Source of the DNA: a virus
Virus record (IMG/VR): IMGVR_UViG_3300037480_000036
Location: 1-48,186 of that record
DNA: 48,186 nucleotides
Reading direction: 5' to 3' (one strand)
Shown: piece by piece, positions 1-48,186 of the stretch
How the letters are laid out: each line of letters begins with the position of its first letter
How positions within the stretch are numbered: the stretch's first letter is position 1
Made by a program: the position numbers and the translations under genes
The notes under the pieces: generated by a model
The model's database searches: none
The model's input: the letters and a program-made list of their open reading frames with translations, nothing else
What the model was told of the DNA's origin: nothing

Positions 1-186
1 CCTTTTTCTACCTGAATGTCGCGTATGAGGTGTTCCCCAATTGGCAGTGTAGATGGCTAGACATCTGGACGTTTAGACGTCTAAACGGCTAAAAGTATAT
101 ATACTCCTAGTACGTATATATAATGTAGTGGATAAATTGAGGAATTCCCCCCATAATTGAACGATACCCACATAGGAGCAAGAGAG
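1..186. other. Left-end non-coding region, candidate terminase or cos region
   Basis: No gene is seen here. The stretch holds an 18-bp perfect palindrome at 70-87 (CGTTTAGACGTCTAAACG), an imperfect earlier copy of its core (TAGACATCT at 59-67 against TAGACGTCT at 74-82), a hairpin-like AGATG-N6-CATCT at 51-66, and a 12-bp palindrome AGTATATATACT at 94-105. A TATAAT hexamer at 119-124 could be the -10 of the terS promoter, but I see no good -35. The region lies directly upstream of the small terminase, where cos or terminase-binding sites often lie in HK97-like phages. That role is inferred from position only. Confidence 0.45.
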
Positions 187-570
187 ATGAGTCAGATAAG
201 AAGTAATCCACCTGAATCGGTGAATACGTTTGAACAGAAGCAGATGTACATGGTCCTGTATGATGATATGACAGACAACGGTGTATTACTACAATACCAT
301 GATAGACACGCTCTTGGCGAATTGGCAGTTATAAACTGTGAAATGAATGACTTACGTGCAGACCTCCGTAAGAATGGTGAGTCAGTCGAGGTACAAGGTG
401 ACCGCAACGTGGTGACCAAGAAAAACCCAGCACGTGATGCACTTGAGAAAATTCGACCTCATCAAATCCGCTTGATGAAAGAGTTCAAGATGACACCTAA
501 TAGTCGTAAAGTGACCAGTGGTGTACCTGAACATCAAGGTGATAAAGATGATGGGTTCGGTATTGTATGA
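187..570 (+). CDS. terS: Terminase small subunit, P27-family-like
   Basis: Probable small terminase subunit, which recognises the packaging site and loads the large subunit. The 127-residue protein carries the C-terminal signature of the P27 family: a KKNPARDAL motif, then a helix ending in LLKEF-like LMKEFKMTPNSR. I chose ATG 187 because AGGAG at 174-178 sits 8 nt before it. An in-frame TTG at 157 would add ten residues but has no ribosome site. The stop overlaps the start of terL in an ATGA, so the two are translationally coupled. Family assignment is by motif and by position before terL. Confidence 0.8.
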   Translation: MSQIRSNPPESVNTFEQKQMYMVLYDDMTDNGVLLQYHDRHALGELAVINCEMNDLRADLRKNGESVEVQGDRNVVTKKNPARDALEKIRPHQIRLMKEFKMTPNSRKVTSGVPEHQGDKDDGFGIV

Positions 571-2309
571 ATATATCCCAATACGAATTTCCTGATGTTC
601 AAGCAGGTGATCAGGATTGGCGATGGTTTCATAAGTACCCACATGACATCATCACAGGTAAAATACCAGCAGGTAGATTAATGAAGCTCGCTGCTGAACG
701 CCATTTCAAAGATATGGAACGTGACGATTTGTACGTTGATGAACAAGCTGCTAAATCGATTGTAATGTGGTTCAAGTTCATACCGATCACAGATGGTAAA
801 GATGCAGGACGACCCACAACATTACTACCTTGGCAGATATGGTTAGTGGTGTCGTTAATAGCGTGGAAGTGGAACGAGAACAGTTTTGATGATGATGGTA
901 ATCCGATGCACGTACTTGGTGAACGTCGATTCAATCAAACATTCATTCTCGTGTCACGTAAAGGTGGTAAGTCAACCCTTGCTGCAGGGCTGATGCTATA
1001 TGTCATGTACAAAGCAGGTTATCAACCTCGTGCTTACTCATTGGCCACAAAACGCGACCAAGCAAAAATTGTACTCAAGACAGCTCAGGTCATGATCAAC
1101 CTGTCACCTCGTTTAAAGTCGATATTCAACGCACGAACCAATGACATATTAACCGATAAACATGGTGAGTTCAGAGCATTGGCCAGTGACAGTCAGTCAC
1201 TTGATGGTTTGAATCCTGACACAATTTCACTCGATGAGTGCCACGCAATTAAAGATCGTAACCTTTACGGTGTTGTTGTATCTGCTTTCGGTGCTAAAAC
1301 AGAGTATCTAAGCATTGTGATCACCACAGCAGGTTTTATCCTCGATGGGTTGTGCACTGACCTGTATAAAAATGGTGAAGCTGTGCTTGAGGGTCGTGTT
1401 GAACAAGATAACTACTTCTACGCCATGTGGCAGATAGATAAAAAAGATGATTGGTCAGATCCTCAGTGTTGGTACAAATCGAACCCTGGTACAATTCATG
1501 GTTTACCATCGATGCGATACCTCCATGACCGTTATAAAGAGGCATCACTTAGTTTCGCTGAAAAAGCCAACTTCATAACTAAACATGCAAACTTATTCGT
1601 CAATGGCGCAGATAAGTGGCTGGACATGGACAAGGTACAAGCCTGTACTGTTGATGATTTGAGGTTCGATGACTACAAACATAAGAAATGTTATATCGGT
1701 TTCGATAGATCATTAGGTGGTGACGTTACATCACTGTATGTGCTGTTTCCTGATGATGATGGTGGTATTACTATCTTCGGGTTCAACATTCAAACACAAG
1801 CAGCAGTGACCGACTCGACTGACTACCTTAAAAAGATTTATGAGAAAGCTGAGTCAAGCGGTCACATTCGATTAATCAACACCAGTTCTCGCATCCGTAA
1901 TGAGCATGTAAAGCAACTTATCCGTGATGTGTATAATCAGTTACCGCAGTGTGAACATATCGCCTATGACCCTTATAAGATGAAAGAGGTGGCGATGGAC
2001 TTGGAGGAAGAAGGTTTACCGGTGTTATCAGTGTCGCAAGGTGCAGGTAATTTATCAGAACCAGCTAAGAAGTTTGAGTCATTGGTAGAAGATCAACTAT
2101 TGAGGTACAATGGTGATACGATGTTCAACTTCGCATGTGAGTGTGCTGTAATGGACGTTACCAAGTTCAACAACGTGGCAGTGTACAAAACTGACTACAA
2201 AACTGAAAAAATAGATCCGCTCATTGCTGTTATTATTGCTTTGTCAAGTGCTACACTGTTCAGCACTAACAGTAGCGTGTATAATCACAAGGGATTAACC
2301 GTAATTTAG
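567..2309 (+). CDS. terL: Terminase large subunit, HK97-like
   Basis: ATP-driven DNA packaging motor and nuclease. The 580-residue length is normal for the Terminase_1 type. The ATPase half has a Walker A-like loop RKGGKS at about residue 131 and a Walker B ISLDECHA near 220. The nuclease half begins with GFDRSLGGD near residue 375, giving the first metal-binding Asp. The family-typical SQGAGNLSEPAKKFE segment lies near 490, and the C terminus has the usual KIDPLIAVIIAL helix. It is coupled to terS by ATGA overlap and followed by the portal gene after 12 nt, the standard HK97 order. Confidence 0.96.
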   Translation: MNISQYEFPDVQAGDQDWRWFHKYPHDIITGKIPAGRLMKLAAERHFKDMERDDLYVDEQAAKSIVMWFKFIPITDGKDAGRPTTLLPWQIWLVVSLIAWKWNENSFDDDGNPMHVLGERRFNQTFILVSRKGGKSTLAAGLMLYVMYKAGYQPRAYSLATKRDQAKIVLKTAQVMINLSPRLKSIFNARTNDILTDKHGEFRALASDSQSLDGLNPDTISLDECHAIKDRNLYGVVVSAFGAKTEYLSIVITTAGFILDGLCTDLYKNGEAVLEGRVEQDNYFYAMWQIDKKDDWSDPQCWYKSNPGTIHGLPSMRYLHDRYKEASLSFAEKANFITKHANLFVNGADKWLDMDKVQACTVDDLRFDDYKHKKCYIGFDRSLGGDVTSLYVLFPDDDGGITIFGFNIQTQAAVTDSTDYLKKIYEKAESSGHIRLINTSSRIRNEHVKQLIRDVYNQLPQCEHIAYDPYKMKEVAMDLEEEGLPVLSVSQGAGNLSEPAKKFESLVEDQLLRYNGDTMFNFACECAVMDVTKFNNVAVYKTDYKTEKIDPLIAVIIALSSATLFSTNSSVYNHKGLTVI

Positions 2310-2321
2310 AGGGCTACACCG

Positions 2322-3581
2322 ATGGTAATGACACCAGAACGGTTTTACAGATTAAAACTTGAAAACATGAAATCTCGAACAAAAGAGTATGGTGACGATT
2401 TTGGCGTTAATTTGTTTTCAGGTAACTCAGGTGCAATGACACCTAGTAAAGCAATGACCATTGAAACCGTTTACACATGTATTCGTGATAAGTCTGAAAC
2501 CGTTGGCAGATTACCTGTGTCGCTCTATGATAGATCTGATGATGCTGTGTCTAAGGTTGACGATGGTCGTTTACACAAGATCTTCACACAGCAACCTAAC
2601 GACTTTATGACTATTCAAGGTTTCCTTGAGTTCCTTACTGCCAGTTATGAACTGTACGGTGCGTTCTATGCCTACATTGCATATAATGACCGTGGTAGCA
2701 TCATGGAGTTAATACCGTTCAAGCATCAGCAGAATGTTAAACCTGCGATGGACCAAAACGGTGATGTGTATTACACCTACGTAACGAATGATGGTAAACC
2801 TAACATGGTGTTCGGTATTGATAACATTTTCGTTATTAATCAGTTCACACTTGATGGTTTCACACCTATCTCACCTATTCAGTACAACGCAGCATTACTC
2901 AATGGCACATACGACACTGAAGATACATGGAACACATTACAAGCTGAAGGTATTACCTCACAGTTTGCATTGCGCACTGAGAAATCTGTCAGTGCTGATG
3001 CTGCGAACCGATTAAAAGCCGATTGGAAAACATTTCGTGGGGCACCCGGTGTTGGTAACATTCCTGTACTTGAAGATGGTATGGACGTTAAATCGTTACA
3101 ACTATCACCTAAAGATTCAGAGCTGTTAGCAAGTCGTGAGTTCTCAGTTAACCGTATTTGTCGCATATTCCGGGTACCACCAGAGCGCATTGGTGTACCT
3201 AAGTCAGCTTCATCGAATCAAACGATGTTAGACATTGACGAAGCCTATATGCGTAATGGCATTGAGCCAATTCTGATGAAGTTCGAGAATGCTTCTAACA
3301 TCATCATGCGTAAATTGAAATCTAATCGTTTTGTACGTGTTAACCGTAAAGCATTTTACAATGGCTCACCTCATCGTATGGTTGAAGCTGTTAGTGCTGA
3401 GTTCAAGATGTGTGGTTGTACTATTAATGAAATGAGAATGGATTTAGGTCGTGATCCTGTTGAGGGTGGTGATGTATTTGCCATTGATACGAATAATTTA
3501 ACGCTGGGTAGTCTTACTGACATAGGCACTGTACAAGAACAAATTAATAACCAAGCTCAAGGTGGAACTAATGAAGAATAA
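2322..3581 (+). CDS. Portal protein, HK97-like
   Basis: Forms the dodecameric ring at the unique capsid vertex through which DNA enters and leaves. The 419-residue protein has the HK97 portal pattern: TVYTCIRDKSETVGRLPVSLY near residue 50, a central stem region, and FRVPPERIG near 285 followed by a Gln/Asn-rich C terminus. It sits between terL and the prohead protease, as expected. The ATG at 2322 is preceded by GAGGG. The 3' end overlaps the protease start by 11 nt. Confidence 0.93.
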   Translation: MVMTPERFYRLKLENMKSRTKEYGDDFGVNLFSGNSGAMTPSKAMTIETVYTCIRDKSETVGRLPVSLYDRSDDAVSKVDDGRLHKIFTQQPNDFMTIQGFLEFLTASYELYGAFYAYIAYNDRGSIMELIPFKHQQNVKPAMDQNGDVYYTYVTNDGKPNMVFGIDNIFVINQFTLDGFTPISPIQYNAALLNGTYDTEDTWNTLQAEGITSQFALRTEKSVSADAANRLKADWKTFRGAPGVGNIPVLEDGMDVKSLQLSPKDSELLASREFSVNRICRIFRVPPERIGVPKSASSNQTMLDIDEAYMRNGIEPILMKFENASNIIMRKLKSNRFVRVNRKAFYNGSPHRMVEAVSAEFKMCGCTINEMRMDLGRDPVEGGDVFAIDTNNLTLGSLTDIGTVQEQINNQAQGGTNEE

Positions 3582-4224
3582 AATGCAGAAGATGGAGTGT
3601 GCCATCAGTGAAGTCAAAATGGACCCGTCAACAGGCGAGTTCACTTGTTATGGTAACGTCAAAGGTAATGTTGACCACGCCTTAGATAAAACTATGAACG
3701 GCGCTTACGCAGATAGTATTAAAGCCCATAAGTCTGCTGGAACAATGCCTCAAATGTTCTGGATGCACAAATCACACGATTTGCCGGTTGGTGTATGGTT
3801 AGACATGGAAGAAGATCCTAAAGGTCTGAAGATGCGAGGTCGCCTAAGTAAAACAGCACTTGGTTCTGACATTGAAATCTTAGCCAAAGATGGTGCGCTC
3901 AACATGTTCAGCATTGGCTACTGGGTTGAAGATGAAAAGTGGAACAACGAAGGTTACAACGAGTTACACAAGATACACGTTACAGAAGTATCATGGGTTA
4001 CACGTGCTTGCAATGAAGAATCTGTGTTGTTAGATATTAAATCTAAAATGGACGATGGCGAATTACCAACTAAGCGTGAACTTGAAAAGGTATTACGTGA
4101 ACAGTGTGGTTTTAGTAAACGTCAAGCTAATCGCATCACTAACAGTTATAACCCTGTTGTGGATACTGATACGACTGAACTTGAAGCTATGATGAAAGGG
4201 TTTATCGACCTACCTGATGCTTAA
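3571..4224 (+). CDS. Prohead protease, HK97 (S78/U35) family
   Basis: Serine protease that matures the prohead by cleaving the capsid delta domain. The core motif FWMHKSHDLPVGVW carries the likely catalytic His66, and NMFSIGY carries the likely nucleophile Ser114; both match the family. Length is 217 residues. ATG 3571 is preferred because AAGGTGGA lies just upstream inside the end of the portal gene; a GTG at 3562 is possible but lacks that spacing. The last about 60 residues form an Arg/Lys-rich helical tail not needed for catalysis. The 3' end overlaps the converging HTH gene by 23 nt. Confidence 0.92.
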   Translation: MKNKMQKMECAISEVKMDPSTGEFTCYGNVKGNVDHALDKTMNGAYADSIKAHKSAGTMPQMFWMHKSHDLPVGVWLDMEEDPKGLKMRGRLSKTALGSDIEILAKDGALNMFSIGYWVEDEKWNNEGYNELHKIHVTEVSWVTRACNEESVLLDIKSKMDDGELPTKRELEKVLREQCGFSKRQANRITNSYNPVVDTDTTELEAMMKGFIDLPDA

Positions 4225-4651
4225 TGTTTAACTCATCACAATAAGATTGTGCCGATTCAGAAAGGGTGAAGAAGTTTTCTCTACCTATTATCTTATCGGT
4301 GCATTTCTTACTGTCTTTTTTAATTGCATAACCGTTCAGCACTTGCATAACTACGAACTCATTTTTATACCGTTTTGGCAAGTGACAGCCTCGTATTAAG
4401 TTGTAAGTGGTTTTTGTCGAAAGACCCAACTTCTCAGCTGCGTCATGGATTGTTCCACCCTCGTTAATTATTGCCAGTACGGTATCTTTTCTCACCTGTT
4501 TCCTGTACGTCAACAGTGTAATACCGTGGCGCGTCAAGAAGCGATTAAGTATTGCAGGGTCAACATCGTATTTTTCTGCTATTTGTAATACTGGAATAGT
4601 CAGTGATAATTCCAGTATGTTAGGTATGTCTGTGTATTCTAATTCGTTCAT
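4202..4651 (-). CDS. Helix-turn-helix DNA-binding protein, inserted in the head module
   Basis: A 149-residue protein on the opposite strand from all surrounding head genes. Residues about 22-40 (IAEKYDVDPAILNRFLTRHG) and 68-90 (DAAEKLGLSTKTTYNLIRG) look like two helix-turn-helix units, so DNA binding is likely. The target is unknown. It starts at ATG 4651 with AAGGA upstream and has its own CRP-type promoter at 4689-4731. Own promoter, opposite strand and position between protease and capsid genes fit a moron-type insertion. It could be a transcription factor, including for the phage's repeated operators, or a relative of homing-endonuclease DNA-binding tails. Confidence 0.75.
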   Translation of the reverse strand: MNELEYTDIPNILELSLTIPVLQIAEKYDVDPAILNRFLTRHGITLLTYRKQVRKDTVLAIINEGGTIHDAAEKLGLSTKTTYNLIRGCHLPKRYKNEFVVMQVLNGYAIKKDSKKCTDKIIGRENFFTLSESAQSYCDELNIKHQVGR

Positions 4652-4688
4652 GTTTGTTCCTTAATTTAAGGGTTGAGTAATGGGCTGA

Positions 4689-4731
4689 ATCTTAGAACAC
4701 TTCGCACCTGAATACTGTGAACTAAGTCACA
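4689..4731 (-). promoter_or_regulatory. CRP-type class II promoter A, for the HTH gene
   Basis: Read on the reverse strand: TGTGA-CTTAGT-TCACA at 4731-4716, then 21 nt, then TAAGAT at 4694-4689 as the -10. Counting from the -10 puts the operator centre at -41.5. The geometry is the same as in promoters B, C, D and E. There is no consensus -35, as expected for an activator-dependent promoter. Confidence 0.75.
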
Positions 4732-4747
4732 GATAACACAAGTAACT

Positions 4748-4776
4748 TGATATTGGCAAATATAACGCTTAAACTG
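4748..4776 (+). promoter_or_regulatory. Forward sigma70-like promoter for the capsid gene
   Basis: TTGATA, 17 nt, then TAAACT, lying divergent to the CRP-type promoter A and upstream of the major capsid gene. The -10 is embedded in TTAAACTGACA (4769-4779), which recurs exactly at 6739-6749 in the second divergent cassette. Confidence 0.5.
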
Positions 4777-4871
4777 ACAGCATTAAGTAGTGGTCTACTT
4801 TAATGACGTTGTGGTCAACGTGAACATAAAAAACATAACCTTAACCTAAACCTAAATATTGGAGTCCACTA

Positions 4872-6233
4872 ATGGATGAATTAAAGAAATTACTTGAAGC
4901 CATGACGCTCAAGTTTGAAAAGTCACAAGAAGCACGTGTTGCTGCTGAAAAAGCATTAACAGGCCAAGTTGAGGCACTTGATGCTAAATACGTTGAACTT
5001 GAAAAGTCAAAAGACGCTGATGAAGTCAAAGCACTTAAAAAGTCTATCGCCAATCTTGAAGATGAGATCAGTGATGTACGCACTAAAGCTAAAGCATCTT
5101 TCCAACCTAACGTAGATGAGCACAAAGCTGTTAAAGCTGTTGTTGTTTCGTCAATCGGTGCAATGTTGAAACTTAACGGTTCAGCTGGCGAAGGTAATGT
5201 TAAAGACTTACTAAGTGCTGCTGGTAACATGATCACTGATAAAGTGAAAGCGTTGAACATCGGTACACCTGAATCAGCAGGTTTAGCGATTGCTGAAGTG
5301 TTAAGTCGTGATGTTATTCACTACGCACGTGAATATTCACCGATTATGGGGCTAGTTGGCCGTGATCCTGTGATGACTCGTAACTACCGTAAATTGGTAC
5401 TTGTTGGTTACCCTGCTGTTGCCACTGGTGTAGAGAACATTCCTGGTTCTGTATTACCACAAACAGATACACAGACCTATGCTGAAATCCGTAGTAAAAC
5501 GTGGAAAGTGTACGCTAAACCACGTATTACAGACGAGGCAATGACTGCACCTGATATCGATGTATATGGTGAGCTGTTAGTGTTACTTGGACAAGAAATG
5601 GGTATTTACCAAGCAGCACAAGTGCTTCAGGGTACTGGTGTTGATGACGCTACTCAAACTAATGCACGTGGTATCTTATCTGTACGTACAGATATTACAG
5701 ACCTTACGGGTGAGTCTTGGAAACCAACTTTAGCAGCTGATCCTGCTGATGCACGTGACCATGATATTTACCCTGCTAAAGCAACTGGTGTATCTGGTGC
5801 GTTAGGTTCTGATGATGAAGCTATCGTTAACCTGTTTATCGATATTATCAACGAACACCCTTCAATGTTCTTGTCTGGTAGCTCGTTCTTAATGAATCGT
5901 AAAACTAAAGGTGTTATTGAGAAAGTACGTGATGCTGATAATCACCCTATCTTCATCAATAACTACAAAGATGGCGGTGTACCTACAATCATGGGTTATC
6001 CTGTTATTATTGATGACACAATGCCTGATATTGCTGCTGATTCAACACCGATTATTTTCGGTACGTTAAGTCGTGCATTCTACTTGAACGATGGTGACAT
6101 TGATAAGATGTTACTTGACCCGTACACGATTGATCAGTGTACGTTAGTTAAAACGTCTAAAGAGATGTTTGAGCGTGTTGGTAACTCTGATGCGATTAAG
6201 ATTATTGCTTGTACCACTAACGGTCCTGCATAA
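4872..6233 (+). CDS. Major capsid protein with N-terminal delta (scaffold) domain, HK97 fold
   Basis: Builds the icosahedral shell. Residues 1 to about 80 are a charged coiled-coil, the delta domain that acts as internal scaffold and is removed by the prohead protease. The remaining about 370 residues match the HK97 gp5 type, with the late motifs GYPVIIDDTMPD and IIFGTLSRAFYLND near the C terminus. GGAG at 4861-4864 supports ATG 4872. The gene has its own forward promoter and is followed by a strong terminator at 6257, so it forms a separate, likely highly expressed unit. Confidence 0.95.
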   Translation: MDELKKLLEAMTLKFEKSQEARVAAEKALTGQVEALDAKYVELEKSKDADEVKALKKSIANLEDEISDVRTKAKASFQPNVDEHKAVKAVVVSSIGAMLKLNGSAGEGNVKDLLSAAGNMITDKVKALNIGTPESAGLAIAEVLSRDVIHYAREYSPIMGLVGRDPVMTRNYRKLVLVGYPAVATGVENIPGSVLPQTDTQTYAEIRSKTWKVYAKPRITDEAMTAPDIDVYGELLVLLGQEMGIYQAAQVLQGTGVDDATQTNARGILSVRTDITDLTGESWKPTLAADPADARDHDIYPAKATGVSGALGSDDEAIVNLFIDIINEHPSMFLSGSSFLMNRKTKGVIEKVRDADNHPIFINNYKDGGVPTIMGYPVIIDDTMPDIAADSTPIIFGTLSRAFYLNDGDIDKMLLDPYTIDQCTLVKTSKEMFERVGNSDAIKIIACTTNGPA

Positions 6234-6256
6234 CACTTAACGTGTTAGATGTGAAG

Positions 6257-6283
6257 AAGCCCACTTAGTTGTGGGCTTTTTGT
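6257..6283 (+). terminator. Rho-independent terminator after the capsid gene
   Basis: Perfect stem AAGCCCAC/GTGGGCTT (6257-6264 and 6271-6278) with loop TTAGTT and a following T run. Placed 24 nt after the capsid stop. It may also stop the converging reverse operon. Confidence 0.88.
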
Positions 6284-6471
6284 TATCTCAACTTACTACC
6301 AGTGTGAACAAACACACCTTCGTCGTTTAATTCATAGAACTGAAACGTGGGTACAATCTCACCCATTACGTTTACCATTGTTCGTGTTTTGTAACGTGTA
6401 ACACCTTCAGCAACACAAATCGTTTGACCGCTAAGTGGTCCACCTTTACATTCATAACGAATCATGTGCAT
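6283..6471 (-). CDS. Small GGPLSGQ-motif phage protein
   Basis: A 62-residue protein of unknown role. Residues 9-15 (GGPLSGQ) are the hallmark of a small-protein family common in phages. It ends in an aromatic beta-rich stretch (TFQFYELNDEGVFVHTG). It is a paralogue of the forward gene at 15442-15606, which has GGPLDGQ in the same place. It is the second gene of a two-gene reverse operon, starting 2 nt after the zinc-ribbon gene stop; an in-frame ATG two codons later is an alternative start. Function unknown. Confidence 0.75.
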   Translation of the reverse strand: MHMIRYECKGGPLSGQTICVAEGVTRYKTRTMVNVMGEIVPTFQFYELNDEGVFVHTGSKLR

Positions 6472-6473
6472 GG

Positions 6474-6641
6474 CTATTCCCCATCAGGTAAATTACGCTT
6501 GTCGATGTGCATAAGGTGTGTAGCTTCACCACCACATTGAGGGCAAGTACATTTACCCTTTACAGTTTCAACAGCGTATTCTTTCACTGTTTCAGTTAGA
6601 CGATAACCACATTCACACATTTTAATAATTCGGTCTTTCAT
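6474..6641 (-). CDS. Small zinc-ribbon protein
   Basis: A 55-residue reading frame on the reverse strand. It starts at ATG 6641 with CGGAGTAA upstream and begins MKDRIIKMCECGYRL. It holds two Cys pairs, CEC at residues 9-11 and CTCPQCGG at 32-39, which is the pattern of a treble-clef or rubredoxin-like zinc ribbon. It lies first in the reverse operon behind CRP-type promoter B. Binding of nucleic acid or protein is plausible; no specific role can be read. Confidence 0.72.
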   Translation of the reverse strand: MKDRIIKMCECGYRLTETVKEYAVETVKGKCTCPQCGGEATHLMHIDKRNLPDGE

Positions 6642-6673
6642 TGCTATTACTCCGTTGTTTAATTGATGTAGAG

Positions 6674-6716
6674 ATAGTAGAACAGTTACTAAACGAATAC
6701 TGTGAGCATTGTCACA
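6674..6716 (-). promoter_or_regulatory. CRP-type class II promoter B, for the zinc-ribbon/GGPLSGQ operon
   Basis: Read on the reverse strand: TGTGA-CAATGC-TCACA at 6716-6701, exactly 21 nt, then TACTAT at 6679-6674. The operator centre is at -41.5. The 6-nt context TGTTC-TA before and into the -10 is shared with promoters A and E. Confidence 0.78.
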
Positions 6717-6744
6717 TTGTCAAACATCAGTCAATAAGTTAAAC
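6716..6744 (+). promoter_or_regulatory. Forward sigma70-like promoter for the connector and tail genes
   Basis: TTGTCA, 17 nt, TAAACT, divergent to promoter B. The -10 lies in the same TTAAACTGACA string (6739-6749) seen upstream of the capsid gene. It would restart forward transcription after the capsid terminator. Confidence 0.5.
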
Positions 6745-6765
6745 TGACATAATAAACAGGAGCTA

Positions 6766-7296
6766 ATGGCTATGTTACCGTTCAAAATACTAACACAAGA
6801 CCCTTTCACAGCTATCACACTTGACGAAGCTAAGTCACAGTGTCGATTAATGCCATCTTTCACCCTTGATGACACCTATATCACGTCACTTATTACTGTT
6901 GCAGTAGATGCAGCACAAGAGTACGTTCACTGGATGCTATCACCTGGTACTGTTAAGCAGTACAGCGCGAATGGCGGTGATATTATGTTGTACGGTAAAT
7001 ATGTAACGGGTATTACAGAGGTCACAAGCGGTGGTACCGTGCTCACTACTGACAACTATGAATATAATGATGTAACAGACGTTGTGAGCGTTAACCCTGC
7101 GTACAGTGACGTTAACGTGACATACGCTTGTGGTGCAACAGCTCTGCAATTACCACAAGCTGTTAAGCAAGGTATCTTGATGATGATCTCAACCATGTAC
7201 AACAACCGTGAAGATTTCATCACAGGTCTGAGTGTTGAGAAGATGCCGTTAACCTCCATGAAATTACTTAGTTTGAGTCGTATTTATGTATCATAA
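6766..7296 (+). CDS. Head-tail connector, gp6-like
   Basis: Probable head-tail connector (adaptor) that docks under the portal ring. The 176-residue protein begins with the family-typical pattern: Pro-rich start, then ITLDEAKSQCRL and a four-helix region with YITSLITVAVDAAQEYV. AGGAG four nt before ATG 6766 marks the start. It is the first gene after the second divergent cassette and overlaps the head closure gene by 11 nt. HK97 gp6 is the closest described counterpart. Confidence 0.86.
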   Translation: MAMLPFKILTQDPFTAITLDEAKSQCRLMPSFTLDDTYITSLITVAVDAAQEYVHWMLSPGTVKQYSANGGDIMLYGKYVTGITEVTSGGTVLTTDNYEYNDVTDVVSVNPAYSDVNVTYACGATALQLPQAVKQGILMMISTMYNNREDFITGLSVEKMPLTSMKLLSLSRIYVS

Positions 7297-7612
7297 TATT
7301 AACTCAGGTCGATTGCGCCAATACGTTGAGGTGTTCGTACCTAGTAACGACACTGATGACTACGGACAGCCAATTGGCAATGTACCAGTGTTTGATGCAC
7401 GTGCTGAGGTTAAGACTGTCAGTGGTGCTAAAGTACAGGATTATGGAACCACAACCACCAGCACAATCATCACAGTGTTGATGTGGTTCGATGAACGTGC
7501 TGAAGATAAACAAGTGTTGGTTTACAACGGTGTTGAATACATGGTGAACCACGTTAAACCAGATGAACTAATGAAATCAATGATCCTAACATGTGAGGTG
7601 ATCAAGAAATGA
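7286..7612 (+). CDS. Head closure / head-tail joining protein
   Basis: A 108-residue, mostly beta protein of the SPP1 gp16 / HK97 gp7 type (head-tail adaptor family). It begins with the typical NSGRLRQYVEV strand and has DDYGQPIG and the late YMVNHVKPDELMKSM motif. It likely forms the ring that seals the packaged head. It overlaps the connector gene and is overlapped by the next gene (ATGA), so it belongs to one translational chain. Confidence 0.83.
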   Translation: MYHNINSGRLRQYVEVFVPSNDTDDYGQPIGNVPVFDARAEVKTVSGAKVQDYGTTTTSTIITVLMWFDERAEDKQVLVYNGVEYMVNHVKPDELMKSMILTCEVIKK

Positions 7613-8979
7613 GTAATACTTTCATAACACCTGGTGTGTGGACAGCTATCAGCACTGAATCATCTGGTACATTTTCACTAACAGCAGGAGGTCAACACTG
7701 TATTTATGATGGTGTGCCACCTGATTCACTTGTGGGTCACCGTTATACAGGTAAACCTGTTGACTTCATCACAGGTGCTACTGAATCGGTTTACGTGAAA
7801 GCATCAAGAGAATGTTTCGCTGTTGGTGATGTTGAAGGTGTGGAACCACCACCACCTGTTGTTGAGGGTGACAACATCGTACAGTTCACCAACCCACCAG
7901 GTATTACAGGCACTTGGTATTTCGGAGATGGCAATAGCTCAACTGCTGTTGACCCTGTCCATGAATATGCAGTGCATGGCACTTATAACGCTACATTTGA
8001 TAGTGATACAGGTACGGATGACTTGATTATTGATGTTATTGTTACAGCTTTACCTTTACCTACAGCGAGCTTTACAGCTACAGCAAGAGATCCAGATACT
8101 AATATTTATGACTTTGTTGGTTTGGGTGGAGATACCTATAAGTGGGTTATTGATGATACCGAATATATAGGTCAGAACGTTACACATATATTTAACCCTA
8201 CGCCTGTCTTAGGTGATACGTATTTGTCTGAACTGGTAACTACTGATATAAATGCCAACACTGACTATTCATCTCAATCATTATTTGTACTCCAGCCAAA
8301 TATACTACCTGTAGGTGACTTCTCATACCTTAAAAATGAATTAGTCGTATCTTTCGATTCTACAGTTGATGATCCAGACGGTAATAATAGTAATATCGTG
8401 TATTTATGGGACTTTGGAGATGGGAATTCGTCTACAGACAGAGATCCTATCCATGCTTATGACCCCCCAGCAATACCAGAAGATCCTAGCGGACAGACAT
8501 TCACTGTTACTATGACAGCAACCGATGAACGTGGTGGTGAGTTAATTGTTCAACACACCCTAACTGTTTATGATTACCAAAAGCTTGGCCCAAATCTGAT
8601 TGTTAATGGTGATTTCGAGACTGACGATGCGAGTACTTTTGATGCCTCAAGTTCCACAATAGAGTTAGTTGGTGGTGTGATGACAATAACCAGTACGAGT
8701 GGTTCAAGTGGGAGAATGTCTACAGATGTAACTGGAATGAATGTAGGTGCTCAATATAAATTATCATTAGATTATAACGTAGAAGTTAACAGTAATCAGA
8801 CTGTTAAGAATCTGGTTGGCTTTGCTACGGAGGTAAGTGTATCTTTAAATTCCTTAGTACCTGTTACTGAAGTTATATTCCTTACTGCGGATGAAGTAAA
8901 TGGAGCAATAAAAGTATATGCAGGTGTTGTTGGTAACACAGTAATACTCACAAGAATAGCTTTAGAGGAGGTCTTATAA
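7609..8979 (+). CDS. PKD-domain surface protein with N-terminal shared module and C-terminal carbohydrate-binding-like domain
   Basis: Residues 1-75 are a small module shared with the genes at 11366 and 12950 (pattern VWT...GGQ..I...P.DSLVGHRYTG...ESVYVKA). A Pro-rich linker then leads to PKD-type Ig domains: one with WYFGDGNSST near 105, a degenerate one near 170, and one with LWDFGDGNSST near 270. The last about 125 residues open with NLIVNGDFE and resemble CBM4/9-type galactose-binding-like domains. It is likely displayed on the head or neck, binding host or environmental glycans. From about base 8040 codon use shifts to more ATA and AGA, suggesting acquired DNA. Confidence 0.8.
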   Translation: MSNTFITPGVWTAISTESSGTFSLTAGGQHCIYDGVPPDSLVGHRYTGKPVDFITGATESVYVKASRECFAVGDVEGVEPPPPVVEGDNIVQFTNPPGITGTWYFGDGNSSTAVDPVHEYAVHGTYNATFDSDTGTDDLIIDVIVTALPLPTASFTATARDPDTNIYDFVGLGGDTYKWVIDDTEYIGQNVTHIFNPTPVLGDTYLSELVTTDINANTDYSSQSLFVLQPNILPVGDFSYLKNELVVSFDSTVDDPDGNNSNIVYLWDFGDGNSSTDRDPIHAYDPPAIPEDPSGQTFTVTMTATDERGGELIVQHTLTVYDYQKLGPNLIVNGDFETDDASTFDASSSTIELVGGVMTITSTSGSSGRMSTDVTGMNVGAQYKLSLDYNVEVNSNQTVKNLVGFATEVSVSLNSLVPVTEVIFLTADEVNGAIKVYAGVVGNTVILTRIALEEVL

Positions 8980-11360
8980 TGGACGTTAAACCTTATTCAA
9001 TCCCAGATTACAAACCGTATTTTGGAGGAGAAGATTATATAGAAATGGAGAGGCCCCCCTTACCTGATCCGTGGGATTCTCCAGTTGCAGGGTTTTATTA
9101 TGTTAATCCTGATGACGATAATGCTACAGATTCAGATAACACTAACGGAAGTAGACTTGTACCTAGGAAAACGTTACCTAATACTACGCCACTTGGATAT
9201 GATATTGAGCGTCCTCCTTTAGCCGCTGGTTCTGTGGTTATTGTCTCAGGTCATCTTCCCACTTCTGGTAATGGAAAGATAGCTTTCTGTGCAGAGGGTA
9301 CAAATGCTAACCCCGTATGGTTGGCTGGTGAGTCTGCTGAGAACCGATGGTCTAGTGGTCAGAATATATTCCTTATGGGTCAATGTATGATACTGGAATA
9401 TATGGAGCTGATTGAGGATGGAGCTGGTAGCCCTAGTATGAGGGTTCACGATGTATACCCTGACAACCCTTGCAATCGTGTCTGCTACAGATATTTCTAT
9501 GGAAAGGGGAGTGGAGATTTCGTTAGTGGCTCAAACACCTCTCTATCTATAACAGGAGATTCTACTAATGTAGATGAAGGCAATCCTTTAAAGCGTACTG
9601 ACGTTATCATATATGGGTGTGATATTACAGAGATGGGTAGTACAGATTGGACTCATGAGAATGGAGGTGATGCTGGCTCTCATGACTACCATGCATATTC
9701 AATTAGTAAAGCAGTTTCAAGAGTGTGGGTGCTTAATAATATCGGTGATCGCTGTCAAGGTGATGGTATCCAGATTGGTGTCGCACAGCAAGCGTCAGAA
9801 TTATATCCAGATTACTTATATATTTCAGGCAATCAATTCCATACAAACGGAGAAAACTCCTTTGATGTCAAGAAAGTAAGAAAGGTAATTTTCTCTAAAA
9901 ATGATTGCGTGACGAGAGGCGCTAGTATAATTACTCATGACTGGTGCGAGGAAGTGTTTATTCTTAATAATGATATCCATGACTCTTACGGTGGATTAGC
10001 ATTGCAATCCTCTTTAGGTGTTTATGCATTTGGTAATAGGATTTGGAATATACAAGCAGGTGATCACCACCCAGATCAAACAGGTGTTATATGGGGTCAG
10101 ACTTATGCTATAAATACTAGAGGTTGTACTGAGGTTTACATCTTAAACAATACTGTCCATAGTTATCAACGAGGAGTACAAGCACATACTTCAACTGATT
10201 GTAAATTCTCTAATAATGTTTTTACTGGCAAGCTAAGTAGGGAAGGTCAAACAGATCCTTTAGGAGAAGATCTTATTGTTGAATCTGGATTTAGGGATGA
10301 TGCTCTGATGAGAAATAACTTCTTTGACAGTTACCGCGGGAGGTTCGCATCTACCTCTGCTATTAGTACTGATGTAGAAGATCTTAATACTTATGGGAAT
10401 GTAGGGAACACTGGTAATGCTAATTCTAGTAACATTAATCAAGAGAGTGCCCAAGGTATTACTCATCTTACATTGCTCTCAGGTTCAGATATGATTGATG
10501 CAGGGATATCTGAAGACTTAATCTATGTTAATAATCTATTCAACACTACCTTCTCATTATCCATAGACAGGGATCTGCTTGGGTATGTGAGATTACAAGG
10601 TAGTGGGTATGATATAGGTTTTAATGAATACGGAGGGGTATTCGCACCTGCTCTACCTCTGGCACCAAAAAGTTTAAGTATTGATGCAGGAGAAGATAAG
10701 ATAGAATGGACTTTAGATTCTTTAAATGAAACTGGTATCACTGTCTATGAAGATGACATAGTTATAGCTACTCTTGGAGCAGGTGCTACAGAGTATTCTC
10801 ACGTAGGAGTCGCAACATCTATTAATCAATACAGGGTTGGTGCAAGTAATGCTGAAGGTGAAGCTCAGAGTAAAGGTATCTATTCTGATATTATGTCAGT
10901 AACTCAATTACCAGACACATTCACAGAAGATTTAAACATAACTAAATCACACTTAGCAGTACGACCTTACGAATATAGTAATGATGGGTTGTTAAACATA
11001 GGTGAGCCACAGTATGTAGGTGATAAGTTCGGTATACTTAGTACTGATATTGAATTTACCAAAGATAGCGCTAGTGTGGGTAACGGTTTTAATTACATTA
11101 CCAACGATTCAGGTTCGATATCTGGCTCAGTATCAGGCACAGGTGATTGTGATATCATCACAACTATAAACAGCTATGATGGTGTTGCTACTGGTCGATT
11201 ACAGGTTGGGAGCACCTATGTCGATATCACCTGTACTGAGGGTGCTTTTGATAAGTACAAAACTACGCTTGGTGTTACAGGTACAAAAGAATATACTTTT
11301 ACACCAATCACTACTAATGCAAAACATGCTATTGGCTTAGTAAGCTTACAGGAGAAATAA
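8979..11360 (+). CDS. Right-handed beta-helix protein, possible polysaccharide depolymerase
   Basis: A 793-residue protein. Residues about 200-470 show repeated short beta-strand turns with asparagine ladders (VWVLNNIGDRC, LYISGNQFHTNG, VFILNNDIHDS, VYILNNTVHSY), the hallmark of pectate-lyase-type parallel beta-helices. Residues about 560-640 look like a fibronectin-type III domain, followed by a beta-rich C-terminal domain. It starts in a TAATG overlap with the PKD gene. Codon use (many AGG, AGA, ATA) differs from the head genes. Likely a glycan-binding or cleaving spike displayed with its neighbours; the active site cannot be named. Confidence 0.78.
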   Translation: MDVKPYSIPDYKPYFGGEDYIEMERPPLPDPWDSPVAGFYYVNPDDDNATDSDNTNGSRLVPRKTLPNTTPLGYDIERPPLAAGSVVIVSGHLPTSGNGKIAFCAEGTNANPVWLAGESAENRWSSGQNIFLMGQCMILEYMELIEDGAGSPSMRVHDVYPDNPCNRVCYRYFYGKGSGDFVSGSNTSLSITGDSTNVDEGNPLKRTDVIIYGCDITEMGSTDWTHENGGDAGSHDYHAYSISKAVSRVWVLNNIGDRCQGDGIQIGVAQQASELYPDYLYISGNQFHTNGENSFDVKKVRKVIFSKNDCVTRGASIITHDWCEEVFILNNDIHDSYGGLALQSSLGVYAFGNRIWNIQAGDHHPDQTGVIWGQTYAINTRGCTEVYILNNTVHSYQRGVQAHTSTDCKFSNNVFTGKLSREGQTDPLGEDLIVESGFRDDALMRNNFFDSYRGRFASTSAISTDVEDLNTYGNVGNTGNANSSNINQESAQGITHLTLLSGSDMIDAGISEDLIYVNNLFNTTFSLSIDRDLLGYVRLQGSGYDIGFNEYGGVFAPALPLAPKSLSIDAGEDKIEWTLDSLNETGITVYEDDIVIATLGAGATEYSHVGVATSINQYRVGASNAEGEAQSKGIYSDIMSVTQLPDTFTEDLNITKSHLAVRPYEYSNDGLLNIGEPQYVGDKFGILSTDIEFTKDSASVGNGFNYITNDSGSISGSVSGTGDCDIITTINSYDGVATGRLQVGSTYVDITCTEGAFDKYKTTLGVTGTKEYTFTPITTNAKHAIGLVSLQEK

Positions 11361-11365
11361 ACAAC

Positions 11366-11659
11366 ATGGCCATCACAGTCAACGTATCAATCACCACCCA
11401 TAATGTGTGGGTGGAAGTAATCACAGGTGCTGTTGTTGGTGTTGCCAGTGTGACAGGTGGTGGACAATACTATGTTAGTAGCACAGCACCTGTTGATACA
11501 TTTATCGGTCATCGGTTTACAGGTGAACTCGTACCTTTCACGCTAGAAGTTGGTGAAGCACTTTACGTGAGAGGTGATACAGTAAACAATGTTGTGATGA
11601 CCCTTAAAGGCAATGACCTAAGTACATATACAACTGAATACACAGAGGAGTACGTTTAA
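11366..11659 (+). CDS. Stand-alone copy of the shared decoration module
   Basis: A 97-residue protein consisting almost only of the small module also found at the start of the 7609 protein and as the 12950 protein: TTHNVWVEV, then GGGQYYVSS, APVDTFIGHRFTGELVPF and EALYVRGD. All three copies share the IGHRFTGELV-type core. A short acidic tail follows. It probably occupies a symmetric position on the virion, as do the other copies. It ends in a TAATG overlap with the next gene. Confidence 0.75.
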   Translation: MAITVNVSITTHNVWVEVITGAVVGVASVTGGGQYYVSSTAPVDTFIGHRFTGELVPFTLEVGEALYVRGDTVNNVVMTLKGNDLSTYTTEYTEEYV

Positions 11660-12945
11660 TGTCGGCACAAGATGGTGTAAATAACATAAGAGGTCAGCAA
11701 GGGTTACCTAACAGTATTGATCCTAATTTTCACGCAGATCAATTACAGTTGGTTGTAGATGAACTACAAGAAACAAATCGCCCTTTATTAGTCACAAATG
11801 CTGATGGAACTCGTATCGGTGAGATATTCCAAGATGAGACATACGGACTGGTATTGCGAGCTAAAGACGCTGACGAGTCGCAACTACCTGTAACTCTGGT
11901 CGGCTCAACAGTTGTTGTGGGCGGTGAGAATACCATGATTAAATTCAATGGCGCGCAAGAGGGTAACTTTTTGCAGTTGGGCGCTCCTTTGGATTTGGAC
12001 GGAAACATAGTATTTCCACTAGAGGCAACACCGTTAAACGTTGAGGTTCACAGCGAGACAGCTACCAACGCAAGCGACTTAACAGTTACCACGTCATATC
12101 AGCCAATGATAACTTATGTGACGACTAAATCTTATCAACCCGACTCATCATCTGCGAGCATTCAATTTCGCGTTGAGAATTCATCGAATCAGGCGAGAGA
12201 GTTAGATTACTACATAACTGTTAATGGCGCACCTCCAACACCTGGCGATGAGTTCAGAGCAACAGTTCCAGCTAAAAGTCAGGGCGCTAATGGAGTGCTA
12301 TTAATCAGCACAAACGACAGCTCTACATCTTTAATAAACATTGGTGATACTGTTACCTGTCAAGTTAAAGCTGACGCAAGCGGCGCAGTAGTAACGGGCA
12401 CAGTTTTGGCCACTAAATTAAAACTAACACAAAACACAAGCATTCAAGATAGTGTTGCTAATATTGAAAGCGAACTCAATAACATTCAAATGTGTGACTT
12501 CTCCTTTAGCAATCCAATCCAACTTAACGACACCTTAACGGTACTAACTGGATGGGGTACTGACTATCCGTTCCTTAATGTAGGTATTACCGAAAGCGGT
12601 GGAGAGTTCACTGTTGCAAAAGGTGGTGTTTATAAGATTGACTTGGAGCGAATTTATCGTAACGACGATAGATCTCCATCTGTACCAGTTATATTACACA
12701 TAGTTGTTGAGGGTAGTGATGGGGCTGGTGGTTGGATACCAGTAATGGATAGAACCGCACCAATAATGGCAGCAACTGCAAATGACGAACCTGCTATACT
12801 CTCATTCACTACACCTGCGTTACTTCCCGTTCCAGATGGTGCTGTTTTCAGGGTTAGAGCTAGTGCAGCAGAGGGTACAGGAAGTCCGAGCGACACCTAC
12901 ATGATTCGTGCTACTATAGTTGCAACTAGAATACAAGGATTATAA
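11659..12945 (+). CDS. Virion surface protein with C-terminal C1q/TNF-like jelly-roll
   Basis: A 428-residue protein. The N-terminal about 120 residues begin SAQDGVNNIRGQQGLPN and form a beta-rich attachment region. The middle (about 130-260) is an Ig-like beta domain. The last about 140 residues (FSNPIQLND, then FTVAKGGVYKIDLERIYR and later PVPDGAVFRVRASA) have the spacing of a C1q/TNF-like jelly-roll, a fold often used as a trimeric receptor-binding head. It sits between two shared-module genes. A decoration fibre or receptor-binding role is inferred. Confidence 0.65.
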   Translation: MSAQDGVNNIRGQQGLPNSIDPNFHADQLQLVVDELQETNRPLLVTNADGTRIGEIFQDETYGLVLRAKDADESQLPVTLVGSTVVVGGENTMIKFNGAQEGNFLQLGAPLDLDGNIVFPLEATPLNVEVHSETATNASDLTVTTSYQPMITYVTTKSYQPDSSSASIQFRVENSSNQARELDYYITVNGAPPTPGDEFRATVPAKSQGANGVLLISTNDSSTSLINIGDTVTCQVKADASGAVVTGTVLATKLKLTQNTSIQDSVANIESELNNIQMCDFSFSNPIQLNDTLTVLTGWGTDYPFLNVGITESGGEFTVAKGGVYKIDLERIYRNDDRSPSVPVILHIVVEGSDGAGGWIPVMDRTAPIMAATANDEPAILSFTTPALLPVPDGAVFRVRASAAEGTGSPSDTYMIRATIVATRIQGL

Positions 12946-12949
12946 AACA

Positions 12950-13189
12950 ATGGCAAATACAACGAATGTACAAATTACTACCCCTAACGTATGGACTGTC
13001 GCACAAGCAGGACCATTCACAGGTGTAATGAGTATCGCAGGTAATGGTCAGTGGTGCATTAGTAGCGCTGGTGCACCTGCTGAGACACTTATCGGTCACC
13101 GTTTTACAGGTGAGTTAGTTGGTGTGGAGGTTACGACTGAAACGCTCTATGTTAAAGCTGACACACAGACAACAGTGATACTCACATGA
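12950..13189 (+). CDS. Second stand-alone copy of the shared decoration module
   Basis: A 79-residue protein made of the shared module alone: TTPNVWTVAQ, GNGQWCISS, ETLIGHRFTGELVG and ETLYVKAD. ATG 12950 is used because AAGGA lies upstream; a TTG-initiated version from 12920 would run into the preceding gene. The 3' end overlaps the tail terminator gene by 4 nt (ATGA). The three copies in 5.6 kb indicate duplication within this block. Confidence 0.76.
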   Translation: MANTTNVQITTPNVWTVAQAGPFTGVMSIAGNGQWCISSAGAPAETLIGHRFTGELVGVEVTTETLYVKADTQTTVILT

Positions 13190-13542
13190 GCCAACTAAAG
13201 CAAGTAGTAGCACTACTTAAAGATAAGCTGACTTGTGATGTGTTCACAGGTCAGATACCTGAATCACAAACAAACCCTGCTGTGGTGGTCACTAACGTGG
13301 CTAACCCATTCAGCAGGACATTGAGTGGTAAAAAGGTAGAGACATCGAGCGTATGGCGCATAACAGTTGTCGCTGAACGTCAAAGTGATGTAGAATCAAT
13401 ACTTGACGAACTCGAAGATATGGACAACAGTACAACTGTTGAGTTTCAGAAGATATTTACGAACCTTGTGCAAACAGAGTTGGGATTGACTGAACAGCCA
13501 TACCGTAGAGCGTTTTACGATTTAACCGTTTATAAACGATAA
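13186..13542 (+). CDS. Tail terminator-like protein
   Basis: A 118-residue protein with the alpha/beta layout of tail terminator or DUF3168-like proteins: an N-terminal helix (LKQVVALLKDKL), beta strands with a WRITVVAERQSD edge, and a C-terminal strand FYDLTVYKR. Such proteins cap the tail tube and join it to the head. Its place directly before the major tail protein fits. Assignment is by length, layout and position. Confidence 0.65.
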   Translation: MSQLKQVVALLKDKLTCDVFTGQIPESQTNPAVVVTNVANPFSRTLSGKKVETSSVWRITVVAERQSDVESILDELEDMDNSTTVEFQKIFTNLVQTELGLTEQPYRRAFYDLTVYKR

Positions 13543-13553
13543 GGAGTGATGTT

Positions 13554-14258
13554 ATGTCTGATGATGTAACTTTAGTAGCTGGTGCCTATTTTGAGCACTT
13601 GCAAGATGGTGTGTGGAAACGCATTCCTCGTATTACAGCAACAGGCGATACAGGCTCACTTGCTGAAGCGAAAGAAAAAACAACAACCGAAGATCGCATT
13701 AAGCGTTATTCATCTGGCTTACGTGATGGTGGTGATAAAAACCTTAAAGGTCAACGCATCCCTGTACAAGTTGCTGGTTCTGAGCATTTTGTAGATCGTG
13801 ACTTACAAGAGCTATTCATTATTCGTTGTAAAGGCGAAGAAGAAATGCAGATGCGTATTACCTATCCTGATATGGAACGTGGTGACTTCACATTCAAAGC
13901 ACTTGGTTACATGGTTGATGATGCCACTGCTGAAGATTGGAAAGTGTTCGCAGTTAACGGTAAGCAAAACAGTTTCGTTAATTGGGGTACTGCACCTACA
14001 CTAACTGCTGTTACGTTAGTCGGCACTGGCGCAGTGTTGGTTGGTGAAGGTGAGCAACTAGGTGTCACTAACACACCATTAGATGCTTATTGGGAAGTTA
14101 ATCAGGACACTTACGTTTCTGATGACAACGCAGTTGCTTCTGTGACTAAGTGGGGTTATGTAGTTGGTATCTCAGCAGGTACAGCTAACATCACTGTTAC
14201 ACGTCAAGTAGGTGATGGTACTACCGTTACTGAACAGATCGCAATCACAGTATCTTAA
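13554..14258 (+). CDS. Major tail (tube) protein with C-terminal Big2 Ig-like domain
   Basis: Forms the tail tube. Residues 1 to about 145 are the lambda gpV-like tube domain (DVTLVAGAYFEHLQ start, then RIPRITATGDTGS). Residues about 150-234 are an added bacterial Ig-like group 2 domain ending SAGTANITVTRQVG...TVS, which in other phages decorates the tail exterior and may touch cell-surface sugars. AAGGAG lies upstream of the ATG. It is followed by a hairpin and then the tail chaperone gene. Confidence 0.88.
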   Translation: MSDDVTLVAGAYFEHLQDGVWKRIPRITATGDTGSLAEAKEKTTTEDRIKRYSSGLRDGGDKNLKGQRIPVQVAGSEHFVDRDLQELFIIRCKGEEEMQMRITYPDMERGDFTFKALGYMVDDATAEDWKVFAVNGKQNSFVNWGTAPTLTAVTLVGTGAVLVGEGEQLGVTNTPLDAYWEVNQDTYVSDDNAVASVTKWGYVVGISAGTANITVTRQVGDGTTVTEQIAITVS

Positions 14259-14264
14259 CTGAAC

Positions 14265-14292
14265 ATGGCCACTGACTTGATGTGGTGGCCAT
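14265..14292 (+). terminator. Hairpin between major tail protein and tail chaperone
   Basis: Perfect 8-bp stem ATGGCCAC/GTGGCCAT with a 12-nt loop and no following T run. Probably a transcript-end or mRNA-stability hairpin that keeps major tail protein mRNA more abundant than the downstream message. A classical terminator is not supported. Confidence 0.5.
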
Positions 14293-14313
14293 ACATCACC
14301 AAGGAAACATCAC

Positions 14314-14676
14314 ATGTTAGAACTTAGCGGTTTAGTAAAACGAACACCATTCTTATTCACCGATTTAGATGGCACAGTACATGAGCTTGAAATCAGTGAG
14401 TTCACTATTGCTGATACTAAAAAATTAGTACAGTTACAGAAGCCTATTCTTGAAAATAAAGACATGGACGTATTAGATCAATCAGAGTTGATCATCTCAT
14501 CACGTATTGTATGTGCTGTGAAAGTGCGTGGTACAAATGAATACTTCTGGAATAGCATCACCGACTTAACAGGTAAAGCGTACCCTAATGAACTAGGTAG
14601 TGCACTCTACACTGAAGTTAACAAGTTAAACCCTGTTGACGTAGAATCACATGATGAAAAAAAAAGCGAATCTTAA
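14314..14676 (+). CDS. Tail assembly chaperone, short product (gpG-like)
   Basis: A 120-residue protein that would bind the tape measure protein during tail assembly. Lambda gpG-like genes sit between the major tail protein and tape measure, as here. The beginning FLFTDLDGTVHELEISEFTIAD and helical rest match the type. The last codons run through nine A residues (14657-14665), where ribosomes can slip to make the longer product. Confidence 0.82.
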   Translation: MLELSGLVKRTPFLFTDLDGTVHELEISEFTIADTKKLVQLQKPILENKDMDVLDQSELIISSRIVCAVKVRGTNEYFWNSITDLTGKAYPNELGSALYTEVNKLNPVDVESHDEKKSES

Positions 14677-14879
14677 ATAGCGGTCACGAGCTGTTAATAA
14701 AAAGAATTTGTCAAACATTACGTAGACCAGTATTTGAGGTGGAGCAGTTTCCTGCTACTGAACTTGAATACTGGTCTTGTTATTTCAGCATCGATGATAA
14801 TCAAGATAAACCTGCCGTAAAACCTGAATCTGTTGATGTAGAAACGTCTAAGAAAGGTTTTAAAGATCAATGGAAGTAA
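14314..14879 (+). CDS. Tail assembly chaperone, long product by -1 frameshift (gpGT-like)
   Basis: A slippery A-AAA-AAA heptamer lies in frame at 14658-14664. A -1 slip avoids the stop at 14674 and continues through codons for KRILNSGHELLIKR and later VEQFPATELEYWSCYFSIDD to the TAA at 14877-14879. The E-x-x-x-W segment is typical of T-domain extensions. No independent start with a ribosome site serves the second frame. The long product is a few percent of total in lambda; the level here is unknown. The next gene starts 3 nt after its stop. Confidence 0.85.
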
Positions 14880-14882
14880 CCT

Positions 14883-15359
14883 ATGGCTAAGACTCGAATA
14901 ACCGTTGAATCCGACCTTGATGAATTAGTCAAGGATATGCTCATCCTCGCAGAAGATTTCCCTGATGTAATAGCTGAAGCAGCCACCGAAGAAATGAAAG
15001 TGTTTGAGTCTGCCATACAGCGTAATTGGTCCACTATGGTTCCTTGGGGTAAGGTTGGTGATTACGTGTACGACTCAATAGGTTATAACGTAGCAATTGC
15101 ACCAGGTACAAACGATGTTGTGGGAATGGCAGGTGTGTTCTTGCTAGATGCTGTTAACACTAAACATGGTAAAGAAAAGAAAGACATCAAAGCACCTAAA
15201 CTGGCTTATTGGGCTGAGTTCGGCTTCACACCTAATAATGGTAAACCACATGCAGGTGTGCCATTTATGAGTAACGCATTCCATGCTACATTAGCAGAAC
15301 GAGAAAAAGTTTTCGCTGATACACTCCAACTAGCAATCAATAAGAGGATGAACAAGTAA
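14883..15359 (+). CDS. HK97 gp10-like tail completion protein
   Basis: A 158-residue protein. The C-terminal half, AYWAEFGFTPN then PHAGVPFMSNAFHA, has the conserved Glu-Phe-Gly and Pro-Phe-x-x-x-Ala pattern of HK97 gp10-type proteins, which complete the head-tail junction or tail. The N-terminal helix LDELVKDMLILAEDFPDVIAEAA also fits. The unusual feature is its place: it follows the tail chaperone, whereas gp10-like genes normally lie before the tail terminator and major tail protein. Confidence 0.75.
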   Translation: MAKTRITVESDLDELVKDMLILAEDFPDVIAEAATEEMKVFESAIQRNWSTMVPWGKVGDYVYDSIGYNVAIAPGTNDVVGMAGVFLLDAVNTKHGKEKKDIKAPKLAYWAEFGFTPNNGKPHAGVPFMSNAFHATLAEREKVFADTLQLAINKRMNK

Positions 15360-15402
15360 TGAGATGTTCGTCACAGTTTTTCTCTGTTGGTTGTTCTATC
15401 AT
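15360..15402 (+). promoter_or_regulatory. CRP-type class II promoter E (forward)
   Basis: TGAGA-TGTTCG-TCACA at 15360-15375, exactly 21 nt, then TATCAT at 15397-15402. One half-site differs from consensus by one base. Geometry is identical to the four reverse promoters, and TGTTC-TA precedes the -10 as in A and B. It would drive the GGPLDGQ gene at 15442. Confidence 0.65.
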
Positions 15403-15441
15403 GTGTTTACTCAATAACGAGTTAACACAGGAGAATACATT

Positions 15442-15606
15442 ATGTCACACACAGTAATGTTGCGAGGTGGACCACTTGACGGTCAAAAGCGGGTTCGTAC
15501 TTTTCTTGCTGATATCATGCGGATTAAATCACCTGATAAAAAATGTTTCCATGTCTACTTAAAAGAAAACAACAACCTTTATTTGTTTAACCGTACAGAA
15601 GATTAA
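15442..15606 (+). CDS. Small GGPLDGQ-motif phage protein (paralogue of 6283-6471)
   Basis: A 54-residue protein too short for usual gene lists. It starts at ATG 15442 after an AGGAG and begins MSHTVMLRGGPLDGQ, then a short beta-rich body ending NLYLFNRTED. The motif and the aromatic C-terminal strand match the reverse gene at 6283. Both copies sit behind CRP-type promoters inside the virion gene block. Function unknown. Confidence 0.75.
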   Translation: MSHTVMLRGGPLDGQKRVRTFLADIMRIKSPDKKCFHVYLKENNNLYLFNRTED

Positions 15607-15712
15607 CCACCCTTCAAACCAATGCACATGCTCAGTCGTGTGCATAACCCTCGCACCATCCCCTATTGTTCGTTATACTATTACCCATCAATAATCAACA
15701 GTGGGCTATAAC
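15607..15712. other. Intergenic stretch with a hairpin
   Basis: Holds ATGCACATG/CGTGTGCAT at about 15622-15645, a 9-bp stem with one G-U pair and a 6-nt loop but no T run, and a TATACT hexamer at 15674-15679 that could be a -10 for the tape measure gene. No gene is seen. Confidence 0.4.
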
Positions 15713-18256
15713 ATGAGTGAACAAAGAATACAGACCGTCAAGATCGATTGGCAGACAGGTGACGCTAAGACTAAGGTTGTTGAGTTCACTCGTTCTATTA
15801 AGGGTACTGATAAAGCTGTTGAAGAACTCAACAAGACGTTAGGTGATAGCGCGACTGTTACCAATAAAACAACACTCTCTAAAAAAGAGATGACAGCACA
15901 GGCACGTAAAGAGTTCACTGCTGCCACTCGACTTGTTACCAAGTACAACAATCTTACTGACTCACTCAAGCAACAGTCGAAAATGTACAATATGACCGAT
16001 GATGCTGCTGAGATTTATGCTGCTCAAATGCGACTTGGTGCTAATGCCACTAAAGAGCAGAAGGATGAAGTTGCTCGACTTATTACAGTTATGCAAAAAC
16101 AACGTGCTGTCAGTGGTAAAGTGCAAGGATCGATGCGTGGGTTACGTGGTCAAGCACAGAACCTAGGTTGGCAAATGCAAGATGTCGCGGTACAGATGCA
16201 GGCAGGCACAGATGCAATGGTTATCTTCTCGCAACAGGGTTCGCAACTTGCTTCAGGTTTTGGACCAAGTGGTGCGCTTGTGGGTGCGTTAATCGCAGTA
16301 GGTGGTGCAATTGCTGGTGTGGTGTTGAAAACTGCTGAGATGAAAGAGATTCAGAAGTTAACCGCTGTTAGCACTAAAGAGTTGACTGCGCGACTATATG
16401 AGTTGGCCAAAGCAGGTAAAGAGCTTAACTACCATGAAGAAGAAGCAACTAAAGACTTACAGAAAAGAAAAATAAAAAACACAATCAAAGCATTAGAGGA
16501 TCAAAGAAAGCAAACTGCTGAGTTACGCAAGGAGTCTGAGCGACTTTCTGAAGTGTTGAGACAAAAAGAAAAGTTCGCATCTACACAGACTGAACTTGAT
16601 AGACAGATGGACATACAGAAGCAGAAAGACGCAACAGAGGCACTTGTTAGTTCTACTGCTAAACAGCTTACATTAGAGAAAGACCTAGCCAAAGCAAAGA
16701 GAAATCTGCAAAACATCATCGATGGCAAACCTTTCGAGAAAGACACAAAAGAGAAGAAAGAAAACATCGAGGTGATGGACGCTCATATACAGGCACATTA
16801 CAAATACCTAGAGGCGCTAAAGAAAGAAGATGACGCTGCTAAAGCAACAGTAGCTGGTTGGGAAAACAAAACATTCTTAATGGGTGAGAGTGCAAGAAGT
16901 CAGGCACTTGCCACTGCGATGATCAAGGCCACAACGAGTGCAGAGGTCGAACACCTACCAACACTACAACTGGCAATTAACAAGTATTACGACAAAAAAG
17001 ATGCAATAGACGCACTGAACAAGTCACAAAAAGAACAGTTGTCGTTTGAAAAACAGTTGCTTGCTCAGATGGTGGAAGAAGCTGATGAGGCCGAAAGAGT
17101 CAGAAAACTAGCGTCTGATGAACTAGCACAGTCACAAGCAATTATTGAATCTTGGAAAACTAAGATTAAATTGTTAGGTCTTAGTGCCAGAGAGCAAGCA
17201 CTTCTCAACGCTCAACTGTCTGTAACAACAAGCGCACAAGTTGCACATTTACCTGTGCAAGAGAAGTTGATCAACAAATATTATGACGAGAAAGACGCAC
17301 TTGAGGCAGTGGCACAAGCTGAGAAAGATCGCGTTAGATTGTCCAAAGAAGCGTACAAGCAAGCTGAAGCAGAAGTTGCTCGACGCGAAAAAGTCTTAGG
17401 TGGGGCAAGTAGAGAAATTGGTGCAGGTAAAACTGGTGATCCAGTGCTTGATGAAATGGTGAAGCACAACCGACTAATGGAAACACTGAACGAAGAACGT
17501 AAAAAAATAGGGTGGTCGAGATACGAAGAACACAAACGTATTAACGAGTTGACCGAAGCAGAACAATCGCGCCACAAGCAAGTAATGGGTGACTTAGCAC
17601 ACGCTGGTTTACAGGCCGAGTATCAAGCAGGTGCAGAGTTCTTGAGTGGCATGACTAACGTGATGGCACAACTCACAGCAATAGCACAGGATGGCAGTAA
17701 AGAGGCTGAGGCAATGTTCTATGCCACTCAAGCTGTTGCGCTAGCATCTACAATAGTGAACACCGAGATGGCAGCATCTAAAGCGATGGCGTTCAGTTCA
17801 ACAGGTACACTTGCTGAGATGATATCTTCAGCACTTGCTGTACGTTCACTAGGTTACGCATCTGCTGGTATCATAGCAGGTACAACATTCGCTGGTATGT
17901 TCGATAAAGGTGGTGTCATTCCCAACGGTCAAGCAGGTGTTGTTGCTGAACGATACGATGAAATGGTTGGCGGTACGATGGTGTACAACAACTCAGGTTC
18001 AGGTCTTAACGTGACAGGTAGTAAAGATACTGCGGCAATGGTTGGTGGTGGAGGTCTTAACGTCACGGTGGTTAATAACGCAACCGGCAGTGTTAAAACT
18101 GAAGTTCAGCAAATCGATGAAAACAATGTTAAGATATTAATAGCTGAACACTTCAGTAAAAACATTGATAAAAGCGTGTCTGGTGTTATTGGTAAAAAAG
18201 GTAGTAAAACAGATAAAGCGATGCGTCAGAACTTCAACACCACGAGGAAATACTAA
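15713..18256 (+). CDS. Tape measure protein
   Basis: Sets tail length and is ejected ahead of the DNA. The 847-residue, largely helical protein has long charged coiled-coil stretches, a hydrophobic segment GALVGALIAVGGAIAGVVL near residue 190 that could cross the inner membrane, and a C-terminal lambda gpH-like part (ATQAVALASTIVNTEMAASK, then GMFDKGGVIPNGQ). Two related units of about 55 residues occur near 380 and 480 (KTFLMGESARSQAL and KIKLLGLSAREQAL, each ending KYYD-KDA). At about 0.15 nm per residue it predicts a tail near 125 nm. ATG 15713 is chosen over a GTG at 15701. Confidence 0.93.
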   Translation: MSEQRIQTVKIDWQTGDAKTKVVEFTRSIKGTDKAVEELNKTLGDSATVTNKTTLSKKEMTAQARKEFTAATRLVTKYNNLTDSLKQQSKMYNMTDDAAEIYAAQMRLGANATKEQKDEVARLITVMQKQRAVSGKVQGSMRGLRGQAQNLGWQMQDVAVQMQAGTDAMVIFSQQGSQLASGFGPSGALVGALIAVGGAIAGVVLKTAEMKEIQKLTAVSTKELTARLYELAKAGKELNYHEEEATKDLQKRKIKNTIKALEDQRKQTAELRKESERLSEVLRQKEKFASTQTELDRQMDIQKQKDATEALVSSTAKQLTLEKDLAKAKRNLQNIIDGKPFEKDTKEKKENIEVMDAHIQAHYKYLEALKKEDDAAKATVAGWENKTFLMGESARSQALATAMIKATTSAEVEHLPTLQLAINKYYDKKDAIDALNKSQKEQLSFEKQLLAQMVEEADEAERVRKLASDELAQSQAIIESWKTKIKLLGLSAREQALLNAQLSVTTSAQVAHLPVQEKLINKYYDEKDALEAVAQAEKDRVRLSKEAYKQAEAEVARREKVLGGASREIGAGKTGDPVLDEMVKHNRLMETLNEERKKIGWSRYEEHKRINELTEAEQSRHKQVMGDLAHAGLQAEYQAGAEFLSGMTNVMAQLTAIAQDGSKEAEAMFYATQAVALASTIVNTEMAASKAMAFSSTGTLAEMISSALAVRSLGYASAGIIAGTTFAGMFDKGGVIPNGQAGVVAERYDEMVGGTMVYNNSGSGLNVTGSKDTAAMVGGGGLNVTVVNNATGSVKTEVQQIDENNVKILIAEHFSKNIDKSVSGVIGKKGSKTDKAMRQNFNTTRKY

Positions 18257-18753
18257 TGGCCACTAAAGGTGATATCTCAGGATTAGATGTATTCATGTAC
18301 GGTGGTGTGCCACTGGTTCCACTGGTGGACTCTTTCACACGTGTACGCAAGGTGGGAACAATCACCAGTGATACACAAGGTGGTCTGAGCAGACAGCGTA
18401 AAAAGTTCTATAATCAACCATACTTGGCAGATGTAACATATCGATTAGAGAACGTCTACATGCAGGACTTTATGAAGGTGTTCTTTGAGCGCAACGAGGG
18501 TAAAAAGTTCGTGGCGTATCTGAGTGCTGACCGACCCATTACTGAACCATACGTTGTACAGGTTGTGGGTGAGTGGAGTGATCCATTCTCAAGTGCTGTT
18601 GATGGTGATGTGACGTTCACACTTGAGATACAGAGTGTGCGAGATCAAGACCTTGATGATTACTTGTTCCTCATGTACCAGCAGTACGGTGATGACTTCA
18701 CTGAGTATTGGGATGGTCTGAAGTACATCGTTAAAGCAATGCCAGAGGAATAA
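18256..18753 (+). CDS. Minor tail / distal tail protein
   Basis: A 165-residue protein directly after the tape measure, coupled by TAATG overlap. Beta-rich; features include TRVRKVGTITSDTQGGLSRQRKKFYNQPYLADVTYRLE and a C-terminal acidic helix. Position matches the distal-tail or lambda gpM slot between tape measure and tip proteins. The family cannot be named with confidence from sequence alone. Confidence 0.6.
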   Translation: MATKGDISGLDVFMYGGVPLVPLVDSFTRVRKVGTITSDTQGGLSRQRKKFYNQPYLADVTYRLENVYMQDFMKVFFERNEGKKFVAYLSADRPITEPYVVQVVGEWSDPFSSAVDGDVTFTLEIQSVRDQDLDDYLFLMYQQYGDDFTEYWDGLKYIVKAMPEE

Positions 18754-18756
18754 CAC

Positions 18757-19272
18757 ATGGCAATTACAGACAGCGAATTACGTGAAATATATGCAAGCGC
18801 ACCTGTTGTGAAAGACACGTTTGAGGTGATAACTCTTACTGCTAGTTGGTTTAGTAAAGACTATCACCTGCAACATGTTTTCACTGAGGGTATTGATGTG
18901 ACACTTGAAACTGCTGAAGTTGTTACTGCTGAATATGCACCTATGGAAATCGGTCAAGCAAGCAGTAACGCTGACATGGTACATGAGCGCAACATCATCG
19001 TTCAGCAGGTTAATGACGTTATAGCAAGTGAGATAGCGTTACGTGATCCTGAATCCACTGAATTGCCTGTTGTCGAGTCACGAGGTTACGTGATGTATCG
19101 GGATGGCACAGTGTCACAACTAAAAACACCTGTTACACGTACTGATGTGGTCAAGACAACACGTAATGAAATAGGTGTAAGTATCACATCAAGTACGAAA
19201 CCTGTTAACGCACAAGCCACTGGTGAGTCTGTTACCACAACACGTGTACCAATGACTAAAGCGTTCCTGTGA
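18757..19272 (+). CDS. Minor tail protein, DUF1833-like
   Basis: A 171-residue protein with the N-terminal pattern of DUF1833 tail proteins: LREIYASAPVVKDTFEVITL, then beta strands. It lies in the place of lambda gpL, just before the NlpC/P60-type gene. It ends in a GTGA overlap with that gene. Role in tail tip assembly is inferred from position. Confidence 0.6.
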   Translation: MAITDSELREIYASAPVVKDTFEVITLTASWFSKDYHLQHVFTEGIDVTLETAEVVTAEYAPMEIGQASSNADMVHERNIIVQQVNDVIASEIALRDPESTELPVVESRGYVMYRDGTVSQLKTPVTRTDVVKTTRNEIGVSITSSTKPVNAQATGESVTTTRVPMTKAFL

Positions 19273-19658
19273 TTGGCAAGCATTACGTCAAGCATGGTTA
19301 TAACTGTGCCAATTTCGTAGCAGAGTGGTACGCAACACACTTGAATGTTAATATACCTGTAACAAACGAATTCGATAGATCCTTCATGGTGTGGATGCGT
19401 AAGAACTTTACCGACATTTCCACACCTGAAGATCACTGTCTAGTGTTGATGACAAACCCTGCTGGTGGAAGTCACATAGGTATCTATTATGATTATGGTG
19501 TGTACCATAACTTTAAACCTTATGTTGGCTTAGGCTCAGTTTGTAAATGGACACTTGGATCTATAAACACCTACTACCCTAAAGTGAGTTTTCATAAATG
19601 GTTACAATCAGATATTACGCAGACGCAACAGGTAAAAAATTTGAATCTCAATGGGTAG
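19269..19658 (+). CDS. NlpC/P60-like tail peptidase (gpK-like)
   Basis: A 129-residue protein with the NlpC/P60 signature YNCANFVAEWY near residue 11 (likely nucleophile Cys13) and a GSHIGIYYDYGVYH segment near residue 70 for the catalytic His. Such tail peptidases cut peptidoglycan stems to help DNA entry. It begins with GTG overlapping the previous stop. It is shorter than lambda gpK (about 200 residues) and lacks its N-terminal Mov34/JAB domain. The 3' end overlaps the tip gene by 61 nt. Confidence 0.78.
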   Translation: MIGKHYVKHGYNCANFVAEWYATHLNVNIPVTNEFDRSFMVWMRKNFTDISTPEDHCLVLMTNPAGGSHIGIYYDYGVYHNFKPYVGLGSVCKWTLGSINTYYPKVSFHKWLQSDITQTQQVKNLNLNG

Positions 19659-22333
19659 ATAACATTGGTGATTTCCTCAAGTCAAAAGACTTCACACGTG
19701 ATGAGCTGTTGGACTTGCGTTTCTTCAAAACCGATATTCTAGGTGAAGAAATAGACACTGTTGGAGGTGAGTTCTTATCAATCAGCGATGGCGAAGTTGA
19801 GATATTCCACGCATCCAACATTCCACAAGGTCCTGGGTTTTTAGCGTACATACCTTACATATTCGCAGCACTATCATTCACTGCATCACTTGTGATGATG
19901 AACCAGATAGACGTACCTAATGTCGGTAATCGTAAACAAGGTAGTGCCACTAACTCGTTAGGTGCTTCTGAGAACGATCCTGCTGTTAATCAACGTATCG
20001 ATGATATCTTTGGTACTGTTAAGAAACACACACCCCCATTATGGCAAGCGCCGTATAGAATTGGCGTAAACAACCAAGAAACTGAGGTACTGTTGCTTGC
20101 TGTGGGTCGTGGTAAGTACGACATCAACACAGACAACATCTTCGATGGCTATACACCATACAAAAGCATACCTAACGCACAAGCTAACATATATGAACCT
20201 AACACGTGGCCAGGTAACGGTTCACCTGAGCAAGACATAGGTGGTCTTATCGATGAGCCAATTGGCATTTATCGAGAGTCCAATGACCTGAACGCATCAG
20301 AACTGTTACCACCTAATGATTTAACGCTAGGTGAAGATACAGAGTGGAGTGTTAACGAGAGTGCAGGTAGTGCCGTATTGACACTAACCAATGCTGATGT
20401 GTTGAATGTTGACTTGCAGGAATACTTCACAGTTGGCCAGGATTTGTTGTTAATCGACTGTTGGACTTCGTATGTGTCGTTCACGCACACTTTATACCGT
20501 GAACTACCTGACCACGCACAGAAAGACTTCGATGAGATAACACCTATTGATTGTTCAGGTCAATACGAGGTGACTGCCGTTACAGCAGACACAGTGACAG
20601 TCACAGGTACAGATTGGAACAATGCAGCTGGCCCGTTAATCAAAGACTACTATTCGTGTAATATCATGTTCACGTTAGATAGTGAGATTGCAGATTATCA
20701 GTGGTATGAAACGTATGTAGATCCTGTTTATTCAAACCCTGTTACAGATGTTGTAATGCTTAACTACAACCCTGATATTGGTCAAGTGTTCGATAACATC
20801 ATTGGACCAGTTACAATTTTTGAAGGGTCTGAACGTGTGATACTTAACTTAACCAGCGCTGCAGGTTTCTACAAAATAGATGGAACAACCGACAAGTCAA
20901 TAACTGCCAATGTGCAATTCGTTGTAGAGGAACTGGACGTTAACGGTGACCCAACAGGTGAGGGTCTTTCTATACCTGTTACTTACAGCTCTAATCCTGA
21001 TAATCCACGTTCAAGTGTGTATCAGACTGAATACGTTGACATACCTTATGATCGTTCACGTATTTATGGTAGACGAACCACAGACCGTGACAAAAAAGAT
21101 GGCATATCTAACGTGGATAAAATTGAGTGGACAGCACTATACTCGTTTGAGTCTAACCCTGTTGATATGCAGTTGGGTGACGTAACACTTATGCACTGTG
21201 TTGTACCTAGTAATAGTCAATCGCGTTTAATCAAGTCACGTAAAACGAATTTAGACCTTACACGTAAGATCACGCAGTATTTCAGTGGAGGTACGTTTGG
21301 GCCTGTTGAAAGTTATGCAACTGATGACTTCGCGCAAATACTTATACACACTGCACTTGACCCTAAGAATGGCAGATTAAACTTGTCACAGATCAATGCT
21401 GACAACCTGCTTGCCTTGAGTTCACAAATAACAAGTTACTTCGGTAGTGCTGAGATGACCCGTTTCGGTTATGACTTCGATACAACCGATATGTCCTATG
21501 AAGATATGTTCATGTTGATCTGTGATGTGGTGCACTGCTTACCATACGTGCAGAACGGTGTGTACGATGCTTTCTTTGAACGTGCTCAGTCAACATCAAC
21601 TATGCAGATCACAATGCGTAATAAAATATCTGATACTGAAGTTCGAGAGGACATATTCTATAAAGAGTACGACGGTGTTGAGCTAAGTTACCGTAGTGAA
21701 GATACTGGTGTCAGTGAGGTTATATATGTACCAAGTGATAGAAGTGCTACTAACCCTGAACGTATTGAGTTTGCAGGTTGTGTGACTGAGTTACAAGCAA
21801 CACGTAAAGCGAACAGAATACGTAATAAACAAATTTATGGTGTTTCCAGTGTTGAGTTTGAAGTCGATGAATTTGGCAGATTAATAGTACCAGGACAACG
21901 TATCGACTCACCAGATGCAACACGGTTCGTAAGACATAAAGGCAACACTGAGGGTTACAACATTTATGAAGGCGAGGTGATGGAGGTTGTGGGACTTAAC
22001 GTCGAACTATCTGAGCCAGTGACTTTCGTAGATGGTGAAGATCATTACGTTCAGTTCACCAACTTGGAGGGTGAAGCAAGTGAGTTAATACAGTGTGTTG
22101 AAGGCGATGATGAGTTCAGTATCGTACTTCTTACTACGCCATCTGAGTCAATTTACGATGGTTATGAACGTGATAAGACTAAGTACACTTTCTGTTCTGA
22201 ACAGGCTCGTGAGTCCATCGCATTGATACCACAGACGATTGAGTTTAGAATAGATGACGGACAAGAAATAAACACCATATCGAGCATCAATTACGACTCT
22301 CGATACTACAAAGACGACTTGGAGACAATCTAA
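19598..22333 (+). CDS. Tail tip / central host-specificity protein, gpJ-like with gpI-like N terminus
   Basis: A 911-residue protein. Residues 1-110 resemble lambda gpI-type proteins: a beta-grasp-like start, then a hydrophobic pair of segments YIPYIFAALSFTASLVMM. Residues about 110-150 (NSLGASENDPAVNQRIDDIFGTVK) match the start of J-type tip proteins, and beta-rich domains follow to the end (RKANRIRNKQIYGVSSVEFE, WTALYSFES). Fusion of I and J functions is common in such phages. It closes the tail tube and contacts the receptor. It ends in a TAATG overlap with the fibre gene. Confidence 0.85.
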   Translation: MVTIRYYADATGKKFESQWVDNIGDFLKSKDFTRDELLDLRFFKTDILGEEIDTVGGEFLSISDGEVEIFHASNIPQGPGFLAYIPYIFAALSFTASLVMMNQIDVPNVGNRKQGSATNSLGASENDPAVNQRIDDIFGTVKKHTPPLWQAPYRIGVNNQETEVLLLAVGRGKYDINTDNIFDGYTPYKSIPNAQANIYEPNTWPGNGSPEQDIGGLIDEPIGIYRESNDLNASELLPPNDLTLGEDTEWSVNESAGSAVLTLTNADVLNVDLQEYFTVGQDLLLIDCWTSYVSFTHTLYRELPDHAQKDFDEITPIDCSGQYEVTAVTADTVTVTGTDWNNAAGPLIKDYYSCNIMFTLDSEIADYQWYETYVDPVYSNPVTDVVMLNYNPDIGQVFDNIIGPVTIFEGSERVILNLTSAAGFYKIDGTTDKSITANVQFVVEELDVNGDPTGEGLSIPVTYSSNPDNPRSSVYQTEYVDIPYDRSRIYGRRTTDRDKKDGISNVDKIEWTALYSFESNPVDMQLGDVTLMHCVVPSNSQSRLIKSRKTNLDLTRKITQYFSGGTFGPVESYATDDFAQILIHTALDPKNGRLNLSQINADNLLALSSQITSYFGSAEMTRFGYDFDTTDMSYEDMFMLICDVVHCLPYVQNGVYDAFFERAQSTSTMQITMRNKISDTEVREDIFYKEYDGVELSYRSEDTGVSEVIYVPSDRSATNPERIEFAGCVTELQATRKANRIRNKQIYGVSSVEFEVDEFGRLIVPGQRIDSPDATRFVRHKGNTEGYNIYEGEVMEVVGLNVELSEPVTFVDGEDHYVQFTNLEGEASELIQCVEGDDEFSIVLLTTPSESIYDGYERDKTKYTFCSEQARESIALIPQTIEFRIDDGQEINTISSINYDSRYYKDDLETI

Positions 22334-24699
22334 TGGCAATACCAACGATAGATCAGGTAGAAGAATCTGGTAAGAACATGGACACCATCACTGAATTTGT
22401 GAAGTCAGACAATGACACACTTGTTGACCAGTACGGCGACACACGTAATACATTGAAATCAGTTGAAACAGCAATCCGTAACGCAGGTGGTGTGCCATTA
22501 GGTGATGGCCAATGGGGTATTGGTAAAACGTACACAGCTTACGACCAAGTGTTGTACTTCAACAGCGTACCTTACAAGCCGTTAAACGTGCCATACACGA
22601 CACAAGGTGCAGACCCTACACAATCGCCGGACTTGGAGAATGTCCAACCCTACAGTGACATTAGTAGCGGAAACATTGACCTGTATCTTGACCCGTTGAA
22701 AGCAGATGTTTCGAGTAATACTGAGTCAATAGAGGATAACACAGGTGATATTTCACTGTTGTCAGGAACGGTGTCAGTGTTAGAACAAGGTCAAGAGGAC
22801 AATACAAATTCAATATCTTTACTGCAACAAGGTCAGAGTGATAACACAAGCCGCATCACCAGTAATGAAACTGCAATAGACGCTTTACAGCAAGGACAAG
22901 GCGCTGGTGTTTATGGTTACGAAACAAAAGCGCTACTTGATGCGGATCTGACACCAGATGACCAGTCCATTGCTTACGTGACAAACGACACTACTGCTGT
23001 AAACAATGGTACATACCGTAAAGATGGTGCGAGTGGATCGGGTTCATGGGTTCAGTCAAGCGACGATTTAGCCAGTTCTGCATACCAAAAGGCATCAGAA
23101 AACGAGACACTTCTCGATGACGCAGGTATAACCGCAACTGGCGGCACTAACGATGATGGGCATTACCCGTACTCTGTTACTGACGAAAGCGGCCAAATGG
23201 CGCTAGGGGTTAAGGCAGACGGAACCACGACAATAGGCGGTGGCGATGTAGAAACAACAGAAAGTCATGGCTACGTATTTAGCTTGACGGATGAAAACAA
23301 GCAAGTTGCATTAGGTGTGACAGACATCGGTTCAACGACAATAGGTAAGGCAGAGTTCACGGAAAAGATATCATCAAACCGTGACGGCGACAAATACGCT
23401 TTTAGCTTGTCTGATGATAACGGCCAAGTTGCGCTGGGTGTTTTCGATGACGGCACAGTTGTCGTGGGAGGATCTAAACTGTCAACAGATAGAAACCTAA
23501 GAAATCAGCAATATAAAGACCAAGTAAACGCACTTATTAGACGAGGTAAAGGGTTGCGCTTTTGTGTTGTCGGCGATAGTGTGTCCACAGTTGGTGTTAG
23601 AGCACAAGAAGAATCAGATCAAAAAGATCCGTGGTCAATCGGCGTAAACATGGCGGTTTATGGATTGATGCAATCGTCACTGAGGTTCCAGCAGTTTACA
23701 CAAGAGAGACCACAATCTAACAGCTCAATTGTTAGCCATGCTGTTTTAGATAATCAAGCACCCGTAACAACGCTAACACATGAGCTTTACCAAAGCGATA
23801 TAGTTGACCCAAATAACCTACTGTCCGTTTACTTCCTTGGTGCGACAAGAGAGGATGCTGCACAGGTCGAGGTCAGGGTTTATACGGGCGAGACGCTCGT
23901 GCTATTCGATACATACCAGCTTGATACTTATATACCTTCTGAACTAACAGAGGATATAGGCTCGCCAACCCCAACCGACATTGGCTATCAAATCAACGGG
24001 AAATCTTTCGCTCTACCTATAACCTACGAAAAGATTACAGTGGAGATAGATACGCCCGTTGCTTTATCACGAGAGGGTCAACCAGTATCAACCACAGCCA
24101 ACGCAAGAATACTAGGTACATCATTGGGCGAGCCGTTAGTGTTTAAAAATTACGCTGTTTCAGGTGCTGCATTACGTGGGCGAGACACCAATGGAACAAC
24201 AACAGACGGAATGTTTGATAGGGCAATGGCGTTTAACCCTGATGTTTTATATCTTGCTTTGGGTCAAAACGACTCTAATACATCGCCATTCCCTGATGCG
24301 GACACACCAGAGGGGCAGGCTGATTTTAAATCCAAACTGATAAGTAGATGTAAGAGCTTTATCTCACAAAACCCAAGAATTGTAATTGTCTTGGTGTCGC
24401 CTTGTGCGTGGGATGGTGCTGTTAACTCTGCCAACACACCTTACGCCAACATAATAAAGTCTGTTGCGTATGATTTAGGGTTGCTATACTTAGATATGCA
24501 GACGCTGTTTAACCTGAACTCACTAGAGGGTGCAGACCAAATAGGGAGAAATTACGCGCCTTATTTGTCAGGGGGGTATGATGTGTTTGATATTTCAAAC
24601 GACGGCATACACCCAACAGGGGTAGGGCAAGCGCTTATCTCTGAAAGCCTTAGCATACTGCTAGGCACTAAAAAGTTTTCACCAATAAACGAACTATAA
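22333..24699 (+). CDS. Tail fibre with SGNH/GDSL hydrolase domain
   Basis: A 788-residue probable receptor-binding fibre. Residues 1-115 are an attachment region. Residues about 120-195 are a heptad-like coiled-coil with QQGQ repeats. Three related units of about 40 residues follow near 275-385 (YPYSVTDESGQMALGV, YVFSLTDENKQVALGV, YAFSLSDDNGQVALGV). The rest is an SGNH hydrolase: nucleophile block VVGDSVS near 413, LALGQNDSN near 642 and catalytic DGIHPT near 757. It likely de-esterifies (for example deacetylates) host surface polysaccharide. The hydrolase part looks richer in rare codons than the tip gene. Confidence 0.88.
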   Translation: MAIPTIDQVEESGKNMDTITEFVKSDNDTLVDQYGDTRNTLKSVETAIRNAGGVPLGDGQWGIGKTYTAYDQVLYFNSVPYKPLNVPYTTQGADPTQSPDLENVQPYSDISSGNIDLYLDPLKADVSSNTESIEDNTGDISLLSGTVSVLEQGQEDNTNSISLLQQGQSDNTSRITSNETAIDALQQGQGAGVYGYETKALLDADLTPDDQSIAYVTNDTTAVNNGTYRKDGASGSGSWVQSSDDLASSAYQKASENETLLDDAGITATGGTNDDGHYPYSVTDESGQMALGVKADGTTTIGGGDVETTESHGYVFSLTDENKQVALGVTDIGSTTIGKAEFTEKISSNRDGDKYAFSLSDDNGQVALGVFDDGTVVVGGSKLSTDRNLRNQQYKDQVNALIRRGKGLRFCVVGDSVSTVGVRAQEESDQKDPWSIGVNMAVYGLMQSSLRFQQFTQERPQSNSSIVSHAVLDNQAPVTTLTHELYQSDIVDPNNLLSVYFLGATREDAAQVEVRVYTGETLVLFDTYQLDTYIPSELTEDIGSPTPTDIGYQINGKSFALPITYEKITVEIDTPVALSREGQPVSTTANARILGTSLGEPLVFKNYAVSGAALRGRDTNGTTTDGMFDRAMAFNPDVLYLALGQNDSNTSPFPDADTPEGQADFKSKLISRCKSFISQNPRIVIVLVSPCAWDGAVNSANTPYANIIKSVAYDLGLLYLDMQTLFNLNSLEGADQIGRNYAPYLSGGYDVFDISNDGIHPTGVGQALISESLSILLGTKKFSPINEL

Positions 24700-24712
24700 C
24701 GGAGCAACTAAA

Positions 24713-25432
24713 ATGCCTATAAACATCAAATTGAAAGGGGTTGAGTTCAATAACCCAAACTTACCAGTGATCATACCGACAACAGCAGACGGTTTTGTTG
24801 TTCGAGGCTTGTTCGGTGCTTACGACTTTAAAAACGGAAACGTTGCTAGTATGTATGGTATCGGGCCAGTGATAACTAAAACGGGTACATCGTCGCAGCC
24901 TTATGGTATCGAACTTAACGGTGCCGGTGACATGCTGGAATTAGCAGACAAGCCATTAGGTACTTGCACCTACATAGTGTTTTCACGAAATAGAAATGAA
25001 GGTGTTATATCAACAGACACAATCCTATCTGACTCATTTTCATTAGGTCAAGGGATGAGACTGCACTACCCTAATAATTCAGAAGTGAGCGCGTGGCAGT
25101 ATAATACAGTCGATAACAATCCAAAACCATCAATCGGCCTTACTGTTGATACTGATTGGGACGTGTTTGCTGTACGTGTGAACTATGAGACGCGTGAATT
25201 GAGCGTGTCAATGCTGAATGACAACAAGGTTCACACAACAACAGCAACAAATGCCTTTGTGCAAAGCAACGACCCGTTGAGGATCGGTGCTTCTAATGGT
25301 AATGGTAATGATCTGTTTGGTTCGGTAAGTATGTTTTTGATGTACGACACATACTTAACTGACGCTGAACTATCTGCAAACTATGCAGCAATCAAAGCAA
25401 ATCAGCCGTCAGAGATACCACCACTACCTTAA
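24713..25432 (+). CDS. Concanavalin/laminin-G-like lectin, accessory tail protein
   Basis: A 239-residue protein with the beta-sandwich pattern of LamG/ConA-like lectins: LFGAYDFKNG near residue 34, GIELNGAGDMLEL, DTDWDVFAVRVNYETRELSVSM and the closing SVSMFLMYDTYLTDAELSANYAAIK. This closing segment is typical of phage LamG proteins next to tail fibres. It probably binds surface sugars. GGAG precedes the ATG. The end overlaps the converging polymerase gene by 9 nt, so the late block ends here. Confidence 0.78.
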   Translation: MPINIKLKGVEFNNPNLPVIIPTTADGFVVRGLFGAYDFKNGNVASMYGIGPVITKTGTSSQPYGIELNGAGDMLELADKPLGTCTYIVFSRNRNEGVISTDTILSDSFSLGQGMRLHYPNNSEVSAWQYNTVDNNPKPSIGLTVDTDWDVFAVRVNYETRELSVSMLNDNKVHTTTATNAFVQSNDPLRIGASNGNGNDLFGSVSMFLMYDTYLTDAELSANYAAIKANQPSEIPPLP

Positions 25433-27508
25433 CTCATCAACCAACTTACGAGCTTCAGCAATGTAGTAATCGTAATTGATGTCATTAAACTCGTGGCCAG
25501 CGATACTGTTACAAACGGTCACGAGATACCCTTTTTGAATACTCATACGTCTATCTGGTGGTGTGTCGAATGGCTTAGGTATTTGGCCATACTTACCAGA
25601 TGGCGCTTTCTTAGCGTTCACCATCTTACCATTATCACGATGCTTCCAATGTGCCACGCTGTGCCATTTCTCAATGAGTGGCTGTGTAGGAGGCATAACT
25701 TTCGTTAACGCACCACCTGTTTCACTCACATAGTATCTTGACACGTTCTGCACCTGTTCATCACCGCATAACAAGTGACTGCTGCGCGGTACTTTGGTTC
25801 GTAAGAAGAAGTCGTACACATCATCATGGTTGTGAATGAACTCAGCGATGTCTTGATCGTGCATCAGTGCTGCTTCTGCTGCTTTAGCAACAACTACTGC
25901 ACTGTGGTTTTTATTCCACGTTAGTTCACGAGTACCACTGTTTTCTTCAATACGTTGATGTGCATAACAACCGATACGTTTAACATACTGGTTTTTATCA
26001 GCAGGTAGTGTTGCGTATTGTAATTCACCTAAACAATGGCTGAAGTCATCTGGTTTAGACCCGTTGGTAGGTAAGTCTTTAATCTTCCACTTGTCCGTTT
26101 TGGCCATATACGAATTTACATCTCGTATTGGCATACGTTCATAAGGTGCATGTTCAAGTTCGAGCTGTGTTAAATCTTCCCACCATTCACTCAGCAACAT
26201 TGCATGGTTAACATGTTCACGAGGACATGAATAAGTTACACCATCGGTGTTCATCTGAATCATGGTCAACCCAGGTATCTTGATTAACTGTTCAGTCAAC
26301 ATGCACAAAAGCAATTGGCCGTTAATGGTTGTTGCTAACGTGTACTTAGGATCTAAGAACGGACTGTGAACATCGTTTGATTTACCGTACACACCATTCA
26401 GTGCTAGTTTCATCATGTTGTTCTCAGCAGTACCTTTCGCATAAGTTTTACGTTGCTCATATACGTTAAGGTAAACATCACAGAATTTCTCAGTTAAGTG
26501 TTCAGGGTACAGCTTGTTCTTGATTGCCAGGTTCGGGTAGAACGATGCAACATCGCTGTCGATTATTTGATGTGTGTCTGTACTGGTACAAATCTGTTTA
26601 CTCAGTGAAGCATGAATACCACCACCACCGAACACAACATGGAAACCGTCAATATCAGCAGTAAGTTCCTGCTCGAATTGGCTAAAGTATGACTTAATAC
26701 CTTGACCTTCAGTTGGTATAACTGCATTGCGGAAAAACTCCAACACGCGCTGAAACTCAGGATGCTCGAACTGCACGTAAGGTAGAATAATCTCACCAGC
26801 GTTAACACATGCACGAGGTGTTTGAGTACGCTTATTAGCTTTCACACCTGCATCTGCCAGTTGCATCACGAAGAAGTCTGCACCTATCTTAGTGTCGTTG
26901 TGGTTCGTGAAGTTCTTATCGTACTTCTCAGTCAACTTGTCACGGAACTCAATCATAGGTCGTGATAGATCACCGAACTTACGAGTCGCCTTAACATCAT
27001 GCCAGTTGTACGTAAGCACCTCACGACTCTCAGCAAGTGTAAGCACATGGTCAGGTTTATACGGTAACTCGATGATGTCATCCATACGCATATTGAACTC
27101 TAACAACTTGAGTGATGTCATCTTGGCAGCGTTGTCGAAGTGGTGGATCTTCATCAGGTCGAGTTGTGGTACGAATTGGTTATCATCCCAAATAATATTA
27201 CTGAATCGATCACCGTTATTACCACACGTGATGATGTGGTCACACTTCTGCTTCAGCGTTGGCGCATCTATTTGGCCCTGCTGTTGCATGAGTAGGTGTA
27301 ACATAGGGTAATCGAACCCATAGTTATTAAATCCACCCATACGCCCACCACTGTTAGCTATCTGCATCAGTAGTTGGTACAGTGCTTGACCATCATGTTT
27401 CCACGGTGAGATTTCAAATTGCCAACGTGCTTTATCTGTATCACGCTCAATACAGATGCTGAAGAAGTTAGGGTAACTTTCGATGTCGTACCAGTAGATA
27501 GTGTTCAT
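25424..27508 (-). CDS. Family B DNA polymerase
   Basis: Replicative polymerase with 3'-5' proofreading, 694 residues. Exonuclease motifs: YDIESY (Asp8, Glu10), GGFNNYGFDYPML (Asn61, Asp66) and YNWHDVKATRKF (Asp171). Polymerase motifs: A DSDVASFYP (from 317), B KLALNGVYG (from 367), C MNTDG (Asp422). Motif C has Asn-Thr-Asp in place of the usual Asp-Thr-Asp, as in some phage B-type enzymes. It is last in the replication operon and its start overlaps the Dam gene by 4 nt. Confidence 0.95.
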   Translation of the reverse strand: MNTIYWYDIESYPNFFSICIERDTDKARWQFEISPWKHDGQALYQLLMQIANSGGRMGGFNNYGFDYPMLHLLMQQQGQIDAPTLKQKCDHIITCGNNGDRFSNIIWDDNQFVPQLDLMKIHHFDNAAKMTSLKLLEFNMRMDDIIELPYKPDHVLTLAESREVLTYNWHDVKATRKFGDLSRPMIEFRDKLTEKYDKNFTNHNDTKIGADFFVMQLADAGVKANKRTQTPRACVNAGEIILPYVQFEHPEFQRVLEFFRNAVIPTEGQGIKSYFSQFEQELTADIDGFHVVFGGGGIHASLSKQICTSTDTHQIIDSDVASFYPNLAIKNKLYPEHLTEKFCDVYLNVYEQRKTYAKGTAENNMMKLALNGVYGKSNDVHSPFLDPKYTLATTINGQLLLCMLTEQLIKIPGLTMIQMNTDGVTYSCPREHVNHAMLLSEWWEDLTQLELEHAPYERMPIRDVNSYMAKTDKWKIKDLPTNGSKPDDFSHCLGELQYATLPADKNQYVKRIGCYAHQRIEENSGTRELTWNKNHSAVVVAKAAEAALMHDQDIAEFIHNHDDVYDFFLRTKVPRSSHLLCGDEQVQNVSRYYVSETGGALTKVMPPTQPLIEKWHSVAHWKHRDNGKMVNAKKAPSGKYGQIPKPFDTPPDRRMSIQKGYLVTVCNSIAGHEFNDINYDYYIAEARKLVDELR

Positions 27509-28008
27509 CGGTCAGCATTCTCCATATCACAACGGTCGATTAGTTTAGCAGGTCGCTGTTCATCACCCCCATCAAACACAAACACCACAGACCCTTTATT
27601 ATTACCAGACTGAGGTTTACCCGTTTCAGCGTTAATGAAGCTAATACGACCACTTATGAACTCACATTCGGTACAGTTATAAAACGCCTCACGGAACCAC
27701 GCAACTGAGGTGTCAGCAGGTACAAGCATCACTGTTGTTTTGCCCTTGGTGGACTCATCAATGGCTTTATCAACCCACGGACGAATATTACTGTATGGAG
27801 GGTTACACCAATTCACCTTACCCCACGGTGTTGACAGTGCATCATCTGCTTCAGTCAAATAGTTAGGTACAAGATGGTTGTGGTCACTTGCAGCTACATC
27901 ACATGTGAACTTGTATTGCTTGTTGTACCAGTTGAACACGAACTTAGGTGTCTGAAATAAATCACGTATTGCTGGTTTAGTTGTCGAACCTGTGTAACCC
28001 TTGGCCAT
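27505..28008 (-). CDS. Phage DNA N6-adenine methyltransferase (Dam, PF05869 type)
   Basis: A 167-residue methylase. The N terminus DLFQTPKFVFNWYNKQYKFTCDVAAS and catalytic motif WCNPPYSNI near residue 92 are typical of the phage Dam family. It probably methylates adenine in phage DNA to evade host restriction. It lies between the MazG-like and polymerase genes in one operon, starting 1 nt after the former ends and overlapping the latter. Confidence 0.92.
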   Translation of the reverse strand: MAKGYTGSTTKPAIRDLFQTPKFVFNWYNKQYKFTCDVAASDHNHLVPNYLTEADDALSTPWGKVNWCNPPYSNIRPWVDKAIDESTKGKTTVMLVPADTSVAWFREAFYNCTECEFISGRISFINAETGKPQSGNNKGSVVFVFDGGDEQRPAKLIDRCDMENADR

Positions 28009-28009
28009 G

Positions 28010-28450
28010 TTACTCTCCTTGATTCTCAGGTAAGTCTTTAGCCTTAACGAATGTGCCGTTGATCATACGACCACCTGCTGTGCGCTTGTTAAGCACTTCA
28101 TACACAGGGTACAGCTCCGTAGAACGACTTGTACCAAGCATTGATAGTATTTGTGTACCAACAACGTGCATATCACATACAGCATCTATCTGTTCTGCTA
28201 CTGCGTTTTCAGGTGCTACTGGTTTGATACGACCACGTGCCAGTAATGCTAATAGCATACCTTGTACGATTTCTACAATTTCAGTAGGTGATTTATCAGG
28301 ACATTGAGCTGCAACTAATTCGACAAATTCTTCACCCATTTTGATGGTTTGCGCCCAGACAGTACCTTGCTCAACGATACATGTGTCGTGACCCCATTGG
28401 ACCAGTTTATTTTCTGTGTGGTTTAAGTCGTACGTGACAACTTCTCTCAT
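28010..28450 (-). CDS. MazG-like nucleotide pyrophosphohydrolase
   Basis: A 146-residue, all-helical protein. It has the metal-binding pattern of the MazG/dUTPase superfamily: KMGEEFVELVAAQ near residue 38 and EQIDAVCDMHVVGTQ near 86 (E-x-x-E, then E-x-x-D). It would hydrolyse non-canonical or excess NTPs, or lower ppGpp as proposed for other phage MazG proteins. The start overlaps the DUF3310 gene stop by ATGA. Confidence 0.75.
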   Translation of the reverse strand: MREVVTYDLNHTENKLVQWGHDTCIVEQGTVWAQTIKMGEEFVELVAAQCPDKSPTEIVEIVQGMLLALLARGRIKPVAPENAVAEQIDAVCDMHVVGTQILSMLGTSRSTELYPVYEVLNKRTAGGRMINGTFVKAKDLPENQGE

Positions 28451-28941
28451 GATTGTTTCTCCGCTTCATAAATCCATAAGTCCAGCACGTGTCGAGCTTT
28501 CTTCAGTTGCTCAACCTCGTTATCTTTGGCTCTGGTGGTGTATTTGTTAATCTTGGTATAACAAGCACCTGAGAATGCTTCATAACCTCGATTAAGTAAG
28601 GTTAGTTTTAATGGTTGAACAGCTTTATCTGTGTAATGACTACCACCAACTTGGCCATCCCAAGGTGAGGGTTTCGCACGTTTAATAGGTGGTGCAGACA
28701 ACACATCGTCATCTTCAACCCCATGTTCACACAACTGCACTTCTTCAACATGTTCAACGAAACGTGCTGATGTTGCATGTATTTTATGTCCGTCTTTATA
28801 CAAATAAGTACCTGTTGTACCGTTGTGTACTGCGAACACTTCACCTTCTTTGAAGCTACTACCTACACCTAATGTGCTGCAATCACTAACACAACGCACC
28901 ATCGCGTAGTTACCACATTCTGCTATCTTCTTACCTTTCAT
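28447..28941 (-). CDS. DUF3310 protein with N-terminal SH3-like extension
   Basis: A 164-residue protein. The C-terminal part has the DUF3310 pattern: VGGSHYTDKAVQPLKL near 98, then TKINKYTTRAKDNEVEQLKKARHVLD. The family is often labelled nucleotide kinase-like, but its function is unproven. The N-terminal 70 residues look like a beta-barrel. It is the first gene behind CRP-type promoter C, with AAGGA before the ATG, and starts the unit DUF3310, MazG, Dam, polymerase. Confidence 0.82.
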   Translation of the reverse strand: MKGKKIAECGNYAMVRCVSDCSTLGVGSSFKEGEVFAVHNGTTGTYLYKDGHKIHATSARFVEHVEEVQLCEHGVEDDDVLSAPPIKRAKPSPWDGQVGGSHYTDKAVQPLKLTLLNRGYEAFSGACYTKINKYTTRAKDNEVEQLKKARHVLDLWIYEAEKQS

Positions 28942-28959
28942 ATCCTGTTCCTTATAAAA

Positions 28960-28989
28960 AAGTCGTGAGGTAATAGTACGACACGACTT
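28960..28989 (-). terminator. Terminator hairpin interleaved with promoter C
   Basis: On the reverse strand, AAGTCGTG (28989-28982), a 14-nt loop, CACGACTT (28967-28960), then more T residues, fits a rho-independent terminator for transcripts coming from the upstream replication genes. The -10 of promoter C (28973-28978) lies in the loop. Transcripts starting at promoter C would lack the first arm and escape. Confidence 0.6.
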
Positions 28990-29015
28990 GTTGAATTACT
29001 GTGAACTGAATCACA
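28973..29015 (-). promoter_or_regulatory. CRP-type class II promoter C, for DUF3310-MazG-Dam-polymerase
   Basis: Read on the reverse strand: TGTGA-TTCAGT-TCACA at 29015-29000, exactly 21 nt, then TACTAT at 28978-28973. The operator overlaps the stop codon of the upstream HTH gene. Confidence 0.78.
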
Positions 29016-29259
29016 CTTTAGCTAAGATAGCTTCAGCACGTTTTAAACGATATGCTGAAATCATCCCCGATTGGCTATTATTACAGTGAACTCGCACACT
29101 TGATTCAGCTAGTCCAGTTGCTACCGCCACAACTTCAATGCCATGTTTGTTTACTAACCAACTTAATCGTTTACGGTTCTTGTCGTGATCCTGCTTTGGT
29201 TCAGCGTGGTCGATATCGTACTGCTTCACACACTGTTTTAACCAACTGATGTCAACCAT
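29011..29259 (-). CDS. Small HTH-like protein
   Basis: An 82-residue basic protein. Residues about 32-65 (WLVNKHGIEVVAVATGLAESSVRVHC) look like a helix-turn-helix with an Ala-rich first helix, then a recognition-like segment and RLKRAEAIL. DNA binding is likely, target unknown. It overlaps the VRR-NUC gene by 22 nt and is last in the upstream part of the replication operon, just before promoter C, so it is a candidate regulator of that point. Confidence 0.65.
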   Translation of the reverse strand: MVDISWLKQCVKQYDIDHAEPKQDHDKNRKRLSWLVNKHGIEVVAVATGLAESSVRVHCNNSQSGMISAYRLKRAEAILAKV

Positions 29260-29666
29260 GTGACATACTCCTCTAATAATTTATCTACATCTGATGCGTT
29301 ACGGGTAAAACCTGCAACACCACCAGCTTGTTTAACTATGTTTATGAACTTGAGCTGTGCTGCTTCTCGACTACCTTCACGATAACTATCCTTGATCTTG
29401 AACTTAGGTGTTTTATCTTCAAAGGCAGTGAACACAGGAATAGTTTTACCCACCATCTCCTGTGTTATTTCGATTGGTGTCCAACCTATTTTATCGCTGG
29501 ACTTAACCTTGGTGTTGTACTTCTGAGAGATGTTACCAAGCCCGTATCGAACTGGCACACCATCTTTGTTATACAACATACCACTGTTATTCCGAAACAG
29601 CTTACAACCCCATTCACCTGCTCGTAGTCCAGTTTCCTGTGACGATTTAGCTTCAGGGGTCGCCAT
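29238..29666 (-). CDS. VRR-NUC domain nuclease
   Basis: A 142-residue protein with the VRR-NUC layout: CKLFRNNSGMLYNKDGVPVRYGLG near residue 21, SDKIGWTPIEI near 56, then a Glu/Lys pair around AFEDKTPKFKIKD and the closing QLKFINIVKQAGGVAGF. VRR-NUC enzymes are PD-(D/E)XK-type nucleases that cut branched or structured DNA. It lies 2 nt after the SSB-like gene, consistent with a role in recombination or replication-fork processing. Confidence 0.82.
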   Translation of the reverse strand: MATPEAKSSQETGLRAGEWGCKLFRNNSGMLYNKDGVPVRYGLGNISQKYNTKVKSSDKIGWTPIEITQEMVGKTIPVFTAFEDKTPKFKIKDSYREGSREAAQLKFINIVKQAGGVAGFTRNASDVDKLLEEYVTWLTSVG

Positions 29667-29668
29667 GA

Positions 29669-30676
29669 TTAAGCCACTGTGTAGTTAGCTTGACCGTGAC
29701 CGTGGCTGATAAGTAGTTCATCAGTCCAACCTTGTGCGATCATATCAGCGTAAGCAGGTTGACCAGGGTTCATGATCACAGGGTCGGCAGTTACCACAGG
29801 AGCAGCAGGAGCAGCAGGTGCAGCAGGTGCAGCAGGTGCAGCAGGTGCAGCAGGTGCAGCAGGTGCAGTGACTACAGGAACAACGTCAGCAACAACAGCA
29901 GCTGCTGTTAACACAGGGTCGATCATTGCACCAGCGACAACAGCAGGGTTAACCACAGGAGCAGCAGGTGCAGGTACAGCAGGTGCAGCAGGTGCAGCAG
30001 GTGCAGCAGGTGCAGCAGGTGCTACAGGTGTGAACTGTTGATCTGCACCAGCTGCGATATTAGTGTTGGTTACTACTGAACTTGCAAACGCTGATGATGC
30101 TGCTTGTTGTACTGCGCCGCCGCCTAGTTTTGCATCGTCATAACACTTCATCACGTTGAGTAGACGTAGTGAGATAACGCGGTTACCAGCATTAGTGTCG
30201 AATGCCTGTGCTTCAAGTTCAACACGCACCCAACAACCACGGTAAATAGCAGCAGGGTTAATATCTTTAGCATCAGGACCACATGTGCCAACTGGCTCTT
30301 TGTTCTTAGCTGAGATTAACCACATACCTGCTGTGTTCGGATCAACAGAACCAGGAATCGGGTTTTTGTTAGCATCTTTCTGTAACTTCTGGTCACCATC
30401 AGCTAGTTTAGGTGGGTACTGAATTCCCATTGCTGGGTTGTCGTACACTTCACGTGGCTGTTGGAATGCTTCCATCGTACATTCGTTTAGTGCTGCGAAA
30501 ATATCTTCGTGTGTTGTTGTAGCCATTGCTTGACCACCGATAACAACTTGGCCATCTTTAGGGAACGCAAGTTGAATACCGTATTTAGGAACATCACCCT
30601 GTTGGTGTGCGTATGGTGCTGTTAGGTTTACAGAGATTGCTCGTGCGAAACCTGTGATCAAAGTACGTGAACTCAT
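29669..30676 (-). CDS. Single-strand DNA-binding protein-like (DUF2815) with Ala-Pro-rich linker
   Basis: Residues 1 to about 185 follow the DUF2815 / T7 gp2.5-like OB-fold pattern (ARAISVNLTAPYAHQ, then IYRGCWVRVELEAQAFD and RLLNVMKCYDDAKLGGG). Residues about 215-300 are two low-complexity Ala-Pro tracts encoded by 9-bp repeats. The C terminus is short and lacks the usual acidic tip. The protein likely coats single-stranded DNA at the fork and recruits partners. It sits between the DUF2800 and VRR-NUC genes. Confidence 0.82.
   Translation of the reverse strand: MSSRTLITGFARAISVNLTAPYAHQQGDVPKYGIQLAFPKDGQVVIGGQAMATTTHEDIFAALNECTMEAFQQPREVYDNPAMGIQYPPKLADGDQKLQKDANKNPIPGSVDPNTAGMWLISAKNKEPVGTCGPDAKDINPAAIYRGCWVRVELEAQAFDTNAGNRVISLRLLNVMKCYDDAKLGGGAVQQAASSAFASSVVTNTNIAAGADQQFTPVAPAAPAAPAAPAAPAVPAPAAPVVNPAVVAGAMIDPVLTAAAVVADVVPVVTAPAAPAAPAAPAAPAAPAAPAAPVVTADPVIMNPGQPAYADMIAQGWTDELLISHGHGQANYTVA
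29800..30030. repeat. Two tracts of 9-bp coding repeats (Ala-Pro) in the SSB-like gene
   Basis: Near-identical GCAGGTGCA-type units occur in tandem at about 29800-29868 and 29958-30030, encoding Ala-Ala-Pro runs on the reverse strand. Their near-perfect DNA identity suggests recent slippage-driven expansion of a flexible linker. Confidence 0.85.
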
Positions 30677-30678
30677 AA

Positions 30679-31818
30679 TTAAATATCCTTCATTGGAGTA
30701 AATGTGCCTTCTGGCACTCCGCCTACACGAATTGCAGGGCGATTGTCTGATAATTTAGCAAGTGTTGTACCTGCTGGTGGAACTATAAAAAACTCATTGG
30801 CTAACTTAGCCGGTATAACTTTTTTAACTTTGGTTTTGCCTTTAAGTTTCTTGTCGTAGAGAACATCAGGATCAATACCTTCAGCTATTACAGCCTCAAC
30901 AAGACCTTTCTCATCTTCTACTTTCGCCCACTTAATTGCTTTAACAGGTTTATAACCTTCTGGTACTTGACCTGTTGACTTAGTTATTTCTAACTGTTCA
31001 TCTTCGATGCGTGTAATAAACTTCTTCAGCACATCTAAGTTGTTGTAAATAACACCTACTTCAGTTGCAGTAAGTTCATCATCTGGTGCATCAGGGTAAG
31101 CAACATCGAGTACGTAAGTTAAACGTGCTCTACATCGTGCTTTTACACACCATAAACAATGATCACCTGCTTTAAGTGGTGTCGTTGGATCTTCAGCTAA
31201 ACGTATCGAGTTAGCGAAACGTGATTGCCAGTTGACCAGCTCAGTAGTTGTGTAAGTGTGCGAACGAATACAACCATCAATATGTTGTTTACGAGGTTGA
31301 ATGATTGTCGTAACAACCTTATCAACCTGCGCCCATATATCCATCGTATCAAGCGTGGCAATACCATAAGCGATTAACTGCTTATTGTTCGGCACATCTA
31401 CAATACCGTAACCATGCTTGTAATCAGAGATATACACTGTTCTGTTAGCAACATCGAACAGTGTGAAGTCAGATGTACCATAAACATCGGTACGTCCGAG
31501 AGAACTCATTGCAACACGTTTCTCAAGGTCTGGTCTTACACCTGTTCTGATAGCTAAATCATTCGCGTAACCTACATACAACTCAACAGCTTCACACATG
31601 GCTTCGTCAACTTCGTGCTTGTTGAACGTCATGCCGATACAATCTTTAGGTTGAGCACCGTAACGAATACAATACTCACCTAGTTCATGCGCTGCTGTAC
31701 CTAACTCTGCTGCAGGGTTAGTACCATTTTTTATACCACGGGTGGCTCTGATACTACCTGGACACGCATCTTCAAACCATCGAGATGCACTGCTGAATGA
31801 GTAGACACTATGTTGCAT
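30679..31818 (-). CDS. DUF2800 protein, Cas4/RecB-like PD-(D/E)XK nuclease
   Basis: A 379-residue protein with the DUF2800 pattern: FSSASRWFEDACPGSIRATR start, AAELGTAAHELGEYC near 37, GTSDFTLFDVANRTVYISDYKHGYGIVDV near 114 (catalytic Asp, Asp and Lys), QLIAYGI, and a CLWCVKARC cysteine cluster near 223 that could hold an Fe-S site as in Cas4. Such proteins are thought to process recombination ends. It lies in the replication operon 2 nt from the SSB-like gene. Confidence 0.85.
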   Translation of the reverse strand: MQHSVYSFSSASRWFEDACPGSIRATRGIKNGTNPAAELGTAAHELGEYCIRYGAQPKDCIGMTFNKHEVDEAMCEAVELYVGYANDLAIRTGVRPDLEKRVAMSSLGRTDVYGTSDFTLFDVANRTVYISDYKHGYGIVDVPNNKQLIAYGIATLDTMDIWAQVDKVVTTIIQPRKQHIDGCIRSHTYTTTELVNWQSRFANSIRLAEDPTTPLKAGDHCLWCVKARCRARLTYVLDVAYPDAPDDELTATEVGVIYNNLDVLKKFITRIEDEQLEITKSTGQVPEGYKPVKAIKWAKVEDEKGLVEAVIAEGIDPDVLYDKKLKGKTKVKKVIPAKLANEFFIVPPAGTTLAKLSDNRPAIRVGGVPEGTFTPMKDI

Positions 31819-31830
31819 GGCAGTTACTCC

Positions 31831-32832
31831 TTACAGTTCTTGCCAAGTTTTAAGGTACGCTTGTAACTGGTCGTTAACACCTGCAATAGCAGAGTAGTGA
31901 ACAAGTCCAACACAGTCAGCATCATGCGGTTCTAAGATACCTTCAATACCAGCGTTAAGATCGGCAGTGAAACCTAGTGGTTCAGCAATAGTTGTCATTC
32001 CTGTTACTGCATTGGTCGCATCAGCAACAGTGTCGTGCCAAGTTGTTAACGCATCGCGCAGTTTAACCATTGCACTATCTTCGATCTTACCAATAGTATC
32101 GAAAGCAGTGACTTCAACCATCAACGCTGTAATGTCGTTAGGTTCAACACGATATTCAGTAGTAAGATCTTTAATAAGACCCAACACTACTGATTTAACA
32201 GAACTTTCAACTGGTGCTGGTGGTGCGATAGGTGCAGTAGGTGCTTTAGGTACATTAGGTACATTAGGTACATTAGGTACTTTAGGGCCGACAGCAGGTA
32301 CTTCTAACAACGCATCGAACTCATCTTGTGTAAGTTCTTTGGTTGTAGGGATTTGTAACACCTCATCCATTTCAGCACGTGTATCACATGTGTTACTTAC
32401 TTTAGTTGCTGTGTCCATCCAGAAGAAAGGGCCTTCAGTTGTTGCTGTAACTGGCACATGTGCATCTGCGAAGTTAGTAGCACTTGCTTTCAACTCAGCC
32501 ATTGTGTTGTTGTACAGGTCATCGCTAATGCCTTTTTTACGTTTCCACTTACCAGTAGTAACAGATTTTGGCTCTTTAGCTTTAGAATGAATACGTGCAT
32601 CCCACTCAACACCGTCTTTATCAACACCTGCGTATGGGTCATTTGATACTGTTACTTCGACTGTCTGACCTTCTTGGACAGTAATCGGTGCAACATGTTC
32701 ACCTGCTTGTGCAGTAACTTCAGGTGATGTTAAGTCATCCATCGCTTTACCGATTTCAGCAGATGTACCTTTACCGATAAGTTCGATTAACTTATCCATT
32801 TTTGTTTCTAGTCGTTCTAAGATTCCTGACAT
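31831..32832 (-). CDS. Unknown replication-operon protein with WDARIHS-type motif
   Basis: A 333-residue acidic protein, first in the reverse replication operon. Residues about 68-100 carry DKDGVEWDARIHSKAKEP then GKWKRKKGI, a motif I recognise from phage proteins encoded near SSB-like and nuclease genes. A short VPN repeat tract (residues about 183-195) from 9-bp DNA repeats separates this from a helical C-terminal half. AAGGAA precedes the ATG. Function unknown; a recombination or SSB-partner role is only suggested by context. Confidence 0.68.
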   Translation of the reverse strand: MSGILERLETKMDKLIELIGKGTSAEIGKAMDDLTSPEVTAQAGEHVAPITVQEGQTVEVTVSNDPYAGVDKDGVEWDARIHSKAKEPKSVTTGKWKRKKGISDDLYNNTMAELKASATNFADAHVPVTATTEGPFFWMDTATKVSNTCDTRAEMDEVLQIPTTKELTQDEFDALLEVPAVGPKVPNVPNVPNVPKAPTAPIAPPAPVESSVKSVVLGLIKDLTTEYRVEPNDITALMVEVTAFDTIGKIEDSAMVKLRDALTTWHDTVADATNAVTGMTTIAEPLGFTADLNAGIEGILEPHDADCVGLVHYSAIAGVNDQLQAYLKTWQEL

Positions 32833-32851
32833 GGAATGTTCCTTGTTTTAA

Positions 32852-32870
32852 CGTCAACCCGTTGTTGACG
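32852..32870. promoter_or_regulatory. Operator-like palindrome at the replication promoter start
   Basis: CGTCAAC-CCGTT-GTTGACG, a perfect 7-bp inverted repeat. It lies from about +1 to +19 of the predicted reverse promoter, a position where a bound protein would block transcription. Confidence 0.55.
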
Positions 32871-32876
32871 AAATGA

Positions 32877-32905
32877 ATGATAGGGGAAGTTGAAATGGTT
32901 GTAAA
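32877..32905 (-). promoter_or_regulatory. Reverse sigma70-like promoter of the replication operon
   Basis: On the reverse strand: TTTACA, 17 nt, TATCAT, about 45 nt before the ATG at 32832. Good fit to consensus without any activator site. Confidence 0.62.
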
Positions 32906-32912
32906 GTAAAAT

Positions 32913-32941
32913 TTGCAAATTTCTACATTTTAATTTATATT
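32913..32941 (+). promoter_or_regulatory. Forward sigma70-like promoter for the helicase operon
   Basis: TTGCAA, 17 nt, TATATT, back-to-back with the reverse replication promoter. AAGGAG and the first small gene follow within 35 nt. Confidence 0.6.
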
Positions 32942-32974
32942 AGGCTCATGTTAATTAATAAGGAGTACGTATAT

Positions 32975-33118
32975 ATGAGTAACGTAATATTCCTATTCGG
33001 GTTGTTATGCTTAGTGGCAGGTCTTGCACCATTGCCAATAGACGAACCTGTGAGTAAGGAACTGAAGATACACCAGGTGTATCACGAGAAGTGTACGGTT
33101 ATAGATAAGGAGATGTAA
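32975..33118 (+). CDS. Small membrane protein
   Basis: A 47-residue frame found by reading. It starts at ATG 32975 after AAGGAG. Residues 4-20 (VIFLFGLLCLVAGLAPL) form one membrane segment or signal anchor, followed by a charged 27-residue tail. First gene of the forward early block. Unknown role; small membrane proteins at this place in phages sometimes alter the host envelope. Confidence 0.65.
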   Translation: MSNVIFLFGLLCLVAGLAPLPIDEPVSKELKIHQVYHEKCTVIDKEM

Positions 33119-33121
33119 GTT

Positions 33122-33298
33122 ATGATAACTCAAGTATTTTACCACCATCACCCAATAGGTGAAAACGTGTGGTCAACAACATATAGCGATGGCCGTTATA
33201 GCATGAAGTCACGCAGAGGCATGATCACTCGTGTTAAACCTACTGAACGTCAAGTGCGTCGTTTACATAAACAACGTGAGTTATGGGTGGGTAAGTAA
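33122..33298 (+). CDS. Small basic protein
   Basis: A 58-residue frame found by reading, 3 nt after the previous gene, ending in a TAATG overlap with the helicase gene. It has a His-rich start (FYHHHPIG) and a strongly basic C-terminal half (RRGMITRVKPTERQVRRLHKQ). DNA or RNA contact is possible. The tight coupling at both ends supports it as real. Function unknown. Confidence 0.66.
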   Translation: MITQVFYHHHPIGENVWSTTYSDGRYSMKSRRGMITRVKPTERQVRRLHKQRELWVGK

Positions 33299-35004
33299 TG
33301 ACCATGACTTATAACGATCTATACCCACATCAGAAAGTAGCATGTGGTGACATAGATAACCTGTTCAGTGCAGGTCATAAGAACGTGCTGAGTGTGCTTC
33401 CTACGGGAGCTGGTAAGACACTGGTTAAGGCTGAGTATGCACGTCGTTGTCAAGAACAAGACATGCGAACTCACTTACTGGCACACCGTGACGTACTACT
33501 GAGTCAAATATCTGATGCGCTGTGTATGATGGGTGTGTACCACAACTTCATCTGCTCTGCTAAGACTCAACGTGACATCACCAATGCCAACTTGAAGCAA
33601 CACGGTAATGCTTTCTACGATGAGCGCAGTAAAATATCTGTGGTCAGTGCAGTAACATTACGTGCAAGGCTGAAAAGTAAACAGGAACATGTTGCTGAAC
33701 AGTATGTCGGTATATGTTCACGAGTACAGTTCTGGCTGATGGATGAATCACATCATCTCACTGTTGGGTCATCGTGGGGAATTTGTGTTGAAGCCTATGG
33801 TGATGCTTTAGGTTTAGGTGTTACCGCTACACCGATACGTGGTGATCGTAAAGGTCTTGGTGATTATGCTGATGGTTATTTCACTGCCATGTCTGTTACT
33901 ACTAACATGTGGGAACTGATAAAAGCTGGTAAACTATCACCGTATAAAATATTCCAACCTAATGAACATATTGATCTGAGTGGCGTAACTGTTACTGCTG
34001 GTGGTGATTACAACAACAAGCAACTTGCTCAGAAAGTTAACAAGCGCAAAATTACTGGTTCTGCTGTTAGTCATTATCAACGTGTGCTAAGTGGTAAACG
34101 TGTTATTACTTTCGGTGTTGATATTGAACACTGTGCTGCCATCGCTAAACAGTTCAACGAAGCAGGTGTACCGTCTAAAGCTGTGAGCAGTAAGACACCA
34201 CTTGCTGAACGTAACCAAGCACTTGTTGATTTAGAAAGTGGTCTACTGCTTAACCTAGTGAACTGTGATCTATTTGGCGAGGGCTTCGATTGCTGTGCTG
34301 TTGAGGGTGCAATCATGCTACGACCAACACAGTCATACAGTCTGTATAAGCAACAGTTCGGGCGCATGTTACGTAAAGCTGAGGGTAAAACCCATGGCAT
34401 ATTACTGGATCACGTTGGCAACACACTTCACATGATGACCAAGTTCGGACTTGACTACCCACATGATGATCCTGAGTGGACACTTGACCGTGGTAGCAAA
34501 GGTAAAAAATCTGATGACGGTGAGAAGTTAGCTGAAACGGTCACGTGCACTGAGTGTGGGTTGTTCTACATTGCCAAAGATAATGATTGTTGTCCTGAGT
34601 GTGGTCACATCGTCACTGAGGAAGAATCGAAAGCTAAAGCACGTGAAATACAAGAAGTATCTGGTGAACTTGTTGAACTAAGTGTGGATGCGATCACAGA
34701 ACTAATGGCAGAACGTAGTAAAGTAGACCTATCACCTGAACAGTTTGGTCAACGTGTGCAGAACATGCCTAACGTAGCACGTTATGGTGCCATGAATCGC
34801 CACGCTAAACGGCAACATGCTCAGACAGTGTTACGTGATCGCATTCAACGATGGTGTGGCCATACAGCACGTGAAAACGGGTGGGATAAAGAGATGGTTC
34901 AACGTGAGTTCAACGTACAGTTCGGTATGAACGTGATGAAAGCAGTTGTACTCAGTGAACGTGAAGCTAACGAATTAACAGAGAGAATACCTTATGTCCA
35001 GTAG
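33298..35004 (+). CDS. Superfamily 2 DNA/RNA helicase with zinc-finger insert
   Basis: A 568-residue helicase. Walker A LPTGAGKT near residue 34, DESH box LMDESHHL near 146, motif III LGVTATP near 178 and motif VI QQFGRMLRKAEG near 350 are all present. A four-Cys finger CTECG...CCPECGH lies near 417-440. This layout (YprA/UvsW-like DExH with C-terminal zinc finger) suits unwinding of branched DNA during replication or repair. It starts in TAATG overlap with the small basic gene. Confidence 0.92.
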   Translation: MTMTYNDLYPHQKVACGDIDNLFSAGHKNVLSVLPTGAGKTLVKAEYARRCQEQDMRTHLLAHRDVLLSQISDALCMMGVYHNFICSAKTQRDITNANLKQHGNAFYDERSKISVVSAVTLRARLKSKQEHVAEQYVGICSRVQFWLMDESHHLTVGSSWGICVEAYGDALGLGVTATPIRGDRKGLGDYADGYFTAMSVTTNMWELIKAGKLSPYKIFQPNEHIDLSGVTVTAGGDYNNKQLAQKVNKRKITGSAVSHYQRVLSGKRVITFGVDIEHCAAIAKQFNEAGVPSKAVSSKTPLAERNQALVDLESGLLLNLVNCDLFGEGFDCCAVEGAIMLRPTQSYSLYKQQFGRMLRKAEGKTHGILLDHVGNTLHMMTKFGLDYPHDDPEWTLDRGSKGKKSDDGEKLAETVTCTECGLFYIAKDNDCCPECGHIVTEEESKAKAREIQEVSGELVELSVDAITELMAERSKVDLSPEQFGQRVQNMPNVARYGAMNRHAKRQHAQTVLRDRIQRWCGHTARENGWDKEMVQREFNVQFGMNVMKAVVLSEREANELTERIPYVQ

Positions 35005-35407
35005 AGAGATTAAATTTAGAGCGTACTGCAAGCCTGACGGTCTTATGTATGATGTTTACAGCGTGGAGTTTGTTGCAGGTGGTATGAAAGTCTATGGTAC
35101 AGGTGTGTACATCGGCAACGGATGGGCCAGTGAGCGAGGTAAATTCAAACACGAATGCGATGTTGAGTTAATGCAATTCACGGGATTAACCGATAAAAAC
35201 GGCGTTGAGATTTATGAGGGTGATTTGATAACAAACGGCAGTGGTCGTATTGCGCAGGTTGTGTGGCATAACCCACAGGCTACATTTGATTGCGTGTGCA
35301 AGGTGTCACCCAAAGGAAGCACCCCGCATGGTTTTACAAATAACATGTGGCAATACGCATGTGAAGTAATCGGCAACATTCACCAAAACCCTGAGTTACT
35401 ACCATGA
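34994..35407 (+). CDS. YopX-like protein
   Basis: A 137-residue protein matching the YopX pattern: REIKFRAYCKPDGLMYDV at the start, LMQFTGLTDKNGVEIYEGDLI near 57 and CEVIGNIHQNPELL at the end. The family is common in phages and has no settled function. The start overlaps the helicase end by 11 nt, and its stop overlaps the next gene (ATGA). Confidence 0.88.
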   Translation: MSSREIKFRAYCKPDGLMYDVYSVEFVAGGMKVYGTGVYIGNGWASERGKFKHECDVELMQFTGLTDKNGVEIYEGDLITNGSGRIAQVVWHNPQATFDCVCKVSPKGSTPHGFTNNMWQYACEVIGNIHQNPELLP

Positions 35408-35556
35408 ACCTGTTCCAACGACGTTACTGGTGCTGGTTATTAGGTCACGTACCTGATGACGCAGTATCAGCTCGCAGAACAGAAAACGATCTATGTAACG
35501 TGCCACTGTACAAGTGGTGCAAGCATTGTTCACATAACTTAGGAGAAGATGAATGA
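35404..35556 (+). CDS. Small Cys/Trp-rich protein
   Basis: A 50-residue frame found by reading, coupled by overlaps at both ends (ATGA at 35404 and at 35553). It has a Trp-Cys-Trp start (RRYWCWLLGHV) and a CKHCSHN cluster near residue 39, suggesting metal binding together with Cys31. Unknown role. Confidence 0.62.
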   Translation: MNLFQRRYWCWLLGHVPDDAVSARRTENDLCNVPLYKWCKHCSHNLGEDE

Positions 35557-35759
35557 CCAGTATCGCAGGGCGTTTCAGAGCTTCTTACATATCACATCAT
35601 AAGAGAAGTAATTTCTGTTACTTCTCATTACGTAATAAAGCTAAAGCTAAAGCCATTATGTCAACTCAATATGGCGATGATGTGAAGCACCATTATGAAG
35701 ATGGTAGTGTGTTGTTAGAGCGTAAAATAGTACGTGAATTACAAGTGTTTAAGGGATAA
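35553..35759 (+). CDS. Hypothetical basic protein
   Basis: A 68-residue protein of mixed basic character (FRASYISHHKRSNFCYFSL, then KAKAKAIM) with an acidic middle. It starts in ATGA overlap, with AGGAG about 10 nt upstream. Not recognised. It is part of a run of small, tightly packed genes between the YopX-like gene and the endolysin. Confidence 0.6.
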   Translation: MTSIAGRFRASYISHHKRSNFCYFSLRNKAKAKAIMSTQYGDDVKHHYEDGSVLLERKIVRELQVFKG

Positions 35760-35765
35760 TCAGTT

Positions 35766-36104
35766 ATGAAATTCAATACGTCGTGCTTCAGTGAAGCATC
35801 GATAATAGTCACAAAACATGCAAGAGAAAGGCTACATGAACGATTACCTGAACTGTGTAACGGTAGCTTCCACGATGTAATAGTCAATGCAGTACCTTCG
35901 AGTGTTGTGGTTAACGCACGTGTTGAAGGTGATGATATTGTGTTGTACGTGACAAATGGTATGTTAGGCATGGTGATGAAAGGCCATCAAGGTCGAATGT
36001 CAGTAGTCACATGTGTACAGAGTGTGCTGTGGGAACATAAGCGTAGTAAAAAAACAGAAAAATATCGTAAACAACGTATTAAACAACTTGTAGGGGTAAT
36101 GTAA
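35766..36104 (+). CDS. Hypothetical protein with HARERLHERL motif
   Basis: A 112-residue protein. Residues about 16-28 (TKHARERLHERLP) resemble the start of DUF4258- or RelE-like small proteins, then a beta-rich middle (SSVVVNARVEGDDIVLYVTNG) and a Lys-rich C terminus. A RelE/ParE-type fold is possible but no antitoxin neighbour is evident. It overlaps the next gene in a TAATG. Confidence 0.55.
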   Translation: MKFNTSCFSEASIIVTKHARERLHERLPELCNGSFHDVIVNAVPSSVVVNARVEGDDIVLYVTNGMLGMVMKGHQGRMSVVTCVQSVLWEHKRSKKTEKYRKQRIKQLVGVM

Positions 36105-36361
36105 TGCAGACGTACTATGTGAATAAGGTTCCGTTTTTAAAACCAGGCACACCACCGCCGAACATGGCTGATGAATGTGTGGATCTTAAAGAATCAATTA
36201 AAACTAACTGTAACGTAATACCTACAGGTACTCTTTTTGAGTGCTTGCTCCATGATGGGTGTTTTATGTACATGGCTTGGTCAGGGGGTGTTGTTAACAT
36301 AATAGCACAAGAGGTGAAAGTGTTATTTGATGAAGTACAAATAACACCAGCAAAGGGGTAA
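36104..36361 (+). CDS. Hypothetical protein
   Basis: An 85-residue protein, beta-rich, beginning MQTYYVNKVPFLKPGTPPPN and having two Cys near the middle (CNVIPTGTLFECLLHDGCF). Not recognised. It is coupled upstream by TAATG and followed 4 nt later by the endolysin gene, so it may share its late expression. Confidence 0.55.
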   Translation: MQTYYVNKVPFLKPGTPPPNMADECVDLKESIKTNCNVIPTGTLFECLLHDGCFMYMAWSGGVVNIIAQEVKVLFDEVQITPAKG

Positions 36362-36365
36362 TGTA

Positions 36366-36764
36366 ATGCAGACAGAACATTTCGGTACACAGGATAAGAT
36401 GATACCTTGTCCTTGTTGTGGTCAAGGGGAACTATCACCGGGTATGCACGTTGTGCTTGAGTTGGTTCGTATCCATTTCAACGCACCTGTAACCATCAAC
36501 TCTGGTTGTCGTTGTCGTGAACACCACTTGGTCATATATGCCAGGTTAGGTAAAGAAGCACCTGAACATAGTGACCACCTAATGGATGAACGATACTGGT
36601 CACATGGCGCTGATATTGTTGTGAAAGGTCACACACCTATGGAAGTGTACAATTACCTTAACAACGCCCCGTTTGCCAGTGTGTTAGCTCTCGGTGTCTA
36701 TGAGTGGGGTGTACATGTTGGTTTACGTGATGGTTGTAAACGATGGGGGATCTTGAAAGCCTAA
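36366..36764 (+). CDS. Peptidase M15-like endolysin
   Basis: A 132-residue probable cell-wall peptidase. The M15 pattern is visible: APVTINSGCRCREHH near 40, zinc ligands in EHSDH (about 69) and HGADIVV (about 79), and the last ligand in YEWGVHVGLRDG near 117. An N-terminal CPCCGQG cluster matches M15_3-type phage enzymes. It should cleave peptide stems of peptidoglycan for lysis or release. The long insert between the first His and GAD is unusual. It heads the lysis cassette. Confidence 0.8.
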   Translation: MQTEHFGTQDKMIPCPCCGQGELSPGMHVVLELVRIHFNAPVTINSGCRCREHHLVIYARLGKEAPEHSDHLMDERYWSHGADIVVKGHTPMEVYNYLNNAPFASVLALGVYEWGVHVGLRDGCKRWGILKA

Positions 36765-36777
36765 CCCCGTAGTGCTA

Positions 36778-36808
36778 TTGTGTGGTTAATAACCGATTAA
36801 CCACACAA
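36778..36808 (+). promoter_or_regulatory. 13-bp perfect hairpin before the lysis membrane-protein gene
   Basis: TTGTGTGGTTAAT-AACCG-ATTAACCACACAA. The second arm ends at the AAGG ribosome site of the 36819 gene. There is no T run, so it is more likely a translation- or stability-control hairpin than a terminator. Confidence 0.7.
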
Positions 36809-36818
36809 GGCGCTTATC

Positions 36819-37049
36819 ATGCAAGAACTCATCGATACTTTACTGAATTATTTACTTACAACACCTTATGGACAATACGTTACATTGACTGTGTTTGCCA
36901 TGTTCGTTGTTCAGCAGGTGTTACCGCACTTACCACCTAATATCACTTCTAAAATTCCTAACTGGATCATGGTCATTATCAACGTGATTGCTGGTCGTTA
37001 TAAGCATACAGAGAACAAAAACACTGATATTAAAGGTAATATTAAGTGA
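36819..37049 (+). CDS. Small membrane protein of the lysis cassette (holin-like)
   Basis: A 76-residue protein with a hydrophobic segment YVTLTVFAMFVVQQVLPHL (about 20-38), a second weaker one IMVIINVIAG (about 50-60) and a charged tail. It sits between endolysin and spanin-like genes. It could be a holin, an antiholin or an accessory protein; the 37339 protein is the better holin candidate. AAGGCG serves as its ribosome site, abutting the hairpin. Confidence 0.6.
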   Translation: MQELIDTLLNYLLTTPYGQYVTLTVFAMFVVQQVLPHLPPNITSKIPNWIMVIINVIAGRYKHTENKNTDIKGNIK

Positions 37050-37234
37050 ATTATGTATCATTTCTGATCCGTTTACTTGAGGTGTTAGCCAATGTGTTTA
37101 ACAGATCTAAGAAGAAAAAGTACGCTGAAGATCCTGCTGGTACTATCGCTAACGACCCTGATGGCAGGGTGCGCGAGTCCGACAAGACCTTCAGTGACTT
37201 GGCCAACGAAACTGAACGTGATAAAACTGGCTGA
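37046..37234 (+). CDS. Inner spanin-like or accessory lysis protein
   Basis: A 62-residue protein starting with GTG in a GTGA overlap. An N-terminal amphipathic or membrane segment (YVSFLIRLLEVLANVFN) is followed by KKKK and an acidic tail containing EDPAGTIANDPDGRV, a pattern I know from small phage proteins next to Rz1-like genes. A second gene is embedded in another frame from 37092. Inner-spanin role is plausible but the protein is short for that. Confidence 0.6.
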   Translation: MNYVSFLIRLLEVLANVFNRSKKKKYAEDPAGTIANDPDGRVRESDKTFSDLANETERDKTG

Positions 37235-37307
37235 TGGTGGCGTGTGTTTAGATGCTGAGTCTGCTATCCGACTCGCAGAGTTGAGGGCTGACATTGAAGC
37301 CCTTTGA
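37092..37307 (+). CDS. Rz1-like lipoprotein (outer spanin)
   Basis: A 71-residue protein embedded in a different frame of the preceding gene, the classic Rz/Rz1 arrangement. It has a signal peptide (RRKSTLKILLVLSLTT) and lipobox LMAGC ending at Cys27, then a Pro-containing segment PTRPSVTWP and a closing GGVCLDAESAIRLAEL helix typical of this group. It would be lipid-anchored in the outer membrane and fuse membranes at lysis. Confidence 0.82.
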   Translation: MCLTDLRRKSTLKILLVLSLTTLMAGCASPTRPSVTWPTKLNVIKLADGGVCLDAESAIRLAELRADIEAL

Positions 37308-37338
37308 ATATATACTAGCAACCACGGATAAATAATAT

Positions 37339-37680
37339 ATGAGCGATAAAATGCCACATGATAAACTAGGATTAATGGAGCGACTATTTGAATACGGGGT
37401 TTTCGGCTACGTATGGTTGATCATAATCTCTATTTGGGGTGGCACAGTTCGTTACATTATCGAAGTTCGCAAAGGTGAACGTCCATCTTTCATGTCGTGG
37501 GTATATGAAGCATGTGTTAGTGGTTTTGTAGGTGTTATCACTGCTATGGTTTGCCAGTATTATGCGTTAGATTTCTTAATTACTTCAGCTATCACAGGTG
37601 TTGCTGCTCACAATGGAACCAGAACACTATACGTACTAACTGAAGTAATTAAGAAGCGCATTAATAAGGAGTTGGGTTAG
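37339..37680 (+). CDS. Holin, LydA-like family
   Basis: A 113-residue membrane protein with three hydrophobic segments: VWLIIISIWGGTVRYI (about 25-40), FVGVITAMVCQYYALDFLI (about 63-81) and SAITGVAAHNGTRTLYVL (about 82-99). The GGTVRYI and HNGTR motifs match LydA-type holins. It permeabilises the inner membrane at lysis time. It ends the forward lysis block with a 4-nt convergent overlap with the HAD gene. Confidence 0.83.
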   Translation: MSDKMPHDKLGLMERLFEYGVFGYVWLIIISIWGGTVRYIIEVRKGERPSFMSWVYEACVSGFVGVITAMVCQYYALDFLITSAITGVAAHNGTRTLYVLTEVIKKRINKELG

Positions 37681-38252
37681 ACCTTCACCACCTTATAACC
37701 AGCATCAGTCAACACGTTCACGTTGTCATCTTGATCATCAAACGCACCTATAATATCGTGCGTTTTACTTATCTCGTTGAACTCATCCAACTTAACTAAC
37801 GTGTGACAGCGATTGTCGTTTATCTTGCGCATGTGAACATAACCAATTGGCAATCCTGCACTCATCAGCGCATCAAGTGTTTCACCTATCCCATCTTCAC
37901 AACGTGATGTGACGTAACGAATTTCCATGTCTGTCTTAGCTATTGCACGTGCTATGATTGCCACGTGTTCGATGACTGTATCTAAGTGACACGCTTTGTT
38001 CCACTCAGTCCAGTTTTCTGTACGTGATGGATCATCTGGTATCAAGTGTTCACGTGCTGAGTTATCGAACAACGTACCGTCAAGATCGAACACGTAACAC
38101 TCCTGCTTAATCAACGTCAGTTGTTCACGTGGTTTACCACCGATAACATAGAACTCACCAGGTGAGCGTTCTACTGACCACCAACACTGACCTGATTCTA
38201 ATATCTTCTTGATGTAACGCTTTCCATCAGCGTTCTGGTAATATGTTTCCAT
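37677..38252 (-). CDS. HAD-family phosphatase, polynucleotide phosphatase-like
   Basis: A 191-residue protein. HAD motifs: I YVFDLDGTLFDN near 52, II YVTSR near 112, III Lys in LVKLDEF near 152, IV IGAFDDQDDNV near 168. The order and short cap resemble the 3'-phosphatase half of T4-type polynucleotide kinase and related phage nucleotidases. It may clean 3' ends of DNA or RNA, or act on nucleotides. Last gene of the modification operon, downstream of the methylase-like gene. Confidence 0.85.
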   Translation of the reverse strand: METYYQNADGKRYIKKILESGQCWWSVERSPGEFYVIGGKPREQLTLIKQECYVFDLDGTLFDNSAREHLIPDDPSRTENWTEWNKACHLDTVIEHVAIIARAIAKTDMEIRYVTSRCEDGIGETLDALMSAGLPIGYVHMRKINDNRCHTLVKLDEFNEISKTHDIIGAFDDQDDNVNVLTDAGYKVVKV

Positions 38253-38262
38253 TATATATCCT

Positions 38263-38880
38263 CTACGGGTTAGCTAATTTGAATGCTTGTGCAAAGCCTG
38301 GTGAACATAGACTGCGTAAGTCAGCATCACACTTGATACGGTCCTTACACCAGTCGAATTCAGGCATGTGTTGTATTGCTGACTTATGTAGTATTGCTAG
38401 TGATGGCATTGTGTCTCTATCACGGATATACAACCCATCACGTAACACCACATCTTCACGTTTCAACACTGTTGCTGGTGGCTTGTTGAACTTACCCCAT
38501 AGTGCTGTTTGTTTGGTCCAAGGTGAACCGTACTGCCAAGGTTGGTACGTTAGGTCTGGTTTACCTAAGAACTCTCGTAAGCGACCCTTGGCTGGGTTTT
38601 CTATCACGTGCCATTCGGGTTGTGCTTGCTCGATGATACGTAAACAGTGGTTGACCATTATCATACCTTTCTCAAGATCCCCTACCTTGTGAAAACCATC
38701 TGCTGTGCTGAACTCTGTACATACAGGATTAGCAATAACACCGTGGTACTTAGCACGAGGTATGAAGTTCTCAACACCTATACGAATACCAACCTTGAAC
38801 ACGTTGTAGTTATCATCGAGCTGGTAGAAACGTGAGTCAGCACCTAAGTCAGCGCAAAGGTGCAAGATGTTACGCTTCAT
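38263..38880 (-). CDS. Short DNA cytosine-C5 methyltransferase-like protein
   Basis: A 205-residue protein. It has a motif I-like start ILHLCADLGADSRFY, catalytic-type VIANPVCTEFS (Cys near residue 54), EWHVIENPAKGRLREFLG near 90 (ENV replaced by ENP) and PWTKQTALWGKF near 119 in the place of motif VIII. The target-recognition domain is absent. It could methylate or hydroxymethylate cytosine, or use another C5 chemistry. The start overlaps the glycosyltransferase stop by ATGA, which suggests they act together. Confidence 0.75.
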   Translation of the reverse strand: MKRNILHLCADLGADSRFYQLDDNYNVFKVGIRIGVENFIPRAKYHGVIANPVCTEFSTADGFHKVGDLEKGMIMVNHCLRIIEQAQPEWHVIENPAKGRLREFLGKPDLTYQPWQYGSPWTKQTALWGKFNKPPATVLKREDVVLRDGLYIRDRDTMPSLAILHKSAIQHMPEFDWCKDRIKCDADLRSLCSPGFAQAFKLANP

Positions 38881-40046
38881 AACTTCTCCACCATTATTAA
38901 CCCGTAATTATCAACACCAATGAAATCCTGGGTACCACTTTTAATCAACTTGTTGCCTTTGAATGGCTTATAGTTAACATGATGATGGTGTCTATTGAAG
39001 CGCCACACAACACTTGCTACGTCAGGGTGTAAGTCGGCTATCATTTGCGATTTTGGTAGTGTACCCTCATCTGCATAAAACTCTTTAGTGTTACCGCCTT
39101 TCATTCGCTGTGTTGTAACCTTACCACATAGAAAGGCGTTAAATTGAATTGTGCATAAACCATCTTTCAGCACTCTAAGTGATAGGTCTGTATCTTCGTT
39201 GTATCTACCGCGCCAAGGGTAATCAAACGAGTTGTCAATCAGCAAACATGAGTAAATTCTAGTGTTCATTACAAGCGGTGGCACTGCGTCTGTCTTTTTG
39301 CAGAATGAATAATAATTCAAGCCTGACACAGGAACGTTTGAGTACCTATCAACAAAATCCTCTGCTGCTAATAACGTAGCGCCAGTCTCAACTTCGTATT
39401 TCTCGTTTTTATTCAGATAGTGAAAAGCATCTAAGTTATCATCCATGACCCAGTGCTTTTTGAACCCGTTATCAACAGAGTGTTGCTTGCAGAAATTGCG
39501 CGCTGCTCCTGGGCCTTTGCTTCGCGCACCACCTAATTCATCACAAGTATCATAACTATCAAGATATGATTGCGGTAAGGTTATCACTGTTGCGCTTATG
39601 TTTGATTTAAGCAGGTATTCACCGTATTCGCTAGCCTCAACCACTAGATAGTGATCAACCCCCATTTTGTGCAGCGCCTTTGTTGTTAACCCGTTATCAA
39701 CCCTACCCTTTGATACTATGTAAACTGGGTATTTTGGTTGCACTCTTTCGGTTGTAATGTATTTCTTTTTAATGCCACCCCAATGTGATTTGAAAGGGAA
39801 CCATATCGACTTTGTTTTCTCTGTTATTTTTTGACTAACAACGTCGGCAAACAGCGACCTTTGTGATGTGATACTGTTAAACCCAAGGTTAAAACATCGA
39901 AACTTAAAAGTGTCATGGTCTTGCTTATTCTCAAATCTTACAAATAAATACGACCCACCAATAAAGGTTATCTTCTCTTTCGCGTAAGGCTCCTTCTTTT
40001 TCTGTATAAACTCAGGCATTCCAACCCATTCTGACTTAATATTCAC
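38877..40046 (-). CDS. TET-associated-type glycosyltransferase (TAGT-like), DNA modification
   Basis: About 389 residues. The catalytic region matches the TAGT group: YPVYIVSKGRVDNGLTTKAL, then VDHYLVVEASEYGEYL, GPGAARNFCKQHS, HWVMDDNLDAFHYLN (DxD-like), and RGRYNEDTDLSLRVLKDG, GGNTKEFYADEG, FNRHHHHVNY. Such enzymes attach sugars to hydroxymethylated pyrimidines in phage DNA. I prefer GTG 40046, in GTGA overlap with the previous stop and 7 nt after GGAGG, over a GTG at 40079. The N-terminal about 110 residues are an extra, unrecognised region. Confidence 0.85.
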   Translation of the reverse strand: MNIKSEWVGMPEFIQKKKEPYAKEKITFIGGSYLFVRFENKQDHDTFKFRCFNLGFNSITSQRSLFADVVSQKITEKTKSIWFPFKSHWGGIKKKYITTERVQPKYPVYIVSKGRVDNGLTTKALHKMGVDHYLVVEASEYGEYLLKSNISATVITLPQSYLDSYDTCDELGGARSKGPGAARNFCKQHSVDNGFKKHWVMDDNLDAFHYLNKNEKYEVETGATLLAAEDFVDRYSNVPVSGLNYYSFCKKTDAVPPLVMNTRIYSCLLIDNSFDYPWRGRYNEDTDLSLRVLKDGLCTIQFNAFLCGKVTTQRMKGGNTKEFYADEGTLPKSQMIADLHPDVASVVWRFNRHHHHVNYKPFKGNKLIKSGTQDFIGVDNYGLIMVEKL

Positions 40047-40510
40047 TTCTCCACCTCCCAAGGCGCTAAAAACTCCCACGCACCTAACTTCATAAACAGG
40101 TCGTACATGGCATCGTTGTCGTACAGTGCATCAACAGGTCGTGCAATCCAACCAAGTGATACGAACTGTTGCTTGTTGAAGTCGTTGATCATCTTGTCGT
40201 GGTGATGGCGTAGTGACTTGTTGATCTGGCTTGAATAGAACTTACCAGGTGGTGCTACATCTCTCGTTTTCCAGTACGAACCACCTGTAGGACATCGACC
40301 ACACACAAACAACAACACTGACCAGTTGTGCTTCACCTCAGTCATGTCACGCATGACTTCCACAGCTTTCTCACGTGTAAGTGATGGTGAGTTGAGCGTG
40401 TTCATGTTGATGATCTCACACTTGTCACCGGGTAGTAGGGTGACAGCCAAGTTACGCACGTTCTTACGCGCCATTATCGTTTGTTGTACTAGTTTACTTT
40501 TGTTTTTCAT
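40043..40510 (-). CDS. Unknown protein, first gene of the modification operon
   Basis: A 155-residue basic protein starting at ATG 40510 after AGGAGAC. It has a C-rich VCGRCPTGGSYW segment near 69, a His cluster SLRHHHDKMIND near 99 and a conserved-looking LGWIARPVDALYDNDAMYDLFMKLGAWEFLAPWE end. It is not a recognisable TET/JBP oxygenase. It is directly behind CRP-type promoter D and coupled to the glycosyltransferase, so a role in DNA modification is possible. Confidence 0.6.
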   Translation of the reverse strand: MKNKSKLVQQTIMARKNVRNLAVTLLPGDKCEIINMNTLNSPSLTREKAVEVMRDMTEVKHNWSVLLFVCGRCPTGGSYWKTRDVAPPGKFYSSQINKSLRHHHDKMINDFNKQQFVSLGWIARPVDALYDNDAMYDLFMKLGAWEFLAPWEVEK

Positions 40511-40544
40511 GTGCAGGGGTCTCCTATCTGATTAACGTAAGGTG

Positions 40545-40587
40545 ATTATATATAACCACCCTGTCAATTACTGTGAGGTTGGTCACG
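40545..40587 (-). promoter_or_regulatory. CRP-type class II promoter D, for the DNA-modification operon
   Basis: Read on the reverse strand: CGTGA-CCAACC-TCACA at 40587-40572, exactly 21 nt, then a consensus TATAAT at 40550-40545. A second, N7-spaced copy TGTGA-TAACGGT-TCACA lies at 40592-40608. This is the strongest -10 of the set. Confidence 0.8.
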
Positions 40588-41493
40588 TTACTGTGATAAC
40601 GGTTCACATGACTCTGAACACGAACCAGTGTCGTTCATCTTGGTAAAACGAACTCGACGGTACAGTTCATCACGTGTTGAACCTTCAAACTGTTGCAGTG
40701 TTTGTTCGATGGTGCAGTTCTTGCGGTACATGATCTTAGACATCTTACGAGCAATCATGTCTAGCAATACACCGTTGACATCTGGTATTAATAACCCTTT
40801 CGTTTCGATGTATTTCTGTGTACGCGATTCAACTAAACGAACGTCATCATGTTCAATAGTGTTGATCCACTGTTTTAGTGTTTCAGGTTCATCGCGTCCT
40901 GCCAGTGCTAGTTTTATGTCTGACTTCTTAGGGCAGAACACACAGTTACCCAAGTGTTCCTCAATGCCTAAGTCGAAGTCCTGCTCACTCCACCAATCAA
41001 GTACATCTTCTTTGCTGAAGTCAGATAGTTCAGCAAGGTAACGCAATGTTGTTGACTCACCGATCTTTAAGCGGTCTGGTTCGTCAGCACGAATACCTAA
41101 CCATGTGACGTAGTTGTTCTTACCGTACTTCTCATCACAATACTTCTTGAACGGGCGAGACTTCAGACGTTCACTGCAAAACATGCCTCCTTGGTATGGG
41201 GTGCCGTACTTAGCCATCATCTGTAAGAACGGTATGAAGTCCAACTTACATTTACTCAATGGCACTACATGATACCCAACTCCCTTGTTGAGAGGTCGTG
41301 AGTAATCACCACGTAAACATGTGATGTTGAATCCGAACTGTTCGTTACACATTCTGATGAAATCATACGTTGCAGGGTGTTCAAAACCTGTGTCCATGAA
41401 CACTATTTCAACAGCATCACCAAACAGTCGCTTCATCACCACACACAGGTAGGCAGATGTTCTACCTCCTGAGAAACTGACTATGTGCTTCAT
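40588..41493 (-). CDS. PAPS reductase-like PP-loop ATPase
   Basis: A 301-residue protein. The PP-loop HIVSFSGGRTSAYL opens it, and FMDTGFEHPATYDF near 33 and GIRADEPDR near 125 match phage PAPS-reductase-type proteins. CVFCPKKSD near 172 could bind metal or Fe-S. Related enzymes activate a substrate with ATP, as in sulfate reduction, tRNA thiolation or DndC-type DNA phosphorothioation; here the substrate is unknown. I use ATG 41493 (GGGAG upstream, 4 nt from the previous stop) instead of a start 66 nt further out. Confidence 0.86.
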   Translation of the reverse strand: MKHIVSFSGGRTSAYLCVVMKRLFGDAVEIVFMDTGFEHPATYDFIRMCNEQFGFNITCLRGDYSRPLNKGVGYHVVPLSKCKLDFIPFLQMMAKYGTPYQGGMFCSERLKSRPFKKYCDEKYGKNNYVTWLGIRADEPDRLKIGESTTLRYLAELSDFSKEDVLDWWSEQDFDLGIEEHLGNCVFCPKKSDIKLALAGRDEPETLKQWINTIEHDDVRLVESRTQKYIETKGLLIPDVNGVLLDMIARKMSKIMYRKNCTIEQTLQQFEGSTRDELYRRVRFTKMNDTGSCSESCEPLSQ

Positions 41494-41497
41494 GACA

Positions 41498-43771
41498 CTA
41501 AACTCCCACACGTTTAAACGACTTAACTTGACTACCGTCTGACTTGTGACGTACAGCATGTTCGTAACCTAAGTTGCGTAGCCATTTACCTAGTACAACT
41601 GAACTTGGTTTCTTGTTGTCTGACCACCAGTTATCAGGCATAACAGGTCTGAAGTCTTGGATCTGGAAACCGTCAACATGATCTATCAGTCTACCAGGTC
41701 TACCGTCTGAGAAGTGTGCGTTATCTAAGTATTCCTGTAATCGGTTTTCTTTCTCACTGGCTGTTTGTGCGTTCAGTTCTGTGCCGAACTTAGTCTGTGG
41801 TGCGCGGAATCGGTTATTGACAAACTCATCACTGATAACATGATCACGCAACGCCCAATGTACAGCAGGTGCATGTTCATCAAGGTTAACTGCGTTCATC
41901 ATGTCATCAAAATGCTGTTTCATGTCTGTTTGTGTACGAACAGTTACCGTATTTTTACCAAAGTGCTGTGTCTCAAGTATGAACCAACGACGATCATCAT
42001 GTGCAACACTAATCGGATCTGGCTCATTCGTGAACGCGATGTAGTTACAGAAGTTAGGCATTGTTACTTCTTTCGTACCTTTCGGGTTTATCGTTACACG
42101 TTTCTCTGTGATAAATGGTTTCATGTCATTGGCAACACGACGACTATCTTTGTTTCCCACCTTGATTTCCTCAAACGCAGTTACCGCTGAGTTCTTGGCC
42201 CAATCTTGGAAGTCTGAATTAACAGATTTGTTACCCATCATCTTAGTGTTGTTACTACCCACAGCAGATGTAACCAGCTGAAACAGAATAGATTTACCAT
42301 CACCGCGGCAACCCATTAGTAATGGTAACCAACCCACAAGTTCACCTGTGTGTTGTACCTGCCATGCTAGCCAATCGAGGATAATGTGTTGGTGTTTAAT
42401 ATCTTCAAATAACCAGCAAAGATGTGACTTAATCAGCAGTGTAATACGATCTATTTCTGCCTGTGCTGGACGTTTTGGTTCGTATGGGTAATAAGCGTTA
42501 AGGTATGTCTTGCGCTCATACTCCACAATATCTTCACCACCGGGCATATAAAACAAATCTGCGACCACTATACCGTTACATGCTTCCCATACATCAGATG
42601 CTTTATGTTTCTTGAACGACTTACTGCCGGTCTTAACTGGCATACGATCATGGTGTAGTGCATCAAACGACGTTTTGTTGTAGTCAGTGAGAGAGAATTT
42701 ATCGATGTAACGACCTTGTGTGTTCATTACCCAATTATCACGAAAATAGGTGTAATGAGCGTGTAAGATTCCAATGTCAGGGTTGTCAGCGTCTAACTCA
42801 CCTGATTCTAGCGCCATAGTGAGTGCTGTGTCGGCTTCTACGTTGATATTAGTGTTGTTTACTACCTGTGATGCAAAAACCTCTGAGGCTTGCGCTATGG
42901 GCTTAATATACGGTGCGTCGCGTCGAGGTGTGCTGAACCCTGCTGTCCATGCCGATTCAAGTGTTGCTATCACTTCAGATCGTTCACAACCGGCTTTCAT
43001 GGCTGAGTCGAATAACAGGGTGTGTGATGCTTGACTGTCTAACGCTCCACCAGCAACAAGTCCTGCTACGGTCACTGCCAATGTGTTCAGTGTGGCGTTA
43101 CGACCGCCATCTTCTGTGTTCTCCATCTCATCACATGCTATGTGTAACCAATCTTCAGCAAGTTGTATCTGATGATCTGAACATTTGATTGTGCTGTCGA
43201 AGTCCTGCTGAACGTGTGTTGTTTCACGTTTAAGTTGATCTGTGATGATGGATGGTGCTGTTGGATAGCTGTCAGACGCTCTGAGAAGCGCTGTCTTGGA
43301 TTCTTTCAAGTAACACAACTGATTACCCGTTTTGATGTCGATATGCTTCCAGAAGTGTTCTAGGGTGCCTGAATTCGATTGTTTGAAGTCTGTTACGTTG
43401 AACTCTGGTGGTGCGATGAAGAAAAAGTGCAGTGAAGTCATCTCACTGTTCCACTGTACTAAACATTCATCAAATAGCGTTTGTGCCGATGTGAAGCCTA
43501 GCGCGGTGGCTAGTTCATCTGTTGAAGGTATCTCACCTACTGCCTCTGGTTTGTTTCCATCATAGTCCACCAGCACCAGATTGTTTAAGCGAATACCTAC
43601 ACGATCACTGTCAGATGCTTTGGCCCACAGTTGATGATCGTCAGGGTACGTTTGCTTGAGTTTGTAAGGTGCTGGACGTTTGCCTTTCTCACCACACCAA
43701 TCTGCGTAAGGTATGAGGTCGTATGATTGTTTGATTTCAGATGGGATCTGTCTTACAATGTCGATCGACAT
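41498..43771 (-). CDS. Primase-helicase, prim-pol plus DUF5906/SF3-type
   Basis: A 757-residue replication initiator type protein. The N-terminal part has a primase-polymerase-like pair: LVLVDYDGN near 66 and LHFFFIAP near 113. The C-terminal ATPase has Walker A MGCRGDGKSILF near 490, Walker B VTAFEEIK near 530 and a sensor stretch NYIAFTNEPDPI near 575, then DDRRWFILE. It resembles D5/P4-alpha-like helicase-primases. It lies beside the repeat-rich region 43860-44190, which supports an origin there. AAGGAG precedes the ATG. Confidence 0.88.
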   Translation of the reverse strand: MSIDIVRQIPSEIKQSYDLIPYADWCGEKGKRPAPYKLKQTYPDDHQLWAKASDSDRVGIRLNNLVLVDYDGNKPEAVGEIPSTDELATALGFTSAQTLFDECLVQWNSEMTSLHFFFIAPPEFNVTDFKQSNSGTLEHFWKHIDIKTGNQLCYLKESKTALLRASDSYPTAPSIITDQLKRETTHVQQDFDSTIKCSDHQIQLAEDWLHIACDEMENTEDGGRNATLNTLAVTVAGLVAGGALDSQASHTLLFDSAMKAGCERSEVIATLESAWTAGFSTPRRDAPYIKPIAQASEVFASQVVNNTNINVEADTALTMALESGELDADNPDIGILHAHYTYFRDNWVMNTQGRYIDKFSLTDYNKTSFDALHHDRMPVKTGSKSFKKHKASDVWEACNGIVVADLFYMPGGEDIVEYERKTYLNAYYPYEPKRPAQAEIDRITLLIKSHLCWLFEDIKHQHIILDWLAWQVQHTGELVGWLPLLMGCRGDGKSILFQLVTSAVGSNNTKMMGNKSVNSDFQDWAKNSAVTAFEEIKVGNKDSRRVANDMKPFITEKRVTINPKGTKEVTMPNFCNYIAFTNEPDPISVAHDDRRWFILETQHFGKNTVTVRTQTDMKQHFDDMMNAVNLDEHAPAVHWALRDHVISDEFVNNRFRAPQTKFGTELNAQTASEKENRLQEYLDNAHFSDGRPGRLIDHVDGFQIQDFRPVMPDNWWSDNKKPSSVVLGKWLRNLGYEHAVRHKSDGSQVKSFKRVGV

Positions 43772-43788
43772 AGATGTTCTCCTTAATT

Positions 43789-43826
43789 AAGCCCGATATT
43801 TGCTCCCACAGCTCATCGGGCTTTTT
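43789..43826 (+). terminator. Forward-facing terminator upstream of the primase gene
   Basis: AAGCCCGAT (43789-43797), 16-nt loop, ATCGGGCTT (43814-43822) and a T run on the forward strand. On the reverse strand the T run is missing, and the stem lies 18 nt before the primase ATG. It may insulate the origin from read-through or act as a 5' leader hairpin. Confidence 0.7.
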
Positions 43827-44253
43827 TGTGTCCGAAGATAATAGCAACTGCTTTACATGCTTGCAATGCCAATTTACCTAGTTACCTAGCCATTCCTAGT
43901 TCTAAACCTCGTTTGCGTCAGTGTTTACGGGGGTTCGTACCTACTTACCTACTATTATTAAAATATATATATATATATATATAATACATATACACATACA
44001 GGTGCACATGCACACACATATATATGTGTATACATGTTATTATTATAGTAAGTCTGCTTTTTTTTAGGTAACTAGGTCAACCCTAGTAAAATCAACTACT
44101 TATGGCAATTCAGATAAGACACAAAACTAGGTAACACGCGATTATTGACGTTTTTATATATACTCGCGTTAGTATATATAAAAATTAGCATCTGCGACAG
44201 GTGTGTGTTACCCTATCCTACATTATCTACTTTATATATAAGGATGGAACGAT
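43827..44253. other. Repeat-rich non-coding region, candidate replication origin
   Basis: No gene. It holds 8-bp tandem units ACCTAGTT/ACCTACTT at 43876-43888 and 43938-43953, their inverted copy TAGGTAACTAGGT at 44065-44077 (perfect 13-bp inverse of 43876-43888), a single ACTAGGTAAC at 44126-44135, an (AT)n tract near 43963-43982, and a 16-bp palindrome ACACATATATATGTGT at 44014-44029. Iteron-like boxes around an AT-rich tract beside the primase-helicase gene fit an origin. Confidence 0.6.
44151..44184. repeat. Perfect 13-bp inverted repeat
   Basis: TTTTTATATATAC, 8-nt spacer TCGCGTTA, GTATATATAAAAA. It lies 70 bp before the 44254 gene. It could form a cruciform at the origin or a protein-binding site. 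Confidence 0.85.
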
Positions 44254-44748
44254 ATGGAAAACAAACTGGCACATTTAGTGTGGTTAGGTATGAAAAACGA
44301 TGGTGATGTATGTGATGATTGGGAAGATTTCCAAGTGTTTTGTAATTGGTTCTTGGATCAATGTCCGAGTAAAGGTACGTTCTTCAAAGTACCTGGTGAG
44401 TATTCACCTAAATCATGTTGGTTGCACACTGTTAATAAATATAATTTCTACAACCCATCGGGTGAACGTGTTGGATCTGACAACCTTTCCGAACTGTGTA
44501 AAGCCAACAACCTTAGTTACAAGTCAATGTTGGCGGTGAACAACGGGAGTGCCAACACACATAAAGGTTGGTATAAAGACATCAAGAATAAACCTGTTGT
44601 TAAGGTTTATCACATGTGTGCACCTAATCACGAATATGTGCAGATTGACAACCTTGCATTGCATTGTAGAAAGTATGGTTTGAACTATCAGTCAATGATG
44701 AAGGTTTTGAACGGTAGTCAGCAACATCACAAGGGTTGGTATAAGTAG
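44254..44748 (+). CDS. Protein with two homing-endonuclease-associated DNA-binding repeats
   Basis: A 164-residue protein. Residues about 75-107 (DNLSELCKANNLSYKSMLAV...HKGWYK) and 131-164 (DNLALHCRKYGLNYQSMMKV...HHKGWYK) are two copies of the NUMOD-like unit that forms the DNA-binding tail of many HNH homing endonucleases. No HNH or GIY-YIG motif is seen in the rest. It is thus a stand-alone binder or a remnant of a homing enzyme. AAGGA precedes the ATG. Confidence 0.72.
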   Translation: MENKLAHLVWLGMKNDGDVCDDWEDFQVFCNWFLDQCPSKGTFFKVPGEYSPKSCWLHTVNKYNFYNPSGERVGSDNLSELCKANNLSYKSMLAVNNGSANTHKGWYKDIKNKPVVKVYHMCAPNHEYVQIDNLALHCRKYGLNYQSMMKVLNGSQQHHKGWYK

Positions 44749-44800
44749 TTATGAATTGCTATTATAATGTACAAACACACTACTATAAGAGGAAGTAAAC

Positions 44801-44962
44801 ATGGCAGAAGTAAAGAAGAAAGCACCTAAAGCACCTAAAGCACCTAAAAAGGTTGAACTAGCTAACGTGCTGAAGGTTAAGAACCAGAAGGGTAAAGAGT
44901 TCGAGGTTAGTAAAGCGTACTACCTTAACAACAAGCATAAGCTAACGCTCATCGATGCGTAA
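44801..44962 (+). CDS. Small Lys-rich protein with KAP repeats
   Basis: A 53-residue frame found by reading, ATG 44801 after GAGGA. It begins MAEVKKKAPKAPKAPKK and continues as a basic, possibly beta-rich protein (EVSKAYYLNNKHKLTLIDA). It overlaps the HNH gene start by 8 nt, so both may be made together near the packaging site. A TATAAT at 44764-44769 may be its -10. Unknown function; DNA contact likely from charge. Confidence 0.68.
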   Translation: MAEVKKKAPKAPKAPKKVELANVLKVKNQKGKEFEVSKAYYLNNKHKLTLIDA

Positions 44963-45350
44963 GATATGCTCCTACCCTGGCTGTAATACTCCTGTTGAAG
45001 TTGATGACTTTGATAGGAGTTCACCGCGCTGTTTCGCCCATCCTGCAACACATACACCTAAGAAAATATACGCCCACCACTACCATGATGGTAAGAACAT
45101 CTATCACACTTATCGATGGCGTAAACTCAGACAAGCTTATGCTGAAAAGAATCCACTGTGTGAACACTGCTTACGTTACGACATACTTACACCTGTTGAT
45201 GTTGTGGATCATGTACGTGAAGTTAAAGATGGCGGTGAACCATTCGACTATAACAACTTAATGTCCATGTGTCGTAGTTGTCATTCTGCTAAGACCATCA
45301 AAGAACGTAGAAAGCGTAACAAGAAAGGAAGTATGTTGAGTGATTTTTAG
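44955..45350 (+). CDS. HNH endonuclease, HK97 gp74-like (packaging-associated)
   Basis: A 131-residue protein. It has YRWRKLRQAYAEKNPLCEHC near 50, then VVDHVREVKDGG with the HNH His, YNNLMSMCRSCHSAKT with Asn and second Cys pair, and a Lys/Arg-rich end. This is the HK97 gp74 type, which helps terminase cut cos DNA and normally sits directly before terS. Here about 3 kb of other DNA separates it from the window end, or from terS if the ends join. Confidence 0.88.
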   Translation: MRKICSYPGCNTPVEVDDFDRSSPRCFAHPATHTPKKIYAHHYHDGKNIYHTYRWRKLRQAYAEKNPLCEHCLRYDILTPVDVVDHVREVKDGGEPFDYNNLMSMCRSCHSAKTIKERRKRNKKGSMLSDF

Positions 45351-45375
45351 TTTCTTTGTGTTATACTGACAACAC

Positions 45376-45430
45376 GCACCGCACCTTATCGCTGTAGAGA
45401 TACAGCACCCTTTACTCTACTGGTGCAAAT
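45376..45430 (+). promoter_or_regulatory. Structured 5' leader of the HNH/AP2 gene
   Basis: GCTGTA-GAGA-TACAGC hairpin at 45391-45406, flanked by two GCACC copies (45376-45385) that can pair with GGTGC at 45422-45426, which is next to the start codon. A TATACT at 45362-45367 may be the promoter -10. The fold could limit translation of the nuclease. Confidence 0.5.
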
Positions 45431-45946
45431 ATGAAGTTATCCTCAGAACAACTCAAGTCATTATTCAAGAACTACAACTACGACCCACTGACAGGTTATG
45501 TTTCATCTAAACTTGGCCATGTTTATCGTTCTGTCGCGCGAGGTTATCCTGTTCATGTGACAAAAACAAACGGTAAAAAAATAAGAATACCACTACATAG
45601 GATGATAGTAGCAGCTCATACCGATGGTTCAATTGATGAGTTAGACGTAGACCACATCAACGGTGTTCGTGATGACAATAGACTTTCCAACCTTAGAACT
45701 GTAACCAGAAGTAACAACAGGCGTAACTCAGCCAAGCCAAGGAACAACCGTTCTGGTGTGGTAGGAGTGTGTTGGCATAAACACCAGAGAAAATGGGAGG
45801 TTAAGTTGTTACACAGAACCATCGGTTACTCTCGTGATTTCTTCGAGGCGTGTTGTATAAGAAAGAGCGGTGAGAATAAAATAGGTGGATTTACAAATAG
45901 ACATGGTTCAGAACGTGTTTACGTTAATTCAAACGACAACATGTAA
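45431..45946 (+). CDS. HNH homing endonuclease with AP2-like C terminus
   Basis: A 171-residue probable selfish nuclease. The HNH_3 core is clear: IPLHRMIVAAH near 57, LDVDHINGVRDDNRLSNLRTVTRSNNRRN near 75. The C-terminal AP2-like DNA-binding part (SGVVGVCWHKHQRKWEVKL, then FFEACCIRKSGENK) appears intact. It has no strong ribosome site. A 33-bp tandem repeat array begins exactly at its stop codon. It probably inserted between packaging and accessory genes. Confidence 0.87.
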   Translation: MKLSSEQLKSLFKNYNYDPLTGYVSSKLGHVYRSVARGYPVHVTKTNGKKIRIPLHRMIVAAHTDGSIDELDVDHINGVRDDNRLSNLRTVTRSNNRRNSAKPRNNRSGVVGVCWHKHQRKWEVKLLHRTIGYSRDFFEACCIRKSGENKIGGFTNRHGSERVYVNSNDNM

Positions 45947-46092
45947 AAAAAGTAACGATCCATATGGGGTGTTCTCAGAAAAAAGTAACGATCCATATGG
46001 GGTGTTCTCAGAAAAAAGTAACGATCCATATGGGGTGTTCTCAGAAAAAAGTAACGATCCATATGGGGTGTTCTCAGAAAAAAGTAACGATC
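45946..46092. repeat. 33-bp tandem repeat array, four perfect copies plus a partial
   Basis: Copies at 45946-45978, 45979-46011, 46012-46044, 46045-46077 and a 15-bp partial 46078-46092. Each unit runs from six A residues through GTAACGATC and the palindrome CCATATGG to GTTCTCAG. All four copies are identical, so expansion is recent or selected. No spacers, so not CRISPR. Confidence 0.97.
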
Positions 46093-46100
46093 TAGGCCTG

Positions 46101-46224
46101 ATTTTGCTAAGTTATTGATTTTTAACCGATTTTTACATCAATTTCGCTAAGTTATTGATTTTTAACCGATTTTTAGGTTGATTTTGATGACCGTTCATCA
46201 TTTTCCTATATAAATCAATAACTT
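46101..46224. repeat. 40-bp direct repeats with TAAGTTATTGATTT boxes
   Basis: Two copies at 46101-46140 and 46141-46180, then a short partial copy. Each contains TAAGTTATTGATTT and ACCGATTTTTA. A perfect inverse AAATCAATAACTTA lies at about 46211-46224, and a relative (AAGTCATTGATTTATAACG) near 48115. Iteron-like. Confidence 0.85.
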
Positions 46225-46512
46225 ACGTGTTTTAACTTTCTACCGGTTGCACCTGGTATCAATTTTCCTTTCTATATAACGAGCTGTAAAAAATCCCTTC
46301 TATATAGTGTGAATAAGTATATATACGTATGCGCACTTGTTCAAACCACCTAAGTTGTTGTTTCATAAGGGAAATTCACCTCTTTTTAACTATTTAGTTG
46401 ATGATATTTGTAAATAATTAAAATAAAGTTAACTATTTACTTGAATTAATAATCAAACGGATATATCTTGTGGGTGTCGAAACAAAAACATTAACCAATA
46501 AGGCGCAACATT
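46225..46512. other. AT-rich non-coding stretch before the small-gene cluster
   Basis: No gene seen. Contains TTAACTATTTA(G/C)TTGA twice (about 46396-46411 and 46430-46445) and two CTATATA boxes. TTGAAT near 46442 with TATATC near 46461 could be a weak promoter for the small genes. Confidence 0.4.
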
Positions 46513-46689
46513 ATGACAAACTTAAAAATTGATGATTTACCACTTATTTTATTAGGTGTTTTTTTACTAATAATAATCGTTCAAATTTTCAACATTTTTT
46601 TATTATTCGCAGCGCCTTTGTTAATGCTTAAAGCATTGGGTTACACGCTAGGCGCGTTTGTATTTTCAGCAATTATTTTATGGGCGTAA
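46513..46689 (+). CDS. Small two-segment membrane protein
   Basis: A 58-residue frame found by reading, ATG 46513 after AAGGCG. Residues 10-36 (LILLGVFLLIIIVQIF and on) and 42-57 (GYTLGAFVFSAIILWA) are hydrophobic. It begins the right-end cluster of small genes. Role unknown; such early membrane peptides may affect host envelope functions. Confidence 0.62.
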   Translation: MTNLKIDDLPLILLGVFLLIIIVQIFNIFLLFAAPLLMLKALGYTLGAFVFSAIILWA

Positions 46690-46694
46690 ACAAC

Positions 46695-46853
46695 ATGACT
46701 AAATCACAGATGAAGTGGGCAAAACAACACGATTGGTTTATTACGGCTCGATGTCGTAAAGGTGTATACAGTGTTACGGTTTCAGAGACTGAAGAAAGTA
46801 CTGTAATTAAATTCACTTGTTTTACCGCACTAAAAATTTGGGCGGGTTACTAA
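46695..46853 (+). CDS. Small hypothetical protein
   Basis: A 52-residue frame found by reading, beginning MTKSQMKWAKQHDWFITAR. Mixed alpha/beta character with basic residues; an ATG at 46680 overlapping the previous gene would add five residues. No strong ribosome site is seen. Not recognised. Confidence 0.5.
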   Translation: MTKSQMKWAKQHDWFITARCRKGVYSVTVSETEESTVIKFTCFTALKIWAGY

Positions 46854-46854
46854 A

Positions 46855-46941
46855 ATGATCACTTACTTATTACAGATAACATTTATTATGGTTTTATCGG
46901 GCACGTTCGCCCTTCATGCAATTACATCATTAGCACTTTAA
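46855..46941 (+). CDS. Possible 28-residue membrane micropeptide
   Basis: A very short frame, ATG right after the previous stop, giving MITYLLQITFIMVLSGTFAL and eight more residues, nearly all hydrophobic. Position in a tight run supports it; length and lack of a ribosome site do not. Low confidence. Confidence 0.35.
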   Translation: MITYLLQITFIMVLSGTFALHAITSLAL

Positions 46942-46955
46942 AAGGAAAATATATT

Positions 46956-47546
46956 ATGAAAACTATCACAACTTGTCATTTTGAAATCGATTGTAAAGGC
47001 GCATTAAAAGAGCTGTCTATTACACAAAAAGCATTTAGTGTAATTATGGGCGTAACTGAGCAAGCAGTTAGTGGGTGGGTTAAAAATAAATCTTTTCCTG
47101 TGTATGCGGTCGAATGGCTCAAATTGCAAATAGAAGCTAACACTATTATCACGTGTGAAAAACAACGCGGCAAAGATGCTTTAAAACGTCATCAAGATAG
47201 TGTTATCAGTGAACGCAATTATCTTGATAATGTCGAAGCTATAGCGGATCAAGTTTGGGATCGAGCTATTGAACAATACGAAGACGATAACGGGGAAAAA
47301 GCAACAGAGGAAAGCGAGTTAATCGACATTATCAGCTATTACGATCTAGATCATGATGCTGTTGATCAAGATGAATGGATGATATACACACGTTTTCACA
47401 GTGCTATTTGTCAACATAGCGAGAATCAAGACGCATATGAAGACATGGGACCGTTGGAAGGTGATTTTGCTCGTATTACTCAAATAGTGGCATTCTATGC
47501 AATGTTACAAGACGTTAATGAAACACTACAAGATAAGGAGCTATAA
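46956..47546 (+). CDS. XRE/Cro-type HTH protein with conserved phage C-terminal domain
   Basis: A 196-residue protein. Residues about 14-55 (LKELSITQKAFSVIMGVTEQAVSGWVKNKSFPVYAVEWLK) are a Cro/C1-type helix-turn-helix. The acidic C-terminal part has DAVDQDEWMIYTRFHSAICQHSENQDAYEDMG, a block I recognise from small conserved phage and plasmid proteins of unknown function (W-x-I-Y-T, then S-x-N-x-D-A). The fusion suggests a regulator. It could act on the nearby repeats. AAAGGAAAAT lies before the ATG. Confidence 0.72.
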   Translation: MKTITTCHFEIDCKGALKELSITQKAFSVIMGVTEQAVSGWVKNKSFPVYAVEWLKLQIEANTIITCEKQRGKDALKRHQDSVISERNYLDNVEAIADQVWDRAIEQYEDDNGEKATEESELIDIISYYDLDHDAVDQDEWMIYTRFHSAICQHSENQDAYEDMGPLEGDFARITQIVAFYAMLQDVNETLQDKEL

Positions 47547-47579
47547 CCATGATTACTATGTTAAAGAGGAGTGCTAATC

Positions 47580-47813
47580 ATGAAAAAATTAGCAGATGAG
47601 TTGGTGAACAATGCAGTGACAGACATATGTAATGCGGTAGAAGAAGCTAATGTAGCAGGTTTTGAGTGGTACGAAATTGATGATTGTAATTACCTTGTAC
47701 ACTTCCATGACGGTAGTGCAGTGAAGATAAACGAGAGTAATACTACTCCTATCATTTCCAAGGTGAACGACTACTATGAAGCAGTAGGTAACGACTACAA
47801 AGAGGAGTGCTAA
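47580..47813 (+). CDS. Small hypothetical protein
   Basis: A 77-residue acidic protein starting MKKLADELVNNAVTDICNAV, with a beta-rich middle (FEWYEIDDCNYLVHFHDGSAVKI). ATG 47580 is chosen for its AAGAGGAG site; a GTG at 47571 is in the site itself. A 16-codon frame at 47549-47599 overlaps its start and may couple translation. Not recognised. Confidence 0.62.
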   Translation: MKKLADELVNNAVTDICNAVEEANVAGFEWYEIDDCNYLVHFHDGSAVKINESNTTPIISKVNDYYEAVGNDYKEEC

Positions 47814-47815
47814 TC

Positions 47816-47971
47816 ATGATCACTATCATCACGCAGCGACAATATGAGATCATGCTGAACAATAGTGATTACGTTGTTACTTCTGAAGGGTATGGTCTGC
47901 ACTTCGTAACATGTATCAAAGGTGTGTATTACTCGCTAGTAGGGAATCAGTCTTACTTGTTCAACAAATGA
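47816..47971 (+). CDS. Small hypothetical protein
   Basis: A 51-residue frame found by reading, starting MITIITQRQYEIMLNNSDYV and ending VGNQSYLFNK. Its ribosome site and start region repeat exactly those of the 47580 gene. Its end resembles the NLYLFNR end of the GGPLDGQ proteins, but the motif itself is absent. It is the last gene before the terminator. Confidence 0.62.
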   Translation: MITIITQRQYEIMLNNSDYVVTSEGYGLHFVTCIKGVYYSLVGNQSYLFNK

Positions 47972-47996
47972 CAACCTCAACAGCTCAACAAACTAG

Positions 47997-48018
47997 CCGC
48001 TATTATAGCGGTTTTTTT
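47997..48018 (+). terminator. Rho-independent terminator of the right-end cluster
   Basis: CCGCT-ATTAT-AGCGG (perfectly symmetric 15-mer) followed by seven T residues, 25 nt after the last gene. Confidence 0.92.
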
Positions 48019-48059
48019 GTGCCTAAAATTCCTCTGGTTTTAATTCGGTTCCGATTATG

Positions 48060-48082
48060 TAGATGATAACGATTATCATCTA
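48060..48082. promoter_or_regulatory. 10-bp inverted repeat, operator-like
   Basis: TAGATGATAA-CGA-TTATCATCTA, perfect. It lies between the last terminator and the window end. It looks like a dimeric repressor site; similarity to a Fur box is only partial (about 13 of 19 positions by eye). Confidence 0.6.
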
Positions 48083-48186
48083 GCCTAGTATATATAACCT
48101 TCTCAACCTATCGCAAGTCATTGATTTATAACGCTTTCCAGCATACGTGGGGGGGTGTCGTATATATACGCGATGGTGGTCTCCAC
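48083..48186. other. Right-end non-coding region, possible genome end
   Basis: No gene. Contains a G-rich run GTGGGGGGGTGTCG near 48148, the palindrome CGTATATATACG near 48158-48169 and, at the very end, GGTGGTCTCCAC, which becomes a perfect GGTGG-TCT-CCACC if joined to the first base of the window. A cos or terminase site is possible. Confidence 0.4.

Follow-up and report, generated by a model that had tools for sequence, protein, structure and literature searches.

Class II CRP promoters, whose operator is centred at -41.5, are textbook bacterial biology, and the presence of CRP in vibrios is equally well established. The longer form of the CRP site, TGTGAT...ATCACA, is a preference and not a strict requirement. 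Late activators of the P2-type Ogr/Delta group act at TGT-N12-ACA sites near -55. Among cellular operons, mglBAC is under positive CRP regulation (PMC2763269). In phage T1, the pir, dam and recE promoters are repressed by cAMP-CRP (PMC6737242). At the Pm promoter of phage Mu (PMC4390567), the phage-encoded activator Mor binds a 16-bp element that contains two 5-bp inverted repeats, lies upstream of the -10 and is centred at -43.5; transcription is by host sigma-70 polymerase.

Here, we analysed the whole of a 48,186-base IMG/VR virus record (the window). It represents a Vibrio-type phage whose closest named relatives are the vibriophages D287, D63 and D164 (73% DNA identity over parts), with 159E43 and others more remote (51%); Vibrio is the host genus of these relatives. 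The left half of the window looks like a structural operon on the + strand, and the right part carries polymerase/recombination and DNA-modification genes on the - strand. A sequence-only reading had proposed five promoters of one CRP class II geometry, and all five operators, with their strands, 21-nt spacers and hexamers, were found where it had placed them. Three operators are perfect TGTGA-N6-TCACA palindromes and two contain one mismatch; the GT noted earlier after TCACA indeed forms the next two bases at every site. The promoters and the genes behind them are:

4716-4731, - strand: operator 1, TGTGACTTAGTTCACA, perfect TGTGA-N6-TCACA; matrix score 21.4 bits
4689-4694, - strand: putative -10 hexamer of promoter 1, TAAGAT, exactly 21 nt past the operator
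4202-4651, - strand: gene of promoter 1, P0001, a 149-aa protein with homeodomain-like HTH (HTH_23, E 2e-4, below cut-off)
6701-6716, - strand: operator 2, TGTGACAATGCTCACA, perfect; 24.6 bits
6674-6679, - strand: putative -10 hexamer of promoter 2, TACTAT, 21 nt past the operator
6474-6641, - strand: first gene of promoter 2, a 55-aa Cys4 zinc-ribbon-like protein (weak Zn_ribbon_16)
6283-6471, - strand: second gene of promoter 2, a 62-aa GGPLSGQ protein
29000-29015, - strand: operator 3, TGTGATTCAGTTCACA, perfect; 23.9 bits
28973-28978, - strand: putative -10 hexamer of promoter 3, TACTAT, 21 nt past the operator
25424-28941, - strand: operon of promoter 3, with DUF3310 protein, a 146-aa ORF, Dam-family methyltransferase and DNA polymerase
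40572-40587, - strand: operator 4, CGTGACCAACCTCACA, one mismatch (CGTGA); 25.4 bits
40545-40550, - strand: putative -10 hexamer of promoter 4, TATAAT, 21 nt past the operator
37677-40510, - strand: DNA-modification set of promoter 4, with phrog_5434 protein, TAGT-family DNA glycosyltransferase, DNA methyltransferase-like protein and PNK-type phosphatase
15360-15375, + strand: operator 5, TGAGATGTTCGTCACA, one mismatch (TGAGA); 25.5 bits
15397-15402, + strand: putative -10 hexamer of promoter 5, TATCAT, 21 nt past the operator
15442-15606, + strand: gene of promoter 5, a 54-aa GGPLDGQ protein

The window operators are intergenic, or their overlap is limited to the 3' end of the preceding gene, and in all five cases the start codon of the downstream ORF lies 32-40 nt from the hexamer. 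Three of the promoters precede small accessory-gene cassettes (HTH; zinc ribbon plus GGPLSGQ; GGPLDGQ), two of which are located within the structural region in opposite orientation; the P0001 gene, for example, runs against its flanking structural genes. A large ORF whose homologue is annotated as tape measure protein (15701-18256) lies 3' of the GGPLDGQ gene. The two GGPL(S/D)GQ proteins gave no Pfam or PHROG match, and no further small GGPL protein was found among 22 records; inside their genes, a 23-nt inverted match (91%) pairs window positions 6423-6445 with 15465-15487. Other repeats of the window comprise a perfect 33-nt tandem repeat at 45946-46110, AAAAAAGTAACGATCCATATGGGGTGTTCTCAG, in about 4-5 copies directly after an HNH endonuclease gene, and a 9-nt repeat array at 29761-30066 (CAGGTGCAG...) inside the - strand gene for an Enc34-type ssDNA-binding protein.

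The locus resembles each of the described systems in part. As in T1, host CRP would act on several promoters of one phage and tie them to the host sugar supply; the T1 excerpt, however, describes repression by CRP and mentions no common class II layout, whereas activation geometry is seen here, in other phages. With Mu Pm, the window promoters have in common the two 5-bp inverted repeats, the 16-bp element upstream of the -10 and, presumably, host sigma-70 polymerase, but they differ from it in operator centre, and no Mor-family protein (PF08765) was found above the cut-off in 21 records. The likeness to Ogr/Delta lies in the TGT...ACA dyad and in the small Cys4 protein behind one window promoter; since the phages with sites do not share any Cys4 protein, an Ogr-type common regulator was rejected. 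When 85,000 prokaryote genomes were scanned for TGTGA-N6-TCACA-GTA-18-TATNAT, a single Enterobacteriaceae gene dominated the matches listed, and we take its product to be MglB, the galactose-binding protein. Enterobacterial mglBAC agrees in the TGTGA-N6-TCACA palindrome, the 21 nt to the -10, the centre at -41.5 and the GTA after TCACA. In contrast to mglBAC, promoters of the window type lie on phage genomes, 5-13 per 40-48 kb, where they would drive phage genes, and their operators favour C/G at the edges of N6, while mglB itself reads TGTGAG. The same operator and 21-nt -10 layout was also seen at Firmicute or MAG genes starting MFCNQCEQ (hybrid-cluster-protein-like; L140, L146 and L168), and these sites presumably belong to another CRP/FNR-family regulator.

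To assess the set, the window was compared with shuffled sequence, as proposed along with the sequence-only reading, both by a pattern with the 21-nt/-10 constraint and by a matrix, and the five sites stood far above the shuffles. With at most one operator mismatch, a TA...T hexamer matching in at least 4/6 positions and a spacer of 21, five sites were counted in the window, compared with a mean of 0.1 and a maximum of 2 in 300 dinucleotide shuffles. A position matrix (-54 to +2) was trained on 83 sites of other phages, the window and D287 being excluded against circularity. Its top five hits in the window were exactly these promoters (25.5, 25.4, 24.6, 23.9 and 21.4 bits), followed by a score of 6.2; in 200 shuffled windows the best score averaged 8.6 bits and the fifth-best did not exceed 8.8. 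No sixth site of this standard was found when the whole window was scanned. From the matrix ranking and the shuffle scores, it follows that the window set is real and, by the matrix standard, complete.

The anatomy of the promoters was derived from a logo of 89 distinct sites, in which operator and hexamer were selected and the remaining columns were not; two very A/T-rich contigs, G006 and G025, were excluded, as -10 matches are frequent in such sequences. The operator centre lies at -41.5, 21 nt from the -10, in all five window promoters if +1 is placed at the preferred A. A/T prevails at -52 and -51 (86-93%) and also at -31 and -30, which are the flank positions of a 22-bp CRP site. The segment from -35 to -30 reads C A G (T/A) A (A/T), with neither TTGACA nor any other -35 hexamer. 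G occupies -33 in 83% of sites (a value biased in sites from contigs found by the GT pattern, most sites of named phages being unbiased), while its symmetric partner at -50 is unselected. In TTGACA, position -33 is the G; as the -33 G of the logo is asymmetric, it would serve the polymerase and not the operator-binding protein. G at -14, part of an extended -10, was present in 64% of sites, and the predicted +1 is preferably A, with C or T before it.

The promoters recur in relatives of the window. Promoter 3, in front of the polymerase operon, was found at the equivalent place in L004, L005 and D287, whose DNA polymerases are 86%, 62% and (at the protein level) 76% identical to that of the window, respectively; when aligned, these sites agree in the operator core and in the TA--AT of the hexamer while the spacer drifts. 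From other relatives, L035, L030 and L031 cover the structural region, with 60-78% identity in the capsid protein. In L035, promoters 1 and 2 both occupy the matching places and run against the capsid gene, the counterpart of operator 2 being at 3602-3617, and promoter 1 is present in L030 and L031 as well. The zinc-ribbon gene of promoter 2 occurs in all three, with products 52-54% identical. The cargo of promoter 1 is different: the HTH gene is replaced by one small ORF in L030 and L035 and by another in L031. At this capsid-gene boundary slot (window 4202-4731), close relatives thus carry a 149-aa HTH, a 73-aa or a 53-aa ORF, and promoter 1 stays while its cargo is exchanged, like moron-type cassettes. 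More distant polymerase relatives (159E43, 103E44.1, LMAVpSH, 393E50-1 and KLEA5) and the outgroups MZH0603, 1.021.A and Sasha contained no such sites. As many related vibriophages lack them, the use of CRP is not essential to this phage type. At 42800-42815 of D287 (L002), we also noted a perfect TGTGA-N6-TCACA in an A/T-rich stretch where no -10 follows after 21 nt; it may represent another kind of CRP-type arrangement.

An exact-pattern scan of IMG/VR led through multi-site contigs to cultured vibriophages. Sites with spacer 21 numbered 13 in P23, 12 in K2, 11 in G007, 10 each in ValSw3-3 and 1.106.O, 7 each in pYD38-B, jenny 12G5 and G008, 6 in 1.060.A and 5 in G022, with shuffle means below 0.1 for the recurrent site-bearing genomes; because these genomes were reached via pattern-matching contigs, the counts demonstrate existence and not frequency among all vibriophages. 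Summed over 22 records, 100 sites were found at spacer 21, and each of the remaining spacers between 12 and 35 gave 1-14. The window has just 2-7 of about 65 protein clusters in common with these phages, and the promoter set has therefore originated, or been swapped, in two or more lineages. In IMG/VR as a whole, raw counts at spacer 21 (34 stretches) and spacer 26 (29 stretches) were similar, so the whole-database count was dropped as proof of enrichment and the context of the sites was used as evidence instead. At spacer 21, 18 of 30 distinct sites precede a ribosome site and an ORF and 8 of 30 lie inside long open frames, versus 4 and 15 of 20, respectively, at spacer 26. In the other phages, the sites mostly precede small proteins without assigned function; a PAPS-reductase-like or HTH gene is an occasional alternative. 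ValSw3-3 is described as lytic with a 15-min latent period, and a word search of its paper found no mention of CRP or integrase (PMC7199398).

Taken together, the shuffles, the conservation in relatives and the same 21-nt spacing in other lineages strongly support the earlier claim of one co-regulated promoter set of class II type. The sequence-only reading had named either host CRP or a phage HTH mimic as the regulator; the former is now favoured, while the latter has lost ground, P0001 kin being found in just 5 of 11 site-bearing genomes and not in D287. We consider it likely, on sequence grounds, that the five window sites are genuine promoters of a single class, activated by host cAMP-CRP in the class II manner. 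Host CRP is the most economical candidate because i) clustering and profile searches found no protein that all 11 site-bearing genomes share, ii) no phage-encoded CRP-family protein exceeded the cut-off in the 21 records (the Crp domain, PF00325, had zero phage matches, and HTH_Crp_2, PF13545, gave sub-threshold scraps, with zero in the window), nor did any Mor homologue, so that both were discarded as regulators, and iii) the operator matches the consensus for CRP, with a spacing that is that of class II.

Alternatively, the activator of the same promoters might be a different protein, from the phage or from the host, with a CRP-like operator, for example of the HTH, Mor/C or Ogr zinc-finger type, although we regard this as improbable. 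One argument for it comes from a comparison with 31 genomes around a Photobacterium genome, in which counts are indicative (the host of the window itself is unrecorded). Perfect sites in two Photobacterium-group genomes have T as the first N6 base in 27 of 40 cases (68%), whereas phage half-sites have C in 74 of 178 (42%) and T in 42 of 178 (24%); the preference for C in phages versus T in hosts is significant (Fisher p 3e-7) and departs from the host-type TGTGAT...ATCACA. Perfect class II layouts are also rare in the host group, with 7 in the 31 genomes and GT next in one. The promoter set of the phages is much denser than that of the related host chromosomes covered here. The N6-edge mismatch and the rarity of host layouts could reflect phage-specific optimisation or another protein. 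Furthermore, HTH genes stand behind sites in the window, jenny 12G5 and K2; a weakly similar HTH group including P0001 occurs in those 5 of 11 site-bearing genomes (window counted) and in none of 8 site-free ones; the Cys4 protein follows promoter 2 in the window and near relatives; and Mor with its 5-bp inverted repeats in a 16-bp element upstream of a phage promoter (PMC4390567) offers a precedent. However, the HTH group is missing from 6 of 11 site-bearing genomes and also from the promoter-bearing D287, for which reason P0001 was rejected as the common regulator, and neither a Mor above the cut-off nor a shared Cys4 protein nor an all-genome protein cluster offers a substitute, while consensus and spacing are those of CRP.

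It is very unlikely that CRP binds but that the sites mainly repress phage promoters or soak up host CRP during infection. A cell contains about a few thousand CRP dimers, and 13 sites per genome multiplied by many genome copies could approach this amount; repression also has its precedent in the T1 promoters (PMC6737242). Yet neither role would require a fixed distance to the -10, and activation is what calls for the constant -41.5, the poor -35 region and the G at -14. Coincidental matches in a phage genome rich in A/T can be dismissed: although one-mismatch palindromes by themselves are just moderately enriched in the window (16 versus a mean of 9), none of the 300 shuffles yielded five sites under the operator plus 21-nt -10 constraint, the independent matrix parts the five from the rest by more than 15 bits, other spacers are poor in sites and orthologous sites are kept in relatives.

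Assuming activation by host CRP, a CRP dimer on TGTGA-N6-TCACA at -41.5 would replace the contact of RNA polymerase with a -35 hexamer, and sigma would read the -10, aided by G at -14 and probably also by G at -33. In the window, such promoters would drive the polymerase operon, the DNA-modification genes and the three accessory cassettes, and vibriophages of other lineages would rely on the same class more extensively, with as many as 13 promoters per genome. As CRP-cAMP is already present at phage entry, the promoters would need no phage protein, and they probably serve to express genes as soon as infection begins, without a phage factor. Output would be strongest in carbon-limited hosts, in which cAMP is high. 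CRP binding, transcription and dependence on carbon are inferred, the last from CRP biology only. The occurrence of up to 13 sites in other Vibrio phages, some nearly unrelated, suggests that the host nutrient sensor runs phage genes. On balance, we find it somewhat probable that lytic vibriophages of at least two lineages use host CRP as a genome-wide transcription activator (as many as 13 promoters of class II type in a 40-kb genome), with the carbon state of the host gating replication, DNA modification and accessory genes and the promoter serving as a portable unit before exchangeable accessory genes.

While the promoter type itself is known, its use as a phage genome-wide class II CRP-type set spread through vibriophages appears to be new: among open-licence papers, we found nothing beyond T1 on CRP-dependent vibriophage promoters, and an earlier description is possible. 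If confirmed, it would connect the carbon starvation of bacteria to the lytic programme of marine phages by a direct molecular link that can be tested, and the test system is ready-made, because several of these phages have been cultured. Many vibriophage genomes would also gain promoter annotation, together with a means of finding their early and accessory genes. The promoter type may extend beyond vibriophages. Very A/T-rich phages from sample 3300028048 (L083-L087; IMG/VR contigs G025 and G006) contain several perfect palindromes, e.g. TGTGATATATATCACA, with TATAAT at 21 nt, and the tested part of G025 had no relative in the phage collection.

Follow-up and report, generated by a model that had tools for sequence, protein, structure and literature searches.

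Homologous small modules and exchangeable cargo between the head closure and tail terminator genes of siphophages: candidate virion spikes

Appendages described on heads and necks

The head spike of RcGTA consists of Rcc01079, a jelly-roll base that sits as a pentamer on capsid pentamers, and Rcc01080, a fibre that docks on the base through its N-terminal residues and binds capsule, as set out in the accessible text of PMC7296036. In the turret of HFTV1, as described in the accessible part of PMC12494034, gp30 forms a base hexamer on capsid hexamers and gp31 a head trimer, which has galactose-binding-like and deacetylase-like domains and is docked by its N terminus. Lactococcal 936 phages carry nps upstream of mtp, at a hotspot of presence and absence; NPS ends in a CBM or a beta-helix, is placed at the neck by immunogold, and has demonstrated host binding for one CBM (accessible portions of PMC4759559 and PMC6669499).

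The locus compared here lies in a 48,186-base virus record, analysed at full length and referred to as the window, whose closest named relatives are Vibrio siphophages (73% DNA identity to the terminase and portal of D63); the phage is marine, with a host that is probably Vibrio. A further IMG/VR contig, 3300043169_000007, is 100% identical to the window over 3366-19656 at matching coordinates (window 1-20297), and therefore appears to be a second assembly sharing the window's left end. The window encodes three related modules of 65-80 residues in one operon, between the genes for head closure (Hc1) and the tail terminator (Tt).

Like the RcGTA spike, this locus would, as predicted, pair a small beta base with a fibre, and a cargo protein of a related phage (contig L010) matches the NCBIfam head-spike-fibre domain below its cut-off. 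Unlike in RcGTA, the modules lie between Hc1 and Tt, are repeated, are sometimes fused to cargo, and are exchanged together with it; a comparison by sequence, with the module profile against any PDB chain, gave eight chance-level matches (E 0.28-0.87) and thus nothing better than E 0.28. HFTV1 likewise combines a small base with an exposed protein, and the chain taken to be its base is similar to the module model (Z 6.9), whereas HFTV1 is archaeal and has a single base gene, and cassette exchange is unreported in the accessible text of PMC12494034. With the 936 NPS, as described in the accessible portions of its accounts, the locus shares variable genes near the neck/tail junction, a presence/absence hotspot, and CBM or beta-helix ends; the difference is that NPS, from phages of Gram-positive hosts, is by that description a single long protein that brings its own collar domain, ~180 residues at the N terminus, and a coiled coil, which sets it apart from a module of 65-80 residues. 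With these three published precedents, the claim of the sequence-only reading that this would be an unusual surface system finds no support in the sense of an unprecedented kind. What looks new is the Hc1-Tt slot, the presence of three anchors in an array, and the exchange of module and cargo as a cassette, an arrangement not found in the openly accessible literature searched.

Three homologous modules and their cargo in one operon

All genes of the operon are on the + strand. The left wall of the slot is Hc1 (7286..7612; phrog_25 E 2.2e-12, PF05521 E 6.5e-9), preceded by a head-tail adaptor gene of the Ad1/gp6-like type (6766..7296; phrog_442 E 1.4e-20, PF05135 E 4.1e-9). The right wall is Tt (13186..13542), identified by a weak match to phrog_78 (E 0.003), by its position between Hc1 and the tail-tube gene, and by 92% amino acid identity to the Tt of contig L006. 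Between the walls lie a 456-aa protein (7609..8979), composed of module A as a fused N-terminal domain of ~68 residues (7609..7812; module HMM E 8.9e-25), two PKD stretches and a CBM_4_9-like C terminus; a right-handed beta-helix protein of 793 aa (8979..11360); module B, a stand-alone protein of 97 aa (11366..11659); a 428-aa cargo protein (11659..12945); and module C, a stand-alone protein of 79 aa (12950..13189), for which the start was set at ATG 12950, the ORF lister having taken an upstream TTG at 12920. From Hc1 through Tt, genes are joined by ATGA or TAATG overlaps or by gaps of a few bases, with ATGA shared between the 3' end of Hc1 and the start of module A, and again between module C and Tt; this tight packing suggests that the block is probably co-expressed with the morphogenesis genes. 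Downstream of Tt follow a tail-tube protein with an Ig-like end (13554-14258; C-terminal BIG_2, PF02368 E 2.5e-6) and then more tail genes. Elsewhere in the morphogenesis region, two small ORFs, 6283-6471 (-) and 15442-15606 (+), have a GGPL(D/S)GQ motif in common (blastp E 0.038, 8 residues), and the antisense ORF 6283-6471 adjoins another antisense ORF, 6474-6641, which contains CxxC.

The three modules are homologous, as the sequence-only reading had proposed for the same open reading frames. Pairwise local scores are 108 (A-B), 119 (A-C) and 187 (B-C), with 51% identity over 80 columns between B and C, and in 1000 shuffles of each pair the highest scores stayed below these, at 53, 46 and 57, respectively. 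A module HMM built from nine sequences, six of them from outside the window, retrieved the modules alone (E <= 1e-24) from 4368 open frames of the window and 30 loci, the next best frame scoring 0.65 and the best shuffled frame 0.083; B and C were assigned by this HMM and the pairwise scores. The core motifs described earlier are present with deviations, copy A reading VGHRYTGK rather than IGHR and copy B LYVR rather than YVK. A candidate fourth module, in the protein encoded at 22333-24699 (tblastn E 0.012 over 32 residues), was set aside, since the HMM does not recover it.

Two of the three domain calls made earlier for the cargo proved right: the PKD domain of the 456-aa protein (better stretch at 8317..8544, residues 237-312; PF18911 E 3.2e-15) and the beta-helix (PF13229 E 3.3e-8, with a further NCBIfam match to NF041518 at E 4e-4, below cut-off). 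The third, a jelly-roll fold for the 428-aa protein, was dropped: this protein gave no convincing match in Pfam, PHROGs or NCBIfam, and its model, at pLDDT 36, is unusable. No relatives of the beta-helix protein or of the 428-aa protein were found in the phage collection, no window cargo protein matches phrog_5335, phrog_23862 or phrog_20050, and none is close in sequence to a protein characterised as glycan-binding or depolymerising. In the PKD protein, the C terminus (8593..8976) matches CBM_4_9 weakly and below cut-off (PF02018 E 0.09), and resembles the C terminus of a 340-aa protein of L006 (E 5e-4). Because that match is weak and the jelly-roll was unconfirmed, the description of the whole as a block of glycan-type proteins may apply to part of it only. 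At the tail end of the window, a tail-fibre-like protein (22333-24699) has a GDSL lipase/acetylesterase-like domain at its end (PF13472 E 2.6e-10) and is followed by a LamG-like protein of 239 aa (24713-25432; match below cut-off), which gives the phage a second, conventional set of adhesins.

A variable slot, a shared cargo pool and block exchange

Searches of a phage collection and IMG/VR, with profile searches, found a single module in each of D63, Artemius, KLEA5 and the IMG/VR contigs L006, L007 and L010, which with the window makes seven distinct phages and nine modules, D63 being counted together with the near-identical D287 and D164, and KLEA5 having been found through its cargo and its module confirmed by blastp and HMM. 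Modules B and C have no Pfam match and B no PHROGs match, and in a comparison of seven modules with PHROGs none had E < 0.08; in bacterial genomes, 16 pattern matches yielded no confirmed module. The position of the module is conserved: six of the seven phages have Hc1 immediately upstream (the L006 contig shows no Hc1), and all seven have Tt downstream, directly or after cargo. In 159E43-1b and 103E44.1, which have the capsid type of the window, Hc1 and Tt overlap without a module, and a 243-aa gene stands between adaptor and Hc1 instead, possibly with the same function shifted one gene upstream. Such a gene occupies 6200-6928 in L002, where it belongs to phrog_8198, and 5825-6553 in L003, both with an empty slot. 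The Hc1-Tt gap measures 5574 bp in the window, 5198 in D63, 1931 in L010, 1423 in L007, 806 in Artemius and 802 in KLEA5; among phages lacking the module it is 2283 bp in L014 and -3 bp in each of the two empty slots. Over these nine phages the slot thus spans -3 bp to 5.6 kb, and is hypervariable near the neck/tail junction. In L014 (6131-8944), it follows a C-terminally extended Hc1 and holds a 739-aa gene that matches a PHROG called head decoration (E 5.7e-14).

Eight of the nine modules are fused to a cargo protein or stand directly before a cargo gene, the exception being module C, with Tt next in line. Fusions, with the module as the N-terminal domain, are found in the window (A), Artemius and KLEA5; in D63, L006, L007, L010 and the window (B) the module precedes a separate cargo gene. 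Related cargo occurs in both arrangements, with phrog_5335-related sequence in the fused half of the Artemius protein (E 4.5e-44) and fused also in KLEA5, and as a separate gene behind the module in L006 (E 0.004) and L007 (E 0.039), both weak matches. Together with phrog_23862 and phrog_20050, this family supplies cargo behind the module in the relatives, and PHROGs gives none of the three a function. The cargo of L010 matches LamG_3 above cut-off (E 4e-7) and the head-spike-fibre family NF048003 at E 1e-6 and 29.4 bits, below the curated cut-off of 36 bits.

Relatives of the cargo are used in other genomes and other positions. Those of the Artemius cargo were found in 138 phage records, of which 71 are Vibrio records, and this type also follows several other small N-terminal domains, for example one of the LP.1 type in podophage 41E34.2 and one of the 1.030.O type in both PS15B.3 and MAG7; hhalign probabilities of 9% (LP.1 type) and 47% (1.030.O type) did not lead us to claim these domains as members of the module family. 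The 179-aa cargo of L010 has relatives in 230 Vibrio phage records, adjoining the capsid gene in jenny and LP.1 and standing directly after a Gp48-like gene in 1.030.O, and the 541-aa protein of D63 has relatives in 127 records, its gene pair 541 + 1060 recurring in CKB-S1 and D279. Taken together, cargo relatives lie behind the capsid gene (1.216.O, jenny, LP.1), directly after the Mu Gp48-like gene (1.030.O), after genes of the baseplate-J region (MAG7, PS15B.3) and, in D279, as a pair after injection-protein and Ant genes, which we take, from the gene order of P22, to be the tailspike position. So many positions argue that the cargo genes are adhesin-like rather than parts of the neck machinery.

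Between contigs L007 and L010, from one metagenome, the entire block of module and cargo has been cleanly swapped. Their left flanks are 96.6% identical in DNA over 1-697, up to 25 nt inside the module gene, and their right flanks 96.0% identical from 8 nt before Tt, and the sole other alignment between these flanks is 126 nt at 66%, around the module end. The flanking proteins are 92-99% identical, the modules 57%, and the cargo is unrelated (190 + 195 aa in L007 versus 377 aa, with LamG, + 179 aa in L010). With flanks that differ by 3-4%, the two contigs would represent two strains rather than one assembly bubble. Cargo of the 195-aa type also adjoins Tt in L006 and L013, whose Tt proteins are 92% and 89% identical to that of the window, whereas the window lacks it; module C and the module of L006 have a 46-bp patch at 95.7% identity, which is compatible with recombination inside the module.

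Contig L006 itself (1955-6015) carries an LP.1-like capsid set (MCP 67% identical to that of LP.1), a 96-aa small protein and the 340-aa protein, which has weak LamG and CBM-like parts; for its connector gene (6012-6314) no relative was detectable among the five LP.1 genes compared. This capsid set is joined to a window-like module and Tt, so that L006 is either a head/tail recombinant or a chimeric contig.

Four of six first separate cargo proteins begin with M[GS][YF], against two of 116 annotated CDS, one of which is again the D63 cargo; the pattern was noticed post hoc, and the cargo of the window lacks it. As a docking signal it was retained solely as a lead, the GAGGATTAATTATGGG-like junction DNA itself being conserved, as would be expected also of a ribosome-binding site or a recombination joint.

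A candidate base for exchangeable adhesins

The structure prediction of the module alone that the sequence-only reading had suggested, made for module B from six sequences, gives an all-beta fold of seven strands at pLDDT 79. In BFVD it has 10 matches at E <= 1e-3, each an uncharacterised or unnamed phage protein of 83-131 residues, which places the module in a widespread set of small phage proteins. Foldseek against the PDB gave no match at E 0.001, with cupins in the lead; with a structure aligner, scores of 8.2-8.4 go to PirA, a gamma-carboxylase and a designed beta-helix, and among the matches listed the highest-scoring chain of a tailed virus is 8qpg_TD, from the HFTV1 turret (Z 6.9, 80 residues, rmsd 2.8), with cupins, PirA and a designed barrel scoring equal to it or above. 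We read chain TD as the turret base from its length of 114 residues, the turret head domains reaching residue 413. On the aligner's own yardstick a Z of 6.9 denotes a common arrangement, so that the likeness supports a turret-base reading short of proof and is not decisive. The RcGTA base is not among the fold matches listed, an absence that is uninformative there.

With moderate confidence we favour the reading that the block encodes two-component virion spikes with exchangeable adhesin cargo. The module, small and all-beta, would form an oligomeric base on the outside of the particle. The exposed fibres would be its fusion partner (PKD/CBM-like) or the products of the cargo genes that come next (the beta-helix and 428-aa proteins), presumably docked on it. 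Such fibres would hold the phage on surface polysaccharide before the tail-tip proteins engage. The Hc1-Tt gap would serve as a cassette slot, base and cargo being exchanged there as a unit, and in the window the slot would have built up an array: three bases with three cargo proteins, of which one is fused. A base with an exchangeable fibre is favoured on account of the HFTV1 and RcGTA spikes and of the match of the L010 cargo to NF048003, with the counterpoint that this match belongs to the cargo of another phage; a separate cargo gene beside a module may also reflect mere operon neighbourhood. Of the earlier proposal that the module is a capsid- or neck-binding plug, the behaviour of an anchor gains support (a stand-alone protein or N-terminal domain, with varied cargo, that travels as a block); for its site, we give a capsid position, as in RcGTA and HFTV1, an even chance, a neck position a smaller but considerable one, and positions elsewhere the remainder.

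Neck whiskers or a collar, in which a ring of modules at the Hc1/Tt joint carries hanging cargo as does the 936 NPS, are a serious contender that we nonetheless hold to be less probable. Every module lies in the neck-gene slot or adjoins Tt, and L006, which kept module and Tt (92% identical to that of the window) with an unrelated, LP.1-like capsid set (67% MCP identity), argues for the neck rather than the capsid. The precedent of nps, with its place upstream of mtp, its hotspot, its CBM or beta-helix ends and its immunogold label at the neck (accessible portions of PMC4759559 and PMC6669499), points the same way; yet the module, at 65-80 residues, does not appear to have the coiled coil or the ~180-residue collar domain described there, the nearest tailed-virus fold among the matches listed is a capsid turret, and the 739-aa gene in the same slot of L014 matches a head-decoration PHROG. 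A cryo-EM account of Avs-1, of which KLEA5 is the closest relative, bears on both sites: its accessible text (PMC13274417) has stopper gp12 and terminator gp14 built and does not mention gp13 on head or neck. If gp13 is the product of the slot gene, a guess from gene numbering, this silence could reflect an unmodelled flexible spike or the absence of the product. The accessible text of the Artemius paper gives siphovirus dimensions and mentions no appendage.

It is unlikely that the block is a receptor-binding cassette of the tail tube or tail tip, or an accessory one, inserted where the slot merely tolerates recombination. The positions of cargo relatives, tail-fibre-like in myophages and after injection-protein genes in a podophage-like genome, would suit such a cassette, but the window has tail-tip and fibre genes of its own at 19598-25432, and in other genomes the related cargo follows small N-terminal domains of different kinds, so that the anchor need not be a tail anchor. 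Least probable are assembly chaperones or non-structural accessory genes, which the small size of modules B and C might suggest: no family match to chaperones was found in Pfam, PHROGs or NCBIfam, the module is fused N-terminally in the PKD, Artemius and KLEA5 proteins, and the cargo is large, multi-domain and adhesin-like. The tail-fibre chaperone that the earlier reading had named as its refutation is thus unsupported.

Beyond the two-component spike, a broader and distinctly doubtful extension would make the module a standard adaptor for the mix-and-match display of adhesins. In such a system the type of anchor would fit a fixed virion site and gene slot, and adhesins, drawn from a cargo pool common to sipho-, podo- and myophages that infect Vibrio and certain other Gram-negative hosts, would attach either by fusion or through a short docking segment at the N terminus; three paralogous anchors would then allow several adhesins at once, possibly in mixed rings.

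If the spike reading is true, these phages have an adsorption locus outside the tail tip, exchanged as a block between near-identical marine phages, and a block swap may alter what the particle sticks to; host-range work limited to tail fibres would then miss the Hc1-Tt locus. It would also assign a testable role, as spike base or adhesin, to the 80-residue proteins and to phrog_5335, phrog_23862 and phrog_20050, a role that the isolates D63, Artemius and KLEA5 make practical to test.

Follow-up and report, generated by a model that had tools for sequence, protein, structure and literature searches.

A predicted host-CRP-dependent promoter set in the terminator hairpin of the preceding operon, with a layout that recurs among Vibrio phages

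The terminator of the leftward recombination operon in the virus studied here probably also holds the −10 element and the start point of a class II promoter, dependent on host CRP-cAMP, for the next operon; we base this reading of a composite punctuation element on sequence comparison, folding, and shuffling. The DNA analysed, hereafter called the window, comprises the whole of virus record IMGVR_UViG_3300037480_000036 (48,186 bases), and its kin are the Vibrio phages D164, D287, and D63. Comparison of related genomes strongly supports the view that the layout of the element, and not its sequence, is conserved in relatives and that it recurs in other Vibrio phages.

All parts of the element lie on the minus strand. 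The upstream open reading frame ends with AAA GTG TGA, and its stop codon TGA (29013–29011) falls within a perfect CRP site, TGTGATTCAGTTCACA (29000–29015), which matches the consensus TGTGA-N6-TCACA at 10 of 10 positions. Exactly 21 nt past this site is the −10 element TACTAT (28973–28978), enclosed in the 14-nt loop of a hairpin (28989–28960) whose 5′ arm AAGTCGTG (28982–28989) and 3′ arm CACGACTT (28960–28967) form an 8-bp, half-AT stem; an inner 3-bp stem is possible in the loop. The T run TTTTTT (28956–28961) would provide the U tail of the terminator, and the 3′ ends of transcripts would be expected at about 28957–28953. The Shine–Dalgarno sequence AAGGAA (28948–28953) and the start codon ATG (28941) of the downstream gene follow, with the stop codon, CRP site, hairpin, −10 element, and ribosome site all falling within about 75 nt. 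From the geometry, the predicted +1 is A28966, the second base of the 3′ arm, which puts the centre of the CRP site at −41.5, as in class II promoters; the −35 position reads CAGTAA, a poor match such as class II CRP promoters are expected to have. The initial annotation had described the −10 of a CRP-type promoter, its promoter C, as lying in the loop of a T-tailed 8-bp hairpin, with the start inside the second arm. The sequence and coordinates of this interleaved arrangement check out, the site and its 21-nt spacing agree with a CRP-type promoter of class II geometry, and the start position in the second arm is upheld as a prediction from that geometry.

The folding calculation proposed in the initial annotation gave −12.6 kcal/mol for the hairpin, with z = −5.3 and no equal among 200 shuffles. 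The claim that RNA from promoter C cannot form the hairpin was borne out by folding, since the second arm is only partly retained in RNA beginning at 28966, which gives nothing comparable. When six elements were folded in the same way, none of the truncated RNAs kept a stable hairpin; the predicted +1 was a purine in five of the six, the exception being L276_8074 with T. A custom terminator scan (stem of at least 7, at least 4 GC, T tail, loop of at most 16) found four terminators in 48 kb, and the hairpin at 28989–28960 was the sole one on the minus strand. A stock scan did not report this hairpin because it accepts only loops of 3–8 nt, the range typical of strong terminators, against 14 nt in the window; the D164 counterpart has a loop of 3 nt. 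The long loop makes the strength of termination uncertain, and together with the 8-bp half-AT stem it could mean that the terminator is leaky or only partial. It should be noted that a plus-strand hairpin with TATAAT in its loop (37741–37764) was rejected as chance, as it lies inside a minus-strand gene and has no −35.

The element separates two leftward units. The upstream one is a recombination operon of five genes (32832–29011), with a candidate sigma-70 promoter, TTTACA-17-TATCAT (32877–32905, minus strand), identified by consensus match only. Its last gene (29011–29259, minus strand) encodes a small protein of 82 aa that had no Pfam or PHROG match and no viral relatives in the IMG/VR search; its homologue in phage KLEA5 is annotated as a putative transcriptional regulator. 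The upstream nuclease had no relative in the GTDB search. Downstream, on the same strand, are the genes of a DUF3310 protein of 164 aa (28447–28941, PF11753), a MazG-like pyrophosphatase (28010–28450, phrog_715, no Pfam match), a Dam-type DNA N6-adenine methyltransferase (27505–28008, PF05869), and a DNA polymerase (25424–27508, phrog_1252), so that the gene functions named in the initial annotation are supported by HMM matches.

In the proposed mechanism, transcription from the candidate promoter at 32905–32877 would run through the five upstream genes and make the whole hairpin, and RNA polymerase would stop in the T run, ahead of the next ribosome-binding site. CRP-cAMP at −41.5 would recruit polymerase to the embedded −10, with initiation in the 3′ arm; because the RNA so started begins inside this arm, it could not fold the hairpin and would escape the terminator. 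The two operons would thereby be uncoupled, and the second, with DUF3310, MazG-like, Dam, and polymerase genes, would depend on host cAMP-CRP. The CRP dependence of the embedded promoter is predicted from the site and its spacing alone, and we likewise infer the efficiency of termination, the binding of CRP, and any interference between both activities. The transfer of control from the first promoter to the CRP-type one, as the initial annotation had it, is a plausible interpretation.

No match to PF13545 or PF00027 was found in the phage, while control searches gave matches; the activator would therefore be that of the host, as no CRP-type domain is detectable with Pfam, and we set aside a phage-encoded regulator with a cNMP-binding or Crp-type HTH domain. 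An N4-type hairpin promoter read by a phage RNA polymerase was also considered and set aside; a search for a single-subunit RNA polymerase of the phage (PF00940) gave no match, and neither did its control search.

The same layout follows the same upstream gene in Vibrio phages D164 and D287 and in two metagenomic relatives, L007 and L008. In D164/D287, the homologue of the 29011–29259 gene also ends in AAA GTG TGA inside a CRP site, TGTGAGTAACTTCACG, followed after 21 nt by TATGAT; the arms AATCACCTT/AAGGTGATT are unrelated to those of the window, and a T-rich tail is present. In L007/L008, the CRP site TGTGACTTAGTTCACA is again followed at 21 nt by TATGAT, with arms AACCGTG/CACGGTT and the tail TTTATTTATTTTT. 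Within this group, the tail bases, the CRP half-sites, and T-A---T in the −10 are largely invariant, and it is the arm bases that vary, giving three distinct hairpins with pairing kept. The L007 pairs lie in the same register as those of the window, and two of them show compensatory changes between the two sequences (G-C/A-T and T-A/C-G). The D164 hairpin is shifted in register and therefore looks re-made rather than copied. The genes that follow differ in part: DUF3310 comes next in the window, D164 has small ORFs, and L008 has another ORF; Dam-type and polymerase genes lie further downstream in the window, D164, and L007. The element is missing in the more distant relatives examined, where the primase gene usually adjoins the upstream gene. 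As a separate observation, the element is located at a synteny break: the primase gene directly follows the 82-aa gene in related phages (L058–L069) and is placed elsewhere in the window/D164 group (41498–43771, minus strand, in the window).

The comparison bears on the reading that only one half of the element works, for instance a genuine terminator whose −10 is decorative, or a genuine promoter whose flanking repeat serves as a hairpin for mRNA processing or stability. TACTAT matches only four of the six −10 positions and the hairpin is moderate, both in keeping with such a reading. Against this, divergent relatives keep the two halves together and retain the −10 register and the T-rich tail, and in the 46-kb genome of D164 the element is the only CRP site with 0–1 mismatch, 21-nt spacing, and a good −10. 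We regard a single working half as unlikely.

The window contains three perfect CRP sites against a shuffle mean of 0.18, and one of 300 shuffles reaches three; a −10-like hexamer stands at exactly 21 nt from all three and from two one-mismatch sites. The two other perfect sites give class II promoters on the minus strand, both without a hairpin, at 4689–4731 (TAAGAT at 21 nt, before an HTH gene) and at 6674–6716 (TACTAT at 21 nt, before small minus-strand genes). These two units consist of small genes among the plus-strand head genes and resemble morons with their own promoters; the 6674–6716 unit terminates at a hairpin common to the plus strand (6255–6280). The one-mismatch, CRP-like promoters are at 15360–15402 on the plus strand (TATCAT at 21 nt, no hairpin) and at 40545–40587 on the minus strand, where a stop codon immediately precedes the promoter and TATAAT stands at 21 nt. 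In the latter, the −10 is at the apex of a long hairpin of −13.3 kcal/mol with no T tail; this promoter could represent the same design in weaker form, or else an operator. A T-tailed hairpin is thus absent from four of the five class II CRP promoters in the window.

The frequency of an equally good hairpin in shuffles that held the CRP site and −10 fixed was 0.085% (window), 0.03% (D164), and 0.2% (L007).

The layout was also found in other phages. A pattern search of IMG/VR led to the viral contigs L276 and L278, whose isolated relatives include 1.060.A, 1.197.A, ZQ26, 1.291.O, and BUCT006 (the 1.060.A group). This group is essentially unalignable with the window: the DNA of L276, ZQ26, 1.060.A, and BUCT006 has only two short stretches in common with it, of 159 and 51 nt. 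A search of phage DNA with the element region gave no match. Each of the five isolates has 3–7 class II CRP-like promoters per genome, which suggests that host cAMP-CRP may be a main regulator of the phages of this group. In several of these promoters, at three boundaries, the −10 is enclosed by a hairpin that a T-rich tail follows. After terL, the arms are CACGCAG/CTGCGTG with TTTTTATTTTATT, and BUCT006 has a different hairpin in the same place. Near ninX, the arms AAGCCC/GGGCTT become AAGCCA/TGGCTT in L278, a compensatory change, and BUCT006 has a T7 tail there. The third boundary also carries a hairpin-embedded CRP-like promoter.

Overall, once near-identical copies are collapsed, these phages have 20 distinct class II CRP sites, 9 of them hairpin-embedded, against a shuffle mean of 0.0025; this proportion is not unbiased, because a T-rich tail was already part of the search pattern that led to L276 and L278, and similarity to L276 was the basis on which the five isolates were picked. 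The same test gave none among 27 other viral pattern matches, and the matches to the pattern in IMG/VR and GTDB were mostly without real hairpins. In Kosakonia, a hairpin lies on the −10 between the genes of a LacI-type regulator and a sugar-binding protein, a pair that we take to be galS-mglB; we read it as accidental because related genera do not keep it.

These counts, together with the shuffles, bear on chance overlap of the two signals. AT-rich DNA commonly contains hairpin-like repeats and −10-like hexamers, and the layout is also seen at 2 of 84 bacterial sites, from genomes pre-selected for TTTT downstream. Against chance stand the shuffle frequencies of 0.0003–0.002 per site in three divergent members, the orthologous position of the element, and its recurrence in another phage group, and we consider this explanation extremely improbable.

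In a general scan of 814 kb, T-tailed loop promoters numbered seven, whereas ten shuffles averaged 0.6; the CRP cases account for four of the seven. In Vibrio phage LMAVpS1 (L061, 6785–6880), a sigma-70 promoter, TTTACA-17-TATAGT, downstream of the primase gene has its −10 in the loop of a T-tailed hairpin with TTTTATTTTA, identical in five LMAVp-type phages. Loop promoters of L099 and L110 are single cases and were not counted. Very strong hairpins also occur at or close to the −10 of sigma-70 promoters with TTTACA in 1.037.O (L063, 6640–6740), 489E54-1 (L069, 6650–6730), and KLEA5 (L062, 6595–6695); having no T tail, they were likewise left out of the count.

The inverted repeat could instead be a DNA operator, with a repressor, perhaps the upstream 82-aa protein, bound to both arms across the −10 so as to repress the CRP promoter, and the T run being incidental. 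The arms do flank the −10, the homologue of the 82-aa protein is annotated as a putative regulator, and a palindrome with no T tail also covers the −10 of a second CRP promoter, at 40587. On the other hand, the arms are wholly different among the window, L007/L008, and D164, with shifts in spacing and register, although the 82-aa proteins are alike; a T-rich tail stands behind the arm in every window-group copy and at terL; and phages with almost no DNA in common with the window show the same layout next to different genes. An operator is therefore, in our opinion, quite unlikely.

It is harder to distinguish our reading from mere compaction, in which a terminator and a CRP promoter, both of the ordinary kind, are placed in one intergenic gap and their overlap brings no benefit. 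This explanation is compatible with ours, differing solely in the denial of a benefit, and the anatomy would look identical: all the parts lie in about 75 nt, and phage genomes are compact. The −10 nevertheless falls in the loop or 3′ arm at 9 of the 20 distinct sites, although a terminator could just as well sit upstream of the CRP site. Compaction without benefit thus seems possible, with the balance of evidence tipping away from it.

If the composite element works as we propose, the embedded promoter would be covered whenever a polymerase terminates, which makes both interference and re-initiation possible. After intrinsic termination, polymerase can remain bound to the DNA and initiate again close by (PMC6978380, PMC6978322). 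One can imagine a relay in which polymerase terminated in the T run remains on the DNA, its footprint covering the −10, is captured by CRP (and sigma), and restarts there; we mention this as a speculation with little probability. Were it true, the terminator would load the next promoter, upstream transcription would be the supply and cAMP-CRP the permission, and termination-coupled, CRP-gated initiation would be used repeatedly in Vibrio phages.

The recurrence of the layout is what makes the element of interest. It is a compact genetic part and a natural test bed for terminating and initiating polymerases on the same DNA, and it suggests that several groups of Vibrio phages may tie sets of genes to the cAMP (nutrient) state of the host.

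Class II CRP-dependent promoters of the E. coli type have TGTGA-N6-TCACA at −41.5, a poor −35, and the −10 at 21 nt. The geometry here is alike, but the promoter is phage-borne, and its −10 and start lie inside the intrinsic terminator of the previous operon. With intrinsic terminators the element shares self-complementary arms, a U tail, and an arm sequence that is free to change; it differs in its long loop, which holds a −10 in fixed register to a CRP site. In E. coli frd/ampC, the terminator of one operon and the promoter region of the next share DNA, as here. There, however, the promoter is upstream and the hairpin is an attenuator also made by the promoter's own transcripts, whereas RNA from promoter C is predicted to be unable to make the hairpin. 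Phrase searches of open-access papers turned up no account of a CRP promoter lying inside a terminator loop. According to the excerpted account of phage T1, cAMP-CRP represses its pir, dam, and recE promoters (PMC6737242); both phages would thus read host CRP, but T1 by repression, whereas the geometry here predicts activation, and that excerpted account describes no terminator overlap (PMC6737242). Post-termination recycling was observed on other templates, with mostly antisense restarts in one study (PMC6978380, PMC6978322), and is only a possible use of the present element. Taken together, each half of the element is textbook, but a class II CRP promoter in the terminator loop of the previous operon, as predicted here in a layout that recurs while its hairpin is re-made, did not turn up in the open-access papers searched.
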